DNA from: Variovorax sp. PAMC28562 | GTDB taxonomy: Bacteria > Pseudomonadota > Gammaproteobacteria > Burkholderiales > Burkholderiaceae_C | Assembly: GCF_014303735.1 (NCBI RefSeq) | Contig: NZ_CP060296.1 | Location: 1,375,501-1,439,500 of the forward strand | Length of the DNA stretch: 64,000 nucleotides | Direction of reading: 5' to 3' | Shown: piece by piece, positions 1 through 64,000 of the stretch | Layout: each line of letters starts with the position of its first letter | Numbering within the stretch: the first letter of the stretch is position 1 | Position numbers and translations under genes: made by a program | The notes under the pieces: generated by a model | What the model saw: only the letters and a program-made list of their open reading frames with translations | Told to the model about the DNA's origin: nothing | The model's database searches: none

Positions 1-17
1 CCGGCGACAATCGGTTC

Positions 18-452
18 ATGAATTTCAGGAAGATCCTCGTGCCGCTGGTTGGCATCGTGCTCCTCGGGGTGGCTTACCGCAGCTACGGCTGGCAGGGCGT
101 CGCGCTCGTCGGCGGCGCCATCGTCATGTTTTTGCTGCTGCACTTCAACCGCGCGATGAAGGTGCTGCAACGCGCCGCCGAGCGGCCTGTGGGCTATGTC
201 GACAGCGCCGTCATGCTCAACGCCAAGCTCAAGCCGGGCTCGACGCTGATGCACGTGGTCGCGATGACGCGCGCGCTCGGAGAGCCGAAGTCGCAAGAAG
301 GCTCGCAGCCCGAGCTGTACCGCTGGACCGACAACGGCAACTCGTGGGTCGACGCGACCTTCGTCGGCGGCAAGCTGAAGGAATGGGCGCTGACGCGGCC
401 CGACGGGCCGGCGGAAGACACTCCCACCGGCCCGTCTACCTTGGCGCGCTAG
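18..452 (+). CDS. Hypothetical membrane-anchored protein
   Basis: Protein of 144 residues that I cannot assign to a named family. Residues about 7-24 and 28-42 are hydrophobic and separated by a short turn, so an N-terminal membrane hairpin is likely. The remaining hundred residues are soluble. They contain the segments LKPGSTLMHVV and YRWTDNGNSWVDATFVGGKL, which look like a small lipoprotein-type or SmpA-like beta fold that senses or binds something, but this is inference. No clear ribosome binding site precedes the ATG, and the window begins 17 bases upstream, so an earlier start cannot be excluded. Its TAG stop and the TAG stop of the convergent rdgC share one CTAG palindrome at 449-452. 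Confidence 0.7.
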   Translation: MNFRKILVPLVGIVLLGVAYRSYGWQGVALVGGAIVMFLLLHFNRAMKVLQRAAERPVGYVDSAVMLNAKLKPGSTLMHVVAMTRALGEPKSQEGSQPELYRWTDNGNSWVDATFVGGKLKEWALTRPDGPAEDTPTGPSTLAR

Positions 453-1480
453 AACGGCGCGGATTCGTCCGCGAGTTCTTCGGCAGTGGGGCCGTTGGTC
501 GAGGTTCCGGGCGACTTGCCACCTTGCGCCTTCAGCTTCGCGACGGTGTCGTTCGCAGCATCGGCCGCAGATGCACCCAGCTGCATCTCACCGCCAAGCG
601 CCTCGAGCAATTCAGGCACCAACTGCCCCAGCTCACCGGTCGCGATCGCCGCATCCGCATCGAAGTTGTCTTCCTTGCCGCCCTTGTTTGCGACTGCACT
701 GTCGGTGCCCTCGAGAAACACGATCTTGCGAATCACCATCGCGTCGGTCAGCTCGAACGACACGCGATCGTCCCAGGTCATCGCAAGGCGCGTCGGGCGC
801 TTGCCGTCGGCGATGTGCTGGCGAACCTCTTCGATGTCGAGCGCGTGCTTGGCGTAACGCACGACGGATTTCGATTCGTCGCTGGCGCGCAGTTCGCATT
901 CGCGGTCGATCGTGAAGCCGGCCGGCGGTTCCTGGCTGGAGAGCCACTCCGACATCGCGGCGGCCGGCTCCGTTTGCGTTTGCAGCAGTGCCACCGAAAA
1001 ACCTTCTAGGCACTGCACCAGGCTGGTCACAACTTCGTCGGCGCGCGACACGTTGCCGGCGTTCACCACCAGGCGGCGCTCGGCTGGGTCGATCCACACC
1101 ATGATGCGTGCGTGCTTGGTGAAGGCCAGCGGCAGCAGCTCGTGCGTGACGTCTTCCTTCAGGTCGCGCTTTTCTTTCTTGCCCGGCTTGCGGCCGGTGG
1201 TGGCCTCGATTTGCGCGGCGCGTTCCTCTACTTTGCGCCGGATCACCGAGGCCGGCAGCGCCTTGCTCTCGATCATGTACTCGAGCAGCCACTGGCCGCC
1301 GATGGATTCGACCAGCGGCCCGTTTTCTTCACCGCGGGGCTCGGTCCAGCCGGCGGACTTTTCTTGCGACGGGCCGCAGGCCACGAAGCGGTTGGCGCCC
1401 AGGGCCTCTTCGGCCTGGGTCGATGTTTGCGACCACGATGGTTCGATGCGATAGACGATGACGTTCTTGAAGACGGACAC
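449..1480 (-). CDS. rdgC: Recombination-associated protein RdgC
   Basis: RdgC forms a ring around double-stranded DNA and restrains RecA-mediated recombination in the nucleoid. The reading frame stays open upstream to 1612, but the family begins with S-V-F-K-N-V-I-V-Y-R, which places the start at a GTG (codon complementing 1478-1480) preceded by the purine-rich AAAAAGGG. This gives 343 residues, slightly longer than the roughly 300-residue E. coli protein. The body has the expected features: a lysine-rich helix GRKPGKKEKRDLKEDV, the strand RIMVWIDP, and a variable acidic C-terminal tail ending TAEELADESAPF. It is transcribed divergently from ilvE across about 140 bases. Confidence 0.9.
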   Translation of the reverse strand: MSVFKNVIVYRIEPSWSQTSTQAEEALGANRFVACGPSQEKSAGWTEPRGEENGPLVESIGGQWLLEYMIESKALPASVIRRKVEERAAQIEATTGRKPGKKEKRDLKEDVTHELLPLAFTKHARIMVWIDPAERRLVVNAGNVSRADEVVTSLVQCLEGFSVALLQTQTEPAAAMSEWLSSQEPPAGFTIDRECELRASDESKSVVRYAKHALDIEEVRQHIADGKRPTRLAMTWDDRVSFELTDAMVIRKIVFLEGTDSAVANKGGKEDNFDADAAIATGELGQLVPELLEALGGEMQLGASAADAANDTVAKLKAQGGKSPGTSTNGPTAEELADESAPF

Positions 1481-1623
1481 TGAAACCCTTTTTCGAGTGA
1501 TTGGCAGAGTTGTCCATTGTGGGCCTCTCGTCGCGCCGGCCCGTGGCAATACCAACACGCGCCGCCGCCGTAAAATCGAAAGCTTCTGCGACAGCATTCC
1601 CACACGCCCCAAAGGACCAAGAC

Positions 1624-2583
1624 ATGAGCGCCCTCGTACCGCCTCCCGCTTCCCTAGACGACCGCGACGGCAAGATCTGGATGGACGGCGAACTGGTCGA
1701 CTGGCGCAATGCCACGGTCCACGTCCTGAGCCACACGCTGCACTACGGCTGCGGCGCCTTCGAAGGTGTTCGGGCCTACGACACGGTCGATGGCACTGCG
1801 ATCTTTCGTCTTGCCGAGCACACCGAGCGCCTCTTCAACAGCGCCAAGATCCTGCGCATGAAGATCCCTTTTTCGCAGGAAGAAGTGATGGCGGCGCAAA
1901 AGCAGGTCGTGCGCGAGAACAAGCTCGCAAGCTGCTACCTGCGCCCGCTGATCTGGATCGGCTCCGAAAAGCTCGGTGTCAGCCCCCGGGGCAACAAGAT
2001 CCACGCGATGGTTGCGGCCTGGGCCTGGGGCGCCTACCTCGGTGAAGAAGGCATGCGCCGCGGCATCCGCGTGAAGACGTCGAGCTACACGCGGCACCAC
2101 GTCAACATCACCATGACGCAGGCCAAGGCGGTGAGCAACTACACCAACTCGATCCTCGCCAACATGGAAGCGCTCGACGACGGCTACGACGAGGCGCTGC
2201 TGCTCGACGCCAGCGGCTTCGTCTCCGAAGGCGCCGGTGAAAACATCTTCGTGGTGAAGGGCGACGTGGTCTACACGCCCGACCTGTCGGCCGGTGCGCT
2301 CAACGGCATCACTCGCAACACCATCCTGCATATCTGCAAGGACTTGGGGCTGGAGCTCGTGCAAAAGCGCATCACGCGCGACGAGGTCTACATCGCCGAC
2401 GAAGCCTTCTTCACTGGCACCGCGGCTGAAGTGACGCCGATTCGCGAACTCGACCGCATCGAGATCGGCAACCGTGGCGACGGCGGTTCTCGTGGCCCGA
2501 TAACCGAAAAAATCCAGAGCGCGTTCTTCGACATCGTGAACGGCAAAAATCCCAAATACGCCCATTGGCTCACCAAAGTCTGA
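1624..2583 (+). CDS. ilvE: Branched-chain-amino-acid aminotransferase
   Basis: PLP-dependent fold-type IV transaminase that carries out the last step of leucine, isoleucine and valine synthesis. The frame is open from 1501, but the ATG at 1624 has a good AAAGGA about 8 bases upstream and starts just before the conserved core, giving 319 residues (E. coli IlvE has 309). Landmarks are H-Y-G-C-G-A-F-E-G-V-R-A-Y near residue 40, the Schiff-base lysine region around MTQAKAVSNYTNS, the conserved SEGAGENIF segment, and GTAAEVTPI near residue 270. A small zinc-finger gene follows after 14 bases and is probably cotranscribed. Confidence 0.95.
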   Translation: MSALVPPPASLDDRDGKIWMDGELVDWRNATVHVLSHTLHYGCGAFEGVRAYDTVDGTAIFRLAEHTERLFNSAKILRMKIPFSQEEVMAAQKQVVRENKLASCYLRPLIWIGSEKLGVSPRGNKIHAMVAAWAWGAYLGEEGMRRGIRVKTSSYTRHHVNITMTQAKAVSNYTNSILANMEALDDGYDEALLLDASGFVSEGAGENIFVVKGDVVYTPDLSAGALNGITRNTILHICKDLGLELVQKRITRDEVYIADEAFFTGTAAEVTPIRELDRIEIGNRGDGGSRGPITEKIQSAFFDIVNGKNPKYAHWLTKV

Positions 2584-2597
2584 AGACCCGTATCACC

Positions 2598-2807
2598 ATG
2601 TCGACCACCGCCGTCATCGAACTGCTCGCGAAAGAACTCAACCACCAGGGCGGCGTCCACTGCCCGAGCCCGCTGGCCGACATGAAGCTCTGGAGCGCGC
2701 ACCCCAAGGTCTACCTCGACGTGGCACGCACGGGAGAAGCGAAGTGCCCGTATTGCGGCACGGTGTACCGCCTGAAGGCGGGTGAGTCGGCAGTGCATCG
2801 GCACTGA
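2598..2807 (+). CDS. Small zinc-finger domain protein (zf-CHCC type)
   Basis: Protein of 69 residues starting at an ATG 14 bases after ilvE; an in-frame ATG at 2565 lies inside ilvE and is less likely. Cys and His positions fit the short CHCC zinc-finger family related to mitochondrial NDUFS6: a cysteine in GGVHCPSP, a histidine in SAHPKVYLDV, and a C-P-Y-C-G motif followed by T-V-Y-R-L. In betaproteobacteria such genes often sit directly after ilvE. The function is unknown; a structural zinc site and a role in complex assembly are guesses. It is probably cotranscribed with ilvE. Confidence 0.85.
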   Translation: MSTTAVIELLAKELNHQGGVHCPSPLADMKLWSAHPKVYLDVARTGEAKCPYCGTVYRLKAGESAVHRH

Positions 2808-2872
2808 GCCGCTGACCTGCGCCAAGCGATAAGGACAAGGCGATCAACAAGCTTTCTGTCCCCCGTCGAGCG

Positions 2873-3757
2873 TTGTTGCTCGGCGCGTTTTCCGCACCGT
2901 TCGTCGGTGCATGCGCTCCCTTGTCGCATGACGCCGGCGCATCGGCGGCTGCGCTGCAGGCGCTGGACAAACTCGAAGCATCCGCGGGCGGCCGCCTCGG
3001 CATCGTGGCCTTCCGGACCGATGCCGGCAGCGGTGGCGATGTCGGCGCGCGTTCTACGGTGCAGCATCGCGCCGATGAACGCTTTCCGATGTGCAGTACG
3101 TTCAAGGTGCTGGCCGCCTCCGCCATTCTTCAGCGCAGTGCGATCGAAATCGATCTGTTGCAGCGTCGCGTGAGCTATGCCACCAGCGACCTTGTGACCT
3201 ATTCGCCCATCACTGAGAGCCATGTACGTGACGGCATGACCATCGCCGAACTTTGCGCCGCCGCGCTGCAACACAGCGACAACTCGGCCGCCAACATGCT
3301 GCTCGACGCACTCGGTGGTCCGCCAGTGGTCACTGCCTTTGCGCGATCGATCGGCGACACGGCTTTCCGACTCGACCGCCGCGAGACGGAACTGAATACA
3401 GCGCTGCCCGGCGATCCCCGCGACACGTGCACGCCTCGCGCCATGGCGCGCAATCTGCAGGTACTGCTGACGGGCAACGCATTGCCCACGCGACAGCGCG
3501 ATCAACTCGTCGCATGGATGCTCGGCAACACCACCGGTGCCACGCGCATTCGTGCAGCGGTGCCTGCCGACTGGCGCGTCGCCGACAAGACCGGCTCGGG
3601 CGACTATGGAACGGCGAACGATATCGGCGTCGCATGGCCGCCAGCGGGTGCGCCGATCGTCATGGCGATCTACTTCACCCAGACCGTCAAAGAGGCGCCG
3701 ATGCGCAACGATGTCATCGCAGCCGCAGCGCGCATCGCGGCCACTGCATTGGCCTGA
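2873..3757 (+). CDS. Class A beta-lactamase, likely Tat-exported lipoprotein
   Basis: Serine beta-lactamase. All class A elements are visible (numbering from the TTG at 2873): S75-T-F-K78, S135-D136-N137, the omega-loop glutamate E171 in RRETELN, and K239-T-G. A cysteine precedes the active serine (M-C-S-T-F-K), as in PenA-type enzymes of Burkholderia, but there is no partner cysteine after KTG, so the disulfide of KPC-type carbapenemases is not expected. The only conventional start is TTG at 2873. Upstream, the same frame reads I-N-K-L-S-V-P-R-R-A before LLLGAFSAPFVGAC: a twin-arginine motif, hydrophobic stretch and lipobox. The start codon giving this complete signal would be ATC at 2843, with AAGGA 7 bases before it. 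No ATG, GTG or TTG lies between the in-frame stop at 2813 and 2873. Confidence 0.93.
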   Translation: MLLGAFSAPFVGACAPLSHDAGASAAALQALDKLEASAGGRLGIVAFRTDAGSGGDVGARSTVQHRADERFPMCSTFKVLAASAILQRSAIEIDLLQRRVSYATSDLVTYSPITESHVRDGMTIAELCAAALQHSDNSAANMLLDALGGPPVVTAFARSIGDTAFRLDRRETELNTALPGDPRDTCTPRAMARNLQVLLTGNALPTRQRDQLVAWMLGNTTGATRIRAAVPADWRVADKTGSGDYGTANDIGVAWPPAGAPIVMAIYFTQTVKEAPMRNDVIAAAARIAATALA

Positions 3758-3781
3758 GCGCGCCGGTCGAATCTTGCAGGC

Positions 3782-4333
3782 TCACGCGTCAGGGGCGGTG
3801 TATCGCCGGCGCATCCACCACTGCACACCGCTGCGCAGGCCGGTATAGACCGCGAGAACGACCGTGCCCAGCAGCAGCCCGGCAGCGATATCCGCTGGAA
3901 AATGCGCGCCTGCGTAGATGCGGCCCCATGCAGTGGCAAAGGCCAGCGCCAGCAACACGGCACCCGCGGTATGCAGGCCCGGACGCACCAGGCAACCCAG
4001 CGCGACCAACGACATCACCGACATGTGCGTGCTCGGCATGGCGCCTCGTCCACCGTGCTGGAGGTAATTGGGGCTCATGCCTATCGCGAAGGGGCGAGGC
4101 ATGTCCACGGCGCTCGAGATGGCTTGAGACAGCACGGACGTGATGCATGCCAGCAGCAGCAAGAGGACCAGATAGAGGCGCTGAGATGGCTGGCGAAAGC
4201 CGCTGTAGAGCACTGTCAGGCCTGCAGCCCAGGCGCCGTACACGGCGATCCAGCATGCCGCCGCCAACAGCCAGGGCGTGGGATGGAAACCGCCTGCCAT
4301 CCATTCGAACAATCCGTAGTTCACATAACGCAT
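3782..4333 (-). CDS. PAP2-family membrane phosphatase
   Basis: Integral membrane phosphatase of 183 residues. It has the PAP2 signature in order: a first motif around S-S-A-V-D-M-P-R-P (the usual leading lysine is not evident), M-P-S-T-H-M-S, and G-R-I-Y-A-G-A-H-F-P-A-D. Five to six hydrophobic helices surround the motifs. Members of this size dephosphorylate undecaprenyl diphosphate (BcrC/PgpB-like) or other lipid phosphates, with the active site facing the periplasm. It precedes the O-antigen-ligase-like gene on the same strand by 87 bases, so a link to envelope glycan assembly is reasonable. The exact substrate cannot be read from the sequence. Confidence 0.85.
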   Translation of the reverse strand: MRYVNYGLFEWMAGGFHPTPWLLAAACWIAVYGAWAAGLTVLYSGFRQPSQRLYLVLLLLLACITSVLSQAISSAVDMPRPFAIGMSPNYLQHGGRGAMPSTHMSVMSLVALGCLVRPGLHTAGAVLLALAFATAWGRIYAGAHFPADIAAGLLLGTVVLAVYTGLRSGVQWWMRRRYTAPDA

Positions 4334-4420
4334 GGCAAAACCTCCCGACCGAGACGTCGACCACCGTCAAGGGCAGTTCGGTTGCGGATTATTGAAGGCA
4401 CCACGCTGCGATTCTCAAAA

Positions 4421-5686
4421 TCAGGGGTTAACCGAAGCTGAACGTGGCGGTTGCAGCCGCATCAACTCCTGTAGCCGCAAGGGCAGCATCTCGCGCCACG
4501 GCTGGCCCGGCTCCTGCACCAGCCGCAGGTAGACCATCGCGATCCACAGCAGGCTGAGTCCGATCTGCGCATCGCGCAGCGCAGAGTTCACGCTGGTCGC
4601 GATCAGCATCACCAGCATGGCTGCAAAACCGCAGCGTCCGGTGATGTCGTTCCGGCGCCAGCCCTGCCACACGCCGACCAGCATGATGACCAGCAGCGTC
4701 AGCAGTCCCGGCACCCCGGCCTGCGCGCCCATCCACAGGAAATCGTTGTGGGGCATGTTGTAGTCGGCCAGCAGCTTGGGCCCGCGCAGGTGCCACTGCT
4801 CGGTCCAGCCGCCGATGCCCCAGCCTGCGAGCGGTTTGTCGATGATCATGCGTGCGGTGTCGCGGTACATGTAGAAGCGCACGACCCAGCTGCCTTCCGA
4901 CACCGCACCGGCCTGCGCTGCTTCGATTTCCTGCGCGCCCAGCGCGAAGGTGCGCTGCACCACCGGCGACTGCCACACCAGTACGGACGCCGCGCCAACC
5001 GCGATCACCAGCACCACCGCCAGCACCCGCAGTTGCTTACGCCACTGATGCACGCACACTGCAACGCCCGCAACCAGCAGCCCGAGGAGCGAAGTCCGAG
5101 ACGGCAACCACAGTGTGATGATCACCGCGACAAAACCGGTGAGCGCGAAAGCGGGCAGCGCCCAGTGCCCCTTCTTGTCGTGGATATGGGCCAGCCCGAA
5201 TGCCACCGCACTCACACCCAGCACCGTGAAGAGCAGCGCATCGTTGATCGATTTGTTGCCGACCAGCACCAGCGTGGCGCGCCACAACTCGGCCACCGGA
5301 AAGCCGACAGTGCGATAGAGCAGCACCATCAACACGCTGGCGAACGCGATGACGAAGAAGCCGCGCAGCGCCCACAGCGCTTCGTCGCGGGTGAGCGCCA
5401 TCGCCATCACAATGGTCGCTGCGATACGGAAGCCATGCCAGAGGTTCGAAGGTGTCTGCGGGTAGTGCGGCCTGAATGCAAGCACGACAAGCGTCCAAGC
5501 AACATAAGCGACCACCGGCCACCACAGCGGATTGGCACGGATGCGCGCCGCGCGTTCCTGCAAATTGCCCGCGGTAAAGAGCGTCGCGAACATCAACACG
5601 GCGGCTAGGTAGTTGACGCCCACCGGTGCGAAGACTGCAAGCCCCCAGAACATGGCGGCGGGGCGGGCAATCGTCGATCTCTGCAT
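4421..5686 (-). CDS. O-antigen ligase / polymerase-like membrane protein
   Basis: Polytopic membrane protein of 421 residues with about ten to twelve hydrophobic helices, belonging to the Wzy/WaaL (O-antigen ligase) superfamily. The diagnostic large periplasmic loop lies before the last helices: residues around YMYRDTARMIIDKPLAGWGIGG, then Y-N-M-P-H-N-D-F-L, where the histidine of the HN pair is the conserved catalytic residue of WaaL-type ligases. The start was set at M-Q-R-S-T (5686) rather than 5734 because the extra 16 residues are hydrophilic and unlike the family. It probably joins glycans to lipid A core or polymerises a surface polysaccharide. No glycosyltransferases lie nearby, which fits a stand-alone ligase. 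Confidence 0.8.
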   Translation of the reverse strand: MQRSTIARPAAMFWGLAVFAPVGVNYLAAVLMFATLFTAGNLQERAARIRANPLWWPVVAYVAWTLVVLAFRPHYPQTPSNLWHGFRIAATIVMAMALTRDEALWALRGFFVIAFASVLMVLLYRTVGFPVAELWRATLVLVGNKSINDALLFTVLGVSAVAFGLAHIHDKKGHWALPAFALTGFVAVIITLWLPSRTSLLGLLVAGVAVCVHQWRKQLRVLAVVLVIAVGAASVLVWQSPVVQRTFALGAQEIEAAQAGAVSEGSWVVRFYMYRDTARMIIDKPLAGWGIGGWTEQWHLRGPKLLADYNMPHNDFLWMGAQAGVPGLLTLLVIMLVGVWQGWRRNDITGRCGFAAMLVMLIATSVNSALRDAQIGLSLLWIAMVYLRLVQEPGQPWREMLPLRLQELMRLQPPRSASVNP

Positions 5687-5750
5687 GGTGGCGGCGATTC
5701 TAGGTGCGGCCTCCGGGTGGCCACCTGACTTCACCGCCTCGCCTTGAGGC

Positions 5751-6959
5751 TCAAGCTCGGTTAGGCAGCGCGATGACGAAACTGGCGCCGCCGCCGGCGC
5801 GGTCTTCGCAGCGCACCGTGCCGCCGTGGCGTTCCACGATCGACTTCACCAGCGCCAACCCCAGGCCCACACCGCCTTCGCGCTCGCTGGCGCCGGGCAG
5901 CCGATAGAACGGCTCGAAGATGCGGTCGCGCAAGGCGGCCGGCACGCCCGGCCCGCGGTCGTTCACGCGCACGATGGCAAAGCCGCCCGCGCCGGAAGCG
6001 GTTGCCAGCTCCACCGAAATCTCGCCGGCGCCATAGCGCCGTGCGTTCTCGAGCAGATTGCGGATCGCGCGTCGCAGCAGCCGCGGCACGCCACGCACCG
6101 TGAGCGCACTGCTGTCTGTGCCTTCGGCCACGTCGAGTTCCGCGCCGACCTGAGCGCACTCTTCGGCAGCCAAGCCCATCAGGTCGACGGTTTCGATCGT
6201 GCCCATGTCGGCTTCGCTGGCGTCGAGCCGGCTGGACAACAAAATCTCGTCGATCAACTGGTCGAGCTCACCGATGTTGCGGGCGATTTCCTGCCGCGAC
6301 TTCGGGTTCGGCGTGTCGCCCATCAGCTCCAGCCCCATGCGGATGCGCGTGAGCGGCGAGCGCAATTCGTGCGACGCGTTGGCCAGCAGCGACTTGTGCG
6401 AGCGCACCAGTCGTTCGATCCGCACCGCCGCCGCATTGAAGCGCCGCGCCAGGTCGCTGACCTCGTCTTGCCCTTCTTCGGCCACGCGCACCGACAAGTC
6501 ACCCTCGCCCCAACGCTGCACGCTGCGCTGCAACGACTCCAGCCGCTTGGTGAGCCGCCGCACGATCGGGTACACGCCGAGCGCGACCGAGACGCCGACC
6601 AGCACGATCATCCAGACAAAGCCGAACGGCGTGCGCCACGGCGGCGGTGGTGGCCGGCCTTCGCTGGCGATGGTGCCCGGCTCGCGCCGGTTCACTTCGA
6701 GCGACAGGGCGCGGCCGTCGCTGAGCGTCAAGTCGAACTCCAGGCCTTGGCCGCGCGCACGCGTCGCCTGGCCGGTGCCGATGACGTTGTTCTCGGTGTC
6801 CCGCACGATCACCTCGCGCGGCAGGGCGTTGATGCGGTCGCGCTCGCTCTCGGCGGAGATGCGCACCAGCCAGCCAGCCGTCAGCGTGAGCACCACGACA
6901 CCCGCTACCACCGCCAGCCAGATGCGAACGTAGAGGTGGCGCGAGTAGAGGCTCAGCAT
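5751..6959 (-). CDS. Two-component sensor histidine kinase
   Basis: Membrane sensor kinase of 402 residues. Order of parts: membrane helix at about 12-33, a short periplasmic domain of about 80 residues that ends in a proline run, second helix at about 113-132, HAMP linker, dimerisation domain with the phospho-accepting H197 in S-H-E-L-R-S-P-L, and a GHKL ATPase domain with N-box NLLENARRY, G1 NDRGPGV, F-box EPFYR and G2 GVGLGLAL. The small sensor domain and layout match RstB/CpxA/EnvZ-class kinases. It lies 33 bases downstream of the response regulator in the same operon. The stimulus is unknown; envelope stress or acidity are typical for this class. Confidence 0.93.
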   Translation of the reverse strand: MLSLYSRHLYVRIWLAVVAGVVVLTLTAGWLVRISAESERDRINALPREVIVRDTENNVIGTGQATRARGQGLEFDLTLSDGRALSLEVNRREPGTIASEGRPPPPPWRTPFGFVWMIVLVGVSVALGVYPIVRRLTKRLESLQRSVQRWGEGDLSVRVAEEGQDEVSDLARRFNAAAVRIERLVRSHKSLLANASHELRSPLTRIRMGLELMGDTPNPKSRQEIARNIGELDQLIDEILLSSRLDASEADMGTIETVDLMGLAAEECAQVGAELDVAEGTDSSALTVRGVPRLLRRAIRNLLENARRYGAGEISVELATASGAGGFAIVRVNDRGPGVPAALRDRIFEPFYRLPGASEREGGVGLGLALVKSIVERHGGTVRCEDRAGGGASFVIALPNRA

Positions 6960-6992
6960 CGGTCGGTCAATCGGTCAATCGATTTGAGCCGA

Positions 6993-7706
6993 TCAGTCTT
7001 GTTGCTTGGCAAAAACGTAACCGACGCCGCGCACCGTGAGGATGCGCTTCGGGTTCTTCGCGTCGATCTCGATGGCGGCACGGATGCGGCCCATGTGCAC
7101 GTCGATCGAGCGATCGAAGGCTTCGAGCTCGCGGCCGCGCACCGCTTCCATGATCTGGTCGCGCGTGAGGACGCGGCCCGCGCGCTCTGCCATCGCGACC
7201 AGCAGGTCGAACTGGTACGAGGTGAGGTCGGCCAGTGCGGCCGCGACGGTCACGGTGCGGGCGTTGCGGTCGATCTCCAGGGTGCCGAATCGCATCATGG
7301 TCGACGCTGCGGCTTCGCTCGTCGTCTCGCCGCGACGGCGCAGCACGGCGCGAATGCGGGCCAGCAATTCACGCGGCTCGAAGGGCTTGGGCAGATAGTC
7401 GTCGGCCCCGATTTCAAGGCCGATGATGCGGTCCATCGGGTCGCCCTTGGCCGTGAGCATCAGCACCGACACCTTCGCAAGGCCACCCGGCAGTGCGCGG
7501 ATGCGGCGGCACACTTCGAGCCCGTCGGTATCGGGCAGCATCAGGTCGAGGATGACGAGGTCGGGTGCATGCTCCTGCAACTGCGCCAACCCGCTCGCAC
7601 CGTCGGCCGCGTGGTTGAAACCGAAGCCCGACTGCGTCAGGTACTCGCCCACCATTTGCGCCAGGCGGGTGTCGTCTTCGATCATCAGAAGTTGGGGGGT
7701 GCTCAT
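6993..7706 (-). CDS. OmpR/PhoB-family response regulator
   Basis: DNA-binding response regulator of 237 residues. The receiver domain has the acidic pair E-D-D near the N-terminus, the phosphorylated aspartate in V-I-L-D-L-M-L-P at about residue 54, and the conserved lysine in D-Y-L-P-K-P-F. The C-terminal winged helix includes L-T-S-Y-Q-F-D-L-L, R-V-L-T-R-D-Q-I-M and the final hairpin R-G-V-G-Y-V-F. I took the ATG at 7706, which has a GAAG upstream; an ATG three codons earlier (7715) is possible but lacks a purine-rich leader. The kinase gene follows, so the pair forms a complete two-component system. Target genes are not evident here. Confidence 0.93.
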   Translation of the reverse strand: MSTPQLLMIEDDTRLAQMVGEYLTQSGFGFNHAADGASGLAQLQEHAPDLVILDLMLPDTDGLEVCRRIRALPGGLAKVSVLMLTAKGDPMDRIIGLEIGADDYLPKPFEPRELLARIRAVLRRRGETTSEAAASTMMRFGTLEIDRNARTVTVAAALADLTSYQFDLLVAMAERAGRVLTRDQIMEAVRGRELEAFDRSIDVHMGRIRAAIEIDAKNPKRILTVRGVGYVFAKQQD

Positions 7707-7781
7707 GGGCTTCATGGTGAAGGTCGGCGAGCAACCCGCGTTGAACGCTGCGTAAAGTTGGGGTAAACGTCGGGGTGTGCC

Positions 7782-9452
7782 TCAGGCGGCGAACAGCATG
7801 GTCCCTTGAGTGGAATGGACTGGCACCATCGCCATTTTTTCTTTGAGCAACATGCGCAATTCGGTCGCCTCGATACCGGGGTGTTCCGTCGATGCGCGCA
7901 CCAGAATCTCTGCGGCCAATCGACGCAACTGCCCGGCCGAAGCGCGCATGCGATCGCGAAACGCGTTGTCGTCGAGATCGTCTTTCAGGCTCCGATTGAG
8001 GTCGGCAAACCATGGCAGCGCGGCCTGGTCGAGCATCACCGCCGGGTTGCGCTTGGTCGTCAGGCCGGACCATGCGCGCAGGAAGTGCTGCACCGCGACG
8101 TTGAGCTTCTGGCAGTGCTGCAATTCTTCCTTCAGGCTGCCCAGCAGCGCCAGGTCGGTGAGCCGATCCTGGAAGAAAATTTGCGAGAGCACGCCCCAGT
8201 AGTAGGTGTAGTCCCAGATCACCTTGATCGGCAGCACCTCGGGGTCGCCGAAAAGCGCGTACTGGTCCTGGTAGAGCGCGAGCGTGCTCTCGTAGAACGA
8301 GTGATAGATCTGGTCGTAGAGCTGCGCGCGTGCTTCCACCGAATGCCCGGCGCGGTCGTGCGCGATGAGGTCGGTGATGTAGGTGTTGCCCATCGCGATG
8401 AAGTCGCTACCGGGCGAATAGAAGGGGTCGAGAAAGAGCCCAGCTTCACCGGTGAGCGCCCAGCGCTTGCCCGAGAAAACCTGCTTGCAGCCGTATGAAA
8501 AATTCTTAAAGAAGGCGAAGTCCTGCAAGAGATGGCGCTTGCCGTCGAGCTCGTCGTAGAGCGCAGGCTGCCAGGTCTTGAACCAGTCCATCGCCTTGTC
8601 GAATGTGTCGAAACGGTCGAGCGGGTGAATGCGCGGGTCGGCCACGATGCCGATCGAGTGCGAGCCCGATGCCAGCGGAATCAGCCACACCCAATAGCCC
8701 GCGCCGACCAGGTGATTGGTCGACAACCAGCGTGCTTGCGGCTCGCAGCGCTCGCGCCATTCGGTGTTGTCGCTCCAGTGGTCGATGGTGATGCGGTCGC
8801 CGATGCGAAACCACACCGCGTTGCACTCGTGCGAGTTGGGCTCGGCCAGGCCGAGCTTGCGCTTCAGCATGCCCGCACGGCCGCAGGCGTCGATCACCCA
8901 GCGCGCATGGATCTCGTGCGACTCGCCGTCTTGCGTCCAGCGCAGCCGATGCGGCTGGCGAGCGTCTTCGGCCAAGTCGATCTGCTTGACCAGCGCGTTG
9001 TCGACGAAGCGGACGCCGCAACGCGCAGCTTCTTCGGCCAGGTAGTTCTCGAAGATGCCGCGATCGATCTGGTAGCTCGGCACCGACAGGTAGCGGCTGG
9101 CGCCGATCTCGGTCACCTGATCGATATCCCGCCGCCCTTCGCTGAAGAAAAAGCGAAAGCCGAACTTGCGCAGCTGTTCACCTTGCAGGTGCGGCTTCAG
9201 GCCTAGCACCGTGTCGAAGTAGTGCGCGCCGATCTCGACCGACGATTCGCCGACCTTGTGCGCGGCGTGCGGCACCGGATGCGAGCGACGCTCGAGCACC
9301 AGCACGTCGATGGAGTCGAAGCGGTTTTTCAGCTGCAGCGCCAGCGTGAGCCCGGCCAGCCCGCCGCCCATGATCACGACATCGTGCGCGCTCACATTGG
9401 CATCATCGGATGCTGTATTGGCGGCGGCCGCCGCAACGGCTTTGATGGACAT
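7782..9452 (-). CDS. FAD-dependent oxidoreductase of the flavin halogenase family
   Basis: Flavoprotein of 556 residues. A Rossmann nucleotide-binding motif G-G-G-L-A-G-L lies near residue 30, then H-K-V-G-E-S-S, and the segment G-Y-W-V-W-L-I-P, a near match to the G-W-x-W-x-I-P signature of flavin-dependent halogenases. Length and motif order fit the tryptophan-halogenase superfamily, including members found in pigment (xanthomonadin, flexirubin, aryl polyene) clusters. Whether it halogenates or only oxidises cannot be decided; the signature is shifted by one residue. It is the last gene of a three-gene operon: its ATG overlaps the stop of the preceding ketosynthase-like gene as TGATG, implying translational coupling. 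It needs reduced flavin from a partner reductase not seen nearby. Confidence 0.8.
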   Translation of the reverse strand: MSIKAVAAAAANTASDDANVSAHDVVIMGGGLAGLTLALQLKNRFDSIDVLVLERRSHPVPHAAHKVGESSVEIGAHYFDTVLGLKPHLQGEQLRKFGFRFFFSEGRRDIDQVTEIGASRYLSVPSYQIDRGIFENYLAEEAARCGVRFVDNALVKQIDLAEDARQPHRLRWTQDGESHEIHARWVIDACGRAGMLKRKLGLAEPNSHECNAVWFRIGDRITIDHWSDNTEWRERCEPQARWLSTNHLVGAGYWVWLIPLASGSHSIGIVADPRIHPLDRFDTFDKAMDWFKTWQPALYDELDGKRHLLQDFAFFKNFSYGCKQVFSGKRWALTGEAGLFLDPFYSPGSDFIAMGNTYITDLIAHDRAGHSVEARAQLYDQIYHSFYESTLALYQDQYALFGDPEVLPIKVIWDYTYYWGVLSQIFFQDRLTDLALLGSLKEELQHCQKLNVAVQHFLRAWSGLTTKRNPAVMLDQAALPWFADLNRSLKDDLDDNAFRDRMRASAGQLRRLAAEILVRASTEHPGIEATELRMLLKEKMAMVPVHSTQGTMLFAA

Positions 9453-10270
9453 CAGGCCTGCTCGAGCCGCATTTGAAGCGACAGTTTGGGTGACAGCGGG
9501 AGCGCCAGCGTGCCCGCCTCGCCCAGCGCAAGCAATTCGAACAGCGGCAGCGCGTCGGCCATGGCGTTGGCGGTGAGCGCCTGCGATATGTCGCTGCGCG
9601 GTGGGATGGTGTGCGCTTCGCCGCTGACCAGCGACCAGTCGAACGATGCCACCGTGCGCTCGGTGCGCTCGGGCGCGATCACCATGCCGACTGCCAGCAG
9701 GCCCCGGCTGGTGGTGACCGACGACAACGCACCGACCGACGGAATGTCGTAGCCCACGAGCAGCACCGGCGTCTGGTCGGCGGCGCACTGCGCGGCGGCT
9801 TCGAGCAGGCCAGCGGCAAAGCTGCTCTCGAAAGCCGAGATCGAATTGCTGGCCGCCATGCAGCCGGTGCCGATGGTCCAGTAGCCCACGGCGGCGTTGT
9901 GCACCGAGTTGTGGAACTTGGTCGGCGACAGCACCGATGGATCGCTGGCGAGCACCGTGCACATGTAGTCGTTGATCGCCAGGTCGCCGTGCGCCGAGAC
10001 GAACACGCACGGCAGGTCGGGGGCGTGGCGGCCGGAACCGGCGATGGACGCGGCCGCAACTTCCAGTGCCAGCGCCACGGTGTCGGGCGCGCGGCGACGC
10101 TCGGCCGGGGCCAGCACCATCGGCGCGGGGCGCTTGGCGGGCGGCTCGGTCACGCTGCCTTCGCCACGAAACGCGGCGCGGGCGTTGTCCCAGCCCGGCA
10201 GGCTCGGGGCCCAGAAGGCCGGACCTTCGATGTAGAGGGTCGGAGGTTTTGGGATGTCGTTGGTGCTCAT
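9452..10270 (-). CDS. Ketosynthase-like protein, N-terminal domain only
   Basis: Protein of 272 residues resembling the short beta-ketoacyl-synthase-like proteins (Ketoacyl-synt_2 type) that act as chain-length-factor partners in aryl polyene and dialkylresorcinol clusters. Recognisable parts are the helix D-T-V-A-L-A-L-E-V-A-A-A-S, a conserved patch P-T-K-F-H-N-S-V-H-N-A-A, and the region G-T-G-C-M-A-A-S-N-S where a true ketosynthase carries its nucleophile. The two C-terminal histidines of a functional condensing enzyme are absent, so it is probably a non-catalytic partner of the adjacent ketosynthase. It overlaps that gene by four bases (ATGA) and the halogenase-like gene by one, so all three should be made in stoichiometric amounts. 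Confidence 0.78.
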   Translation of the reverse strand: MSTNDIPKPPTLYIEGPAFWAPSLPGWDNARAAFRGEGSVTEPPAKRPAPMVLAPAERRRAPDTVALALEVAAASIAGSGRHAPDLPCVFVSAHGDLAINDYMCTVLASDPSVLSPTKFHNSVHNAAVGYWTIGTGCMAASNSISAFESSFAAGLLEAAAQCAADQTPVLLVGYDIPSVGALSSVTTSRGLLAVGMVIAPERTERTVASFDWSLVSGEAHTIPPRSDISQALTANAMADALPLFELLALGEAGTLALPLSPKLSLQMRLEQA

Positions 10271-11460
10271 GCCGCGGCTCCCTTGCCGAACACCAGCGAG
10301 CAGTTATTGCCGCCGAAGCCGAAAGAGTTGGACAGCACGTAGCGCACCTCGCCGTGCGCCGGCCTCAGCCGGATCTGCGGTCCGAAGTCCGGATCGATGA
10401 CAGTGGTGTTCACGGTGCCCGGCTTCAGCCCGCGCTCGATGGCGAGCAGGCTAATGACGGCTTCCACGATGCCCGCCGCCCCGAGCGTGTGCCCGGTGAA
10501 GCCCTTGGTCGAGCTCGCGTGCGTGGTCGCCGGGAAGCGGCGCCCTACCAGCGCGCCTTCGACCTCGTCGTTCTTCATGCTGGCGGTGCCGTGCATGTTG
10601 ATGTAGTCGATTGCGTCGGTGCCGAGGCCCGCGCGAGCCAGTGCATCGTTCAGCGCCCTTTCAGCGCCGAGGCCTTCGGGGTGCGGCGTCGACATGTGGT
10701 GCGCATCGCTGGCTTCACCGTAGCCGAGCAGTTCGAGCGCACCGGCGCCGCGTTCGAGCAATGCGAAGCCGGCCGCCTCGCCCAGGCTGATGCCGCCCCG
10801 CGCCGCATCGAACGGACGGCATGGCTGGTTCGACACCAGCTCGAGCGAGTTGAAGCCGAACAGCACGCTGCCGCACAGCGTGTCGACACCGCCGACCACC
10901 GCCGCATCGACAAGGCCGAGGCGGATCAGCCGCTCGGCGGAGGCGAATACTTTGGCGCTCGACGAACAGGCCGTCGAAATGGTCTCGCACGGACCTTCGA
11001 GGCCGAGAACTTCCTGTACGAACATCGTGAGCGAGTGCGGCGTGTGAACTTCAGGGCGCCGCTGGTCTGCGGGAAAGTGGCCTTCGGCGTCGAGCTGCGT
11101 GTATGCGAGCTCGGTTTCGCCGATGCTCGATGTCGACGTCCCGAGGATCAGCGCGATGCGCGACGCGCCGTACTTTTCTCGCGCTGCGGCCACGGCCTGC
11201 TCGAAACCGTCGGCTTGCAGGCCGAGCCAGGCGAGACGGTTGTTGCGGCAATCCCAGTGCGCCAAGGCCTCCGGGAGACGCACTTCTTCGACGCCCTCGA
11301 CGCGGCCGATCCAGGTGTCGAGCGGTGCATCGCCGAAGTCGTTGGGACGCAGGCCACTGCGGGACGATTCGAGCGCGGTGGCCAGCGACTCCTTGCCGCT
11401 ACCGACGGCCGAGGTCGCGGTGTAGGCGCTGATCTTCAGAGGGGGAATTCGGGAGGGCAC
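10267..11460 (-). CDS. Beta-ketoacyl-[ACP] synthase (FabF/KS family)
   Basis: Condensing enzyme of 397 residues that extends an acyl chain on acyl carrier protein by decarboxylative Claisen condensation. The Cys-His-His triad is intact: C165 in S-T-A-C-S-S-S, H290 in N-M-H-G-T and H324 in G-F-T-G-H-T-L-G-A-A-G. The C-terminal N-S-F-G-F-G-G-N-N is also present. It heads an operon with a ketosynthase-like partner and a halogenase-type flavoprotein, unlike housekeeping FabF, which sits with acpP and fabD. The closest known setting is polyene or pigment biosynthesis, but no ACP, dehydratase, ketoreductase or ammonia-lyase gene is present, so missing functions must come from elsewhere in the genome. 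Confidence 0.88.
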   Translation of the reverse strand: MPSRIPPLKISAYTATSAVGSGKESLATALESSRSGLRPNDFGDAPLDTWIGRVEGVEEVRLPEALAHWDCRNNRLAWLGLQADGFEQAVAAAREKYGASRIALILGTSTSSIGETELAYTQLDAEGHFPADQRRPEVHTPHSLTMFVQEVLGLEGPCETISTACSSSAKVFASAERLIRLGLVDAAVVGGVDTLCGSVLFGFNSLELVSNQPCRPFDAARGGISLGEAAGFALLERGAGALELLGYGEASDAHHMSTPHPEGLGAERALNDALARAGLGTDAIDYINMHGTASMKNDEVEGALVGRRFPATTHASSTKGFTGHTLGAAGIVEAVISLLAIERGLKPGTVNTTVIDPDFGPQIRLRPAHGEVRYVLSNSFGFGGNNCSLVFGKGAAA

Positions 11461-11606
11461 GGTGATGAAAAGAGAAAAAATACAGGAGTCGGGCGCACGG
11501 TGAGGTGCAAGCTCTCGGGCGGGCCCGCTCGAAAACCATTACAGCCTACCAGTAGCACGCTCTGTGCCGCGTCGGCGCAATCCGATAGTCCGGAGCCGTA
11601 GCGGGG

Positions 11607-12968
11607 CTAGCTGTTCGGGTCGGTCGAAGCGGTCGAAGCGTGCTGGGCCCTGGCGGCACGCGACGCCAGCGCGACCAGCGCCAGCACCGGCACGCCCAGC
11701 ACCGCCGTGGCGATGAAGAAGGTGCTGTAGCCATAGGCATCGACGAAAACGCCCGAGTAACCGGCGATGAACTTCGGCAGCAGCAACATGAGCGAACTGA
11801 ACAGCGCGTACTGCGTCGCCGAATAGCTGACGTTGGTCAGGCTCGACAGGTAGGCGATGAACGCCGCCGAGGCGATGCCGCCGGCCAGGTTGTCGGCCGA
11901 CACCACCGCGATCAGCGCGTGCAGGTCGTGGCCGCGGCCGGCCAGCCAGGCGAAAAGCAGATTGCTGGCCGCGCTCAGCACTGCGCCCAGCATCAGCACC
12001 CGCATGACGCCGATGCGCATCGACAGCACGCCGCCGACGAAGGCGCCGACCAGCGTCATGATGACGCCGAACACCTTGCTGACGTTGGCCACCTCTTCCT
12101 TGGTGAAGCCCATGTCGACGTAGAACGGGTTCGCCATGATGCCCATCACCACGTCGCTGATGCGGTAGATCGCGATCAGCGACAGGATGAGCGCCGCCTG
12201 CCATTTGTAGCGGCGAATGAAATCGGCGAAGGGTTCGATCAGCACGCTCTGCAGCCACTCGGCCGCATTCTTGGGCTGTGGCAACACGCGACGGATGGGC
12301 TCGGGCGACAGCAGCACCGTCAGCACGCCGACCGCCATCGAGCCGGCCATCACGAGGTACGCCGTTTTCCAGGCGCCGTTCTGGTAGCCCGACGCACCAC
12401 TCACCTCGGCCCAAGCCGCGACCCACAGCACTCCGGCACCGGCCCAGATCATCGCCAGCCGATAGCCCGTCTGGTAGGCGGCGGCGAGCGCGGCCTGCTT
12501 TCGCGTTTCGGCCGACTCGATGCGAAAAGCGTCGAGCGCGATGTCCTGCGTGGCCGAACCGAAGGCCACCAGCAACGCGCACCAGATCATCGGACGCAAA
12601 CCGGCGCTCGGGTCGTTCACAGCCATGCCGACGAGCCCGACGATCACGACCATTTGCGCTAGGAGCAGCCAGCCGCGCCGGCGCCCGAGCAGCGTCGTAA
12701 GCGGTGGCAGCGGCAGCCGGTCGACCAGCGGTGCCCACACCCACTTGAAGCCGTAGGCCAGGCCGACCCAGCTCAGGAAGCCGATGGTCGCGCGGTCGAT
12801 GCCGGCTTCGCGCAGCCGAAAGCTCAGCGTGCCCAGCACCAGCAGCAGCGGCAACCCCGCAGAGAAGCCGAGGGCCAGCATGCGCAGCGTGGCAGGTTCG
12901 AGGTAGACCTTGAGCGCGTCGCGCCAGGGCAGGGCGGGGGTGGCTTCGGCAGCCGAGGGTGCGGACAT
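11607..12968 (-). CDS. AmpG-like MFS transporter (muropeptide permease family)
   Basis: Major facilitator protein of 453 residues with about 12 membrane helices. The N-terminal part carries family landmarks of AmpG: L-G-F-S-A-G-L-P-L-L-L, then F-L-S-W-V-G-L-A-Y-G-F-K-W-V-W-A-P-L-V-D-R and G-S-A-T-Q-D-I-A-L-D-A-F-R-I-E. AmpG imports GlcNAc-anhydroMurNAc peptides from the periplasm for cell-wall recycling, and the cytosolic products induce AmpC-type beta-lactamases in many Gram-negatives. The ATG at 12968 opens on M-S-A-P-S; the frame upstream reads through intergenic and neighbouring sequence and is not used. It stands alone on this strand. A beta-lactamase lies 8 kb away, but it is class A and no AmpR is visible. 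Confidence 0.88.
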   Translation of the reverse strand: MSAPSAAEATPALPWRDALKVYLEPATLRMLALGFSAGLPLLLVLGTLSFRLREAGIDRATIGFLSWVGLAYGFKWVWAPLVDRLPLPPLTTLLGRRRGWLLLAQMVVIVGLVGMAVNDPSAGLRPMIWCALLVAFGSATQDIALDAFRIESAETRKQAALAAAYQTGYRLAMIWAGAGVLWVAAWAEVSGASGYQNGAWKTAYLVMAGSMAVGVLTVLLSPEPIRRVLPQPKNAAEWLQSVLIEPFADFIRRYKWQAALILSLIAIYRISDVVMGIMANPFYVDMGFTKEEVANVSKVFGVIMTLVGAFVGGVLSMRIGVMRVLMLGAVLSAASNLLFAWLAGRGHDLHALIAVVSADNLAGGIASAAFIAYLSSLTNVSYSATQYALFSSLMLLLPKFIAGYSGVFVDAYGYSTFFIATAVLGVPVLALVALASRAARAQHASTASTDPNS

Positions 12969-13042
12969 GAGGGCAATAGGGTGGGGCTCTCCTATTATTC
13001 CCTCATGCCTGCGGCCGCCCCGGCCTTGCCCGCCGGGCGCCG

Positions 13043-14845
13043 TCAGCGCCGGTGGTACGTAGGCGCCAGTTGGTACACCGGCGTCGGGATGCCTTCCATT
13101 CGCGCCTTGAGTTGCAACGCCAGAAACTGCGAATAGTGGCGCGACTGGTGCAGGTTGCCGCCGTGAATCCACAGCTGGGCGACCTGCGTCGGCTTCCACA
13201 TGTTGCGCAGCTCGCCTTCCCACGGACCGGGATCCTTGGGCGTCGCGGAGCCCAGGCCCCAGCACTTGCCGACCTGGTCAGCGACCTCCGGTGAAATCAT
13301 GTCGGCCAGCCAGCCATTCATCGAACCGTAGCCGGTCGCGTAGACCAGCAGGTCGGCCGGCAACGCGGTGCCGTCGGTCAGGGTGACCGAGTGCGCCTCG
13401 ATGCGCTCGATGCCGACGCCGCTCCTGAGCTTGACACTGCCGTTGGCCACCAGCTCCGAGGCGCCGACGTCGATGTAGTAGCCCGAGCCGCGGCGCAGGT
13501 ATTTCATGAACAGGCCCGAGCCGTCGACGCCGAAGTCGAGCATGAAGCCGGCCTTCTCCAGGCGCGCATACAGGTCGGCGTCGCGCACCTTCATGGCGTC
13601 GTAGATTGGCACCTGCATCGGCGCCATGATCTTGTAGGGCACCGAGGCGAAGGTCAGGTCTGCCTTGTCGGTGGTCATGCCCGCCTTCACCGCAGCATCG
13701 GAATACAGCCCGCCCAGCGCCAGCTCCATCAGTGAATCGGACGGCGCGATGTGGGTCGAGCTGCGCTGCACCATGGTGACGTCGGCGCCGTGTTCCCACA
13801 ATGCCGCGCAGATGTCGTGGGCTGAATTGTTGGAGCCCAGCACCACGCATTTCTTGCCTTCGTACGCCTCCGGTCCGCGGTGTTTGCTCGAATGGTGTTG
13901 CTCGCCCTGGAAGTCGGCGGCGCCAGCGATCTCCGGCGTGTTCGCATAGCCCGAAACGCCCATCGCGAACACCAGCTGCTGCGGCCTGAGCACGACCTCC
14001 TTGCCTTCGCGTTCGACCACCACTTCCCATGCCTGGGTGGCTGCGTCGAAGTGCGCCTTTTTTGCGACGGTCGAGTGCCAGTAGTTGAGCTCCATCACGC
14101 GGGTGTACATCTCGAGCCAGTCGCCGATCTTGTCCTTCGGCGCGAACACCGGCCAGTCGTCCGGAAACGGCATGTAGGGCAGGTGGTCGTACCACACCGG
14201 GTCGTGCAGACAGAGCGACTTGTAGCGGTTGCGCCAGGCGTCGCCAGCCCGGGCGTTGCGGTCGACGATGATGGCCGGCACGCCGAGTCGCCGCAGCCGC
14301 GCTCCCAGCGCGATGCCGCCCTGACCGCCGCCGACGATCAGCACATAGGGCTGCTCGTCGTAGCCGAGCGTGGCTTCTTCTTGCTGCCGCCGTTCCAGCC
14401 AACTTTGGCGCCCGCGCCGCGCACCGTGTTCCGCTCCCTTGATGCGCCGCGCGCCGGTCTTCTCTTCGAAGCCTTTGAGCTCGGTCATGGTGGTCAGCAG
14501 CGTCCAGGCCTTGCCATGGCGCAAGCGCAGGTGGCCGCGGCCACGCGCCACTGCCGTCTCGAAGGTGAACCACGCATCGACCACCCCGTCGGCCTCGGTG
14601 GCCTGGCCTTCGACGGCAAAGCTGCTCGGCTTGGTGTCGGTGAGGCGCGCTTGCAACAGGGCGCGGATGGCCTCGGGCCCGTCCTGCGTGCAGATATTCC
14701 AGGTGAAGGCGACGAGGTCTCGCCAGTAACAGTCCGGCTCGAAGAGGTCGACGGCGGCGTCGATGTCTTCGCGTTCCAGGGCGGACGAAAAGTCCGCGAA
14801 CCAGGCGCTGGCAGCCTGGGTCGGATGAGTCGACAGGTCAGTCAT
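13043..14845 (-). CDS. Flavin-containing monooxygenase with N-terminal SnoaL-like domain
   Basis: Protein of 600 residues in two parts. Residues 1 to about 130 form an NTF2/SnoaL-like alpha-beta barrel (D-L-F-E-P-D-C-Y-W-R-D, F-T-W-N-I). The rest is a flavoprotein monooxygenase: FAD motif V-G-G-G-Q-G-G near residue 175, C-L-H-D-P-V-W-Y-D-H-L-P-Y, an NADP-binding motif V-L-G-S-N-N-S-A-H-D-I, and the late A-T-G-Y pair. FMO and Baeyer-Villiger type enzymes insert oxygen into ketones, amines or sulfides; the fused domain is common in proteobacterial members but its role is uncertain. The start at 14845 has GGAGA about seven bases upstream. It is divergent from the giant repeat protein, with 266 bases between them. 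Confidence 0.88.
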   Translation of the reverse strand: MTDLSTHPTQAASAWFADFSSALEREDIDAAVDLFEPDCYWRDLVAFTWNICTQDGPEAIRALLQARLTDTKPSSFAVEGQATEADGVVDAWFTFETAVARGRGHLRLRHGKAWTLLTTMTELKGFEEKTGARRIKGAEHGARRGRQSWLERRQQEEATLGYDEQPYVLIVGGGQGGIALGARLRRLGVPAIIVDRNARAGDAWRNRYKSLCLHDPVWYDHLPYMPFPDDWPVFAPKDKIGDWLEMYTRVMELNYWHSTVAKKAHFDAATQAWEVVVEREGKEVVLRPQQLVFAMGVSGYANTPEIAGAADFQGEQHHSSKHRGPEAYEGKKCVVLGSNNSAHDICAALWEHGADVTMVQRSSTHIAPSDSLMELALGGLYSDAAVKAGMTTDKADLTFASVPYKIMAPMQVPIYDAMKVRDADLYARLEKAGFMLDFGVDGSGLFMKYLRRGSGYYIDVGASELVANGSVKLRSGVGIERIEAHSVTLTDGTALPADLLVYATGYGSMNGWLADMISPEVADQVGKCWGLGSATPKDPGPWEGELRNMWKPTQVAQLWIHGGNLHQSRHYSQFLALQLKARMEGIPTPVYQLAPTYHRR

Positions 14846-15111
14846 CGAATGTCTCCGTGCATGGGGGATCCCGGCAACAGGTTCCGGCGTCGAGCCGACG
14901 CGTGCCAGAGGTAAAACCCGTGGCGTTGCATCAAGTCGTAATCCGCATGCAGAACAGATCGTGGGCGCGAGTTGCGCTTTCGACAAAACAGTATTGCAAT
15001 CGGTGGAACGTCTTAAGGGTGCTCAAGATCGAGATTTGACGGGGAAGGGGCGCACCCGCCACTAGAGTTGCCCCAATCCCGCAACTTCTTCACGGGGGTC
15101 AGGATTTATAT
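14846..15111. promoter_or_regulatory. Divergent intergenic region between monooxygenase and giant repeat protein
   Basis: About 266 bases without a supported gene, presumably carrying both promoters. It is less GC-rich around 14940-15050. I saw no convincing -35/-10 pair, no strong palindrome and no riboswitch-like structure. The repeat-protein side ends in CAGGATTTATAT-GTG, which supplies a plausible ribosome binding site. Confidence 0.4.
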
Positions 15112-18100
15112 GTGTTCTTGCTGATCGGTTTTGCGCGGTCATACGCCAAGGCCGAGTGGCACCCGGTGCCGTGGCGCGGCGCTGTGCTTGCATGCCTGGC
15201 TGTGCTGGCGAGCTGCGGCGCGCAGGGCGCCCAAACCGCTTGCACCCCCCAAGCGGGCTTTACCGCGTGCACCCAATTCAGCTACAGCGGTGTCGATCAG
15301 ACGTTCACCGTGCCTGCCGGCATCACGACGCTGAACTTCAAGGCCTGGGGCGCGGGCGGCGGAGGTTCCGTGCCGAACGCGTACGGCAACGGTTCGGCCG
15401 GTGGCGGCTACGCGACCGGCAACCTCGTCGTCGCAGCTGGCAACAGCCTTACCGTGGTCGTCGGTGGCGGCGGCTCGGCTGCTACCGCATCGGCCGTTAG
15501 TGGCAGTCCAGCTTACGGGGGCTGCGGCGCCGGCAGCAGCGCCACGGGCGGCACGCCGCTTGTCGGCGGGGGCGGGGGCGGTCGCAGCGCAGTTCAATTG
15601 AGCGGCACTGAAAGGCTGACTGCGGGCGCTGGTGGCGGCGCCGTGGTCGATCAAGCGTACGACACGTTTCCAGTCGCGGGAGCGGGTGGCGGGACGACCG
15701 GACTGGCGGGCAGCAACTACGCGCCGGCCGGTTGCGGGGCTGCCGGTGGCTCCGGTGGACAGGGTGGCACCCAGGGTGCTGGTGGGGCGGGTGGGGTCAG
15801 CGCCGATTCGGCCCGAAACGGGTCGGCCGGTGCCGCGAGACAGGGCGGTGCAGGCGGCAACGGCGTCCCTTTTGCGTCATCCACCGGAAACAGTGGAGGC
15901 GGCGGCGGCGGAGGGGGCTACTACGGTGGTGGCGGCGGCAACGGCGACTCGAATATCAGCTGTGGCTCGCAGGCCGCGGGCGGCGGCGGTTCGAGCTACA
16001 CGGGTGCCGTCACAGGGGGATCGACCACGGCGGGGACTGGCAGCACCGCCGGCAACGCGGTCGACAGCGTGTACGTAGCGGGCGTGGGTGCAGGCGGTGC
16101 GCAAGGCGCCGCCGGTGGCAACGGCTTGGTGGTGATCCAGTACAACTTGCCGCCCGTTGTCACATCGAGCATGACGGCCAGTGCCAACCCGCTGCTCGGT
16201 GGCGTATCGGGGCAGTACTACACGCTGGTGGTGAACGTAGGCACCGCGCCGACTACGGCGCCGATCAGCATCGCCGACACGCTGCCTGCCAATATCGTTC
16301 TGAGCGGCACGCCAACGATCGTGGCGGGCACCGCCGTGCTGTCCGGCTGCCCTTCCACTGGCGGCGCCACGGGCGGCTGCACAGTCGCTGCAGGCGTTGC
16401 GGTCGGCAGCTTTTCCATCCGGTTTCCGATTAGCGTCGCCACAACCGCAACCTCCGGCACCAACTCTGCCAACCTCTCGGGCGGCGGCGATCCCAACTGC
16501 ACGGCAGTCCTGCCAGATGCATGCGACGCTACGACGCCGACCACATCCGTCTACAACCCGCCGCTGGTGATGCTGAACGCACAGACGGCTTACGCCGCAT
16601 CGAACTCTTCGACTTTCGGCTACACCATCACCGGCCTGTCAATCAGCAGCGATTCGATCGCGACGGTCGGTTCAGGCTACACGGCGTCGTCGCAAAACGC
16701 TGCAGGCATCTACGGCACAGCGGGAACCACTGTCACGATCGTAGCGTCCGGTATTCCAGCAGGCTGGCCGACCAATCTGGATAGCGCGACATGTACCGAT
16801 GCCAATGCTGCCACGGACGGCAACGGCTCGACCTCCACCAATTTCGCCAGCTACACCGGTAACACGCTCACGTTGCCCGGCACGGCAATGCGAGCCGGCG
16901 CCAGATTTACCTGTGCCATGGGCAACGCGCGTCCGAGCGTGTTCCTGAAAAAGCAGATCTTCGGCATCCCGCCAGATTCGGGACTATTCAACTTGACCAT
17001 CGGCGGGGCGAACCTGACATCGGGCGGCAACCCTGTGTACAACGTCGGCAGCGGCGGAACCACCACAGGGGTTGGCGTCGATGTTGGCAGCGCGTTGACC
17101 CTGACTGAGACCGCAGGCACCAACACCAATCTAGCAAGCTACGTCTCCAGCGTCGCATGCATCGACTTTTCCTCCAGCGCCTATTCGACCGGCGTCGGCG
17201 GCTCTGCGGGCAATTACACACTCACCGCGCCTTCGGCCTCGAGCAGCGGCAAAGCCAAGAACCTGATCTGCACCATCACCAATACGCTGGCGCCCGGAGT
17301 CCTGGTGGGCAAGCAGAGCATCGGCAGTACCGGGACCTTCAACTTCTCGCTCACCGGCGTGACCAACACGAGCGACAGCGTGACCACGGTGAATCCGTCG
17401 GTCACGGTCGTGTCGGGCGTCCAGCATGCCGGCACTGTCGGCACAGCGATCACGGTCTCCGAGACGGCAACGCCCGGCTACACCACCAGCGCCAGTTGCG
17501 CCGATGCGAACAACTCGGTCACGGGCAACAACACGCCGATCGTCTCGGCCACCAACAGCATCACGATTCCTGCTGGGAACGTGAAGACGAGTGCGTCGTA
17601 CGTCTGCACCTTCACTAACAACAAGCTGCCGACGGTCCGGATTACCAAGGTCAGCAATGGCGGCGGAAGCAGCGGTGTCGGCACTTTCGGCTTCACCGGA
17701 ACCAACGGTGTCAGCGCTGTCAGCATCACCACCACGAGCCCCAATGTGGCGGCATCGGGGCCCGAGCAAACGGTGTCGTTGGCCAACACGGTGACGACGG
17801 TCAAGGAAAGCTCGGTGCCGGCCTTTTGGCCGAGCAACCCGGCCTCCGTGTTCTGCGTCGACAACAACGCGTCGGTTTCGGGCAATTCCGCCGGTGCCAA
17901 CTACGCGACGCTGGCAGGCAACGTGGCGACGATTCCCGCAGCCGCGATGAAGAGCGGCGCCACTTTCAATTGCACTTTCTACAACACGCTCTACCCGCCG
18001 CCGAACCTGTCGTCGACCAAGACGCCCAGCGCCAATCCGCTGATCGTCGGCGCCAGCGGCCAGTCGTACACGGTCAATATCTTCACCAACGCGACGACGA

Positions 18101-21100
18101 CCGCGCCTATTGTCCTGAACGACACGCTTCCGACCGGCATCACGCTGTCGGGCGTGCCGACGCTCATTGCCGGTACCTCCACCGGCACGTTGTCGGGCTG
18201 TCCTTCCAGCGGCAGCAACACCACCGGCTGCACGGTGGCGACCGGGGTCGGTGCGGGCTACTTCAGCATCAGGATTCCGGTCGACGTGGCGCCCACTGCC
18301 ACCAGCGGCACCAACACCGCCAACATCGGCGGCGGCGGCGACGCCAGCTGCACGACGGCCGCCGACTTTTGCGACAGCACCACCGACAACACGCCGATCG
18401 CCGGCCTGCCCACGGTCAACCTGTGGAGCAACACCGCGACCGCCAGCGCTGCCACGTCGACCTTCGGCTTCACCCTGACCGGACTGTCCGCCACCACCGA
18501 CAGCATCGCGGTCACCGGCAATGCGCTGGTGCGCTCCGCGCTGAACCTCACCGGCACGGTCGGCGTCGTGGCGACGATCCGCGAGTCGACCATTCCGGCC
18601 GGTTGGCGCACTTCGTTCGACGTGGTCGACTGCAGGGATTCCAATGCGCCGGGCGATGGCAACCCGACCAGCAATCTGGCGGCGCTGGCTGGCGCCACGA
18701 TCACGCTGCCGGCCGCCGCGATGCGGGGCAACGCCAATATCACCTGCACGTTCTACAACCGCAGGCCGACCATCACCGTCGTCAATCAGATCCTCGGCAC
18801 GCCGCCAGACAACGGGCTGTTCAACCTGACGATCGGCGGTGGCGCGCCGGGCGTCGACGGCACCGCGAACCCAGTGCTCGCCGTGGGCAACGGCGGCACC
18901 ATCGCCAACATCGGCGTCAACGCGGGCGGTGCGCTCACCATCGCGGAGACGGTCGGCAGCGGCACGGTGTTCGCGAACTACTTGTCGTCGTTCGCCTGTC
19001 GGGACGATCACTTCGCCATCTATGGGTCCACCGGCGGGTTCAGTGGCAACTTCACTGCGACTGCGCCGCCTGCCAGCAGCAACTCCGGTGCCGAAAATCT
19101 GACCTGCACGCTCACCAACACCGTGCTGCCTACCGTCAAAGTCGCCAAGCGATCGACCGGCGGTACCGGCGCATTCGGATTCACGCTGAGCGGCGTCACG
19201 AACACGACCGATAACGTCACCACCACCACATCGGGCACGACAGTCACTTCTGCCACGCTGCATCGCGGGTCGGTCAGCACGGCCGCCACGGTCACGGAAA
19301 CGGCCGTCGCCGGGTACGCCACTTCGGTCAGCTGTGCCGATACCAACGCGGCGGCCACCGGCAACTCGCCGGCGCTCGTCGCTGCTTCCAACACCATCAC
19401 GATCCCGCCCGCCAACATGCTCGCAGGCGCAGCGTACGTGTGCACCTTTACCAACAACAAGGTGCCGTCGATCAGCGCGACCAAGACGACCAGTACGAGC
19501 CCGTTCCTGGTCGGCGCGACAGGTCTCTACTACTCGGTGAACGTCACCGTCGGCGCATTGACCACGACGGCCGCCATCACGGCAGCCGACACCTTGCCCA
19601 ACGGCATCACGCTCAGCGGCACGCCCACCTTGGTTGCGGGCACCACCACCGGTGTCCTGAGCGGCTGCCCGACCAGCGGCAACAACCTCACCGGCTGCAG
19701 CGTCGCCAGTGGCGTGGCGCCGGGCACTTTCTCGATCCGCGTACCGGTCAGCGTGGCCGGCACTGCCATCGGCGCTGGCGGCGGCACCAACACCGTCAAC
19801 CTGAGTGGCGGTGGCGACCCGTCTTGCACCTCGGCGGCAGGCGAGGCTTGCGATGCCAAGACCGCGGCGATTCCAGTGGTCGCCAGCAACCCAACAGTGC
19901 AGATCGTCAAGACGGTCGCCAGCGGGTCGGGCAGCAACCTGTTCGGCTTTGCGTTGAGCGGCCTGTCCGCGCCGACCGACAGCGTGACGGTGGTGGGCGC
20001 GGCGTCGGGCAACGGCGCTGCCAACCTTACCGGCACCAGCGGCATCGCGGCGACGCTTCGCGAGACCTCTCCCGCCGGTTGGCCAACCAACCCTCAGAGC
20101 GCGAGTTGCGTCGACGGTAATGCGGGCGTCAGCGGCAATCCTGCCACTGCCATCGGGACGCTGTCGGGCGCGTTGCTGACCATTCCGGCAGCCAACATGA
20201 TCAATGGCGCAGCCTTCACCTGCACCTTCGTGAATGCCTATGCGTTCAGCGTGACCGGCCGCGTGTTTACCGACGACGGTGCGGGCGCAGGCACGGCCAA
20301 CGACGGCGTGTTGAACGGCGCAGAAGCCGGGGCGTCGGGGGTGACGCTGAAGTTGCTCGATTGCGGCAGTTCGAGCCTGATCGCCACGGCCGTCACCGAC
20401 GGCGCGGGCCGCTACTCGCTGGCGGTGCCGTTCGCCACCGCGGTCGGCGGCAACCTGTGCGTGCAAGAGACGACGCCCGGCACATGGCTCTCGACCGGTG
20501 CGTCGGTCGGGTCCATCGCGTTGCCTGCGGGCTCGCTCGTCACAACAGGCGGCACCGGCTACACCTACACCCGCGCGGTGCCGCTGGACGTCATCGCATT
20601 CGCATGGAACGGCAGCGGTCACGCCGACTTGAACTTCGGCGACGTACCGCCCAACACCTTCGCGACGGGGGAGGGCAAGAGCGGCACCGCAGGCAACACC
20701 GTGAGCTATCCGCACAGCTTCTCTGCGCGCAGCGCCGGGTCGGTCGGGTTTGCGATTGCCTCGTCGGTCAGGTCGCCGCCGCTGAGCGGCTGGAACGAGA
20801 AGATCATTGCCGACCCGGGCTGCACCGGTACGCTGCAAGCCGGCGCCGCCATACTCTATCCGCCCACCGTGTCGATGGTGGTCACGGCGGGCCAGCCGGT
20901 GTGCATCCTGGTGCAGGTGTTCGTGCCGGCGACCGCGCCGGCCGGCTACACCGACAACGCTGTGGTCCAGGCGAGCTTCAGCTACACCGGCGCGATGTCG
21001 GCATTGACGGCCACTTACACGCTGAACGACCTCACGACCGTTTCGGGCGGCGCGCTCGACCTCAAAAAGGAAGTTCGCAACCTGACGCAGAACGGCGTCT

Positions 21101-21426
21101 TCGGCTTCGACAACCTGGCCAAGTCGGGCGAAACGCTGGAGTACCGCATCACCTACACCAACAATGGGCCGGCGCCCATCACGGGGCTCGACGTCAACGA
21201 CGTGACGCCCAGCTACACCACCTTCGTCGCGGCGACCGCAGGCACCACGCCAGCGGCATTGACCGCCTGCGCCAAGCGCACGCCGGGCAACCCTGCGCCA
21301 CAGCCGACCGTGCCGTGCGCCACCGTGCAGTCGACCGGCGGCACCGGCCCCCTGCGCTGGAGCTTGACCGGGCCGCTCGATCCGGGTGCCAGCGGAACGG
21401 TGCTGTTTTCCGTCAAGCTCGACTGA
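15112..21426 (+). CDS. Giant secreted repeat protein (glycine-rich head, DUF11 and prealbumin-like repeats)
   Basis: Protein of 2104 residues starting at GTG, with AGGA seven bases upstream. A hydrophobic segment near residues 22-36 ends L-A-S-C-G-A-Q-G-A, readable either as a lipobox or as a type I signal cleavage site. Residues about 55-345 are a glycine-rich domain like the beta-rich heads of adhesins and receptor kinases. Then come three DUF11-type beta sandwiches (from 16151, 17998 and 19461), each followed by prealbumin/SpaA-like units that share a C...C-D pair and end in F-T-C-T-F-x-N. After 20236 a SdrD_B-like domain (V-T-G-R-V-F-T-D-D-G) and a final DUF11 domain end at F-S-V-K-L-D, without sortase or PEP-CTERM anchor. 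It is probably a cell-surface or released adhesive protein; the ligand is unknown. Confidence 0.88.
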   Translation: MFLLIGFARSYAKAEWHPVPWRGAVLACLAVLASCGAQGAQTACTPQAGFTACTQFSYSGVDQTFTVPAGITTLNFKAWGAGGGGSVPNAYGNGSAGGGYATGNLVVAAGNSLTVVVGGGGSAATASAVSGSPAYGGCGAGSSATGGTPLVGGGGGGRSAVQLSGTERLTAGAGGGAVVDQAYDTFPVAGAGGGTTGLAGSNYAPAGCGAAGGSGGQGGTQGAGGAGGVSADSARNGSAGAARQGGAGGNGVPFASSTGNSGGGGGGGGYYGGGGGNGDSNISCGSQAAGGGGSSYTGAVTGGSTTAGTGSTAGNAVDSVYVAGVGAGGAQGAAGGNGLVVIQYNLPPVVTSSMTASANPLLGGVSGQYYTLVVNVGTAPTTAPISIADTLPANIVLSGTPTIVAGTAVLSGCPSTGGATGGCTVAAGVAVGSFSIRFPISVATTATSGTNSANLSGGGDPNCTAVLPDACDATTPTTSVYNPPLVMLNAQTAYAASNSSTFGYTITGLSISSDSIATVGSGYTASSQNAAGIYGTAGTTVTIVASGIPAGWPTNLDSATCTDANAATDGNGSTSTNFASYTGNTLTLPGTAMRAGARFTCAMGNARPSVFLKKQIFGIPPDSGLFNLTIGGANLTSGGNPVYNVGSGGTTTGVGVDVGSALTLTETAGTNTNLASYVSSVACIDFSSSAYSTGVGGSAGNYTLTAPSASSSGKAKNLICTITNTLAPGVLVGKQSIGSTGTFNFSLTGVTNTSDSVTTVNPSVTVVSGVQHAGTVGTAITVSETATPGYTTSASCADANNSVTGNNTPIVSATNSITIPAGNVKTSASYVCTFTNNKLPTVRITKVSNGGGSSGVGTFGFTGTNGVSAVSITTTSPNVAASGPEQTVSLANTVTTVKESSVPAFWPSNPASVFCVDNNASVSGNSAGANYATLAGNVATIPAAAMKSGATFNCTFYNTLYPPPNLSSTKTPSANPLIVGASGQSYTVNIFTNATTTAPIVLNDTLPTGITLSGVPTLIAGTSTGTLSGCPSSGSNTTGCTVATGVGAGYFSIRIPVDVAPTATSGTNTANIGGGGDASCTTAADFCDSTTDNTPIAGLPTVNLWSNTATASAATSTFGFTLTGLSATTDSIAVTGNALVRSALNLTGTVGVVATIRESTIPAGWRTSFDVVDCRDSNAPGDGNPTSNLAALAGATITLPAAAMRGNANITCTFYNRRPTITVVNQILGTPPDNGLFNLTIGGGAPGVDGTANPVLAVGNGGTIANIGVNAGGALTIAETVGSGTVFANYLSSFACRDDHFAIYGSTGGFSGNFTATAPPASSNSGAENLTCTLTNTVLPTVKVAKRSTGGTGAFGFTLSGVTNTTDNVTTTTSGTTVTSATLHRGSVSTAATVTETAVAGYATSVSCADTNAAATGNSPALVAASNTITIPPANMLAGAAYVCTFTNNKVPSISATKTTSTSPFLVGATGLYYSVNVTVGALTTTAAITAADTLPNGITLSGTPTLVAGTTTGVLSGCPTSGNNLTGCSVASGVAPGTFSIRVPVSVAGTAIGAGGGTNTVNLSGGGDPSCTSAAGEACDAKTAAIPVVASNPTVQIVKTVASGSGSNLFGFALSGLSAPTDSVTVVGAASGNGAANLTGTSGIAATLRETSPAGWPTNPQSASCVDGNAGVSGNPATAIGTLSGALLTIPAANMINGAAFTCTFVNAYAFSVTGRVFTDDGAGAGTANDGVLNGAEAGASGVTLKLLDCGSSSLIATAVTDGAGRYSLAVPFATAVGGNLCVQETTPGTWLSTGASVGSIALPAGSLVTTGGTGYTYTRAVPLDVIAFAWNGSGHADLNFGDVPPNTFATGEGKSGTAGNTVSYPHSFSARSAGSVGFAIASSVRSPPLSGWNEKIIADPGCTGTLQAGAAILYPPTVSMVVTAGQPVCILVQVFVPATAPAGYTDNAVVQASFSYTGAMSALTATYTLNDLTTVSGGALDLKKEVRNLTQNGVFGFDNLAKSGETLEYRITYTNNGPAPITGLDVNDVTPSYTTFVAATAGTTPAALTACAKRTPGNPAPQPTVPCATVQSTGGTGPLRWSLTGPLDPGASGTVLFSVKLD
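16151..20235 (+). repeat. Nested tandem coding repeats in the giant surface protein
   Basis: Three super-repeats, each starting with a DUF11-type module (16151-16560, 17998-18420, 19461-19893) that contains D-T-L-P, L-S-G-C-P and G-G-G-D. The first is followed by four prealbumin-like units, the second by three and the third by one, so the super-repeats shrink from about 1.85 to 1.46 to 0.78 kb. Corresponding units align between copies (for example G-T-F-N-F-S-L-T-G-V-T-N-T against G-A-F-G-F-T-L-S-G-V-T-N-T), which indicates duplication of multi-domain blocks rather than of single domains. Confidence 0.8.
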
Positions 21427-21467
21427 CCTTTCGCTCGCGCCGCCTTCCGCCCGCCGTGGGAATGCGC

Positions 21468-21483
21468 TGGCACGTCGCTTGCA
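21468..21483 (+). promoter_or_regulatory. Sigma-54 (-24/-12) promoter upstream of allophanate hydrolase
   Basis: TGGCACG-TCGC-TTGC-A matches the sigma-54 consensus at every conserved position, with the -24 GG at 21469-21470 and the -12 GC at 21481-21482. Transcription should start near 21493, about 24 bases before the ATG. It needs an enhancer-binding activator, most likely NtrC under nitrogen limitation. I could not identify its binding site, which would lie inside the repeat-protein gene. Confidence 0.8.
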
Positions 21484-21488
21484 TGGCA

Positions 21489-21502
21489 TCTTGTACACAA
21501 GA
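21489..21502. promoter_or_regulatory. Palindromic operator candidate TCTTG-N4-CAAGA
   Basis: TCTTG-TACA-CAAGA, a perfect 5-bp inverted repeat over the expected sigma-54 transcription start. Its core TTGTAnnCAA resembles operators of GntR/FCD regulators, and such a regulator lies in the same cluster at 35545. The same element, at identical distance from a -24/-12 promoter, recurs at 28126. Confidence 0.6.
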
Positions 21503-21516
21503 CGGGATGCTTGACG

Positions 21517-23238
21517 ATGGTGCATACGAAAAGCGACGGGGCCCCGGCTGCCTGGATCACCCGGTTCGACACCGCGGCGGCGACCGCGAGCGCTGTTTCG
21601 AGTGCGGCGGGCGCGCTGGCGGGGCTCAGCTTCGCCGCCAAAGACAACATCGACGTTGCCGGCGTGCCGAGCACTGCCGCCTGCGCCGAGTTCGCGGCTT
21701 TCCGTGCGACACCTAGTTCGCATGCCTATGTGGTGCAGCGCCTGCTCGATGCCGGTGCGGCATGCCTTGGCAAAACCAATCTCGACCAGTTTGCCTGCGG
21801 CCTGAACGGCACGCGTTCGCCCTACGGCGCGGTCCCCAACAGCTTCGATGCGCGCTATGTCTCGGGCGGATCGAGCTCAGGCTCTGCCTACGTTGTCGCG
21901 ACCGGGCAAGTCGACTTCTCGCTCGGCACCGACACCGCAGGTTCCGGCCGCGTGCCGGCCGGGCTCAACAACATCGTCGGCCTCAAGCCGTCGCGCGGGC
22001 TCATCAGCGCACGCGGCGTGGTGCCGGCGGCGCAGAGTATCGATTGCGTTTCGATCTTCGCGCGCACCGTGGCGCTGGCGCTCGAGGTGCTGCACGCGGC
22101 AAAGGGCTTCGACGCGGCGGACCCGTACGCGCGGCAACTTGAACTGACGAACGTACCGTACCCGAAGCGCTTTAGATTCGGCGTGCCGTCGGCGCTGGCC
22201 TTCTTTGGTGACGACGCATCGGAAGCTGCATTCGCACACGCGATCGCGCGGCTTAAAGCAATGGGCGGCGTGCAGGTCGCCATCGACTACGCACCGCTCG
22301 CAGAGATCGCCGCACTGCTCTACGACAGCGCACTGGTCGCCGAGCGCTACGCCGCGGTGCGCGAGTTCTTCGACGCGCACGAGGCCGAAGTGATGGAGCC
22401 GGTGCGCGGCATCCTCGCTGCCGGTCGTGGTTACAGCGCGGCCGATCTGGTCGAGGCACAAATCAAGCTGCGCACACTGGCCCAGCGCGTCGCCCCAATG
22501 TGGAACGACATCGACCTGCTGCTGGTGCCGACTGCGCCGACGCACTACACGATCGAAGCGATGCAGGCCGACCCGGTCGTGCTCAACCGCAACCTCGGCG
22601 CGTACACCAACTTCGTCAACCTGCTCGACTACGCCGCGATCTCTGTGCCGAGCACCTTGCGGCCCGACGGCATGCCGTTCGGCATCACGTTGATCGGCCT
22701 GTGCGGCAGCGACTTGCAACTGGCGGAACTGGGCCAGCGCTATCACCACGCGAGCGGGCTCACGCAAGGCGCGACTGGCGAGCCGCTGCCGGCGCCCGTC
22801 GACGTGTTCGCGAACGCATCGACGGCCCCGGCAACATCAGCGCCTGCCATGGCGCGCGTCGCCGTCGTCGGCGCTCATCTGTCGGGCATGCCGCTCAACA
22901 GCCAACTTGCCGACCGCGGCGCGACGCTGGTCGCCAAGACGCAAAGCGCACCGAGCTACCGCCTCTACGCCTTGCCCGGCACCGTGCCGCCCAAGCCCGG
23001 CATGGTCCGCGTCGCGCCGGGCGAAGGCGTCGCGCTCGAACTCGAAGTGTGGGAGATGCCGATGGCGCAATACGGCAGCTTCGTTGCGCTCATTCCTGCG
23101 CCCCTCGGCATCGGCACGCTGGCACTGGCCGATGGCAGCAGCGTGCAGGGCTTCGTCTGCGAAGCGCTGGCGCTCGACGGTGCCGAAGACATCTCGCATC
23201 ACGGTGGCTGGCGCAGGTACATCGCTTCGCGCTCATGA
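21517..23238 (+). CDS. atzF: Allophanate hydrolase
   Basis: Amidase-signature enzyme that splits allophanate to ammonia and CO2, the last step of urea-amidolyase and s-triazine pathways. Residues 1 to about 430 form the amidase domain with catalytic K42 (F-A-A-K-D-N-I), the serine cluster G-G-S-S-S-G-S at 117-123 and nucleophile S143 in T-D-T-A-G-S-G-R. The C-terminal 130 residues match the extra allophanate-hydrolase domain (Y-R-L-Y-A-L-P-G, G-W-R-R-Y-I). The ATG at 21517 is preceded in frame by a TTG at 21511; either is possible. Gene order with an ABC importer, AtzG, AtzE and AtzH downstream supports the AtzF role. It is first in the operon behind the sigma-54 promoter. Confidence 0.93.
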   Translation: MVHTKSDGAPAAWITRFDTAAATASAVSSAAGALAGLSFAAKDNIDVAGVPSTAACAEFAAFRATPSSHAYVVQRLLDAGAACLGKTNLDQFACGLNGTRSPYGAVPNSFDARYVSGGSSSGSAYVVATGQVDFSLGTDTAGSGRVPAGLNNIVGLKPSRGLISARGVVPAAQSIDCVSIFARTVALALEVLHAAKGFDAADPYARQLELTNVPYPKRFRFGVPSALAFFGDDASEAAFAHAIARLKAMGGVQVAIDYAPLAEIAALLYDSALVAERYAAVREFFDAHEAEVMEPVRGILAAGRGYSAADLVEAQIKLRTLAQRVAPMWNDIDLLLVPTAPTHYTIEAMQADPVVLNRNLGAYTNFVNLLDYAAISVPSTLRPDGMPFGITLIGLCGSDLQLAELGQRYHHASGLTQGATGEPLPAPVDVFANASTAPATSAPAMARVAVVGAHLSGMPLNSQLADRGATLVAKTQSAPSYRLYALPGTVPPKPGMVRVAPGEGVALELEVWEMPMAQYGSFVALIPAPLGIGTLALADGSSVQGFVCEALALDGAEDISHHGGWRRYIASRS

Positions 23239-23326
23239 CGCCTGCCCTTCTTCGCCTTCGCCTTCTTCTCCCGCCTTTTCCCTTGTCCTTTTCTCTACCG
23301 TCCCATTCAACGAGGAGCCCGAGTCC

Positions 23327-24328
23327 ATGAGCAACCCCGAACAGTTTCATCGCGCATCGCGCCGGCAGCTTTTGCAGGCGGGCGCCGCGGGGGTCGCCGT
23401 GCTGGCAGCACCGGCCATCGTGCGCGCCCAGACCGGCCCGAAAATCCGCATCGGCTTTTGGCCCGTCGCGGCCGGTCTGCCGTTTTTTGCCGCCCTTGAA
23501 AAAGGCTACTTCAAGGAAGCCGGACTCGACGTCGAGCCGCTCAAGTTCGCGGGCGCGCAGCAGGTGATGGAAGCCATGCTCTCCGGCCGCGGAGATGGCA
23601 GTGCCAACGGCACCGGCACGGCCAACCTCGCCATCGGCGAGATCGCACAGCCCGGCCTGTTCAAGATCTTCTGCACCAACCCGAGCAACGTGAAGTACGT
23701 GCTCGACGAGTTCATCACCGGCAAGGACAGCGCCATCAAGACGATGGCCGACCTGAAGGGCAAGCGGGTCGCCTCCGGGCCCGGCATCCAGAACACCACG
23801 CTGTGCAAGACCATGCTGGAGCGCGCCGGCGCAACCGGCGCCACGGTGACGGAGCTGCCCATCGGCCAGCACGTCGCCTCGCTGGTGGCAGGCCAGGTCG
23901 ACGCCTGCTACACGCTGGAGCCGACCGGCACCATCGGACGCATGAACGGCACCACCCGCGTCATCGAAGCGGGTGTCGTCGCCAAGTACATCCTGGGCGA
24001 TCCGATGGCGCCATGGCACGGCGGCGCGGGCAGCCTCACGACCGAGTTCATCAAGAAGAACCCCGAAGTCTCGAAGAAGTTCATCGCGGCCTATGCACGT
24101 GGCGTCGACCTCGTGCGCACCAAACCAGACGAAGCCCGCCAGTTCATGAAGGGCTACACGGCCATCGAAGGGCCGCTCACCGCCGAGGTGCCGCTGGCCT
24201 CCTACATGCTCTACAACGAATTCAAGCCGAGCGACATCGCGTACTTCCAGAAGTTCTACGACCTGTTCAGCGACAAAGGCATCTTCGAGAAGAAGGTTCC
24301 GGTCGAGCCTTTGATCTACAAGGCCTGA
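23327..24328 (+). CDS. ABC transporter substrate-binding protein (NMT1/SsuA type), Tat signal
   Basis: Periplasmic binding protein of 333 residues for an importer whose permease and ATPase follow. The signal has a twin-arginine motif (A-S-R-R-Q-L-L-Q) and a hydrophobic stretch ending A-I-V-R-A, so export in folded form is expected. The mature start K-I-R-I-G-F-W-P-V-A-A-G-L-P-F-F-A-A-L-E-K-G-Y-F is typical of the NMT1/SsuA/TauA family, which binds small planar or sulfonated nitrogen compounds and pyrimidine precursors. Position between atzF and atzGE suggests cyanurate, biuret or a related ureide as ligand; this is inference. The start at 23327 was chosen over the longer frame because it gives a clean signal peptide and has GAGGAG upstream. 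Confidence 0.9.
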   Translation: MSNPEQFHRASRRQLLQAGAAGVAVLAAPAIVRAQTGPKIRIGFWPVAAGLPFFAALEKGYFKEAGLDVEPLKFAGAQQVMEAMLSGRGDGSANGTGTANLAIGEIAQPGLFKIFCTNPSNVKYVLDEFITGKDSAIKTMADLKGKRVASGPGIQNTTLCKTMLERAGATGATVTELPIGQHVASLVAGQVDACYTLEPTGTIGRMNGTTRVIEAGVVAKYILGDPMAPWHGGAGSLTTEFIKKNPEVSKKFIAAYARGVDLVRTKPDEARQFMKGYTAIEGPLTAEVPLASYMLYNEFKPSDIAYFQKFYDLFSDKGIFEKKVPVEPLIYKA

Positions 24329-24330
24329 CC

Positions 24331-25179
24331 ATGGCCGACGCCACGATCAGCACCACTCCACCGTCCGCCACGGCGATGCCGTGGAAACCGCCTGCCGGCG
24401 CTGCCGCCGTCTCGGTGTCCACGGCACCCGCCTGGGACCGCTTGCTGCCCTTCATCGGGCCGATCGTGCTGTTCATCTTGTGGGACCTGGTGGTGCGCTT
24501 CGGCTTCATCAAGCAGATCCTGCTGCCGACACCGATCGACACGCTGCACGCACTCGCGACCGGTCTCGCTGGCGGGCCGCTGCTCCTCGATTTCGCGGTC
24601 ACGGTGTGGCGCACGCTGCAGGCTTTCGTGATCGCGGCCGTCATCGGCGTACCGCTCGGCGTGCTGCTCGGCAGCAATGAAAAGGCGTACCGCAGCGTCG
24701 AGTTCCTGATCGACTTCTTTCGCTCGACGCCCTCGTCCGCACTGATCCCGTTGTTCCTGCTGGTCTTCGGCGTGTCGGACGTCAACAAGGTGGCCATCGC
24801 CGCCTTCGGCGCCTTCCTCATCGTGATCTTCAACAGCGCCTACGGCGTGATGAACGCCCGCAAGCAGCGCGTCATGGCGGCCCGGGTGATGGGCGCTTCG
24901 CGCTGGCAGATCTTCAAGGACGTGCTGATCTGGGAGAGCCTGCAACCGACCTTCGTGGGCCTGCGCTCTGCCGTATCGATGGCGCTGGTGATCGTGATCG
25001 TGGCCGAAATGTTCATCGGCTCCGACAGCGGCTTGGGCCATCGCATCATCGACGCGCAGCAGGTGCTCAACGTGAAGAGCATGTACGCGGCCATCCTGGC
25101 GGCCGGCGCGTTGGGCTATGCGCTCAACATTCTTTTCCTGCTGGCCGAGCGCCGCATCGTCCATTGGTCGGGGAGGTGA
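24331..25179 (+). CDS. ABC transporter permease (SsuC/TauC type)
   Basis: Inner-membrane permease of 282 residues with about six helices, two bases after the binding-protein stop. It carries the coupling motif region around A-A-R-V-M-G-A-S-R-W-Q-I-F-K-D-V (EAA-like loop) and L-R-S-A-V-S-M-A-L. An N-terminal extension of about 40 residues rich in Ala, Pro and Thr precedes the first helix. Together with its neighbours it forms a nitrate/sulfonate/taurine-type importer. The tight spacing implies cotranscription with the binding protein and ATPase. Confidence 0.9.
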   Translation: MADATISTTPPSATAMPWKPPAGAAAVSVSTAPAWDRLLPFIGPIVLFILWDLVVRFGFIKQILLPTPIDTLHALATGLAGGPLLLDFAVTVWRTLQAFVIAAVIGVPLGVLLGSNEKAYRSVEFLIDFFRSTPSSALIPLFLLVFGVSDVNKVAIAAFGAFLIVIFNSAYGVMNARKQRVMAARVMGASRWQIFKDVLIWESLQPTFVGLRSAVSMALVIVIVAEMFIGSDSGLGHRIIDAQQVLNVKSMYAAILAAGALGYALNILFLLAERRIVHWSGR

Positions 25180-25184
25180 GCACC

Positions 25185-26021
25185 ATGCGCGCAATCCTGA
25201 ATGGGCCGGTATTGAATGGCCCGGTGTTCGCCGATGTGCCGGTACCCGCCTTCGTGCCCGGCCCCGCCGGCACGCACATCACGATCCGCGGTCTGACCAA
25301 GTACTTCGCCGGTTGGCCGCTGTACGAGAACTTCGACCTCGATATTCCGAAGCATGCGATCGTCTCGGTGTTCGGGCCCAACGGCTGCGGCAAGTCGACG
25401 CTCATCAACATGATCGCGGGGCTGGTCCCGATCGATGCGGGCGAGATCCTGTTCGACGGCAAGCAGCGCAAGGACACCAAGATCGGCTACGTGTTCCAGA
25501 ACTACCGCGAGGCGATGTTCCCGTGGATGCGCACCATCGACAACATCGCCTATCCGCTCAAGCTGGAAGGCAAGAGCAAGGCGGAAGTCGACCGCCGCAT
25601 GGCCGAACTGGTGGCGTCGTTCGACGTCAAGTTCGACCTCAAGCGCTACCCGTACGAGCTCTCCGGCGGCCAGCAACAAACAGCGTCGATCATGCGGGCG
25701 CTGGCGCCCAACCCCGAAGTGCTGTTCTTGGACGAGCCGTTCTCCGCGCTCGATTTCGAGATGACGCTCTTCATCCGCGAGAAACTGCAAGAGGTCTTCA
25801 TGAAGACCGGCACCACCATGCTGCTGGTCTCGCACGACCTCGAAGAAGCCGTGTACCTGGCCGACCAGGTGCTGCTCCTGACCAAGCGCCCGACCCGGGT
25901 GGCCGAAATCTTGCGTTATGGCGATGCACGGCCCCGCACCGTGGAGACGCTGAGCGAGCCGAGCTTCGTGGCCATGAAAAAGCGCAGCCTCGAAATCTTC
26001 CAGCGTGAAGTCAGACGATGA
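25185..26021 (+). CDS. ABC transporter ATP-binding protein (SsuB/TauB type)
   Basis: Importer ATPase of 278 residues, starting at the ATG at 25185 with GGGAGG eight bases upstream. Walker A is G-P-N-G-C-G-K-S-T, Walker B V-L-F-L-D-E-P-F-S-A-L and the H-loop S-H-D-L-E-E-A. The signature reads L-S-G-G-Q-Q-Q-T, with threonine where most relatives have arginine, a small oddity that may not affect function. An N-terminal tail of about 25 residues precedes the first strand. It energises the preceding permease. Confidence 0.92.
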   Translation: MRAILNGPVLNGPVFADVPVPAFVPGPAGTHITIRGLTKYFAGWPLYENFDLDIPKHAIVSVFGPNGCGKSTLINMIAGLVPIDAGEILFDGKQRKDTKIGYVFQNYREAMFPWMRTIDNIAYPLKLEGKSKAEVDRRMAELVASFDVKFDLKRYPYELSGGQQQTASIMRALAPNPEVLFLDEPFSALDFEMTLFIREKLQEVFMKTGTTMLLVSHDLEEAVYLADQVLLLTKRPTRVAEILRYGDARPRTVETLSEPSFVAMKKRSLEIFQREVRR

Positions 26022-26028
26022 GGTTGCC

Positions 26029-26235
26029 ATGACGCCTGTGCAGATCGAAACCTATGTGGATGCGGCGGCTGCCGCGCTGGGGCTTCGGCTTCGGCCGGAG
26101 CACCGTGCGGGCGTTCTGGGCTACTTCACGCTGGCGGCGGGATTTGCCGACATCGTCGAGGCGGTACCTTTGGCGCCTTCACACGAGCCCGCGGTGACGT
26201 TCGTGCCCGTGAGCCCGACGGAGCAAGAGCAGTGA
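26029..26235 (+). CDS. atzG: AtzG-like small subunit (DUF4089)
   Basis: Protein of 68 residues, all helical in appearance (Q-I-E-T-Y-V-D-A-A-A-A-A-L, R-A-G-V-L-G-Y-F-T-L-A-A-G-F-A), similar in size and pattern to AtzG of Pseudomonas sp. ADP. That protein pairs with AtzE in a GatC/GatA-like complex and is needed for stable, active 1-carboxybiuret hydrolase. Its stop overlaps the GTG start of the amidase by four bases (GTGA), as expected for two subunits made in equal amounts. It follows the ABC ATPase by seven bases. The name is assigned from size, helical pattern and gene order, not a search. Confidence 0.85.
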   Translation: MTPVQIETYVDAAAAALGLRLRPEHRAGVLGYFTLAAGFADIVEAVPLAPSHEPAVTFVPVSPTEQEQ

Positions 26236-27659
26236 ACCCCGCAGCGTTTCTGGCCAGCGATGCGTCGTCGATGGCCGCCGCGGTGCGGGCCAACGAGGTC
26301 AGCGCGGTGGCGCTGGTGCAGGCCAGCCTGGAGCGCATCGCCGCGACCGACAGCCGCGTCAACGCGTTCACCGAAGTGCTGCAGGCGCGGGCGCTGCGGC
26401 GCGCGTCGCAGGTCGATGTCTCGCTGGCTTCGGCCCACGGCGATCGCACGCGCGAGCTGCCGCTGCTGGGCGTGCCGTTCGCCGTCAAGAACCTGTTCGA
26501 CATCGCCGGCATCGCCACGTTGGCCGGCTCGAAGATCGAGCGCGAGAGTGCGCCGGCGCGCAGCGATGCTGCGCTTGTGCGACGCCTCGAAAGCGCTGGC
26601 GCGGTGCTGGTCGGCGCGCTCAACATGGACGAGTACGCCTACGGTTTCACCACCGAGAACAGCCACTACGGACCGGTGCGCAATCCGCATGACGGCAGCC
26701 GCATCGCAGGTGGTTCGTCGGGCGGTTCGGGTGCTGCGGTGGCGGCGGGGCAGGTGCCGCTGACGCTCGGCTCGGACACCAACGGATCGATCCGCGTGCC
26801 GGCTTCGCTGTGCGGCGTGTTCGGGCTCAAGCCGACCTTCGGCCGCCTGCCGCGCACCGGCAGCTATCCTTTCATTTCGAGCCTGGACCACCTCGGCCCG
26901 TTCGCGCGGTCGACGCGCGATCTGGCGCTGGCGTACGACGCCATGCAGGGGCCGGAGAGCTTCGGCCATCGCGACCCCGGTTGTGCGCAGCGCGATGTAG
27001 AGGCCGTCGTCAAAGATCTCGACCTCGGCACGCAGGGTCTGCGCATCGGCGTGCTCGGCGGCTACTTTCGGGAGCACGCAGGGCCGGAAGCGCTTGTCGC
27101 GGTCGACCGCGTGGCCGATGCGCTGGGTGCGGTCAACACCGTGATGCTGCCGATGGTCGATGCCGGCCGCGCGGCCGCGTTTCTCATCACCAACTCCGAA
27201 GGTGCGGCATTGCACTTGAGTGACTTGCGCAACCGTCCGCACGACTTCGAGCCGCTGTCGCGCGACCGATTTTTAGCCGGTGCGTTGCTGCCGGCCGCGT
27301 GGGTTGCGCGCGCCCAGCGTGTGCGCCGCGCCTATGCCGAGGCGGTGGCGCGCGTGTTCGAGCGCTACGACATCCTGCTGGCCGCGGCAACGCCTTCAGC
27401 TGCCACGCCCATCGGTGCGGAATGGTTCGAGATCAACGGCCAGCGGCTGCCGGTGCGCCCGAACATGGGGCTGCTGACGCAACCCATTTCTTGCGTCGGG
27501 CTGCCCGTCTGCGCGGTGCCGGTGTGGGGCGCCCATGCGACCTTGCCGATCGGGGTGCAGGTGATCGGCGCACCCTGGCGCGAAGACCTGGTGCTGCGCG
27601 TGGCGGCCGCGCTCGAAGCGGCCGGCGTGGTGCATGCGCCGGTGGCTGCGCTCAACTGA
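26232..27659 (+). CDS. atzE: 1-carboxybiuret hydrolase subunit (AtzE-like amidase)
   Basis: Amidase-signature enzyme of 475 residues starting at GTG. The catalytic triad is K86 (F-A-V-K-N-L), the serine in G-G-S-S-G-G-S at 160-166, and nucleophile S186 in G-S-D-T-N-G-S-I-R. In the Pseudomonas ADP pathway AtzE with AtzG deaminates 1-carboxybiuret to 1,3-dicarboxyurea, rescuing the unstable product of cyanurate ring opening before it decarboxylates to biuret. Coupling to an AtzG-type gene and an AtzH-type gene directly downstream make this assignment stronger than a generic amidase call. A role on other ureides cannot be excluded. Confidence 0.9.
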
Positions 27660-27690
27660 ATCACTTCAACACGACAACCTAAAGACGATC

Positions 27691-28074
27691 ATGTTCCCGC
27701 AACTCAGCATCAACCTGCCCGACGTCGTTGCACAAGTCACCGCCGCATTCGAGCGCTACGAAGACGCGCTCGTCACCAACAAGGTCGAGGTGCTCGACGA
27801 ATTGTTCTGGGCCAGCACGCTCACGCTGCGCTACGGCGCCACCGAAAACCTGTACGGCCATGCCGAGATCCAGGCCTTCCGTGCCGGACGCCCCGCCGTG
27901 GGGCTTCAGCGCGAATTGCTGCGCACCGTCATCACCACTTATGGGCACGACTTCGCGACCGCCAACTGCGAATTTCGCCGTGCCGGCACCGAGCGCACGG
28001 GCCGCCAGAGCCAGACGTGGATGCGCACGCCCGAGGGCTGGCGCGTGGTGTCCGCGCATGTGAGCCTGCTCTGA
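27691..28074 (+). CDS. atzH: AtzH-like protein (DUF3225, NTF2-like fold)
   Basis: Protein of 127 residues with an NTF2-like cone: a long N-terminal helix ([12 protein letters not shown]), then strands ending [10 protein letters not shown]. This matches the DUF3225 family, whose member AtzH in Pseudomonas ADP is assigned to 1,3-dicarboxyurea decarboxylation, giving allophanate for AtzF. The ATG at 27691 follows atzE by 31 bases. It is the last gene of the first transcription unit; a new promoter and operator lie between it and the next gene. Confidence 0.85.
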
Positions 28075-28104
28075 AATCGGTATCGATTTCGGTGCACTTG
28101 GGCT

Positions 28105-28120
28105 CGGCACGCTTTGTGCA
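28105..28120 (+). promoter_or_regulatory. Sigma-54-like promoter upstream of the BMP transporter operon
   Basis: CGGCACG-CTTT-GTGC-A keeps the invariant -24 GG (28106-28107) and -12 GC (28118-28119) at the correct spacing, with mismatches only at weakly conserved positions. The start point would be near 28130, about 70 bases before the ATG. It aligns closely with the stronger promoter at 21468. Confidence 0.65.
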
Positions 28121-28125
28121 TACCT

Positions 28126-28139
28126 TCTTGTATCCAAGA
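28126..28139. promoter_or_regulatory. Second palindromic operator candidate TCTTG-N4-CAAGA
   Basis: TCTTG-TATC-CAAGA has the same arms as the site at 21489. In both cases it begins exactly 20 bases after the first G of the -24 element. It covers the predicted transcription start and is therefore well placed for repression or ligand-gated control. Confidence 0.6.
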
Positions 28140-28201
28140 TAGAACCGTTGTTGGATCTGTCCAAGGACTAAACCGCAAGTTGCCCAAAACCGGAGAGAGC
28201 C

Positions 28202-29314
28202 ATGAAGAGTCAATTCAACCGTCGCGATTCCCTCAAGTCCCTTGCCGCGCTCGGCGCAGCGGGCACCCTTGGAGGTTTCAGCGCACTCGCCAGCGCGCAA
28301 AAGCCGCTCACCGTCGGCGTCATCTACGTCGGCCCGCGCGACGACTACGGCTACAACCAGGCCCACGCCCAGGCTGCGGCCGAGATCAAGAAGATGCCCG
28401 GCATCAAGGTCGTCGAAGAAGAGAACGTACCCGAGACCGCGGCGGTGCAAAAGACCATGACCGGCATGATTTCGCAGGACGGCGCCAAGCTGCTGTTCCC
28501 GACTTCTTACGGCTACTTCGACCCGCACATCCTGGCGCTCGCCCCCAAGGACCCCGATGTACGCTTTTCGCATTGCGGCGGCCTTTGGACCGAGAGCATG
28601 CCGAAGAATGTCGGCAGTTTCTTCGGCTACATCGACGAATGCCAGTTCTTGAACGGCGTGATTGCCGGCCACATGAGCAAGAGCGGCAAGATCGGCTTCG
28701 TCGCCGCCAAGCCGATCCCGCAGGTGCTGCGCAACATCAACGCCTTCACGCTGGGTGCGCGCTCGGTCAAGCCTGGCATCACCTGCAGTGTCATCTTCAC
28801 GGGTGAGTGGTCGATGCCGGTGAAAGAAGCCGAAGCCACCAACAGCCTGGCCGACCAGGGTTGTGACGTTTTCACGATGCACGTCGATGGCCCCAAGGTG
28901 GTCGTCGAGACGGCAGCCAAGCGCGGCAAGATGGTTTGCGGCTACCACGCGAGCCAGGCCAAGCTGGCGCCTCAGGCCTACCTCACGGGTGCCGAGTGGA
29001 ACTGGCTCACCGCCTACAAGACCATCATCGAAGCCGCGCAAGCCAGCAAGCCGCACCCCAACTTTTTGCGTGGCGGCCTGAAGGACGGCTACGTGAAGAT
29101 GTCGGCCTACGGCCCGGCCGTGACCGACGCCGCCAAGAAGCAGGCCGACGACGTCAAGGCCCGGATGATCGCCGGCACCTTCGACATCTTCAAAGGCCCG
29201 TTGAAGGACAACAAGGGCAAGGAAGTGCTGGCGGCTGGCAAGTCGCAAAAGCAGACCGACATCGAACTCGAAAAGATGAACTATCTGGTCGAAGGTGTGA
29301 ACGGCAGTTTCTAA
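28202..29314 (+). CDS. BMP-family ABC substrate-binding protein (AtzT-like)
   Basis: Periplasmic binding protein of 370 residues of the basic membrane protein / PnrA class, which binds nucleosides, purines and related nitrogen heterocycles. The signal (N-R-R-D-S-L-K-S-L-A-A-L-G-A-A-G) contains a double arginine and ends A-L-A-S-A. The mature part opens T-V-G-V-I-Y-V-G-P-R-D-D-Y-G-Y-N-Q-A-H, typical of the class. Two permeases and a double ATPase of the same transporter type follow, interrupted by hydrolase genes. A BMP-type protein, AtzT, belongs to the cyanurate cluster of Pseudomonas ADP, so a triazine or ureide ligand is plausible. Confidence 0.9.
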   Translation: MKSQFNRRDSLKSLAALGAAGTLGGFSALASAQKPLTVGVIYVGPRDDYGYNQAHAQAAAEIKKMPGIKVVEEENVPETAAVQKTMTGMISQDGAKLLFPTSYGYFDPHILALAPKDPDVRFSHCGGLWTESMPKNVGSFFGYIDECQFLNGVIAGHMSKSGKIGFVAAKPIPQVLRNINAFTLGARSVKPGITCSVIFTGEWSMPVKEAEATNSLADQGCDVFTMHVDGPKVVVETAAKRGKMVCGYHASQAKLAPQAYLTGAEWNWLTAYKTIIEAAQASKPHPNFLRGGLKDGYVKMSAYGPAVTDAAKKQADDVKARMIAGTFDIFKGPLKDNKGKEVLAAGKSQKQTDIELEKMNYLVEGVNGSF

Positions 29315-29323
29315 AGGCCGAGC

Positions 29324-30406
29324 ATGCGCAACGCCCTCCGCGAAATCGCTTTGCCGGTGTTCGCTATCGTGGCGGCGCTGTTGCTCTTCGGCCTGCTGGT
29401 CGCCTTTGCCGGGGTCGATCCGGTGGCAGTGTGGGTGACGCTTTTCAAGGGCGCGTTCGGCGACTGGTTCTCATGGCAGAACACGTTGCAGCGGGCGGCG
29501 CCGCTCATGCTCACCGCGTTGTGCGTGGCCATCCCGGCGCGGGCCGGGCTGGTCATCATCGGCGGCGAAGGGGCGTTGGTGCTGGGCGGACTCGCCTGCG
29601 CGGCATTGGCCCATGCCGTCCCGTTGCCTGCCAACGTCATCGGCACCGTGCTGGTGTGCATCGCCGGCGCCTTCGCCGGGGGGCTGTGGATCATGCTGGC
29701 GGGCCGGTTGCGGCAGTACCGTGGCATCAACGAAACCATCAGCAGCCTGCTGCTGGCCTACATCGCCATCGGCATCTTCAAGCACCTGGTCGAAGGCGTG
29801 CTGCGCGACCCGGCCAGCCTGAACAAACCCTCGACCTATCCGCTGCCCGAAGCCTTGCTCATCGGCGGCATCGGCGGCTCCGACATTCATTGGGGTCTGG
29901 TCATCGGCATCGTGGCCTGCATCGGACTCGGGCTCTGGTTGCGCATCACGGCGTCGGGCTTTGCGATCCGGGTGGTGGGCGGCAATCCGCGCACCGCGCA
30001 GCTCGTCGGCCTGCCTGCGACCAAGTTGATTCTTGCGGCGTGCGGTATCGGCGGTGCGTGTGCCGGCGTGGCGGGCGCGGTCGAAGTCGCTGCCGTGCAC
30101 ACCAACGCCAACGCGTCGCTGATCGCCGGCTATGGCTACGCCGGCATCCTGGTCTCGTTCATCGCGCGGCACAACCCGATCGCGATCATTCCGGTCGCCA
30201 TTTTGTTCGGCGGCTTCGGTGCGGCGGGCAGCCTGTTGCAGCGTCGGCTCGGCTTGCCCGATGCGTCGGTGCTGGTGCTGCAGGGGATCGCGTTCGTGCT
30301 GATCCTCGCGAGCGAGGGGCTGCGGATGATCGACTGGAAGAAGCTGAGCGCGAAGACCATCGCTGCGGGTTCGGCCCAGAAGACCAACACCGTGGAGGCT
30401 GCATGA
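29324..30406 (+). CDS. ABC transporter permease, nucleoside/BMP type (subunit 1)
   Basis: Membrane permease of 360 residues with about nine helices. Family landmarks are N-T-L-Q-R-A-A-P-L-M-L-T-A-L near residue 47, I-I-G-G-E-G-A-L-V-L-G, R-Q-Y-R-G-I-N-E-T-I-S-S-L-L, and Y-G-Y-A-G-I-L-V-S-F, all typical of the BPD_transp_2 permeases that accompany BMP binding proteins. It begins nine bases after the binding-protein stop. A C-terminal tail of about 25 residues after the last helix is hydrophilic. Confidence 0.9.
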   Translation: MRNALREIALPVFAIVAALLLFGLLVAFAGVDPVAVWVTLFKGAFGDWFSWQNTLQRAAPLMLTALCVAIPARAGLVIIGGEGALVLGGLACAALAHAVPLPANVIGTVLVCIAGAFAGGLWIMLAGRLRQYRGINETISSLLLAYIAIGIFKHLVEGVLRDPASLNKPSTYPLPEALLIGGIGGSDIHWGLVIGIVACIGLGLWLRITASGFAIRVVGGNPRTAQLVGLPATKLILAACGIGGACAGVAGAVEVAAVHTNANASLIAGYGYAGILVSFIARHNPIAIIPVAILFGGFGAAGSLLQRRLGLPDASVLVLQGIAFVLILASEGLRMIDWKKLSAKTIAAGSAQKTNTVEAA

Positions 30407-30422
30407 ACGCTGCCCGTTCACC

Positions 30423-31343
30423 ATGACCGCGGACCAATGGGTGGCGCTTGTCGCCGGCATCGTCGGCGGTGCCTTGCGTGTTGGCGCACCGTTTCTTTTC
30501 GTGAGCCTGGGTGAATGCCTGACCGAGAAATCGGGCCGTATCAACCTGGGCCTCGAAGGCGTGCTGGTCCTGTCGGCGATGGCGGCTTTCGGCGGTGCGT
30601 ACTTCACCGGCTCACCCTGGCTCGGCGTGCTGATCGGCGCCTGCGCCGGCGCGGCGCTCGCCTTGCTGCACGGCTTGTTGTGCTCGCTTGACGGCGTCAA
30701 CGACGTCGCGACCGGCATCGCGTTGATGCTCTTCGGCACCGGCCTCGCGTTCTATCTCGGCAAGCCGCTGATCCAGCCGCAAGCGCCGCAGATCCCGGCG
30801 ATCCCGCTCGGCGACTGGAGCGACAACCCGGTCGTTCGCTCGGCGCTGCAGCTGAACGCGCTGGTGCCGGTCGGCCTCCTGCTCGCGGTCTTTTTGTGGT
30901 GGGGCTTCGCACGTACGCGCGCCGGCCTGCTGGTGCGCATGGCGGGCGATTCGGCCAACGCGACGCGGGCGCTCGGCTACTCGGTGGCGGGCATTCGCAT
31001 CGCGGCCACCACGGCGGGCGGCTTCATCGCCGGGCTCGGTGGGGCGTCGCTCACGCTGTTCTATCCGGGCAGCTGGAACGAGGGCATCTCCAGCGGGCAG
31101 GGCTTGATCGCGGTGGCACTGGTCATCTTCGCGCGCTGGAGCCCGCTGCGGTGCGTCGGTGCGGCCTTCCTCTTCGGCGGTGCGGGCGCCATCGGACCGG
31201 CGCTGCAATCGGTCGGCGTGGGCTGGGGCTACCACCTCTTCAACACGGTGCCCTACGTACTCACGCTGGTGATCCTGGTCATCACATGCAAGCCCGGGAG
31301 CGTCGCGATCGGCAGTCCTGGCGAGTTGTCTTCGACGCGCTGA
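30423..31343 (+). CDS. ABC transporter permease, nucleoside/BMP type (subunit 2)
   Basis: Second permease of the BMP-type importer, 306 residues with about eight helices. The characteristic stretch A-P-F-L-F-V-S-L-G-E-C-L-T-E-K-S-G-R-I-N-L-G-L-E-G is close to that of YufQ/NupQ-type permeases, followed by D-V-A-T-G-I-A-L-M-L-F-G-T-G-L. A seven-codon mini-frame starting at the stop of the first permease ends at this gene's ATG and may couple translation. The corresponding ATPase is at 33193, after two hydrolase genes. Confidence 0.9.
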   Translation: MTADQWVALVAGIVGGALRVGAPFLFVSLGECLTEKSGRINLGLEGVLVLSAMAAFGGAYFTGSPWLGVLIGACAGAALALLHGLLCSLDGVNDVATGIALMLFGTGLAFYLGKPLIQPQAPQIPAIPLGDWSDNPVVRSALQLNALVPVGLLLAVFLWWGFARTRAGLLVRMAGDSANATRALGYSVAGIRIAATTAGGFIAGLGGASLTLFYPGSWNEGISSGQGLIAVALVIFARWSPLRCVGAAFLFGGAGAIGPALQSVGVGWGYHLFNTVPYVLTLVILVITCKPGSVAIGSPGELSSTR

Positions 31344-31379
31344 TCGTTCGGCGCGCCAACCCTTATAGGAATCAGTGAA

Positions 31380-32462
31380 ATGAGTGGATTCGGTGGCTTG
31401 AACAAATCGGCGAACGGCGTCGTCATCGGCCTGGTGCAACTGCAGTTGCCAACGGTCAAGACCAAAGCCGACCTCACGGCGCAGACGCAGCGTGTCTGCG
31501 ACATGGTCGGCAAGGCGAGGCGCAACCAGGGCACGATGGACCTCGTCGTGTTTCCCGAGTATTCGCTGCACGGCCTCTCGATGGACACCTCGCCTGAAAT
31601 CATGTGCGAGCTCGACGGCCCCGAGGTGAAGGCGCTGCGGCAGGCGTGTGTCGACAACACCATCTGGGCCTGCTTCTCCATCATGGAAGCCAACCCCGAC
31701 GGCAACCCGTACAACTCCGGGCTCATCGTCGACGACATGGGCGCGATACGGCTCTACTACCGCAAGCTCCATCCGTGGGTGCCGGTCGAGCCGTGGGAGC
31801 CGGGCAACGTCGGCGTGCCGGTGTGCGACGGCCCCAACGGCAGCAAGCTCGCGCTCATCATCTGCCACGACGGAATGTTCCCGGAGATGGCGCGCGAGGC
31901 CACGTACAAGGGTGCTGAAATCATCCTGCGCACCGCCGGCTACACGGCGCCGATCCGCCATGCCTGGAAGATCACCAACCAGGCCAACGCCTTCTGCAAC
32001 CTGGCCTACACCGCGAGCGTGTGCCTGTGCGGCAGCGACGGCAGCTTCGACTCGATGGGCGAAGGCATGTTCTGCAGCTTCGACGGCACGGTGATGGTCG
32101 AAGGCGGCAGCCGCGTCGACGAAATCATCACTTGCGAACTGCGGCCCGACCTGGTGCGCGAAGCCCGCACCGGATGGGGCGTCGAGAACAACATCTACCA
32201 GCTCTACCACCGCGGCTACGTGGCAGTGAAGGGCGGGGCGCAAGACTGCCCCTACACCTACATGCAGGACATGGCGGCCGGCAACTACAAGCTGCCGTGG
32301 AGCCACCAGGTGCAGGTGACGGACGGCACCTCGTGCGGCTTTGCGGCGCCGCTTCGTGCCTACAAGGGCCACGAGATGCATCCGCTCGTACCGCAACTCC
32401 CCGCCGCGCTGCCCGACATTCCGCAAGACCCCGCCTCGGCACACCGGAGGGCTCTCGATTGA
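31380..32462 (+). CDS. Formamidase (nitrilase superfamily, AmiF-like)
   Basis: Carbon-nitrogen hydrolase of 360 residues that should release ammonia from formamide or another short amide. The catalytic triad is visible as E in V-F-P-E-Y-S, K in Y-R-K-L-H-P-W and C in I-I-C-H-D-G-M. Long segments recall AmiF of Helicobacter (F-S-I-M-E-x-N-P, P-V-C-x-G-P-x-G-S-K-L-A, W-G-x-E-N-N-I-Y) better than aliphatic amidase AmiE. AGGA lies ten bases before the ATG. It overlaps the biuret hydrolase start by one base (TGATG), so the two are coupled. In this cluster it may remove a small amide by-product, but no cluster reaction visibly produces formamide. Confidence 0.85.
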
Positions 32463-33184
32463 TGACCGACGCCGCCAATTTGCCAGCGCTGCACATCGCG
32501 GCCGAGCCTTACGCATGGCCCTACAACGGCGACCTGCGGCCGGCCAACACGGCGCTCATCGTCATCGACATGCAGACCGACTTCTGCGGCAAGGGCGGCT
32601 ATGTCGATGTGATGGGCTATGACCTCGCGCTCGTGCAGGCACCCATCGCGCCGATCGCGCGCTTGCTGGCCGTGCTGCGGCCGCTCGGCTTTCACATCAT
32701 CCACACGCGCGAAGGCCATCGGCCCGACCTGGCCGACCTGCCTGCCAACAAGCGCTGGCGCTCGCGGCAGATCGGCGCCAACGGCGTCGGCATCGGCGAC
32801 GACGGGCCGTGCGGCCGCATATTGATTCGCGGCGAGCCGGGCTGGCAGCTGATTCCCGAGCTGGCACCGCTGCCGGGCGAAGTCGTCATCGACAAGCCGG
32901 GCAAGGGCGCGTTCTATGCGACCGATCTCGAACTCATCCTGCGAACCCGCGGCATCGAGAACCTGATCCTCGCCGGCATCACGACCGACGTGTGCGTGCA
33001 CACGACGATGCGCGACGCCAACGACCGCGGCTTCGAATCTTTACTGCTGTCGGATTGCACGGCAGCCACGGACCACGGAAACCATATGGCCGCGCTGAAG
33101 ATGATCACGATGCAAGGCGGCGTGTTCGGTGCGCATGCCACATCGACGGCGTTCATCGACGCCGTCGGCGCCCTCGAGCACTGA
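32462..33184 (+). CDS. biuH: Biuret hydrolase (isochorismatase-fold cysteine hydrolase)
   Basis: Cysteine hydrolase of 240 residues that converts biuret to allophanate and ammonia. The triad is D36 (V-I-D-M-Q-T-D-F), K145 (D-K-P-G-K-G) and C178 (T-T-D-V-C-V), essentially at the positions known for Rhizobium BiuH. Beyond the triad, stretches such as [40 protein letters not shown] and G-P-C-G-R-I-L are, from memory, near-identical to that enzyme, so the assignment is specific. Its product is the substrate of the AtzF-type gene at 21517. Confidence 0.93.
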
Positions 33185-33192
33185 AAGACCGC

Positions 33193-34842
33193 ATGGCCGC
33201 AAAGCTCAGTGCACCCGCAGATATCGCAGAGCGCACGCACCCTATCGGCGCGTTGCCCGCGGGCACCGGCGCGCTCACGCTCGACACCTACCGGCTCACC
33301 AAGCGCTTCGGTGCCTTCACCGCGATGGACTCGGTGACGATGCACGTGGAGCCCGGCACGGTGCACGCGCTGCTCGGAGAAAACGGCGCGGGCAAGAGCA
33401 CGCTGGTGAAGTGCGTGGCGGGCTTTCAGCGGGCTGAAGAAGGCGGCATCCTCATCGACGGCCGGGAACAAGACATCGCCAACCCGATCGTCGCGCGCGC
33501 TTTGGGCATCGGCATGGTGTATCAGCACTTCACGCTGGCACCGGGCATGACGGTGGCGGAGAATCTGTTGCTGGCCGGCGGCAAGACGCCGGCGCTGATC
33601 GACTGGAAAGCCAAGCGCGCCGACCTCAAGGCATTTCTCGCGACCACGCCCTTCAGCCTCGACCTCGACGTCACGCCTTCGTCGTTGGCGGCCGGAGAAA
33701 AGCAGAAGCTCGAACTGTTGAAGCAGTTGTACTTGCGGCCGCGTCTGTTGATCCTCGACGAGCCGACCTCGGTACTGACGCCGCAGGAAGCCGATGAAGT
33801 GCTGGGCCACGTGCGCGACTTTGCGCGGAGCGGCATGTGTACCGTGCTCATCATCACGCACAAGTTTCGCGAAGTGATGGCCTATGCCGACAGCGTGACG
33901 GTGCTGCGCCGCGGCAAGGCGGTGCACCACTGCCGCGTCGACGAAACCAGCCCGGCGCAATTGGCTGCGGCCATGATGGGCGAGGCGGGCGAAGGCGTGG
34001 CGCCACCGCCCGAAGGCGATGCACCGGCCGTGCTGGAAGCGGTCGCGCCGACCGGCCGTGCGCGGCACACGATGAAGGTGCTGGCGAGCGACGCGCCGAT
34101 CGCCTTGAATGTCGAGAACCTGCAAGCCATGGGCGACCGTGGCACGCTGGCGTTGCACGACCTGAGTTTGTCGGTGCGCGCCGGCGAAATCCTCGGCGTG
34201 GCGGGCGTGTCGGGCAATGGGCAGCGCGAGCTGGTCGAGGCGCTGGTCGGCCAGCGTGCACGGCTGTCGGGCAAGGTCACGGTGATGGGCCAGCCCTATG
34301 CTGCAAAGCGCAGCGAGAACCGCGAACTGAAGGTACGCAGCCTGCCCGAAGAACCGTTGCGCAATGCCTGCGTCGCCGATTTGAGCGTGGCCGAGAACAT
34401 GGCGCTGCGCGACTTCGATCAGCTTCCGTTAGCGCGCGGCGGCTTGCTGAACTTTTCCGTTTGGCGCAGTCGCGCGCGGGAGTGGATCGGCGAGTACGGC
34501 GTCAAGACGCAAGGCGAAGGTGCCCCCATTCGCAGCCTCTCGGGCGGCAACGTGCAACGCGCCGTGTTGGCGCGCGAACTGGCCGGCGACATCAACGTGC
34601 TCATCGCGGCCAACCCGGTGTTCGGGCTGGACTTCGCTGCCGTGGCCGAGATCCACGCGCGCATCGTGCAGGTGCGCGAAAAGGGCGGCGCCGTGCTGCT
34701 CATCAGCGAAGACCTCGACGAGTTGCTGGAGCTGGCCGATCGCATCGTGGTCATGAGCGAAGGCCGCGTCGTGTTCGAGACGCCTGCGGCCACAGCCGAG
34801 CGGCACGTGCTCGGCGCGCACATGGGCGGCGGGCACCACTAA
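33193..34842 (+). CDS. ABC transporter double ATPase, nucleoside/BMP type
   Basis: Fused two-domain ATPase of 549 residues for the BMP-type importer encoded upstream. The first domain is intact: Walker A G-E-N-G-A-G-K-S-T, signature region L-A-A-G-E-K-Q-K and Walker B L-L-I-L-D-E-P-T-S. The second is partly degenerate, as is normal for this family: V-S-G-N-G-Q-R-E-L in place of Walker A, L-S-G-G-N-V-Q-R, and V-L-I-A-A-N-P-V-F-G-L-D in place of a DEP Walker B. It starts eight bases after biuH at an ATG (33193); the longer open frame upstream overlaps biuH and is not used. Confidence 0.92.
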   Translation: MAAKLSAPADIAERTHPIGALPAGTGALTLDTYRLTKRFGAFTAMDSVTMHVEPGTVHALLGENGAGKSTLVKCVAGFQRAEEGGILIDGREQDIANPIVARALGIGMVYQHFTLAPGMTVAENLLLAGGKTPALIDWKAKRADLKAFLATTPFSLDLDVTPSSLAAGEKQKLELLKQLYLRPRLLILDEPTSVLTPQEADEVLGHVRDFARSGMCTVLIITHKFREVMAYADSVTVLRRGKAVHHCRVDETSPAQLAAAMMGEAGEGVAPPPEGDAPAVLEAVAPTGRARHTMKVLASDAPIALNVENLQAMGDRGTLALHDLSLSVRAGEILGVAGVSGNGQRELVEALVGQRARLSGKVTVMGQPYAAKRSENRELKVRSLPEEPLRNACVADLSVAENMALRDFDQLPLARGGLLNFSVWRSRAREWIGEYGVKTQGEGAPIRSLSGGNVQRAVLARELAGDINVLIAANPVFGLDFAAVAEIHARIVQVREKGGAVLLISEDLDELLELADRIVVMSEGRVVFETPAATAERHVLGAHMGGGHH

Positions 34843-34860
34843 CCAACCGAGAAGCACACC

Positions 34861-35535
34861 ATGCGCGTGGAAGCCAACCCCTTCGCCTTCGACTTCGACA
34901 TAGATAAAACCGCCCTTGTGTTGATCGACATGCAACGCGACTTCATCGAGCCCGGCGGCTTCGGCGAGACGTTGGGCAACGACGTGTCCTTGCTCGAAGC
35001 CATCGTGCCCGCGACGCAAACGATGTTGCAGGCGTGGCGCGAGGCCGGCGGCCTGGTGGTCCATACGCGCGAGGCGCACGCGGCTGACTTGTCGGACTGC
35101 CCGCCGGCCAAGCTGAACCGCGGCAGCCCGACGTTGCGCATCGGCGACGTAGGGCCGATGGGTCGCATCCTCGTCAAGGGCGAGGTCGGCAACCAGATCA
35201 TCGAAGCACTGGCGCCGGTCGAAGGCGAACTGGTCATCGACAAGCCCGGCAAGGGCATGTTCTACGCGACCGGCCTGCATGAAACGCTGCAGGCGCGCGG
35301 CATCACGCACCTGCTCTTCGGTGGCGTCACGACCGAGGTCTGCGTGCAGACCAGCATGCGCGAAGCCAACGACCGTGGCTACGACGGACTGCTGCTCGAA
35401 GACTGCACCGAGAGCTACTTCCCCGCATTCAAGGCGGCGGCCATCGACATGATTCGCGCCCAGGGCGCCATCGTCGGCTGGACCGCGCCGAGCAATGCAG
35501 TGTTGACTGTCTTGCGCGGCACCGGCAGCGACTAA
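34861..35535 (+). CDS. Isochorismatase-fold cysteine hydrolase (second copy)
   Basis: Hydrolase of 224 residues with the complete triad D23 (L-I-D-M-Q-R-D-F), K128 (D-K-P-G-K-G) and C161 (T-T-E-V-C-V-Q-T). It is clearly related to the biuret hydrolase at 32462, sharing R-E-A-N-D-R-G-Y and the DKPGKG loop, but lacks its N-terminal segment and the [12 protein letters not shown] substrate loop, which here reads [13 protein letters not shown] different ureide or amide substrate is therefore likely; triuret (TrtA-type activity) or ureidoacrylate are candidates I cannot separate. It lies between the transporter ATPase and the GntR regulator. Confidence 0.85.
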
Positions 35536-35544
35536 CATTCCGCG

Positions 35545-36333
35545 GTGTCTACCGTCCGTACTCCTGTCACGCGCGCCGCCCGTCCTGTCGGCTCCGCTGC
35601 TGCGGTCGCTGCCGCTGCCGCTGCGTCGACGCCGGACCCCATCGTCCCTGCTCCGGTGCCGTTCCGCACCCGCGCCGACGAGGTCTATGCGCAGCTGAAG
35701 CGCGACGTCGCCGAGTTCCGCATGGTGCCCGGCGACCGCTTCACTGAAAACGAGATCAGCGAGCGCTTGGGCGTCTCGCGGACGCCTGTGCGCCAGGCGC
35801 TGTTTCGCATGCAGCAGGAAGGGTACGTCGAGGTTCTTTTCAGAAGCGGTTGGCGCGTGCTGCCGTTCGACTTCGACCAGTTCGAACAGCTCTACGACCT
35901 GCGCATGGTGCTGGAGACCACAGCCGCGCATCGCCTCTGCGAAACCGACCGCCACATCGACCGCGCGATGCTCGACACGCTGGTCGCCATCTGGCTGGTA
36001 CCCAGCGCCCAGCGCAGCACGGATGCGACGCAGGTCGCGCAGTGGGACGAGGAGTTTCATTGCTCGCTGGTCGCCGCCGCCGGCAACACCGAGATGGCCC
36101 GCGTGCATCGCGATGTGACCGACCGCATCCGCATCATTCGCCGCCTCGACTTCACCAAGCAGCCGCGCATCGACGCGACGTATGACGAGCACGCCAAGAT
36201 CCTGAAAGCCATCCGCGCGCACCGCGGCGATCAGGCGGCGATGTTGTTGCGGGCGCACATCGGGACGAGCCAGGCGGAGGTGCGAAAGATCACGCTGCAC
36301 CAAGTGCACATGGCGCGGCACGCGGCTGGGTGA
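35545..36333 (+). CDS. GntR-family transcriptional regulator (FCD type)
   Basis: Regulator of 262 residues starting at GTG. A low-complexity Ala/Pro stretch of about 45 residues precedes the winged helix (A-D-E-V-Y-A-Q-L-K-R-D-V, E-N-E-I-S-E-R-L-G-V-S-R-T-P-V-R-Q-A-L). The C-terminal FCD ligand domain is helical, with the usual scattered acidic and histidine residues (D-E-E-F-H, D-E-H-A-K-I) that often bind a metal and a small acid. It is the only dedicated regulator in the cluster and probably binds the TCTTG-N4-CAAGA palindromes at 21489 and 28126. A pathway intermediate would be the natural effector. Confidence 0.88.
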   Translation: MSTVRTPVTRAARPVGSAAAVAAAAAASTPDPIVPAPVPFRTRADEVYAQLKRDVAEFRMVPGDRFTENEISERLGVSRTPVRQALFRMQQEGYVEVLFRSGWRVLPFDFDQFEQLYDLRMVLETTAAHRLCETDRHIDRAMLDTLVAIWLVPSAQRSTDATQVAQWDEEFHCSLVAAAGNTEMARVHRDVTDRIRIIRRLDFTKQPRIDATYDEHAKILKAIRAHRGDQAAMLLRAHIGTSQAEVRKITLHQVHMARHAAG

Positions 36334-36378
36334 GTAGTCTGCTGGTCACGACGTTCGCTTTATGACAACGCACCGCAA

Positions 36379-36395
36379 TCGACAGAGACTGTCGA
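36379..36395. promoter_or_regulatory. Perfect palindrome TCGACAG-AGA-CTGTCGA
   Basis: Seven-base arms with a three-base loop, 46 bases after the GntR stop. No U-run follows on either strand, so it is not a typical terminator. It could be an operator or an RNA hairpin at the end of the transporter/GntR transcript. Confidence 0.45.
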
Positions 36396-36474
36396 CAACT
36401 CGCGAAGAAGAAAATAGATGAACAAAGGCCGGATCGATTCACAAAGTTTTGTAGTCGCGTAACTACCAGCGCCC

Positions 36475-36660
36475 TCACTTTAGCGCTCTCAATTCTTCCC
36501 CCAAAAACTCCGTAAACGCATAGGCAATCAGCGGCGGCTGCCGCCCGTGCAGACTCGCCAGCACCATCTCCACTTTCGGAAAGCCGCGGTCCTCGATGGA
36601 CGCCAGCGCCTGGCTGGCGACCAGCGCGATAAGGCAGCAAAGCAATGCGCCGTGTGGCAC
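36475..36660 (-). pseudogene. Possible LysR-family C-terminal remnant
   Basis: A minus-strand frame of 61 codons. The last 30 (V-E-M-V-L-A-S-L-H-G-R-Q-P-P ... A-F-T-E-F-L-G-E-E-L-R-A-L-K) recall the final strand and helix of LysR effector domains, where A-F-x-x-F-L precedes the stop. There is no helix-turn-helix anywhere upstream. If correct, a divergent LysR regulator was deleted and replaced by the present arrangement. AtzR, the cyanurate regulator of Pseudomonas ADP, is a LysR protein, which makes the idea attractive but not proven. Confidence 0.3.
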
Positions 36661-36670
36661 GGTGGGTGCT
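36655..36670 (+). promoter_or_regulatory. Weak sigma-54-like site before the third cysteine hydrolase
   Basis: TGGCACG-GTGG-GTGC-T has the -24 GG and -12 GC at correct spacing. The predicted start, near 36680, falls at the ATG (36682) and would leave no leader, so use of the site requires a downstream start codon (for example ATG at 36715), or the match is fortuitous. Confidence 0.35.
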
Positions 36671-36681
36671 TGTGAAGGAGC

Positions 36682-37500
36682 ATGAAAGACTCATCGCGCA
36701 CGCCACGCCCCAAGATGGCGCCGAAGCGGCCCGAAGCGGTGACATTCGGCCCCGCTCTGCACAACGCGTGGCAACTGCATGCCGACCGCATCAGCTTTGT
36801 GCGCCAGCCGCTCGCGCCGCAGCCGCTGCTGATCGACGCCCGGCCGCAGCCGATTGAGATCGACCTGGCGCACAGTGCCCTCGTGGTGGTCGACATGCAA
36901 AACGACTTTTGCCACCCCGAAGGCTGGTTCGCGCAAAAAGGCATCGACACCGAGTCGGCACGCCGGCCGATTCCCGTTCTTCAAGGCCTGCTGCCGGCAT
37001 GGCGCGAGGCCGGCGGCGCGGTCGTGTGGCTGAACTGGGGCATCCGCGCCGACAAGCGCAACCTGAGCCCGACCGTGCAGTTCAAGGGCAAGCGCCGCGC
37101 CGATGCGGTGGGCTACGCCGAACACTCGCCGATCGACCACGGCGCATCGCTGGTGCAGGGTTCGTGGGGCGCCCAAGTCATCGACGAACTGGAGCTGGCG
37201 CCGGCCGACATCACCGTGCACAAGCACCGCCTGAGTGGCTTCTGGGACAACGAGTTCGACAGCCTGTTGCGCCAGCAAGGCATCACGACGCTGCTGTTCG
37301 CCGGCATCAACACCGACCGCTGCGTGTTCTCGACGCTGCAAGACGCCGCCTTTCTCGGCTACGACTGCGTGCTGCTCGAAGACGCCTGCAGCACACCGTC
37401 GCCCGCCTTCGTGACCCAGGGCGTGCTCTACATCGTCGAACTGCTGCACGGCTTCGTGGCGACGGCGGCGGCGCTGCGCCTTTCACTTTCCCGTTCTTGA
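36682..37500 (+). CDS. Isochorismatase-fold cysteine hydrolase (third copy)
   Basis: Hydrolase of 272 residues with triad D71 (V-V-D-M-Q-N-D-F-C-H-P-E-G), K181 (V-H-K-H-R-L-S-G-F-W-D-N) and C214 (I-N-T-D-R-C-V). The lysine loop lacks the DKPGKG of the two other copies, and an N-terminal extension of about 60 residues precedes the fold, so it represents a separate subfamily, nearer to ureidoacrylate amidohydrolase/N-carbamoylsarcosine-amidase relatives. AAGGAG precedes the ATG. Its position, opening the segment that leads to the ring-opening hydrolase, suggests a step on a ring-derived ureide. Confidence 0.83.
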   Translation: MKDSSRTPRPKMAPKRPEAVTFGPALHNAWQLHADRISFVRQPLAPQPLLIDARPQPIEIDLAHSALVVVDMQNDFCHPEGWFAQKGIDTESARRPIPVLQGLLPAWREAGGAVVWLNWGIRADKRNLSPTVQFKGKRRADAVGYAEHSPIDHGASLVQGSWGAQVIDELELAPADITVHKHRLSGFWDNEFDSLLRQQGITTLLFAGINTDRCVFSTLQDAAFLGYDCVLLEDACSTPSPAFVTQGVLYIVELLHGFVATAAALRLSLSRS

Positions 37501-37510
37501 GCGTTCGCCC

Positions 37511-37891
37511 ATGCCTTCCAAACGATTCGATTGCTCCTTGGCCCGCCTTGCTGCCACAGCGCTGCTGGAGGCAACGCCGGCCGACGCACAAACGCCCATC
37601 AAGCTGGTGCTGAAAGTACGAAGGCCCGCAAGCGTGGTTCTTCCTGCCGACCTTCCAACATCGCCCGCTGAACACCAGAAAACCGACATGGACTTGCAAC
37701 TCAAAGACAAGGTGACGCTGTTGGACTACGTCAAGTGGAGCGCCGTGGCGCCGGCCAAGGCCTGGGGCCTGTATGGCACCAAGGCCGTGACAGGGCCCGG
37801 TGCCCATGCCGACATCGCCATCGGCGCCAAGTCACCCGGCATTCCGCTCAACGCGCTGCCGTTGGTTGACGGGCTGGTGGGCGCGCTGTGA
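37511..37891 (+). pseudogene. Mosaic of gene fragments (ABC binding protein N-terminus + hydantoinase C-terminus)
   Basis: An open frame of 126 codons composed of unrelated pieces. The first 35 codons read like a signal peptide and the mature start of an NMT1-type binding protein (A-D-A-Q-T-P-I-K-L-V-L). Shifting frame at about 37613 restores the expected continuation K-Y-E-G-P-Q-A-W-F-F-L, as if five bases were lost. From the ATG at 37688 the frame instead matches the end of dihydroorotase/hydantoinase proteins (L-L-D-Y-V-K-W-S-A-V-A-P-A-K-A-W-G-L-Y ... A-D-I-A-I). The last 20 codons (G-I-P-L-N-A-L-P-L-V-D) are unplaced. The stop overlaps the next GTG by four bases, so the product may still be translated for coupling. 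Confidence 0.75.
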
Positions 37892-39030
37892 GCACGCCGG
37901 CCGCGCCCCGGCAAGCGCAAAAGGTCGAGGTGTTCCGGGTGCCGTGCAGCGGGCCGGGCGACCTGTCGGGCGTGCAGGCGCTGGTCGATGCGGGGCGGCT
38001 CGACCCAGCGCAGATCGTCGCGGTAATGGGCAAGACCGAAGGCAACGGCTGCGTCAACGACCACACCCGCGATTTCGCCGCCACGGCCTGGTGCCACTTC
38101 CTCGCGCCACATCTCCGCTGCACGGTGGCGCAGGTGCACGACCGCGTGGCGCTCGTAATGTCGGGCGGCACCGAGGGCGTCCTGTCGCCGCACTTCACGG
38201 TGTTCACGCGTGGCTTCATCGATGTCAGCGATGCCGCGAGCGTGTCGGGCGAGAAGCGCCTGGTGATCGGCACGGCGCACACGCGCGCCTTCGCGCCCGA
38301 AGAGATCGGCCGCATGGCGCAGGTCGCGGCCACGGCCGAAGCGGTGCGGGCCGCGATGCGCGATGCCGGCATCGACGACGCGGCCGACGTGCACTTCGTG
38401 CAGGTCAAGTGCCCGTTGCTCACGTCCGCCAAGGTGCTGGCGGCGCAACAGCGCGGCGCAGCGACGGTCACGCGCGACAGCTATGAATCGATGGGCTGGT
38501 CGCGTGGCGCCTCGGCGCTCGGCGTCGGACTGGCACTCGGCGAATTGGCCGCAGTCGATGAGGCGGCGATCCTGCAAGACAGCGCGCTGTATTCGGCACG
38601 GGCCTCGTGCTCGGCCGGGATCGAGCTCGAAGGCAACGTCGTCATCGTGCTGGGCGAGGCCGTCGGCAGCGCATCGGCCTACCGCATCGCGCACACCGTG
38701 ATGCAGGACGCGGTCGATGCCACCAGCGTGCGCCGCCTGCTGCGCGAGGCTTTCGGGCTCGACCCCGAGCGCGATGCCGACGCCATTCGCGGGCGGCTGG
38801 TCAACCTGCTGGCCAAGGCGGAGGCCAGCCCGAGTGGGCTGGTGCGCGGCGCTCGTCACACCATGCTGAACGACTCCGACATCAACGCCACGCGGCACGC
38901 CCGCGCAGCGGTCGGCGCCGTGCTGGCCTCGGTGGTCGGCCAGACCGCCCTCTACGTCTCGGGCGGTGCCGAGCACCAGGGGCCAGCCGGCGGTGGTCCG
39001 GTCGCCGCGATCTTCGCGGTCGTGGGCTGA
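37888..39030 (+). CDS. Ring-opening amidohydrolase (cyanuric acid hydrolase / barbiturase family)
   Basis: Protein of 380 residues with the three-fold pseudo-symmetric fold of AtzD, TrzD and barbiturase. Three Ser-Lys pairs are visible: K49 (G-K-T-E-G-N-G) with S92 (M-S-G-G-T-E-G), K174 (V-K-C-P-L-L-T) with a serine near 240 (A-R-A-S-C-S-A-G), and K310 (A-K-A-E-A-S-P-S-G) with S358 (V-S-G-G-A-E-H-Q-G-P), the last also forming the metal site. It hydrolyses cyanurate to 1-carboxybiuret or barbiturate to ureidomalonate. AtzEGH, BiuH and AtzF in the same cluster favour cyanurate. Start is GTG, overlapping the upstream fragment. Confidence 0.9.
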   Translation: MSTPAAPRQAQKVEVFRVPCSGPGDLSGVQALVDAGRLDPAQIVAVMGKTEGNGCVNDHTRDFAATAWCHFLAPHLRCTVAQVHDRVALVMSGGTEGVLSPHFTVFTRGFIDVSDAASVSGEKRLVIGTAHTRAFAPEEIGRMAQVAATAEAVRAAMRDAGIDDAADVHFVQVKCPLLTSAKVLAAQQRGAATVTRDSYESMGWSRGASALGVGLALGELAAVDEAAILQDSALYSARASCSAGIELEGNVVIVLGEAVGSASAYRIAHTVMQDAVDATSVRRLLREAFGLDPERDADAIRGRLVNLLAKAEASPSGLVRGARHTMLNDSDINATRHARAAVGAVLASVVGQTALYVSGGAEHQGPAGGGPVAAIFAVVG

Positions 39031-39095
39031 AAGCCATGGTGCGCAACGCCAACCTGGGCGTGGCATGCGCTTCGACCCGCACAATTCGCACTGAA

Positions 39096-40637
39096 ATGAC
39101 GACACCCCAGATGCCTGACGCTACGCCGACCCGACAAAGCTTTGATTGCGCCTGGCTGTTGACCGACCCCGGCGCTGCGCCTGCGCAGGCCGATGTGCGA
39201 GTGGCAGTTTCGGGCGGTCGCGTGGCATCGATCGATGCGCTGGAGGCACTGGGCGCCGCAGTCACGGCGCGTCGCCTGCTGGCCTTGCCGGCCCTGTCCA
39301 ACGCCCACGACCACGCCCGCACCGTCCGCAGCGCCACCCTCGGCGCCTTCGACCAACCGCTCGAAAGCTGGCTCCCCTACCTCGGCCTCGCACCCGGCGT
39401 CGACCCGTACCTTTGCGCCGCCACCTCGTTCGCGCGCTCTGTGCGGCACGGCGTCGCCAATCTGATGGTTCACTACACGCGGGTGCAGGGCGGCATGCCG
39501 TATGTCGACGAGGCCCGCGCGGTGGCACGGGCGGCGAGTGATGTCGGTGTGCGCATCGGCTTCGCAATCGCGATGCGCGACCGCAATGGCATCGCCTACT
39601 GCGACGACGCGACGGTGTTGAAGGCACTGCGGCCGGGCATTCGCGACGTGGTCGCGCAGCGGCTGTCGGTCAAGCCGATGGCGCCGGCCCAGCAACTCGC
39701 GTTGGTGGACGAGGTCGCTGCGATGGTGAGCGAAGGTGGCTATGGCGATCACGTCACCGTGCAGTACGGCCCGGCCGCCGTGCAGTGGTGCTGCACGCCG
39801 TTGCTCGAAGCGATTGCACAGGCCTCCGCAGACACCGGCCGCCCCGTGCACATGCACCTGCTGGAAACCAAGTACCAGCGCGCATGGTCCGATGCGGCGC
39901 ATCCCGGCGGCATCGTTCAATTTCTCGACAGCATCGGCTTGTTGAGTCCGCGTCTCACGCTGGCGCATTGCACCTGGGCGCGCGCCGACGAGCTGGCGCT
40001 GCTGGCCGAGCGCGGCGTGACGATCGCAGTCAACACCAGCTCCAACCTCGGCCTCAAGTCGGGCATAGCGCCACTGCCCGAGATGCTGAAGCAAGGCTGT
40101 CGCGTGGCGATGGGCCTCGACGGCATGGCGTTCGACGAAGACGACGATGCGCTGCGCGAGATGCGGCTCGCCTATTCGCTGCACCGCGGCTGGGGCTTCG
40201 ACACGACGATGACGCGCGATCAGCTGTGGGGCTTTGCGGCGCGACACGGTCCGCGCAGCGTGGGGGGCGCCTTGCGTAGTGGTGGACGCATCGAGCCCGG
40301 CGCGCCGGCCGACATCGTGCTGCTCGACTGGGATGCGCTCGACGACGATGCGCTGTTCTCCGACATCGATCCGCTCGATCTGTTGTTGGCGCGCGGCAAT
40401 GGCAGCCACATCGCGCAGGTGCTGATCGGCGGCCGCAGCGTGGTCGAAGGCGGCCGTGTGACCGGCATCGACGAGACGGCCTTGCGTGCCGAGTTGTTGG
40501 CGCGAATGCGCGCGGCTCTGTCCAGCGATGTGTCCAGCGATGCGGCCAGCGCTTCATGGCGCGGCACCGTACAGGCGCTGTCCGAAGACCTCGCGCCGTT
40601 CTATCGCAGCGGGCACTTCGGCGGCTGCTGCGACTGA
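39096..40637 (+). CDS. Amidohydrolase (cytosine/s-triazine deaminase-like)
   Basis: Metal-dependent hydrolase of 513 residues of the chlorohydrolase/deaminase branch of the amidohydrolase superfamily. Metal and catalytic residues appear in order: H71 and H73 (N-A-H-D-H), H254 and E257 (H-M-H-L-L-E-T), H291 (A-H-C-T-W) and D342 (L-D-G-M-A-F-D-E-D-D-D). An alternative ATG at 39036 would add 20 residues, and neither start has a strong Shine-Dalgarno. Relatives deaminate or dechlorinate triazines, cytosine, guanine or adenosine analogues. Next to a ring-opening hydrolase it could supply cyanurate from an aminotriazine such as ammelide, or open another ring. The tail R-S-G-H-F-G-G-C-C-D is unusual. 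Confidence 0.82.
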   Translation: MTTPQMPDATPTRQSFDCAWLLTDPGAAPAQADVRVAVSGGRVASIDALEALGAAVTARRLLALPALSNAHDHARTVRSATLGAFDQPLESWLPYLGLAPGVDPYLCAATSFARSVRHGVANLMVHYTRVQGGMPYVDEARAVARAASDVGVRIGFAIAMRDRNGIAYCDDATVLKALRPGIRDVVAQRLSVKPMAPAQQLALVDEVAAMVSEGGYGDHVTVQYGPAAVQWCCTPLLEAIAQASADTGRPVHMHLLETKYQRAWSDAAHPGGIVQFLDSIGLLSPRLTLAHCTWARADELALLAERGVTIAVNTSSNLGLKSGIAPLPEMLKQGCRVAMGLDGMAFDEDDDALREMRLAYSLHRGWGFDTTMTRDQLWGFAARHGPRSVGGALRSGGRIEPGAPADIVLLDWDALDDDALFSDIDPLDLLLARGNGSHIAQVLIGGRSVVEGGRVTGIDETALRAELLARMRAALSSDVSSDAASASWRGTVQALSEDLAPFYRSGHFGGCCD

Positions 40638-40670
40638 CCCAATTTCAATATCTCAAACCTTGAATCTCGC

Positions 40671-41081
40671 ATGACACGACTCGACATCACCGCCGGCGGC
40701 CTTCACTTCGTCGCCGAAACCCATCCCGACGCACCGCTCACCGTGGCTGCCTTTGCCAAGCTGCTGCCGTATCGGCAGAAGCTGATTCATGTGCGATGGA
40801 GCGGCGAGGGCTGCTGGGTTCCGCTCGGCGACTTTCAGTTGGGCGTCGGCTTCGAGAATCACACCGCCCATCCGTCACGCGGCGACATCCTGTTCTACCC
40901 GGGCGGCTACAGCGAGACCGAGATCATCTGGGCGTATGGACCGTGCAGCTTCGCGAGCCGCATGGGGCCGCTGGCGGGCAATCACTTCCTGACGATCGTC
41001 GAAGGGCAGGATCAACTTCAGGCGCTCGGCCGCAAAGTACTGTGGGAAGGTGCCCAGGACGTTCTGTTCGAACTGGCCTGA
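40671..41081 (+). CDS. DUF3830 protein (cyclophilin-like fold)
   Basis: Protein of 136 residues of the DUF3830 family, predicted to have a cyclophilin-like barrel (H-V-R-W-S-G-E-G-C-W-V-P-L, R-G-D-I-L-F-Y-P-G-G-Y-S-E-T-E-I, M-G-P-L-A-G-N-H-F). Similar proteins are found beside amidohydrolases and BMP-type transporters in several proteobacteria but have no proven function; some related small barrels bind nucleosides or urea derivatives. It is the last gene of the cluster, 33 bases after the amidohydrolase and convergent with the SRAP-like gene. Confidence 0.8.
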   Translation: MTRLDITAGGLHFVAETHPDAPLTVAAFAKLLPYRQKLIHVRWSGEGCWVPLGDFQLGVGFENHTAHPSRGDILFYPGGYSETEIIWAYGPCSFASRMGPLAGNHFLTIVEGQDQLQALGRKVLWEGAQDVLFELA

Positions 41082-41089
41082 GCCCAAGC

Positions 41090-41764
41090 TCAACCGAAGC
41101 TGGCGGCCTCGACCGACGTTGTCTGCTTCGGCAGTGCGATCGGTACTTCGGTCACCCACATCTGCAGCGGATACGGCCGGAGGAATGCCGATGTTTCTTC
41201 GATGGGCGCATAGAGCCACTCGTCGACCCAGCCGTCGGGCAGGATCACAGGGCGGCGCCGCGGACGTTCGCCCCTGAGTTGCTGCATGAGCGCGTCCTCG
41301 GTGGCGTCGATCGTCAACAGCGCAAAGCTCTCGACACACGCGCCTTGTGGCGAGCGCCAGCCGTTCCACAGCCCGGCGATGCAAAACGGTGCGCCATCGA
41401 ATCGCTCGATGCGAATTTCGCTGCCGGTGTCGGTCGTTTCGAACAACGCATGGGCAACCACCACGCAGCGGTGCGAGCGTTTCCATGGCTGATAGAAGTT
41501 GCGTTCGGTCGCGGCGGTTTCGCTGGCTGCTTCATGCGTAAGGCGGTCGCGACCGTCCGGTGAAAACAGCGGGATCAAACCCCAGCGGCCGGTCGCGGCT
41601 TCAAAGCGAGGTAGCTTGCCACCGCGGGCCGCGTCGGTGCGCGGTCGGCAGACGAACACGCCTTGTTCGTGGACGCGAACTTCAGGCGCCACGGCCGGCG
41701 CCTGAACGCCAAACTGGCGCCAAAAATGCGCTGGATCCTGAACGGCGTGATAGCGGTGGGCCAT
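41090..41764 (-). CDS. SRAP/YedK-family protein lacking the catalytic cysteine
   Basis: Protein of 224 residues with the SRAP (HMCES/YedK) fold, a family that crosslinks to abasic sites in single-stranded DNA through Cys2. It keeps the overall pattern: G-R-W-G-L-I-P, an N-x-x-x-x-x-E-like region (here T-H-E-A-A-S-E-T), H-R-C-V-V-V-A-H-A-L-F-E, G-L-W-N-G-W and R-P-V-I-L-P. However, the start reads M-A-H-R-Y instead of M-C-G/H-R-Y, and the expected H-D before the R-x-P-V-I-L segment is R-P-R-R. With Cys2 gone the DNA-protein crosslink cannot form, so it is either inactivated or has another role. The codons leave no room for a start one residue later. Confidence 0.8.
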   Translation of the reverse strand: MAHRYHAVQDPAHFWRQFGVQAPAVAPEVRVHEQGVFVCRPRTDAARGGKLPRFEAATGRWGLIPLFSPDGRDRLTHEAASETAATERNFYQPWKRSHRCVVVAHALFETTDTGSEIRIERFDGAPFCIAGLWNGWRSPQGACVESFALLTIDATEDALMQQLRGERPRRRPVILPDGWVDEWLYAPIEETSAFLRPYPLQMWVTEVPIALPKQTTSVEAASFG

Positions 41765-41867
41765 GCGACCAACTCTAAATGCAACGGAATATTTCGGGAG
41801 AAAAATTGCGGCCAGCAGTTAATGCAAACGGCTTACCTTTCCCCTGAATTCGAAGCTTTTTACATCT

Positions 41868-42671
41868 TCAAAGCGAAAAATCGTAGTCGACGGTGATCGG
41901 CGCGTGGTCGCTGAACTTGACGGTCTTGAAGATCGACTCGTGCTGTGCCAAGTGAGCGAGCGCTGGCGTCGCCAAGTGGTAGTCGAGACGCCAACCCACG
42001 TTGTTGGCATAGGCCTGACCGCGGTTGCTCCACCACGTGTAGGCCGCGTCAGTGGTCTCGGGCTGCAGCATGCGATAGACGTCGACCAGTCCGGCGCCCT
42101 CGGTGCCGGCATCGAGCAGTCGCGTCATCCAGGCGCGCTCTTCAGGCAAGAAGCCGCTGTTCTTCTGGTTGCCGCGCCAGTTCTTCAAATCGATTTGCTG
42201 GTGCGCGATGTTGATGTCGCCGCACAGGATGAACTCGCGTTCTTTCTTCAACGCGGTCAGATGCGGAAAGAAGCCCTTGAGGAAACGGAACTTGGCGGCC
42301 TGCCGTTCCTCGCCCGAGCTGCCGCTGGGGAAGTAGCAGCTGATGATCGACAGCTTGCGCGCAGGGGTGTCGAAGCGCAGCTCGAGGTAACGGCCTTCGG
42401 CGTCGAACTCGGCGTCGCCCCAGCCGATGACGACGTCGCTCGGCGCATGGCGCGTGTAGATGGCGGTGCCGGCGTAACCCTTTTTCTCGGCGAAATGGAA
42501 GTGGCCTTTCAGGTTGGCCATTTCTTCGAATCGGCCTTCGACATCGCTTGCCTGGACGCGGATTTCCTGCATGCAAATACAATCCGGCGCCAGTTCGGCC
42601 ACCCAGTTGGCCACGCCCTTGGTCGTTGCCGAACGAAGGCCGTTGAGGTTGAGGCTTGTGAGTTTGAACAA
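41868..42671 (-). CDS. xth: Exodeoxyribonuclease III (AP endonuclease family)
   Basis: DNA repair nuclease of 267 residues of the ExoIII/APE1 fold that incises at abasic sites and trims 3' ends. Key residues lie in L-N-L-N-G-L-R, M-Q-E-I-R (metal-binding glutamate), C-G-D-I-N-I-A-H (Asp-Asn pair), W-R-L-D-Y and F-S-D-H-A-P-I (catalytic Asp-His). The start is a TTG giving M-F-K-L-T-S. It is divergent from pyrE with only 11 bases between start codons, so each promoter must lie inside the neighbouring reading frame or the transcripts overlap. Confidence 0.93.
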
Positions 42672-42682
42672 AGGAATTCCCG

Positions 42683-43372
42683 ATGGCTGAGTTGACTGAA
42701 TTGAATGAGGCTGGCAGTTCGGTCGCGCTGGACTTCGTGCAGTTCGCGATCGATTCCGGGGTGCTGCGCTTCGGCGAATTCAAGACCAAGGCCGGTCGCA
42801 TGAGTCCCTACTTTTTCAACGCGGGCCTGTTCGACGACGGCGCCAAGCTGATGCGGCTGGCTGAATTCTATGCAGACCGGTTGATCGAAAGCGGCATCGA
42901 GTTCGACATGATCTTCGGCCCGGCCTACAAGGGCATTCCATTGGGGGCGACGGTGGCGGCGGAGCTGGCGCGGCGTGGCCGCAACGTGCCGTTTGCCTAC
43001 AACCGCAAGGAAGCCAAGGACCATGGCGAGGGCGGGACGCTGGTCGGTGCGCCGCTTGCGGGTCGCGTGCTGATCGTCGACGACGTCATGTCCGCCGGCA
43101 CTGCGGTGCGCGAATCGATCGCGGCCATCGAGGCTGCCGGCGCGGTCGCGCACGGCGTGGTCATAGCGCTCGACCGACAAGAAAAAGCGACGGAGAACGG
43201 CATCGATGTCGACCACAGCGCTGTGCAATATGTACGCAATCAGCTCGGCATGGCGGTGGTGGCCATCTCCACGTTGAACGACTTGCTACATTACCTCTCG
43301 GAACGCGCAGACCCTTCGCTGGGCGTTCATCGCGAGGGAGTTATGGCTTACCGACAGCGCTACGGCGCCTGA
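42683..43372 (+). CDS. pyrE: Orotate phosphoribosyltransferase
   Basis: Enzyme of 229 residues converting orotate and PRPP to OMP in pyrimidine synthesis. The PRPP-binding motif [13 protein letters not shown] lies at about 131-143 and the orotate-binding region F-N-A-G-L-F-D near residue 50, with F-G-P-A-Y-K-G-I-P and [11 protein letters not shown] between them. AAAGGA precedes the ATG. The length is close to the E. coli enzyme (213) with a slightly longer C-terminus. Confidence 0.96.
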
Positions 43373-43405
43373 GCTTTTTCGGTCGGCTGAAAGACAGGAT
43401 TTCTG

Positions 43406-44074
43406 GTGCGCACACATAATTTTTTCGCGATCTTGTCTTCAATCCTGTTGCTCGTTGGAGGGACTGCAAACGCGCAGACGACAGCCAACTCGGGCGGTCC
43501 GAGCGGCGGCATCTACAGCTGCACCGATTCGCGCGGCCGCATCATCACCGCCGATCGCCCGATTGCAGATTGCATCGACCGCGAGCAGCGCGAACTCAAC
43601 CCGAGCGGCACCACGCGCCGCACCGTCGAGCCGACTTACACCGCACGAGAATCGGCCGAGCGCGAGGAGCGCGCGAGGCAGCAGTCGCTGCTTCAGGCGC
43701 GCCAGCTCGAAGAGCGGCGACGGGAACGCGCGCTGCTGGTCCGATACCCCAACGCCGCGGCGCACAACCGGGAGCGCGCCGAGGCACTCGTGCAGATCGA
43801 CGCTGTGACCCAGGCAGCAAAGAAGCGCCTGGCCGAGCTGTCCGACGAGCGCAAGAAAATCGACGAAGAGCTCGAGTTCTACAAAAGCGACATCGGCCGT
43901 GCCCCGGGTGCCGTGCGTCGCAAGCTCGACGACAACGTGCAGAGCATGGCGGTGCAAAACCGCTTTGTCAGCGACCAGGAAGACGAGAAGAAGCGGGTGA
44001 ATTCGCGCTTCGATGACGAGCGAATCAAGCTGCGCCAACTCTGGACATCAGACGCTGGCGGCACGGCGAAATAG
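43406..44074 (+). CDS. Periplasmic DUF4124-type protein with coiled coil
   Basis: Secreted protein of 222 residues, start GTG. A signal peptide (I-L-S-S-I-L-L-L-V-G-G-T-A-N-A-Q) is followed by a short DUF4124-like module (I-Y-S-C-T-D-S-R-G-R-I-I-T-A-D-R-P) with two cysteines, and then a charged helical region of about 140 residues rich in Arg, Glu and Lys that should form a coiled coil. Function is unknown; such proteins are common in betaproteobacteria. It follows pyrE by 33 bases and may share its transcript. Confidence 0.85.
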   Translation: MRTHNFFAILSSILLLVGGTANAQTTANSGGPSGGIYSCTDSRGRIITADRPIADCIDREQRELNPSGTTRRTVEPTYTARESAEREERARQQSLLQARQLEERRRERALLVRYPNAAAHNRERAEALVQIDAVTQAAKKRLAELSDERKKIDEELEFYKSDIGRAPGAVRRKLDDNVQSMAVQNRFVSDQEDEKKRVNSRFDDERIKLRQLWTSDAGGTAK

Positions 44075-44106
44075 CCGACGCTCCCGCGGGCGCCGGCTCT
44101 GCTGCG

Positions 44107-45621
<1,515 letters not shown>

Positions 45622-45622
45622 C

Positions 45623-47113
45623 TCAAAAGCCCTCCGGCGTACGTGTGTGCCAATCGGTCGCTTGTTGAAAACGATGCGCTGCATTCAGCAACTTCGCTTC
45701 GCCGAAATAGTTTCCGATCAATTGAAGGCCAACGGGCATGTGCCCATCGAAACCGGCCGGCAGGCTCATGCCCGGCAGGCCGGCGAGCGAGGCGGGGAGG
45801 GTGAAGATGTCGGCCAGGTAGTCGGCGACAGGGTCGTTGCCATGCTCGCCGAACTTCCACGCGACCGTGGGTGCCACCGGGCCGGCGATGACGTCGCATT
45901 GCGCGAAGGCCTGCTGGAAATCGTCGGCGATCATGCGGCGCACCTTTTGCGCCTGCAGGTAGTAAGCGTCGTAATAGCCGTGGCTCAGCACGTAGGTGCC
46001 GATCATGATGCGGCGCTTGACCTCGTCGCCGAAGCCTTCTTCGCGCGTCTTGCCGTACATGTCGGCCAGGTCTCTGTACTGCTTGGCGCGATGACCAAAC
46101 TTGACGCCGTCGAAGCGGCTCAGGTTGCTCGAGGCTTCGGCCGCGGCAATGATGTAGTAGACCGGAATCGACAGTTCGGTGCGCGGCAAGCTCACCTCGA
46201 CGCGGCGGGCACCTAGCTTCTCGTATTCGGCAAGCGCTGCATCGACCGCAGCGCGCACGCCGGGCGCCACGCCATCGCCCAGAAACTCCTTGGGCACGCC
46301 GATGCGCAGGCCATCGAGCGAAGCATCGAGCGAGCGCGAATAGTTCTCGGCTGGGCGGTCGATCGATGTCGAGTCGCGGTCGAGATCGGGTCCACACAGG
46401 GCCGACAGCAGCAAGGCGCAGTCTTCAGCCGAGCGGGCCATCGGGCCGGCCTGATCCAGGCTCGACGCAAAGGCCACCATGCCGTAGCGCGAAGCGCGGC
46501 CGTAGGTCGGCTTGATGCCGGTCACGCCGCAGAAGGATGCGGGCTGGCGGATCGAGCCGCCGGTGTCGGTGCCGGTGGCGGCCGGCGCCAGTCGCGCGGC
46601 CACGGCCGCTGCACTGCCGCCGGACGAGCCACCCGGAATGCGCGCCCGATCCCATGGGTTTTGCACCGGCACGGCCTTGTCGTGGCCGACCGCAGGCACG
46701 GCGACGTTCTCGTTGGCCGAGCCCATGGCGAACTCGTCGCAGCTGAGCTTGCCGAGCGTCACGGTGCCGGCCTCGGCCAGCTTGCGCACCACGGTCGCAT
46801 CGAAAGGGGATCGGTAGCCGGCCAGGATGCGTGAGCCCGCGGTGGTCGGGAAGTCGAGCGTCACGAAGATGTCTTTGTGCGCGATCGGCACGCCGGCGAG
46901 GGCCGGTGCGTTGCCGGCCGCCATCGATGCATCGGCTGCACGGGCCTGGGCCAACGTGACCTCCGGGTCGACCGCGACGAAGGCGCCGAGCGATTCGTGC
47001 GCCTTCATGCGGCCGAGAAAGTGTTGCGCGGCTTCGACGGCCGAGACTTCGCGGGACGCGAATGCACGGGCTAGTTCGGCCACGCCTTTTTCGTGAATCT
47101 GCGTGCCGCTCAT
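45623..47113 (-). CDS. gatA: Asp-tRNA(Asn)/Glu-tRNA(Gln) amidotransferase subunit A
   Basis: Glutamine amidase subunit of 496 residues. The amidase triad is K80 (I-A-H-K-D), the cis serine in G-G-S-S-G-G-S (161-167) and nucleophile S187 in T-D-T-G-G-S-I-R. It releases ammonia for GatB, so Gln-tRNA and/or Asn-tRNA are made by transamidation. The ATG at 47113 overlaps the gatC stop by four bases. It belongs to the same enzyme superfamily as the AtzE and AtzF proteins of the catabolic cluster but clusters with housekeeping genes. Confidence 0.96.
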
Positions 47114-47409
47114 TCGATCACCTTCGGCACCAGAAACAGGCCTGCCTCGACGGCGGGTGCACTTCTTTGATTGGCTTCGCGGTTGTTCGGCTCGCTCACC
47201 ACGTCGTCGCGCAGGCGCAGCGTGATGTCTTCGATGGCGGCCACCGGATGCGCCAAGGGCTCGATTCCTGCGGTGTCGACGGCGCGCATCCGCTCGACCA
47301 GTTCGAAAAAGCCGTTGATCTGGCCTTGCAGGCGCTCGCTCTCGTCGGGGGCGAGTTGCAAGCGCGCCAGCGAAGCGATGCGCGCAATATCGGAAGCGGA
47401 AAGTGACAT
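47110..47409 (-). CDS. gatC: Asp-tRNA(Asn)/Glu-tRNA(Gln) amidotransferase subunit C
   Basis: Small subunit of 99 residues that wraps and stabilises GatA. The typical N-terminus [14 protein letters not shown] and the later [12 protein letters not shown] and R-D-D-V-V-S-E-P are present. It heads the gatCAB operon and is divergent from mreB, with 214 bases between the starts, as in many Burkholderiales. The ATG at 47409 fits the family; upstream extension would add a non-conserved segment. Confidence 0.95.
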
Positions 47410-47476
47410 CGGGAGAGTGGCTTGGTCCGGTGAAAGCACCGGTGGCATTGCATCCTTCGGGGGCGTGCAAACGTGA

Positions 47477-48667
<1,191 letters not shown>

Positions 48668-48797
48668 GGTCGCTCGCGCCCAGGTCGCGCGCACTTCGTG
48701 TCGCGCTCCCACCCCCGGCCGGGGACGCTGCCAGCGTCACGGCAAAGCCGGTTCCACGGCAGCCCTGAAACCAGCCACTCGTGTGGCATAAAGCGCC

Positions 48798-49790
48798 ATG
48801 CCGCTCGGTACCCTTGACCGCACCGCCCCGCCCCTCTTCAACCAGGGGCCGTCGGCACTCAGCAAGCTGGTCTTTTTCAGCGCGCTGTCGCTGTTCCTGA
48901 TGGTGGCCGATGCCCGGTTCCACATCGTGCAACCGCTGCGCGCGGCCATCGGTGCCGTGCTGTATCCGGTGCAGTGGCTGGCACTGAAACCGGTGCAAGC
49001 GATGGTTGGCGGTGGTCGTTACCTCGAAGATCTGCAAACGGCGCAGAGCGGCGAATCCGATGCGCGTAAGGCGCTGGCGGTGCAGTCTGAGCGCGCCAGC
49101 CAGTCCGACACCCTGCTGCAAGAAAACTCGCGGCTGCGGTCGTTGCTCGAACTGCGCACGAGCACGCCGACGCCATCGCGTGCGGCCGAGGTTCTCTATG
49201 ACGCAGCCGACCCCTACACCCGCAAAGTCGTGATCGACCAGGGCATGACGCACGGCATTGCCGCGGGCTCGCCGGTCATCGACGAGCACGGGGTGCTGGG
49301 TCAGGTCACGCAGGTGCAGCCCTTCACCAGCGAGATCACGCTGGTGATCGATCGCGACCTGGCGATTCCGGTGCAGAACACCCGTACCGGCGCACGCAGC
49401 GTGGCGTTCGGCGATGCCAATGCGCACGGCGGCGGGCTCGAGCTGCGCTTCATGGCCGCGAACTCGGACTTGCAAGAGGGCGATCTGCTGTCGACCAGCG
49501 GCGTCGACGGCGTCTATCCGGCGGGCTTGCCTGTCGCAAAGATCGACCGTATCGAGCGCCGCGCCGACTCCGCTTTCGCGCGCATCCATTGCCTGCCACT
49601 GGCCCATGTGAGCTCGGCGCGCTATGTGCTGGTGCTGGCGCCGACCGGTGCCAACACGCCGCCGAAGCCGGCACCGTCCGCCGCGCCGGCGGCTGCGGCG
49701 GCCGCGAAGAAAAAGGCCGACAAGGCAGCGGAAAAAGCAGCTGAGAAGAAGCCCGCCGCCAAGCCGAAACCCAAGGAACGCCAACCATGA
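48798..49790 (+). CDS. mreC: Rod-shape determining protein MreC
   Basis: Bitopic periplasmic protein of 330 residues. It has a membrane helix near residues 22-40, a coiled coil at about 70-115, and a two-lobed beta domain with V-V-I-D-Q-G and L-L-S-T-S-G-V-D-G-V-Y-P-A-G. The C-terminus from about residue 285 is a low-complexity Ala/Lys/Pro tail absent from compact MreC proteins; it is common in this bacterial group. It follows mreB by 130 bases and overlaps mreD by four. Confidence 0.95.
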   Translation: MPLGTLDRTAPPLFNQGPSALSKLVFFSALSLFLMVADARFHIVQPLRAAIGAVLYPVQWLALKPVQAMVGGGRYLEDLQTAQSGESDARKALAVQSERASQSDTLLQENSRLRSLLELRTSTPTPSRAAEVLYDAADPYTRKVVIDQGMTHGIAAGSPVIDEHGVLGQVTQVQPFTSEITLVIDRDLAIPVQNTRTGARSVAFGDANAHGGGLELRFMAANSDLQEGDLLSTSGVDGVYPAGLPVAKIDRIERRADSAFARIHCLPLAHVSSARYVLVLAPTGANTPPKPAPSAAPAAAAAAKKKADKAAEKAAEKKPAAKPKPKERQP

Positions 49791-50308
49791 TCATGCGACC
49801 CGGCCAGCAGCAGTTGCTGCTCCCCCTCAGTCCGCTTTTCATGTGGACCAGCCTGTTCGTGGCGCTGCTGCTCAACATGATCCCGATTGGGCGCGCAGCC
49901 TGGACGCCCGACCTGCTGGCGCTTGCCATCGTCTTCTGGAGCGTGCACCAGCCGACCCGCATCGGCATCGGCGTCGCGTTCGCTTTCGGTCTGGTGATGG
50001 ACGTGCATCAATCGGCGATGCTCGGCCAGCATGCGTTGTCGTACACCACGCTGGGCTACTTCGCGATCGCGATTCATCGGCGGCTGCTCTGGTATCCGGT
50101 GGCCTCGCAGGCGCTGCAAGTGCTGCCGCTCTTCGCGCTGTCGCACGTCATCGAACTGGCCATTCGCATGATCGGTGGCGGCGTGTTCCCCGGGTGGAAC
50201 CTGATGGTGTCGCCGGTCATCGAAACCGTCCTCTGGCCGTTGGCGAGCGTGCTGTTGCTGGCGCCCCAGCGTCGCACGCCCGAGCCCGACGCCAACCGTC
50301 CGCTGTGA
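49787..50308 (+). CDS. mreD: Rod-shape determining protein MreD
   Basis: Small membrane protein of 173 residues with five to six helices. Landmarks are P-D-L-L-A-L-A-I-V-F-W, P-T-R-I-G-I-G-V-A-F-A-F-G-L-V-M-D-V and A-L-S-Y-T-T-L-G-Y-F, typical of MreD. It bridges MreC to the elongasome. Its ATG overlaps the mreC stop (ATGA), indicating translational coupling. Confidence 0.94.
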   Translation: MIMRPGQQQLLLPLSPLFMWTSLFVALLLNMIPIGRAAWTPDLLALAIVFWSVHQPTRIGIGVAFAFGLVMDVHQSAMLGQHALSYTTLGYFAIAIHRRLLWYPVASQALQVLPLFALSHVIELAIRMIGGGVFPGWNLMVSPVIETVLWPLASVLLLAPQRRTPEPDANRPL

Positions 50309-50380
50309 GCAACGCTCGAGCCTGTTCGATCTGCCTTCGATTTGCCCTGACGCGGCATCCCGCCTAAGCTCGTTTGCCCC

Positions 50381-52351
50381 ATGACTGAAATACGCAACGT
50401 CGCTGCCGAGGTCGCGCGCTTCAAGCGCCGCGTCATCGTCACCGGGCTCGCGGTGCTGGTGGCTTTCGGCCTGCTGTGCATGCGGCTCGTGTACCTGCAA
50501 GTCGTGCGGCACGAAGACCTGGCCGAACAGGCTGAAAATAACCGCACGGCCGTTGTGCCGGTGGTGCCCAACCGGGGCCTCATCCTCGACCGCAACGGCA
50601 TCATCCTGGCGTCGAACTACTCGGCCTACACGCTGGAGATCACGCCGTCGAAGGCTGTCGATGTCGACGCGACGATCGATGGCCTGGCCGAGGTGGTCGA
50701 TGTCACGCCGCGCGACCGACGCCGCTTCAAGCGCCTGCGCGAAGACTCGCGCAGCTTCGATTCGGTGCCGATTCGCACACGCCTGAGCGACGAAGAGGTG
50801 GCGCGATTCGCGGCGCAGCGCTATCGCTTTCCGGGTGTAGAGATCAAGGCGCGGCTCTTTCGAAACTACCCCAACGGCGAGATCGCGAGCCACGTGCTCG
50901 GCTATATCGGCCGCATCAACCAGACCGAAAAAGCGGCGATGGAAGATTGGGAAGACGAGGACTTCGCCAACTACAAAGGCACCGAATACATCGGCAAGCT
51001 CGGCGTCGAGCAAAGCTACGAGAAAGAGTTGCACGGCCTGACGGGCGTCGAGCAGATGGAAACCTCGGCTGGTGGCCGCGCTGTGCGGCGATTGGCGGGC
51101 CATCCAGCCACGCCCGGCAACACCGTCATGCTGGCGCTCGACATCAAGCTGCAGAAGATGGTCGAGGACATGTTCGGTGACCGGCGCGGCGCGCTGGTGG
51201 CGATCGACCCCAAGACCGGCGAAGTTCTGGCCTTCGTCAGCAAGCCGACCTTCGACCCCAATCTGTTCGTCGAAGGCATCGACACCGAGAGCTGGAAAGA
51301 ACTGAGCGAGTCGCTCGACAAGCCGCTGTTGAACCGTGCGCTGCGCGGCACCTACCCGCCCGGCTCTACCTACAAGCCCTTCATGGCACTGGCTGCTCTG
51401 CAGACCGGCAAGCGCGGGCCGAACGTGATCGTGAACGACCCCGGCTACTACAACTTTGCCGGGCACCGCTTCGGCAGCCCCGAGGGCAACCTGGGCGGCG
51501 TCGACATGCGGCGCGCCATCCAGCTGTCGAGCAACATCTATTTCTATTCGCTCGCCAACGATATGGGCGTCGACCTGATTCACGACTTCATGAAGCCACT
51601 CGGCTTCGGGCAGATCACCGGCATCGATCTGAGTGGCGAATTGCGCGGCGTGCTGCCGAGCCAGGAATGGAAGCGCAACGCCTACAAGCGGCCCGAGGCC
51701 AAGAAGTGGTATGCCGGTGAAACCATTTCGCTCGGTATCGGCCAGGGCTACAACAGCTTCACGATGCTGCAGCTGGCGCAGGCGACGTCGATCGTGGCCG
51801 ACGGCGGCATCAAGCACCAGCCGCATCTCGTGCTGGGCACGCGTGACACGGTCACCGGCCAGATGACGTCGGTGGTGCAGCCGCCGGCCATCAACCTCGG
51901 CTTCAGCGCGGCCAACGTGTCGGTGGTGCGCGATGGATTGATGGCGGTGATCTCGGCCGGCACGGCGCGCAGTGTGTTCGGCGGCGCAGGCTACGTTGCA
52001 GCAGGCAAGACCGGCACCGCACAGGCCGTGACGCAGGCACAAAACACGAAGTACAACGCCAAGTCCCTCGAAGAGCACCAGCGCGACCACGCTTTGTTCA
52101 TGGCGTTCGCGCCGGCCAATGACCCGAAAATCGCGGTGGCGGTGGTGGTCGAAAACGCAGGTTGGGGCGCCGGTGCCGCAGCCCCCATCGCGCGCCGGGT
52201 GTTCGACTACTGGTTGATGGACCAGTACCCGAGCGAAGCCGACATGGAAGCCATCAAGACCGGCAAGGCAGCGGCGCCCATGGGCAAGCCACGCGTCGCC
52301 AGCGAAGTCGCCTGGCCGACTGTGGCCGCGACGCCGGCGACTGCGCCCTGA
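50381..52351 (+). CDS. mrdA: Penicillin-binding protein 2 (elongation transpeptidase)
   Basis: Class B penicillin-binding protein of 656 residues that crosslinks peptidoglycan during lateral growth. One membrane helix lies at about 18-36. The pedestal domain follows, then the transpeptidase with S329-T-Y-K332 in P-P-G-S-T-Y-K-P, S-S-N in the second motif and K-T-G-T in A-A-G-K-T-G-T-A-Q-A. It is a target of beta-lactams such as mecillinam. It lies 72 bases after mreD. The partner gene rodA, which usually follows mrdA, is not here; the next gene is a convergent peroxidase. Confidence 0.96.
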   Translation: MTEIRNVAAEVARFKRRVIVTGLAVLVAFGLLCMRLVYLQVVRHEDLAEQAENNRTAVVPVVPNRGLILDRNGIILASNYSAYTLEITPSKAVDVDATIDGLAEVVDVTPRDRRRFKRLREDSRSFDSVPIRTRLSDEEVARFAAQRYRFPGVEIKARLFRNYPNGEIASHVLGYIGRINQTEKAAMEDWEDEDFANYKGTEYIGKLGVEQSYEKELHGLTGVEQMETSAGGRAVRRLAGHPATPGNTVMLALDIKLQKMVEDMFGDRRGALVAIDPKTGEVLAFVSKPTFDPNLFVEGIDTESWKELSESLDKPLLNRALRGTYPPGSTYKPFMALAALQTGKRGPNVIVNDPGYYNFAGHRFGSPEGNLGGVDMRRAIQLSSNIYFYSLANDMGVDLIHDFMKPLGFGQITGIDLSGELRGVLPSQEWKRNAYKRPEAKKWYAGETISLGIGQGYNSFTMLQLAQATSIVADGGIKHQPHLVLGTRDTVTGQMTSVVQPPAINLGFSAANVSVVRDGLMAVISAGTARSVFGGAGYVAAGKTGTAQAVTQAQNTKYNAKSLEEHQRDHALFMAFAPANDPKIAVAVVVENAGWGAGAAAPIARRVFDYWLMDQYPSEADMEAIKTGKAAAPMGKPRVASEVAWPTVAATPATAP

Positions 52352-52385
52352 TCCACCGCTCCCTGCCACGTACCCAGAGGACCGC

Positions 52386-53840
52386 CTAGAGGTTCTTCAG
52401 GAAGGTCAGGCTGGGCGAAAAAAAGTACTCGCCGCCTTTCATTTTCACGAAACCTGCGAACGGCGCATTGTTGGCAAAGCCTTCCGCTGTGTCGTCCCAG
52501 GTCTTGGGCAGCTTTTGGTCGCCCGGATTGTTGGTTCCTTGGCCGATGACCGGATCGATACCGTGCGGGCTGCCGGGCTGCAGCGGAAACTGCGTGAGGT
52601 TGACCCAGGTTTGCTGGGTGAATTTGAACTGGTCGCCAATCTTGTGGTTGTAGGCCATGAACAGGAGGCCCACGCCACCTGTCGGCAACGAGGGCGCCAC
52701 GTCGGCGGTGAACTCGGCCAGGCTGCCGGAATCGGGCAGCTCCGACGGATGCACATCGCGTTTGACGTCTTCGTACGGAATGCCGCGTCGCGCCATCAGG
52801 TGCATGCGTTCGAGCGCCGGCGTCTCGGCGTTGCCGCTGCCGCGCGGGTTGGTCTTGCGGATGTGACCATGAAACGGGCAACGCGCGCCGGCATCGCCGT
52901 CGTAGTTGAAGTTATTCGGCGGGTCGTCGCCCCGTGCGTCTTTGGAGAGCGTCACTGGCGTGCCGTCTTCGAAGCGGCCGACGATCATCGCGCCGGCGAG
53001 TTCACGGTCCTCGCCTTCGAGCTCCAGCACGTCCGCAATCTCCTGCTCTCGCGTCTTGAATCCGCGCACGTCCTGTTCGAGTTTGCGGAATACGAAGAAG
53101 CTGCCGAAGGAGAACGTGTCGGTCACGCCGGGGTCGTCGACCAGCGCCAGCTTGAGCGGAAAGCCCGGGTCCCAGCGCGATGAGCCGGTGGCGGAGGTCT
53201 CGGCGTCGATGTCTTCCTGCAGCATCAGGGGTTGGCTGCGGCCGTCGACGTACCCGAAGTTTTCAATGCCGTCCCCGCGCGCATTCTTCAGGGCGCGGCC
53301 ATGCTGGACGTGGACGATGGTGCCGCCCGCGTCTTCGATGAGCCCTTTGACCTTTGCGGCCAGTGCGGCCGTCTTGCCCTCCGTTTCGTCGGCTGCGAGC
53401 ACCATGCCATGGATATCGCCCTGGAACGGCGTTTCCCAAGTGGTGACGGCCGGGTCGGCAAGCGCTGAAATGCTGCCGGCAGCCTTCATGCCGCCGCGGA
53501 AATCTGTGTCGGTCGGGGCGCTCGCGGCAAGGCCGAGCGCCTGGTAGCCGGTAAAGCTCAGCGCCAGGTGCACGAACGGACCACCGCCGTCGCACTTCTT
53601 GCTCGCCTTGAATTTTTCCGCGTCGAGCAATTGCCGATGGGCGCTGACGACATGAAAGTTCGCGAGGTCGCGCAGCATGCGTTTCGAGTCTTTTGCTGCC
53701 GGGCCGAACTTGAAGAAGATATCGGCAGTCGACTCTCGTCCGTGGCCCTTGAGGATATTGCCCTGCAGGGCCTGCAGCAACTTGAGCTCGTCCGAGTCGG
53801 CCTTTTTCCAGGCGAGCGGTTTGGTCAGATGAATCGGCAT
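52386..53840 (-). CDS. Dye-decolorizing (DyP-type) peroxidase
   Basis: Heme peroxidase of 484 residues, nearer to the large class C/D (fungal-like) DyPs than to the short EfeB type. The catalytic aspartate is D199 in G-Y-V-D-G-R-S, the proximal heme ligand H326 lies in C-P-F-H-G-H-I-R-K-T-N-P-R, and R333 in the same motif contributes to the heme pocket. No signal peptide is seen, so it should be cytoplasmic unless carried by a partner. Such enzymes oxidise dyes, phenolics and lignin-related compounds. It is a single gene convergent with mrdA; nothing adjacent suggests an encapsulin. Confidence 0.92.
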   Translation of the reverse strand: MPIHLTKPLAWKKADSDELKLLQALQGNILKGHGRESTADIFFKFGPAAKDSKRMLRDLANFHVVSAHRQLLDAEKFKASKKCDGGGPFVHLALSFTGYQALGLAASAPTDTDFRGGMKAAGSISALADPAVTTWETPFQGDIHGMVLAADETEGKTAALAAKVKGLIEDAGGTIVHVQHGRALKNARGDGIENFGYVDGRSQPLMLQEDIDAETSATGSSRWDPGFPLKLALVDDPGVTDTFSFGSFFVFRKLEQDVRGFKTREQEIADVLELEGEDRELAGAMIVGRFEDGTPVTLSKDARGDDPPNNFNYDGDAGARCPFHGHIRKTNPRGSGNAETPALERMHLMARRGIPYEDVKRDVHPSELPDSGSLAEFTADVAPSLPTGGVGLLFMAYNHKIGDQFKFTQQTWVNLTQFPLQPGSPHGIDPVIGQGTNNPGDQKLPKTWDDTAEGFANNAPFAGFVKMKGGEYFFSPSLTFLKNL

Positions 53841-54048
53841 GACGAAATCTCCTGTGAGTGGGGGATTTCAGTCTAGGAAGCCGTCTTGCCGTCCACATCC
53901 GCCGGATGGTGGAACCATCGCGACGGCCTCGAAGGCAGATGGTCTAGCACCGTCGGAAAGGTAGAAGGCCGTTTGTTGGTGAGTGCTGACCATCTGGCCA
54001 GGACCTGCGGTAGCTATATGCCGCCATGCAAGCGTTTGTTGAACGCGC

Positions 54049-54075
54049 AAAAAAAAGCGCCGACCAGCGGCGCTT
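54049..54075 (-). terminator. Intrinsic terminator on the minus strand
   Basis: An 8-bp stem AAGCGCCG / CGGCGCTT with loop ACCAG is followed, reading the minus strand, by eight T residues. There is no T-run on the other side, so it works in one direction. No annotated gene is transcribed into it, which implies a transcript starting between here and amt. Confidence 0.75.
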
Positions 54076-54200
54076 CGAAAAGGTATTCAGGCGTCTCGAA
54101 TGGAGCCTTGAATATTTATTGTTCAACAGTCGGAAGCTTTGTCTCCTCAGACCCTCGACAGCCGGGACGTGCCCGCTTGCGAGTGGCGAGACTTTAGGTT
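54076..54200 (-). ncRNA. Candidate small RNA ending at the orphan terminator
   Basis: The minus strand upstream of the terminator has no credible reading frame but contains short hairpins (for example CGGG-CACGT-CCCG and TTGAA-N9-TTCAA). Its 5' end is not determined; the upper boundary here is only indicative. Divergence from the sigma-54-driven amt suggests a possible link to nitrogen control. No known sRNA family was recognised. Confidence 0.3.
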
Positions 54201-54202
54201 GT

Positions 54203-54219
54203 CGCACCGAGGTAGTGCA
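54203..54219. promoter_or_regulatory. NtrC-like enhancer site upstream of amt
   Basis: Read on the minus strand it is TGCACTA-CCT-CGGTGCG, matching the NtrC consensus TGCACCA-N3-TGGTGCA at 11 of 14 defined positions. Its centre is about 107 bases before the predicted transcription start, a usual distance for this activator. Confidence 0.55.
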
Positions 54220-54250
54220 TTAGGAGTAACCCGCTCTAAAGCGTGCACGG

Positions 54251-54266
54251 CGTCACGTTGGTGACG
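54251..54266. promoter_or_regulatory. Perfect palindrome CGTCAC-GTTG-GTGACG
   Basis: Six-base arms around a four-base spacer, placed between the NtrC-like site and the sigma-54 promoter. It may be a binding site for a second regulator or integration factor. It does not fit NtrC spacing. Confidence 0.4.
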
Positions 54267-54292
54267 TGAGTTTGTTTCTGGAAGTTAACAAA

Positions 54293-54308
54293 TGGCACGA
54301 CTCGTGCA
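54293..54308 (+). promoter_or_regulatory. Sigma-54 promoter of the ammonium transporter gene
   Basis: TGGCACG-ACTC-GTGC-A, with -24 GG (54294-54295) and -12 GC (54306-54307) at standard spacing and one mismatch. Transcription would start near 54318, leaving a leader of about 29 bases before the ATG at 54347. This rules out the earlier in-frame GTG at 54266. Confidence 0.75.
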
Positions 54309-54346
54309 GGCGAAGAGTGTCCCAAATCCCCGATTGGCTTTTTCCG

Positions 54347-55582
54347 ATGGCACTGGTTCCCCAAGCGTCCCTCAATGGTGCCGACACCGCCTGGCTCATG
54401 ACATCGACCGCGCTGGTCCTGCTCATGACACTGCCCGGCATCGCGTTGTTCTACGCGGGCATGGTGCGGCGCAAGAGCGTTCTGAACACGATGGCCAGTG
54501 TGCTGGTCGTCGCCGCCGCCGTGTCGATCACCTGGTTTGCGATGGGCTACTCGCTGGCGTTTACTGCGGGCTCGTCATGGCTCGGCGGCACGAGCCGCTT
54601 CTGGTTTGCCGGCTTCGACTACCTGAAAGAAGCGGGCACCGTCGCGGTGAGCCATGTCGCGCCGAATGTCCCTGAGTCCGTGTATGCGATGTTCCAGCTG
54701 ACCTTTGCCATCATCACCTGTGCGCTCGTCGTCGGCTCGTTTGTGGAGCGCATGCGGCTGTCGGCGGTGCTCTGGTTCGCCCTGCTCTGGAGCGTCCTCG
54801 TCTATGCGCCGATCGCGCACTGGGTCTGGGAGCCGGGTGGCTGGCTCGCCCAAATGGGGGTGCTCGACTTCGCCGGCGGCTCGGTGGTGCACGTGAACGC
54901 GGGCGTGGCAGGGCTGGTGTGTGCCTATGCGGTCGGCCCGCGCCGCGGCTACGGGCGCGAGTCTTTCGAGCCCTACAGCCTGGCGTTGACGATGGTCGGT
55001 GCCGGCCTGTTGTGGGTGGGCTGGTTCGGATTCAACGCTGGATCTGCCGTGGCGGCCGATGGCCGAGCCGGGCTTGCGATGCTCGCGACGCACCTTGCCG
55101 CGGCGGCGGGCGCGCTGAGCTGGATGATCGCCGAGTGGACGACACGGCGCAGCCCGTCGTTGCTCGGCCTGTGTTCTGGCCTGGTGGCAGGCCTGGTGGC
55201 GATCACGCCTGCTGCGGGCTTCGTGACGCCGCCCGCCGCGGTGGCCATCGGTCTGATCGCCGGGCTGGCCTGCTACTGGGGTGCAACCGCGCTCAAGCGC
55301 GTGCTGCGGGCCGACGATTCGCTCGACGTCTTCGGCGTGCATGGCATCGGTGGCATCGTCGGCGCGCTGTTGACGGGGGTCTTCGCAGACAGCCGCATCT
55401 CCGGCGGAACCGGCCACCTGGGCGTACAGGCGCTTGCCATCGGCGCGGTCGCGCTGTACAGCGCCATCGGCACGGGGCTGGTGCTGCTGGTGGTCCACAT
55501 CGTGGTCGGCCTGCGCGTCAGCGACGAGACCGAAGCGGTTGGCCTCGACCTCGGCCAGCAGCGCGAGCGCATCGGCACCTGA
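54347..55582 (+). CDS. amt: Ammonium transporter (Amt/MEP/Rh family)
   Basis: Membrane channel-type transporter of 411 residues with about 11 helices that takes up ammonium when it is scarce. The twin pore histidines are visible in G-G-S-V-V-H-V-N-A-G and D-V-F-G-V-H-G-I-G-G; the helix G-I-A-L-F-Y-A-G-M-V-R-R and the motif W-V-G-W-F-G-F-N-A-G-S are typical. No separate signal peptide is evident. No glnK lies next to it, unlike the common glnK-amt pair. The sigma-54 promoter and NtrC-like site upstream place it under nitrogen control, together with the catabolic cluster 13-33 kb upstream. Confidence 0.94.
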   Translation: MALVPQASLNGADTAWLMTSTALVLLMTLPGIALFYAGMVRRKSVLNTMASVLVVAAAVSITWFAMGYSLAFTAGSSWLGGTSRFWFAGFDYLKEAGTVAVSHVAPNVPESVYAMFQLTFAIITCALVVGSFVERMRLSAVLWFALLWSVLVYAPIAHWVWEPGGWLAQMGVLDFAGGSVVHVNAGVAGLVCAYAVGPRRGYGRESFEPYSLALTMVGAGLLWVGWFGFNAGSAVAADGRAGLAMLATHLAAAAGALSWMIAEWTTRRSPSLLGLCSGLVAGLVAITPAAGFVTPPAAVAIGLIAGLACYWGATALKRVLRADDSLDVFGVHGIGGIVGALLTGVFADSRISGGTGHLGVQALAIGAVALYSAIGTGLVLLVVHIVVGLRVSDETEAVGLDLGQQRERIGT

Positions 55583-55596
55583 ATGAACACAACGAC

Positions 55597-55857
55597 ATGA
55601 CCGAAGAGGATCGCATAGCCGCAGCGGCCCGACTGCACGTGGCGCTGCGCCGGAAGACCGGCCGCGTGACCGACACAGAGTGGATGTCCGTCAACGTCGA
55701 GTACGCGACAGCGATAGTGCGCATTGCGCGGGCGCACGCCACGGCGACGAGCGATCTCGATCTGGCGGCCATCGCCACGGGGCTCGAATTTGCGATGGCG
55801 CCGCTGGCGCCGGTAATCTCGAAAGGCGCCCCGCGCTATGTGGGTGGATTGCGGTGA
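55597..55857 (+). CDS. Small hypothetical protein downstream of amt
   Basis: Protein of 86 residues starting 14 bases after amt, probably in the same transcript. It is predicted mostly helical (E-E-D-R-I-A-A-A-A-R-L-H-V-A-L-R-R, A-T-A-I-V-R-I-A-R-A-H-A), has no cysteines and no membrane segment. I do not recognise a family. It is not a PII protein: the T-loop and ATP-binding motifs are absent. Its stop lies eight bases from the convergent GMC gene. Confidence 0.6.
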   Translation: MTEEDRIAAAARLHVALRRKTGRVTDTEWMSVNVEYATAIVRIARAHATATSDLDLAAIATGLEFAMAPLAPVISKGAPRYVGGLR

Positions 55858-55864
55858 GCCCCAG

Positions 55865-57541
55865 CTAAATTGCGGCGCTCCTCGACTTGGCGCCGGCCAC
55901 GGCATCTTCGTGCATCCAGCCTGCGGCCTTCTCCGCCATCATCAACGTCGGGCTGTTGGTGTTGCCGCTGGTGATCGTGGGCATGGCACTGGCGTCGACC
56001 ACCCGCAGGCCATGGATCAAATTGCCGCGCCCATCGCGCACGCGCATGCGGGAGTCGAGCACGGCCATCGAATCGCTGTCGGCGCCCATCTTGGCGGTGC
56101 CGACCGGATGGAAGATGGTGGTTGCGATGTCGCCCGCCAGCCGTGCGAGCTCGTCGTCGGTCTGGTACTGCACGCCGGGCTTCCACTCTTCGGGCTTGTA
56201 CTTGGCCAACGCCGGTTGGGCCGCGATGCGACGCGTGACGCGCAGCGAATCGGCCGCGACCTTGCGGTCTTCATCGGTGCTCAGGTAGTTGGGCGAAATC
56301 GCCGGCGCGTCCTGGTAGCGCGGGCTCTTGATGCGCACGGTGCCCCGACTGGTCGGGTTCAGGTTGCACACGCTCGCGGTAAAGGCCGGGAAACTGTGCA
56401 GCGGCTCGCCGAAAGCATCGAGCGACAGTGGCTGCACGTGATACTCGAGATTCGGCCATTCGTGCTCGGGCGAACTGCGCGTGAAGGCGCCGAGCTGCGA
56501 CGGCGCCATGCTCATCGGGCCGCTGCGCTTCATCACGTATTCGAGGCCGATCTTCGCCTTGCCGAAGAGCGACGAGGCCAGCACGTTGAGTGTCGGTGCG
56601 CCTTCGATCTTGAACACCGCACGAATCTGCAAGTGGTCTTGCAGGTTGCCGCCGACGCCGGGCAGGTCGGCCACGACCGGAATCCCATGTTCCTGCGAGA
56701 GCGCCGCGGGTCCAATGCCCGAGAGCTGCAGGATCTGTGGCGAGCCGATGGCGCCGCCGCACAGCACCACTTCTTGCGTGGCGTGGGCGATCACCATCTC
56801 GTGCCCGTCCCACACCTGCACGCCGGTGCAGCGCTGACTGCCGTCGGACTGCTTCTCGACGATGAGCTTGGTCACATGCGCGCTGACCCACATCTCGAAG
56901 TTGGGCCGCCCGTAGCAAACCGGCCGCAAGAAGGCCTTGGCCGTATTCCAGCGCCAGCCGTCCTTTTGGTTGACCTGGAAGTAGCCGACGCCTTCGTTGC
57001 TGCCGCGATTGAAGTCGCTGCTGTGCGGAATGCCGGCCTCTTGCGCCGCCAGTGCAAAAGCATCGAGGATGTCCCACCTCAGCCGCTGCTTTTCGATGCG
57101 CCATTCACCGCCGACACCGTGCATCTCGTCGGCACCGAGGTAGTAGTCCTCGTGCTGCTTGAAAGCGGGCAGCACGTTCTCCCAGCGCCAAGCGTCGTCG
57201 CCGGTGAGCGTGGCCCATTGGTCGTAGTCGCGTGATTGCCCGCGCATGTAGATCATCCCGTTGATGGACGATGAACCACCGAGCGTCTTGCCGCGCGGAT
57301 AGCGCAGCGTGCGGCCGTTGAGGCCCGCATCCGGTTCAGTGTTGTAGAGCCAGTCGGTGCGCGGGTTGCCGATGCAATACAGATAGCCCACAGGGATGTG
57401 AATCCAGTGGTAGTCGTCCTTGCGCCCCGCCTCGATCAGCAGCGTGCGCTTTTGCGACTGCCGCGTGAGCCGGTTGCACATCAGCGCGCCGGCCGTGCCG
57501 CCGCCGATGACGATGTAGTCGAAAGTGGTGTCGTTGCTCAA
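55865..57541 (-). CDS. GMC-family oxidoreductase (choline/alcohol dehydrogenase type)
   Basis: Flavoprotein of 558 residues that oxidises alcohols using a tightly bound FAD. The N-terminal V-I-G-G-G-T-A-G binds FAD. The two GMC signatures are present as R-G-K-T-L-G-G-S-S-S-I-N-G and G-A-I-G-S-P-Q-I-L-Q-L-S-G-I-G. The catalytic histidine is H478 in F-H-P-V-G-T-A-K-M-G, and the second active-site residue is an asparagine in S-G-N-T-N-S-P-T. The start is TTG (family-typical S-N-D-T-T-F-D-Y follows), with GGAG upstream. Location downstream of an aldehyde dehydrogenase suggests an alcohol-to-acid pair, but a terminator lies between the two genes. Confidence 0.92.
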   Translation of the reverse strand: MSNDTTFDYIVIGGGTAGALMCNRLTRQSQKRTLLIEAGRKDDYHWIHIPVGYLYCIGNPRTDWLYNTEPDAGLNGRTLRYPRGKTLGGSSSINGMIYMRGQSRDYDQWATLTGDDAWRWENVLPAFKQHEDYYLGADEMHGVGGEWRIEKQRLRWDILDAFALAAQEAGIPHSSDFNRGSNEGVGYFQVNQKDGWRWNTAKAFLRPVCYGRPNFEMWVSAHVTKLIVEKQSDGSQRCTGVQVWDGHEMVIAHATQEVVLCGGAIGSPQILQLSGIGPAALSQEHGIPVVADLPGVGGNLQDHLQIRAVFKIEGAPTLNVLASSLFGKAKIGLEYVMKRSGPMSMAPSQLGAFTRSSPEHEWPNLEYHVQPLSLDAFGEPLHSFPAFTASVCNLNPTSRGTVRIKSPRYQDAPAISPNYLSTDEDRKVAADSLRVTRRIAAQPALAKYKPEEWKPGVQYQTDDELARLAGDIATTIFHPVGTAKMGADSDSMAVLDSRMRVRDGRGNLIHGLRVVDASAMPTITSGNTNSPTLMMAEKAAGWMHEDAVAGAKSRSAAI

Positions 57542-57562
57542 GCCGTTGTCTCCAGATCAAAC

Positions 57563-57597
57563 AAAAAAGCCCGGGACGGTGTGCCGTGCCTCGGGCT
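57563..57597 (-). terminator. Intrinsic terminator after the semialdehyde dehydrogenase gene
   Basis: On the minus strand an outer stem AGCCCG / CGGGCT and an inner stem ACGG / CCGT enclose a TGTG-type loop, followed by six T residues. It lies 12 bases beyond the dehydrogenase stop and before the GMC gene, so the two may be separate or attenuated units. Confidence 0.75.
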
Positions 57598-57608
57598 GTA
57601 TTCGGAGC

Positions 57609-59126
57609 TTACTTTGCCGTGGGCATGACGAACTCTGCACCCTTGCCGATGCTCTCAGGCCAGCGCTGCATGATGCTCTTCTGCTTCGTATAGAAGCGCA
57701 CGCCCTCTTCGCCATAGGCGTGCATGTCGCCGAACAGGCTCTTCTTCCAGCCGCCGAAGCCGTGCCATGCCATCGGCACCGGAATCGGCACGTTGATGCC
57801 GACCATGCCCACCTGGATGCGTCGCGAAAACTCGCGCGCCACGTTGCCGTCGCGGGTGAAGCAGCTCACGCCGTTGCCGAACTCATGCGCGTTGATGAGG
57901 TCGACCGCTTCTTTCAAATCGCCGACACGGACGCACGAGAGCACCGGACCGAAGATCTCTTCCTTGTAGATGCGCATCTCGGGCGTGACGTGGTCGAACA
58001 ACGTGCCGCCCATCCAGAAGCCGTCGGCGCAACCTTTGCCGGCCTTGGCGCCGTCGAATTGGCGGCCGTCGATGACGAGCTTGGCGCCTTCTTTCTCGCC
58101 CAGGTCGATGTAGCCGGTGATGCGTTCGTGCGCGGCGCGCGTGACGATCGGGCCCATCTCGGCTTCGAGGTTCTCGCCGTCGAGTACCTTCAGCGTCTTG
58201 GTGCGCTCGATCAGCTTGGGCATCAGCTTGTCGGCCACGTCGCCCACCAGCACCGCCACGCTGATCGCCATGCAGCGCTCGCCCGCCGAGCCGAAGCCGG
58301 CGCCGATGAGCGCATCGACCGCCTGGTCGATGTCCGCATCAGGCATCACGACCATGTGGTTCTTGGCACCGCCCAAGGCCTGCACGCGCTTGCCATGGTG
58401 CGCGCCGGTTTCGTAGATGTAGTTGGCGATGGGGGTCGAGCCGACGAAGCTGATCGCCTTGACGTCCGGGTGCTCCAGCAACGCATCGACCGCGACTTTG
58501 TCGCCCTGCACCACGTTGAAGACGCCGTCGGGCAAGCCGGCTTGTTTCAGCAACTGGGCCATGCGCAGCGAGGCGCTCGGGTCGGTCGGGCTCGGCTTCA
58601 AGATGAAAGTGTTTCCAGCGGCGATGGCGACCGGGAACATCCACATCGGCACCATCACCGGAAAGTTGAAAGGCGTGATACCGGCGACCACGCCGAGCGG
58701 CTGGCGCAGCGTCCAGTTGTCGATGCCGGTCGACACCTGGTCAGTGAAGTCGCCTTTGAGCAATTGCGGGATGCCGCAGGCGAACTCGACGACGTCGATG
58801 CCGCGAGAGACCTCGCCCTGCGCATCGGTGAACACCTTGCCGTGCTCGGCGGTGATGAGGTGGGCGAGCTCGTCCTTGTTCTGATTGAGCAGGTCCAGGA
58901 ACTTGAAGAGCACGCGCGCGCGGCGAATGGGCGGCGTGTCGGCCCAGGCGGGGAACGCGGCTTGCGCGGCCGCCACTGCGGCATTCACTTCGATCGCGCT
59001 GGCCAGGCCGGTGGCGCCCGTCACCATGCCGGTGGCCGGGTTGGTCACATCCTGGCTGCGGCCGGATGCGTTGGCGACCCTGCGGCCGTTGATGAAGTGA
59101 TCGATCGGTGTCTTGGTGATTTGCAT
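57609..59126 (-). CDS. mmsA: CoA-acylating methylmalonate-semialdehyde dehydrogenase
   Basis: Aldehyde dehydrogenase of 505 residues that converts methylmalonate or malonate semialdehyde to propionyl- or acetyl-CoA in valine, thymine and beta-alanine breakdown. The catalytic cysteine is C285 in S-A-G-E-R-C-M-A. The segment G-G-A-K-N-H replaces the general-base glutamate of ordinary ALDHs, as expected for this CoA-dependent family, and [16 protein letters not shown] is diagnostic. The ATG at 59126 begins [14 protein letters not shown]. It is divergent from a LysR gene with a palindromic site between them. Confidence 0.93.
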
Positions 59127-59236
59127 CGGGTGTCTCGCTTGGGGCGGAAAAGGTTGATGGACAGCGTGCGCGGAGCCGCCAGGGGTAGTGGAGTTTAGGC
59201 AGCGCAAGCTCGGCCGCCAAGGCGTAAACGCTGAAC

Positions 59237-59262
59237 GCATTGTTCGCTATGGTGAACAATGC
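59237..59262. promoter_or_regulatory. LysR-type operator, perfect inverted repeat
   Basis: GCATTGTTC-N8-GAACAATGC: nine-base arms identical on both strands, containing a T-N11-A core as expected for LysR regulators. It sits just before the LysR start and about 110 bases upstream of mmsA, fitting autorepression and activation of the divergent gene. Confidence 0.75.
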
Positions 59263-59266
59263 ATCC

Positions 59267-60226
59267 ATGGAACCCCAAAAGATCGAAGCGCTCTGGATGC
59301 ATCTGCACTGGCTCACCGTGCTGGCGCAGCAGGGCAGCTACACCGCGGCGGCGCAACGGCTCGGCGTGAGCAAGGCCGCGATGAGCCAGCGCATCGCCGA
59401 GCTGGAGCGCGCTGCCAATGTGCAACTGGTCCAGCGCACCACCCGCAGCGTGCGACTGACCGAAGCGGGGCAACGGCTGGTCGACGACATGCGCACGCCG
59501 TTCGAGCAGATCGCGCACAGCTTCGCCGGCGTGCGCGACCTGGCCGGCGTGCCGACCGGGCTGCTGCGCGTAACCGCGCCAGTCGCCTTTGCGCGGCAGC
59601 AACTGGTACCGCGCATCGCTGAGTTTTTGCGGGCGCATCCCGACGTGCGCATCGAGCTCGACCTGTCGGATCGGCTCAGCTCGCTGGCGATGGAAGGCTT
59701 CGATCTGGCGATCCGCCACACCGCTGCGCCACCCGACACGCACGTGGCCTGGACGCTCTGCGCCACACGATCGGTGCTGGTGGCGAGCCGCGCCTATCTG
59801 CGGCGCCGTGGCGTGCCCCGAGAACCGCATGACCTCGCCTCGCACGACTGCCTGCACTATCCCCGTGTGAAGGACGCACCGGCGTGGCACTTCGAGGCGA
59901 AGGCCACGGTGTCGACGATGGCGAAGCTCGCCGGCCAGCGCCTTACCGTGCCCGTGTCGGGGCCGTTTGCGGCAAACAACAGCGAGGCGTTGCGCGATGC
60001 CGCACTCTCGGGATTGGGCATCGCGCTCATGCCGGACTTCAGTGCGCAGTCGGCGCTGCAGGCGGGCAAGCTGGTCGAGGTGCTGGCGCAGTGGCGGCCG
60101 GTCGGTGCCTTCGGCGAGCAGCTCTACGCGATCCGGCCCTACGCGACGCATGTGCCCCGGGCAGTTGCGGCATTCGTCGAATGGTTGCGTGGCGCGCTGG
60201 CGCCGGGCTTTTCCGTGCAGCCCTGA
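59267..60226 (+). CDS. LysR-family transcriptional regulator
   Basis: Regulator of 319 residues. The N-terminal helix-turn-helix is G-S-Y-T-A-A-A-Q-R-L-G-V-S-K-A-A-M-S-Q-R-I-A-E-L-E, followed by the linker helix and a periplasmic-binding-protein-like effector domain (F-D-L-A-I-R-H near residue 140). Starts at 59240 and 59249 lie inside the palindromic operator, so I chose ATG 59267, which has GGTGA about 11 bases upstream. It probably activates the divergent mmsA; the inducer is unknown. Confidence 0.9.
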   Translation: MEPQKIEALWMHLHWLTVLAQQGSYTAAAQRLGVSKAAMSQRIAELERAANVQLVQRTTRSVRLTEAGQRLVDDMRTPFEQIAHSFAGVRDLAGVPTGLLRVTAPVAFARQQLVPRIAEFLRAHPDVRIELDLSDRLSSLAMEGFDLAIRHTAAPPDTHVAWTLCATRSVLVASRAYLRRRGVPREPHDLASHDCLHYPRVKDAPAWHFEAKATVSTMAKLAGQRLTVPVSGPFAANNSEALRDAALSGLGIALMPDFSAQSALQAGKLVEVLAQWRPVGAFGEQLYAIRPYATHVPRAVAAFVEWLRGALAPGFSVQP

Positions 60227-60289
60227 CGCACCCTGCGGTTAGGATGAAACCCGCCTTCAAACGAGCCGCCTCAGGAACCGACCGAACCC

Positions 60290-61456
60290 ATGCCGCCAGC
60301 CGCTGCGCCGATCCCTGCGCCCGACGCCGAAAGCGTTTTGCCGCGTGTCGTGCGGCACGATGAGCAAGGGCGCCGGCTGACCGTCGCGAGTGGACGCTGG
60401 ACGGCACTGGCCATGTCGCGAACGTCGACTTGGGAGGCGCTGTCGAAGAGCTTGGGAGCTGCCCCGGCCAGCGACGAAGCCGCTTGGGACCTCCGCCCGA
60501 TCGAGCAACTCGACCACATCGGCGCGCAGCTCCTTTGGGGCCACTGGAACAACGCGTGGCCCGCATCGCTGGAAATGTCCGATCAGCAGAAGGCCGTGCT
60601 CGATCAGGTGGCGCGGTACACCTGCAGCACGCCCGACGAGCCGCCCAAGACGCTGGCCGATCGCCTCAAGGCTTTCGCGCTCAACGGCCCGCGCCTGATG
60701 ATCGTAGCGGGCGAGTTCACCCGGATGATCGGACAGCTTGCGCTCGATATCGGCAAGCTCATTCGTGCGCCGCACCGGGGGCCGTGGCGCGACTTTTCCG
60801 GGCATCTGTACCAGTTCGGCGCTACTGCTTTGCCGATCACCGCGCTGGTCGGCTTGCTCATCGGCGTAGTGCTGGCTTACCTCACGTCGCAGCAACTTAG
60901 GCAGTACGGCGCTGAAACTTTCATCGTCAACATCCTCGGACTCTCTCTGGTGCGTGAACTCGGGCCTGTTCTTGCCGCGGTGCTGATCGCGGGGCGTTCC
61001 GGTTCGGCGATCACCGCGCAGATCGGCGTGATGCGGGTGACCGAAGAACTCGACGCAATGCGCGTGATGGGCATCCCGCATGGCTTCAGGCTCGTCATGC
61101 CGCGCGTGCTGGCACTGGCCATCGCCATGCCGCTCATCAGCCTCTGGACGTCGATGGCAGCATTGGCGGGAGGCATGCTGGCCGCCGAGGCTGCGCTCGA
61201 TATTTCGCCCGCCTTCTTCTTGTCGGCGCTGCCGCGCGCGGTGCCCATCAGTAATCTTTATCTCGCGCTCGCCAAATCGGCGGTGTTCGGCATCCTGATC
61301 GCGCTGGTCGGCTGCTACTTCGGCATGAAGGTCAAACCCAACACCGAAAGTCTGGGCAAGGGCACGACGTCGTCGGTGGTGACGTCCATCACCATCGTGA
61401 TTCTGGTCGATGCGTTGTTCGCGGTACTGTTCCGCGGCGTGGGGTTTTCGTCGTGA
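60290..61456 (+). CDS. Mla-type ABC permease with N-terminal STAS domain
   Basis: Membrane permease of 388 residues of the MlaE family for phospholipid or hydrophobic compound transport. Residues 1 to about 120 look like a STAS (MlaB-like) domain (V-A-S-G-R-W-T-A-L-A, Q-L-D-H-I-G-A-Q-L-L). The MlaE domain follows with L-V-R-E-L-G-P-V-L-A-A-V-L-I-A-G-R-S-G-S-A-I-T-A-Q and five helices. The fusion merges functions that E. coli keeps in MlaB and MlaE. It overlaps the ATPase gene by four bases (GTGA) and starts the four-gene operon. Confidence 0.93.
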   Translation: MPPAAAPIPAPDAESVLPRVVRHDEQGRRLTVASGRWTALAMSRTSTWEALSKSLGAAPASDEAAWDLRPIEQLDHIGAQLLWGHWNNAWPASLEMSDQQKAVLDQVARYTCSTPDEPPKTLADRLKAFALNGPRLMIVAGEFTRMIGQLALDIGKLIRAPHRGPWRDFSGHLYQFGATALPITALVGLLIGVVLAYLTSQQLRQYGAETFIVNILGLSLVRELGPVLAAVLIAGRSGSAITAQIGVMRVTEELDAMRVMGIPHGFRLVMPRVLALAIAMPLISLWTSMAALAGGMLAAEAALDISPAFFLSALPRAVPISNLYLALAKSAVFGILIALVGCYFGMKVKPNTESLGKGTTSSVVTSITIVILVDALFAVLFRGVGFSS

Positions 61457-62283
61457 CAGGCTTCGTCGATCCGAGCGTGCCGGTGGTCGAAATCCGCAAG
61501 CTCTGGACGGTGTTCAAGAGCCCGGAGGGCGACCAGGTGGTGCACCGCGACCTCGACCTCGTCATCCAGCGGGGCGAGGTCCTGTCGCTGGTCGGCGGGT
61601 CGGGCACCGGCAAGACCGTGCTGCTCCGGCAAATGCTCGGGCTCGAGCAACCGACGAAGGGCGATGTCAAGGTGCTGGGCGAAGCGCCCGGCAAGCTCAG
61701 CGCGACGGGTGCAGCCAACGTCGGCATGCTGTTTCAGCACGGCGCGCTGTTCTCTGCATTCAGCGTGTTGGAGAACATCGCGTTTCCGTTGCGCGAACTG
61801 AAGTTGCTGCCCGACGAACTCATCCGCGACGCCGCAATGGTCAAGTTGCAGATGGTCGGCCTGGGGCCCGAGAACGCAGGCCGCAGTCCGTCGGAGCTGT
61901 CAGGCGGCATGATCAAGCGGGTGGCGCTCGCGCGTGCGCTCATCATGGATCCTCCGCTGCTGTTGCTGGACGAACCGACGGCCGGCCTGGACCCTGAGAG
62001 CGCCGATGAGCTTTGTGATCTGCTGCGGGGCCTGCACCGCGAACTCGGCCTCACGGTGGTCATGGTCACGCACGATCTGGACACGCTGTTCGACCTCAGC
62101 ACGCGCATCGCGGTGCTGGCGGACCATAAAGTGATCGTGACCGGAGAAGCGCGCGATGTGATCGCCTATCCCCACCCCTTCATCCACCAATATTTTCTCG
62201 GCGGACGCGGCCAGCGCGCCATGGAGGCATTGCACGAAAAACGTGCGGCCCCGCCGATTGCACGGCCCGCCAACGCGGGCTAG
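61453..62283 (+). CDS. Mla-type ABC transporter ATP-binding protein
   Basis: ATPase of 276 residues, start GTG, similar to MlaF. Walker A is G-G-S-G-T-G-K-T-V, the signature L-S-G-G-M-I-K-R-V-A-L, Walker B L-L-L-L-D-E-P-T-A-G-L-D and the H-loop T-H-D-L. The LSGGM form is typical of the MlaF/TtgA2 family. A short Ala/Pro tail follows the domain. It drives the permease encoded just upstream. Confidence 0.93.
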   Translation: MTGFVDPSVPVVEIRKLWTVFKSPEGDQVVHRDLDLVIQRGEVLSLVGGSGTGKTVLLRQMLGLEQPTKGDVKVLGEAPGKLSATGAANVGMLFQHGALFSAFSVLENIAFPLRELKLLPDELIRDAAMVKLQMVGLGPENAGRSPSELSGGMIKRVALARALIMDPPLLLLDEPTAGLDPESADELCDLLRGLHRELGLTVVMVTHDLDTLFDLSTRIAVLADHKVIVTGEARDVIAYPHPFIHQYFLGGRGQRAMEALHEKRAAPPIARPANAG

Positions 62284-62303
62284 AAAGAAAGGGAACACTG
62301 CCC

Positions 62304-63290
62304 ATGGAAAACAAGGCCCATGCCATTGCCGCCGGTGCTTTCGTGCTCGGACTTATCGCCTTGCTCGTGGGGCTGGTGGTCTGGTTCACGCGCGACAACA
62401 CCGTGCGCAATATCTACGAACTGTCGACCAGCGATGCGGTGAGCGGTCTGCAGCCGCAGGCCATGGTGCGCTACCGCGGCATCGCGGTCGGCAAGGTCAC
62501 GCTCATCGACTTCGACCCCAAGCGCAAGGGCAACGTGCGGGTGCGCATCAGTGTCGACGAGCGCGTGCCGCTCACAAAATCGAGCTACGCGACGCTGAGC
62601 TACCAAGGCGTCACCGGCCTGGCGTTTATCGCGCTGGACGACAAGGGCGGATCGACCGTGGCGCTGGTGCCCGACAACGACGATCCGCCGCGCCTTCCGC
62701 TCAAGCAATCGGCCCTTGCGCAGTTGCAGGACCGCGGCGAAGCCATCATCAACCAGGTCGAGGAAGTGACGAAGCGCGCCAACACCTTGCTCGGCGATAC
62801 CAACCAAAAGCGCTTCGCCGACGCGCTCGAAAATATCGCGCAGGCGGCTGGCAGCGCGAACGATCTGACCAAGCGACTCGACAACACCGTCAAGACCTCG
62901 CTCGACCCGGCGCTCAAGGCCATGCCCGATGCGTTGACGCGCGTGAAGACGGCGGCCACCGATGTGTCGCGGGTGGCCAACAACCTTAATTCGACGGTGA
63001 GCCGCGTCAACGAGAAAGACGGTGCGCTCGACCGGTTGGCGAGCGGCACGCAGGCGCTGGGCCAGGCAGTGGATTCTTTCAATACCGCGACGCTGCCGCG
63101 CGTCAATCGCGTGGCCGACGACACCTCGCGCGCGGTACGCCGGCTCGGCCGCGCGGCCGACGGCATCAACGACAACCCGCAATCGCTCTTGTTCGGCAAC
63201 GGCGGTGCTGCAGCCGGACCGGGCGAGCCCGGCTTCGCACTGCCTCCGGCTTCCGCACTGCCGGCCGCCAACAGCGCAGCGCGCCCTTGA
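62304..63290 (+). CDS. MCE/MlaD-family substrate-binding protein
   Basis: Inner-membrane anchored protein of 328 residues. A helix at about 8-28 is followed by an MCE domain (A-M-V-R-Y-R-G-I-A-V-G-K-V, S-Y-A-T-L-S-Y-Q-G-V-T-G-L-A-F-I-A-L) and a long helical region at about 140-290 that should form a tube or needle with partner chains. The C-terminus is Ala/Pro-rich. It is longer than E. coli MlaD (183), resembling PqiB-/LetB-like or betaproteobacterial variants. It carries lipids across the periplasm. Confidence 0.92.
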   Translation: MENKAHAIAAGAFVLGLIALLVGLVVWFTRDNTVRNIYELSTSDAVSGLQPQAMVRYRGIAVGKVTLIDFDPKRKGNVRVRISVDERVPLTKSSYATLSYQGVTGLAFIALDDKGGSTVALVPDNDDPPRLPLKQSALAQLQDRGEAIINQVEEVTKRANTLLGDTNQKRFADALENIAQAAGSANDLTKRLDNTVKTSLDPALKAMPDALTRVKTAATDVSRVANNLNSTVSRVNEKDGALDRLASGTQALGQAVDSFNTATLPRVNRVADDTSRAVRRLGRAADGINDNPQSLLFGNGGAAAGPGEPGFALPPASALPAANSAARP

Positions 63291-63300
63291 AGGGGACCAC

Positions 63301-63963
63301 ATGAAATTAATCGATTCAGTCGCTCGCCTTGCACGGCCGTCTGCCTTCGGGCCGGCTCTGCTCACGCTCTTGATCGCAGGTTGCGGCGCATTGCCCGACA
63401 AGCCACAGCGCGCGGCGCTCTACGACTTCGGGCCGGGGCTCGGTACGCCATCGGCCACGACGAGCACCGTGATGCCGCCCATCTCTTTGCCGGAGATCGA
63501 TGCCAACACGAGGCTCGACGGCACCCAGCTGAACTATCGATTGGGCTATGCCGATGCCAACGAACTCAAGCCGTACGGTCAGTCGCGCTGGAGCGTCGCG
63601 CCGACGCAGTTGCTGCGGCAGCGTTTGCGTGAAGCGCTGTCGGCACGTCGCACTGTGCTCGGGCCGGAAGAGAGCGCGACCATCGCGCGTCGCGACGGCA
63701 AGGTGCCGGACACGCTGCGGATCTCGCTCGACGAATTCAGCCAGTACTTCGAATCGCAAGGCTCGAGCGTGGGGTTGGTGCGGCTCCGCGCGACGCTGGT
63801 TCAGAGCACGGCGGGCGGTGACAGGGTGCTCGGGCAGCGCAGCTTCAACGCGCAGCGCCCGGCACCGACCGGCGATGCCGCAGGCGGCGTGAAGGCGCTG
63901 GCGGCAGCGAGCGATGCGGCGATTGCAGAGATGGTCGCGTGGGTCGATCAGCTGCCGCGTTAA
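63301..63963 (+). CDS. ABC-type transport auxiliary lipoprotein (PqiC-like)
   Basis: Lipoprotein of 220 residues with lipobox L-I-A-G-C near residue 28. The mature part (A-L-Y-D-F-G-P-G, L-N-Y-R-L-G-Y-A-D-A-N-E-L-K-P-Y, S-R-W-S-V-A-P) matches the membrane-integrity/PqiC auxiliary family, thought to dock the MCE needle at the outer membrane. It is the last gene of the operon visible here, starting ten bases after mlaD. About 37 bases follow to the window edge. Confidence 0.88.
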   Translation: MKLIDSVARLARPSAFGPALLTLLIAGCGALPDKPQRAALYDFGPGLGTPSATTSTVMPPISLPEIDANTRLDGTQLNYRLGYADANELKPYGQSRWSVAPTQLLRQRLREALSARRTVLGPEESATIARRDGKVPDTLRISLDEFSQYFESQGSSVGLVRLRATLVQSTAGGDRVLGQRSFNAQRPAPTGDAAGGVKALAAASDAAIAEMVAWVDQLPR

Positions 63964-64000
63964 CCCCGCGCCGCCGAGCGCTGAATGACGGCCTCAGGCG

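Follow-up and report, generated by a model that had tools for sequence, protein, structure and literature searches.

The atzF and bmp promoters of the biuret/triuret cluster in Variovorax sp. PAMC28562 are probably both of the sigma-54 type and both repressed at the start site by the cluster's own GntR/FCD protein, forming a joint regulon whose effector would be an intermediate of the pathway. The stretch of DNA that was analysed is 64,000 nucleotides long and is called the window, and all positions refer to it. The assigned genes and groups of genes on which the argument turns are the following.

21517..23238, + strand: atzF, allophanate hydrolase (NF006043/TIGR02713 above cut-off)
23327..26021, + strand: SsuABC-like ABC transporter, assigned by family similarity, with scores under the curated cut-offs (binding protein 23327-24328, permease 24331-25179, ATPase 25185-26021)
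26029..28074, + strand: atzG-like gene (26029-26235), atzE (26232-27659) and atzH/hpxZ-like gene (27691-28074)
28202..31343, + strand: BMP-type transporter (binding protein 28202-29314, permeases 29324-30406 and 30423-31343)
31380-32462, + strand: formamidase (above cut-off)
32462-33184, + strand: biuH (above cut-off)
33193-34842, + strand: transporter ATPase
34861-35535, + strand: second BiuH-family hydrolase, below the BiuH cut-off, which we take to be TrtA-like
35545..36333, + strand: gntR, GntR/FCD regulator (PF00392 59.8 bits, PF07729 74 bits), the last gene of the bmp operon, after a gap of 9 bp

Two promoters with a palindrome at the predicted start site

Each promoter consists of a -24/-12 element, scored against the sigma-54 consensus GG-N10-GC at -24/-12 (close to TGGCACG-N4-TTGCW), and a palindrome that follows it.

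21467-21483, + strand: sigma-54 -24/-12 element of the atzF promoter, CTGGCACGTCGCTTGCA (13/13 scored consensus positions; GG at 21469-21470, followed 10 bases on by GC)
21489-21502, + strand: predicted GntR operator of atzF, TCTTGTACACAAGA (first G + 20; about -5 to +9)
28104-28120, + strand: sigma-54 -24/-12 element of the bmp promoter, TCGGCACGCTTTGTGCA (11/13 scored positions; GG at 28106-28107; GG-N10-GC kept)
28126-28139, + strand: predicted GntR operator of bmp, TCTTGTATCCAAGA (first G + 20; about -5 to +9)

The starts, near 21494 for atzF and 28131 for bmp, are predicted from the -24/-12 spacing. The original prediction, that TCTTG-N4-CAAGA begins exactly 20 bases past the first G of the -24 GG at both promoters, is correct to the base, and its placement of the palindromes over the start agrees with their predicted span. 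Its further statement that the two blocks align over about 37 bases is a fair description, with 24 of 34 bases identical from the GG to the end of the palindrome, and the scores of the two elements, together with their conservation, argue for the sigma-54 class that it had assigned to both.

The bare palindrome is not significant when the window is taken alone (two exact matches, 0.90 expected at up to one mismatch, and 19 of 100 shuffles reaching two), and it was therefore dropped as stand-alone evidence for a motif that combines element and palindrome. Three exact copies exist in the 4.69-Mb genome, two of them the atzF and bmp sites and the third within an ORF of 336 aa. At up to three mismatches to TCTTGTATACAAGA the genome holds 18 sites, compared with 27 for a reversed control, and at up to two mismatches it holds four, namely the two known promoters and two sites inside reading frames of 555 and 106 aa. 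Since there is no excess over the reversed control and the extra sites lie in reading frames, no further target is claimed in this genome. A sigma-54-like site before a rutB-like gene (36654) was likewise rejected as a further target, having no operator and a start that would fall approximately at the ATG.

Conservation of the two-part architecture

That element and palindrome are paired beyond chance follows from their conservation in the genus. A search of 100 genus genomes (own genome included) gave 107 copies of the combined motif GGYAYN6TGCN6WCWTGN4CAWGW, spread over 79 of them, and not one of its reversed control. Ninety-seven of these occurrences fall within the fetched loci and the window: 71 at 20-300 bp before atzF, 25 before bmp, and a single one of the bmp type that has no annotated start within 300 bp. 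Six of the remaining ten lie directly before an atzF match (coordinates compared by eye).

Alignment of orthologous promoter regions, which had been proposed as a check, recovers both parts at +20 in 72 of 73 Variovorax atzF promoters, the upstream flanks having diverged, and in 36 of 74 bmp promoters. The operator is absent from 37 of the 74 bmp loci, and its bmp copy is, to judge from these alignments, dispensable. Mean information across bmp promoters reaches 1.87 bits in the operator, with 0.34 and 0.33 bits in the two flanks. The outer pair of the atzF operator (n = 72) is T-A in 29 promoters, A-T in 36 and unpaired in 7, the two arms changing symmetrically; among the 36 bmp promoters with the operator, 18 show no pairing at the outermost position. 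The exact 20-base offset stood up in close relatives, both in the genus and in 29 of 33 same-family promoters (atzF more than 60% identical), but elsewhere it ranges from 8 to 30 and is once 39, and +20 as a universal rule was given up for this reason. By the criteria used, the operator is missing in 6 of the 51 family promoters of atzF and in 4 of the 27 named ones. The wiring appears, from these comparisons, to be kept in many related bacteria.

A start-site position and an offset that is fixed in close relatives would also fit a palindrome that works in RNA, or one that belongs to the sigma-54 recognition sequence and is no operator at all. This explanation is extremely improbable: the predicted transcript starts inside the palindrome, so that the RNA would miss the left arm; the offset varies widely in more distant relatives; and good sigma-54 elements occur without the palindrome in clusters that have no GntR.

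The GntR/FCD protein as probable ligand of the operator

Both a winged helix-turn-helix and an FCD domain were found in GntR, which is thus a member of the FadR/FCD subfamily of the GntR family. The HutC subfamily is marked by a UTRA effector domain, and a search of GntR for UTRA gave no match at E 1e-5, the FCD domain being present instead, so the protein lacks the mark of that subfamily. Its structural model has a pLDDT of 89 and gives fold matches to FCD structures. The metal-type ligands D131, H135, H179 and H201 and the DNA contacts E31, R42, T43 and R46 are invariant in 12 diverse sequences; these roles were assigned by residue type and spacing relative to the residues named for Atu1419 in PMC7797058, rather than by structural superposition. 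The operator consensus of the FadR subfamily is given as TKGT/ACMA, with 2-nt spacing in some groups, in PMC4494728. The atzF palindrome fits TKGT-N2/3-ACMA as TTGT-AC-ACAA, and the bmp palindrome, TTGT-AT-CCAA, has one mismatch to it (CCAA in place of ACMA).

Within the genus, atzF and gntR are nearly always found together (both in 80 genomes), so the effects of the two are inseparable there, and plasmid records served as a control. Among 14 plasmid atzF loci, a sigma-54 element with operator is present in all three that have a GntR homologue and in none of the 11 that lack one, a contrast that is confounded with taxonomy, since 10 of the 11 are alphaproteobacterial. The GntR-less loci include two rhizobial bmp operons that have sigma-54 elements (12/13 and 13/13) and no operator. 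Furthermore, the type of operator appears to vary with a residue in the wing of GntR. Among 195 loci, 64 of which are unclassified, a wing R accompanies TTG..CAA sites (of 118 classified loci, 111 have no CCA half and 7 have one), and a wing K accompanies a CCA half in 12 of 13 loci, the remaining one having none; these counts ignore phylogeny, and the wing of one locus was taken as R from the alignment.

It might still be that the palindrome is bound by some other, unlinked regulator and that GntR governs something else, as regulators can work in trans and the plasmid contrast is confounded as described. This is very unlikely, because the operator tracks GntR in the 14 plasmid loci, its type tracks the GntR wing, and the palindrome matches FadR-subfamily grammar. 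Operator grammar, co-occurrence, wing covariation and position at the start site all favor the original proposal of a start-site operator with the cluster's GntR/FCD protein as its ligand.

A GntR bound at the palindrome could activate transcription, or merely modulate it (e.g. by DNA bending or by helping the open complex), rather than repress it. The -24/-12 elements are near consensus, and GntR therefore need not be the sole control. Against such a role, 137 of 169 operator-like sites found between -200 and +120 of the -24 element sit between 0 and +20 relative to the predicted start (19 fall in bins upstream of -20), and the characterised relatives examined are described as repressors (Atu1419, PMC7797058; HutC, PMC12977541). 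An activating or modulating GntR is accordingly considered unlikely, and repression at the start site is the preferred reading.

The sigma-54 activator

The genome has one RpoN (a single TIGR02395 match over cut-off) and one NtrC over cut-off. Despite the latter, control by NtrC as first stated was not borne out by upstream sites: the best NtrC-like score within 250 bp averages 8.67 at 70 atzF promoters and 8.65 at 69 bmp promoters, compared with 9.02 in 1660 random windows. An upstream activator site is reported to be dispensable at some sigma-54 promoters. A lead was found downstream, at atzF:

21508..21524, + strand: TGC-N7-TGGTGCA, which spans the atzF start codon and looks like an NtrC site whose left half is degenerate

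This motif is present in all 71 genus leaders and in 22 of the 29 from the family. TGGTGCA, on either strand, is found in all 72 atzF leaders versus 4 of 36 bmp leaders. It is a possible, half-conserved NtrC-like site.

GntR could repress as proposed while the sigma-54 promoters answer to an activator other than NtrC. The missing upstream site speaks for this, as do three further strong matches to the NtrC model (300 to 409 bits), all below cut-off. This variant is nevertheless somewhat unlikely, given that the pathway scavenges nitrogen, that the NtrC regulon given for Rhizobiales includes atzF (PMC5343134), and that PMC6834077 describes both cyanuric acid operons of Pseudomonas sp. ADP as dependent on sigma-54 and switched on by nitrogen starvation. 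NtrC thus remains plausible as the activator.

Comparison with known systems

In their logic the promoters resemble that of Pseudomonas hutU, where HutC, again a repressor of the GntR family, acts on a catabolic operon that yields nitrogen and leaves a footprint overlapping the sigma-54 site; the HutC site is TGTA-N2-TACA, and NtrC also acts there (PMC12977541, PMC8871633). HutC comes from another GntR subfamily, however, whereas here there is an FCD domain, a predicted operator centred on the predicted start, and a pathway from biuret/triuret to allophanate. Among the best fold matches of the GntR model is Atu1419 of Agrobacterium fabrum (VanR group, FCD; PDB 6za3), whose 10-mer target ATGTATACAT has the same 2-nt spacing between GT and AC. 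Atu1419 holds Zn through one Asn and three His and recognizes palindromes that overlap promoter elements or fall between them (PMC7797058). The two proteins share about 24% identity over the fold match, the Atu1419 promoters have predicted -10/-35 boxes, and its effector is of the folate type according to a section title (PMC7797058).

Plasmid pADP-1 of Pseudomonas sp. ADP has the same pathway end (atzD, atzG, atzE, atzH, atzF) and a BMP-type transporter, but its regulator is AtzR, of the LysR type. No GntR homologue and no sigma-54-linked FadR-type operator were found in pADP-1 98500-108845; an operator-like site with one mismatch between its BMP and ATPase genes was set aside, as it has no adjacent sigma-54 element and is near chance by an uncomputed estimate. 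Conversely, no LysR gene is found among the 15 assigned genes from 21517 to 36333 of the window, which have a GntR/FCD gene instead, in keeping with the original view that the wiring differs from the LysR/AtzR case. The urea carboxylase operon mum of A. baumannii, with the LysR protein MumR, is also wired differently (PMC5050338). The triuret/biuret clusters of Herbaspirillum and Rhizobium encode the same enzymes TrtA, BiuH and AtzF (PMC7948467), and for ammonia-oxidiser clusters a synteny legend names a gntR gene (PMC12625717); the accessible text of these two papers describes no regulation of the Herbaspirillum and Rhizobium clusters. No description of GntR targets in biuret/triuret or urea carboxylase clusters was found in the accessible open literature searched, and within that literature the present wiring of biuret-type genes is apparently undescribed.

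A model for the regulon

These promoters are best modelled as one regulon for the uptake of biuret/triuret-type compounds and their breakdown to allophanate and ammonia. Sigma-54 RNA polymerase would occupy the -24/-12 element, as sequence and conservation suggest, and would need an ATPase activator, most likely NtrC at nitrogen limitation. A GntR/FCD dimer on the palindrome would cover the start site and, from its position and family, would be expected to block start-up. GntR would leave the operator once its metal-containing FCD domain has bound an intermediate of the pathway. Homologues of GntR adjoin atzF in biuret/triuret clusters and also occur in urea carboxylase clusters, and allophanate, the intermediate common to both, is therefore the best candidate; on the basis of this synteny, allophanate may be the effector. 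Since gntR closes the bmp operon, it is probably autoregulated, and GntR should limit its own synthesis in loci that retain the bmp operator.

A broader proposal is more tentative, though it might hold: that throughout the beta- and gammaproteobacteria an allophanate-sensing GntR/FCD family acts on sigma-54 promoters at the junction of the biuret, triuret, cyanuric acid and urea-carboxylase pathways, with LysR proteins in other lineages, with the shared metabolite rather than the starting substrate as signal, and with the downstream NtrC-like site at atzF in use as well.

For a soil genus, the analysis provides a testable regulator, operator and effector for the uptake and breakdown of cyanuric acid and of biuret and triuret, the last two being present in urea fertiliser. 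Similar enzyme sets are accompanied by either GntR or LysR regulators, and the promoters described here show a way in which sigma-54 initiation and repression by a pathway regulator may be joined at one start site. If allophanate is indeed the signal, GntR could serve as an allophanate biosensor.

Promoter architecture and gene order

All genes from 21517 to 36333 are co-directional and fall into two runs. The first consists, in order, of atzF, an SsuABC-like transporter, atzG, atzE and atzH; a 127-bp gap after atzH contains the second promoter, and the second run follows with the BMP binding protein, permeases, formamidase, biuH, a transporter ATPase, a second BiuH-family hydrolase (TrtA-like) and the GntR/FCD regulator gene gntR, which lies 9 bp after the preceding gene and probably closes the bmp operon. 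Judged from gene content, the cluster suggests that biuret/triuret-type compounds are taken up and degraded to allophanate and ammonia. An open reading frame of 2104 aa at 15112-21426, with repeated segments and surface-protein-like by eye, ends 90 bp upstream of the atzF start codon.

The two promoters contain the following elements:

21467-21483, sigma-54 -24/-12 element of the atzF promoter, CTGGCACGTCGCTTGCA
21489-21502, palindrome of the atzF promoter, TCTTGTACACAAGA
28104-28120, sigma-54 -24/-12 element of the BMP operon promoter, TCGGCACGCTTTGTGCA
28126-28139, palindrome of the BMP operon promoter, TCTTGTATCCAAGA

The original prediction had located these sites exactly to the base, each palindrome starting 20 bases downstream of the leading G in the -24 GG (the offset), and had them cover the predicted transcription start; with GG set as -25/-24, that coverage would run from about -5 to +9. 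The two blocks are identical at 24 of 34 bases. The pair of palindromes is unremarkable on its own, because 19 of 100 shuffles of the 64-kb window held at least two at no more than one mismatch. Exact copies, however, number only three in the whole 4.69-Mb genome, the third inside an open reading frame.

Conservation of the predicted operator

Close GntR orthologues (E < 1e-100) were found in 82 of 100 Variovorax genomes, the strain's own included. The other 81 genomes supplied 82 annotated loci of up to 20 kb, giving 83 stretches with the window; the atzF start was present in 73 of these and the bmp start in 74. At atzF, the sigma-54 element was followed by the predicted operator (the palindrome or its variants; up to two mismatches, offset 20) in 71 of 73 promoters, or 72 if one counts locus L055, whose more altered operator ACATGTGTACATGT keeps 6 of 7 pairs. 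The sole exception, L108, retains the palindrome and has lost the -12 element, with the -24 half abutting the operator, an arrangement that a short deletion between CTTG repeats could explain. The bmp promoters were more divided: 36 of 74 had both elements, in one the -24 was damaged but the operator kept, and the operator was missing from 37, three of which held a two-mismatch remnant.

Column information at bmp (25 distinct sequences) was 1.57 bits for the promoter element and 1.87 for the operator, and 0.34 and 0.33 for the flanks. The corresponding values at atzF (67 distinct sequences) were 1.60 and 1.76, with 0.27 upstream; the downstream leader and start codon were likewise conserved (1.69 bits). 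The outer pair of the atzF operator changes in both arms together, being T-A in 29 of 72, A-T in 36 and unpaired in 7, and the outermost pair of the bmp operator is unpaired in 18 of 36.

A combined motif joining the -24/-12 element and the operator at offset 20 (GGYAYN6TGCN6WCWTGN4CAWGW) had 107 matches in 79 of the 100 genomes, and its reversed control had none in the same genomes. Of the matches in the fetched loci and window, 96 of 97 stand upstream of atzF or bmp, and of the remaining 10, 6 stand directly upstream of an atzF match and 4 are unassigned. GntR and motif occurred together in 78 genomes, GntR only in 4, motif only in 1 and neither in 17. These counts cannot tell whether the operator's partner is atzF or gntR, since the two genes nearly always co-occur (together in 80 genomes, atzF alone in 1, gntR alone in 2).

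The cyanuric acid hydrolase gene atzD at 37888-39030, downstream of gntR in PAMC28562, is an accessory gene: it is absent from all 82 fetched Variovorax loci (annotation reaching up to 3.6 kb downstream), and elsewhere lies between atzH and bmp (L150 and L152, from other genera of the family) or after gntR (L175 and the named-record locus L219). Just upstream of another gene, rutB-like and starting at 36682, stands a sigma-54-like element (36654-36670, 11/13) that has no operator and whose predicted transcription start would fall almost on the ATG.

Operator position and the candidate regulator

GntR-linked loci with enough upstream sequence were also taken from other genera of the family and from named records. 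The sigma-54 element and operator were found at 45 of 51 family and 23 of 27 named atzF promoters. The 20-base offset of the original prediction held among close relatives, in 29 of 33 family loci with atzF more than 60% identical (30 of all 45 family promoters), but across the wider set the offset ranged from 8 to 30, with one at 39. In gammaproteobacterial clusters of atzF, urea carboxylase and gntR (L242, L311 and others; urt genes lie behind in L311), the operator of the sigma-54 promoter is 7-8 bases further downstream. When the span from -200 to +120 relative to the -24 element was scanned, 137 of 169 operator-like sites fell at 0 to +20 relative to the predicted start, and 19 fell in bins further upstream than -20. 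By position, this clustering speaks for a repressor acting at the start site rather than for an activator.

Loci with and without the regulator were compared among 14 plasmid atzF loci, pADP-1 (the Pseudomonas sp. ADP plasmid) and 13 chosen from 40 matches listed. All three with a GntR homologue carried a sigma-54 element and a FadR-type operator, at offsets of 16 (Cupriavidus L299), 12 (Ideonella L300) and 27 (Pantoea L311), whereas the combination, and likewise the exact operator, was found in none of the 11 without one, the whole 10-20 kb being scanned. The latter include pADP-1 and the Agrobacterium and Sulfitobacter biuH/atzF clusters, which all carry LysR genes. They also include two rhizobial loci with bmp-operon sigma-54 elements of 12/13 and 13/13; at one of these loci, L308, a GntR protein is annotated that is too divergent for the search to match. 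Taxonomy confounds this contrast, since 10 of the 11 are alphaproteobacteria and the three positives beta- or gammaproteobacteria. In L304, L305 and L302 (Agrobacterium, Sulfitobacter, pADP-1), LysR takes the place of GntR beside similar biuH/trtA/atzF or atzD-atzF genes. The scanned stretch of pADP-1 has a LysR gene and neither a GntR homologue nor a sigma-54-linked operator; the PAMC28562 cluster has gntR and a predicted operator at both promoters.

In the FadR subfamily, sites are built of TKGT/ACMA boxes, which some groups space by 2 nt (PMC4494728, excerpt), and the atzF site TTGT-AC-ACAA fits this pattern. Among 195 loci with a GntR match, 131 were classifiable for operator type and 64 were not. 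Where the wing residue of the DNA-binding domain is R, TTG..CAA sites without a CCA half were found in 111 of 118 classified loci (one also with a mixed site), and where it is K, a CCA half in 12 of 13, both counts ignoring kinship, with no phylogenetic correction. Among the FCD structures matched by the structure model of GntR (pLDDT 89) is that of Atu1419, a protein that binds ATGTATACAT (PMC7797058, excerpt). Across 12 diverse GntR sequences there is no variation in the FCD-type metal ligands, nor in Glu, Arg, Thr and Arg spaced like the named DNA contacts of Atu1419. The proposal of a start-site repressor, with the GntR/FCD protein as candidate, is thus strengthened by operator position, by presence with GntR in 3/3 versus 0/11 plasmid loci and by wing covariation, but the plasmid contrast carries its taxonomic confounding.

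Nitrogen input

The nitrogen arm of the original prediction, sigma-54 with NtrC, is supported for sigma-54: the -24/-12 elements are conserved, and a single RpoN and a single NtrC in the genome exceed the cut-off. No NtrC-like site, however, stood out in the 250 bp upstream. A sequence over the atzF start codon, TGC-N7-TGGTGCA (21508-21524), is kept in 71 of 71 Variovorax and 22 of 29 family leaders, even though 7 of those 29 use GTG or TTG as the start codon. It looks like an NtrC site whose left half is weak, making a downstream NtrC site possible, but its conservation may instead be a translational constraint. Of the 36 bmp leaders, just 4 carry TGGTGCA or its complement 3' of the operator. 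NtrC control is therefore an inference; the placing of atzF in a predicted NtrC regulon of Rhizobiales (PMC5343134, excerpt) supports it.

Related systems and a candidate effector

Earlier papers note that clusters of this kind can include a gntR gene (PMC12625717; PMC13296017, excerpts), and the parts of the literature available to us gave no description of the regulator's targets there. The GntR-family protein HutC has a footprint on hutU that overlaps the sigma-54 site (PMC12977541, excerpt), the same logic as proposed here, although subfamily, operator position and pathway differ. In Pectobacterium, Acinetobacter, Marinobacter and Pantoea, among others, GntR homologues (about 50-58%) are neighbours of atzF and urea carboxylase, and in Pantoea annotated urea transporter genes follow; urea carboxylase occurs in 15 of 53 named loci, 13 of these also with atzF. 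The product of urea carboxylase is allophanate (PMC5050338, excerpt), a carboxylate that is also a product of the biuret/triuret route, and the effector site of Atu1419 is occupied by citrate, another carboxylate (PMC7797058, excerpt). Because allophanate is common to both routes and, like the citrate of Atu1419, a carboxylate, it is, with modest confidence, the first-choice candidate for the effector of GntR.
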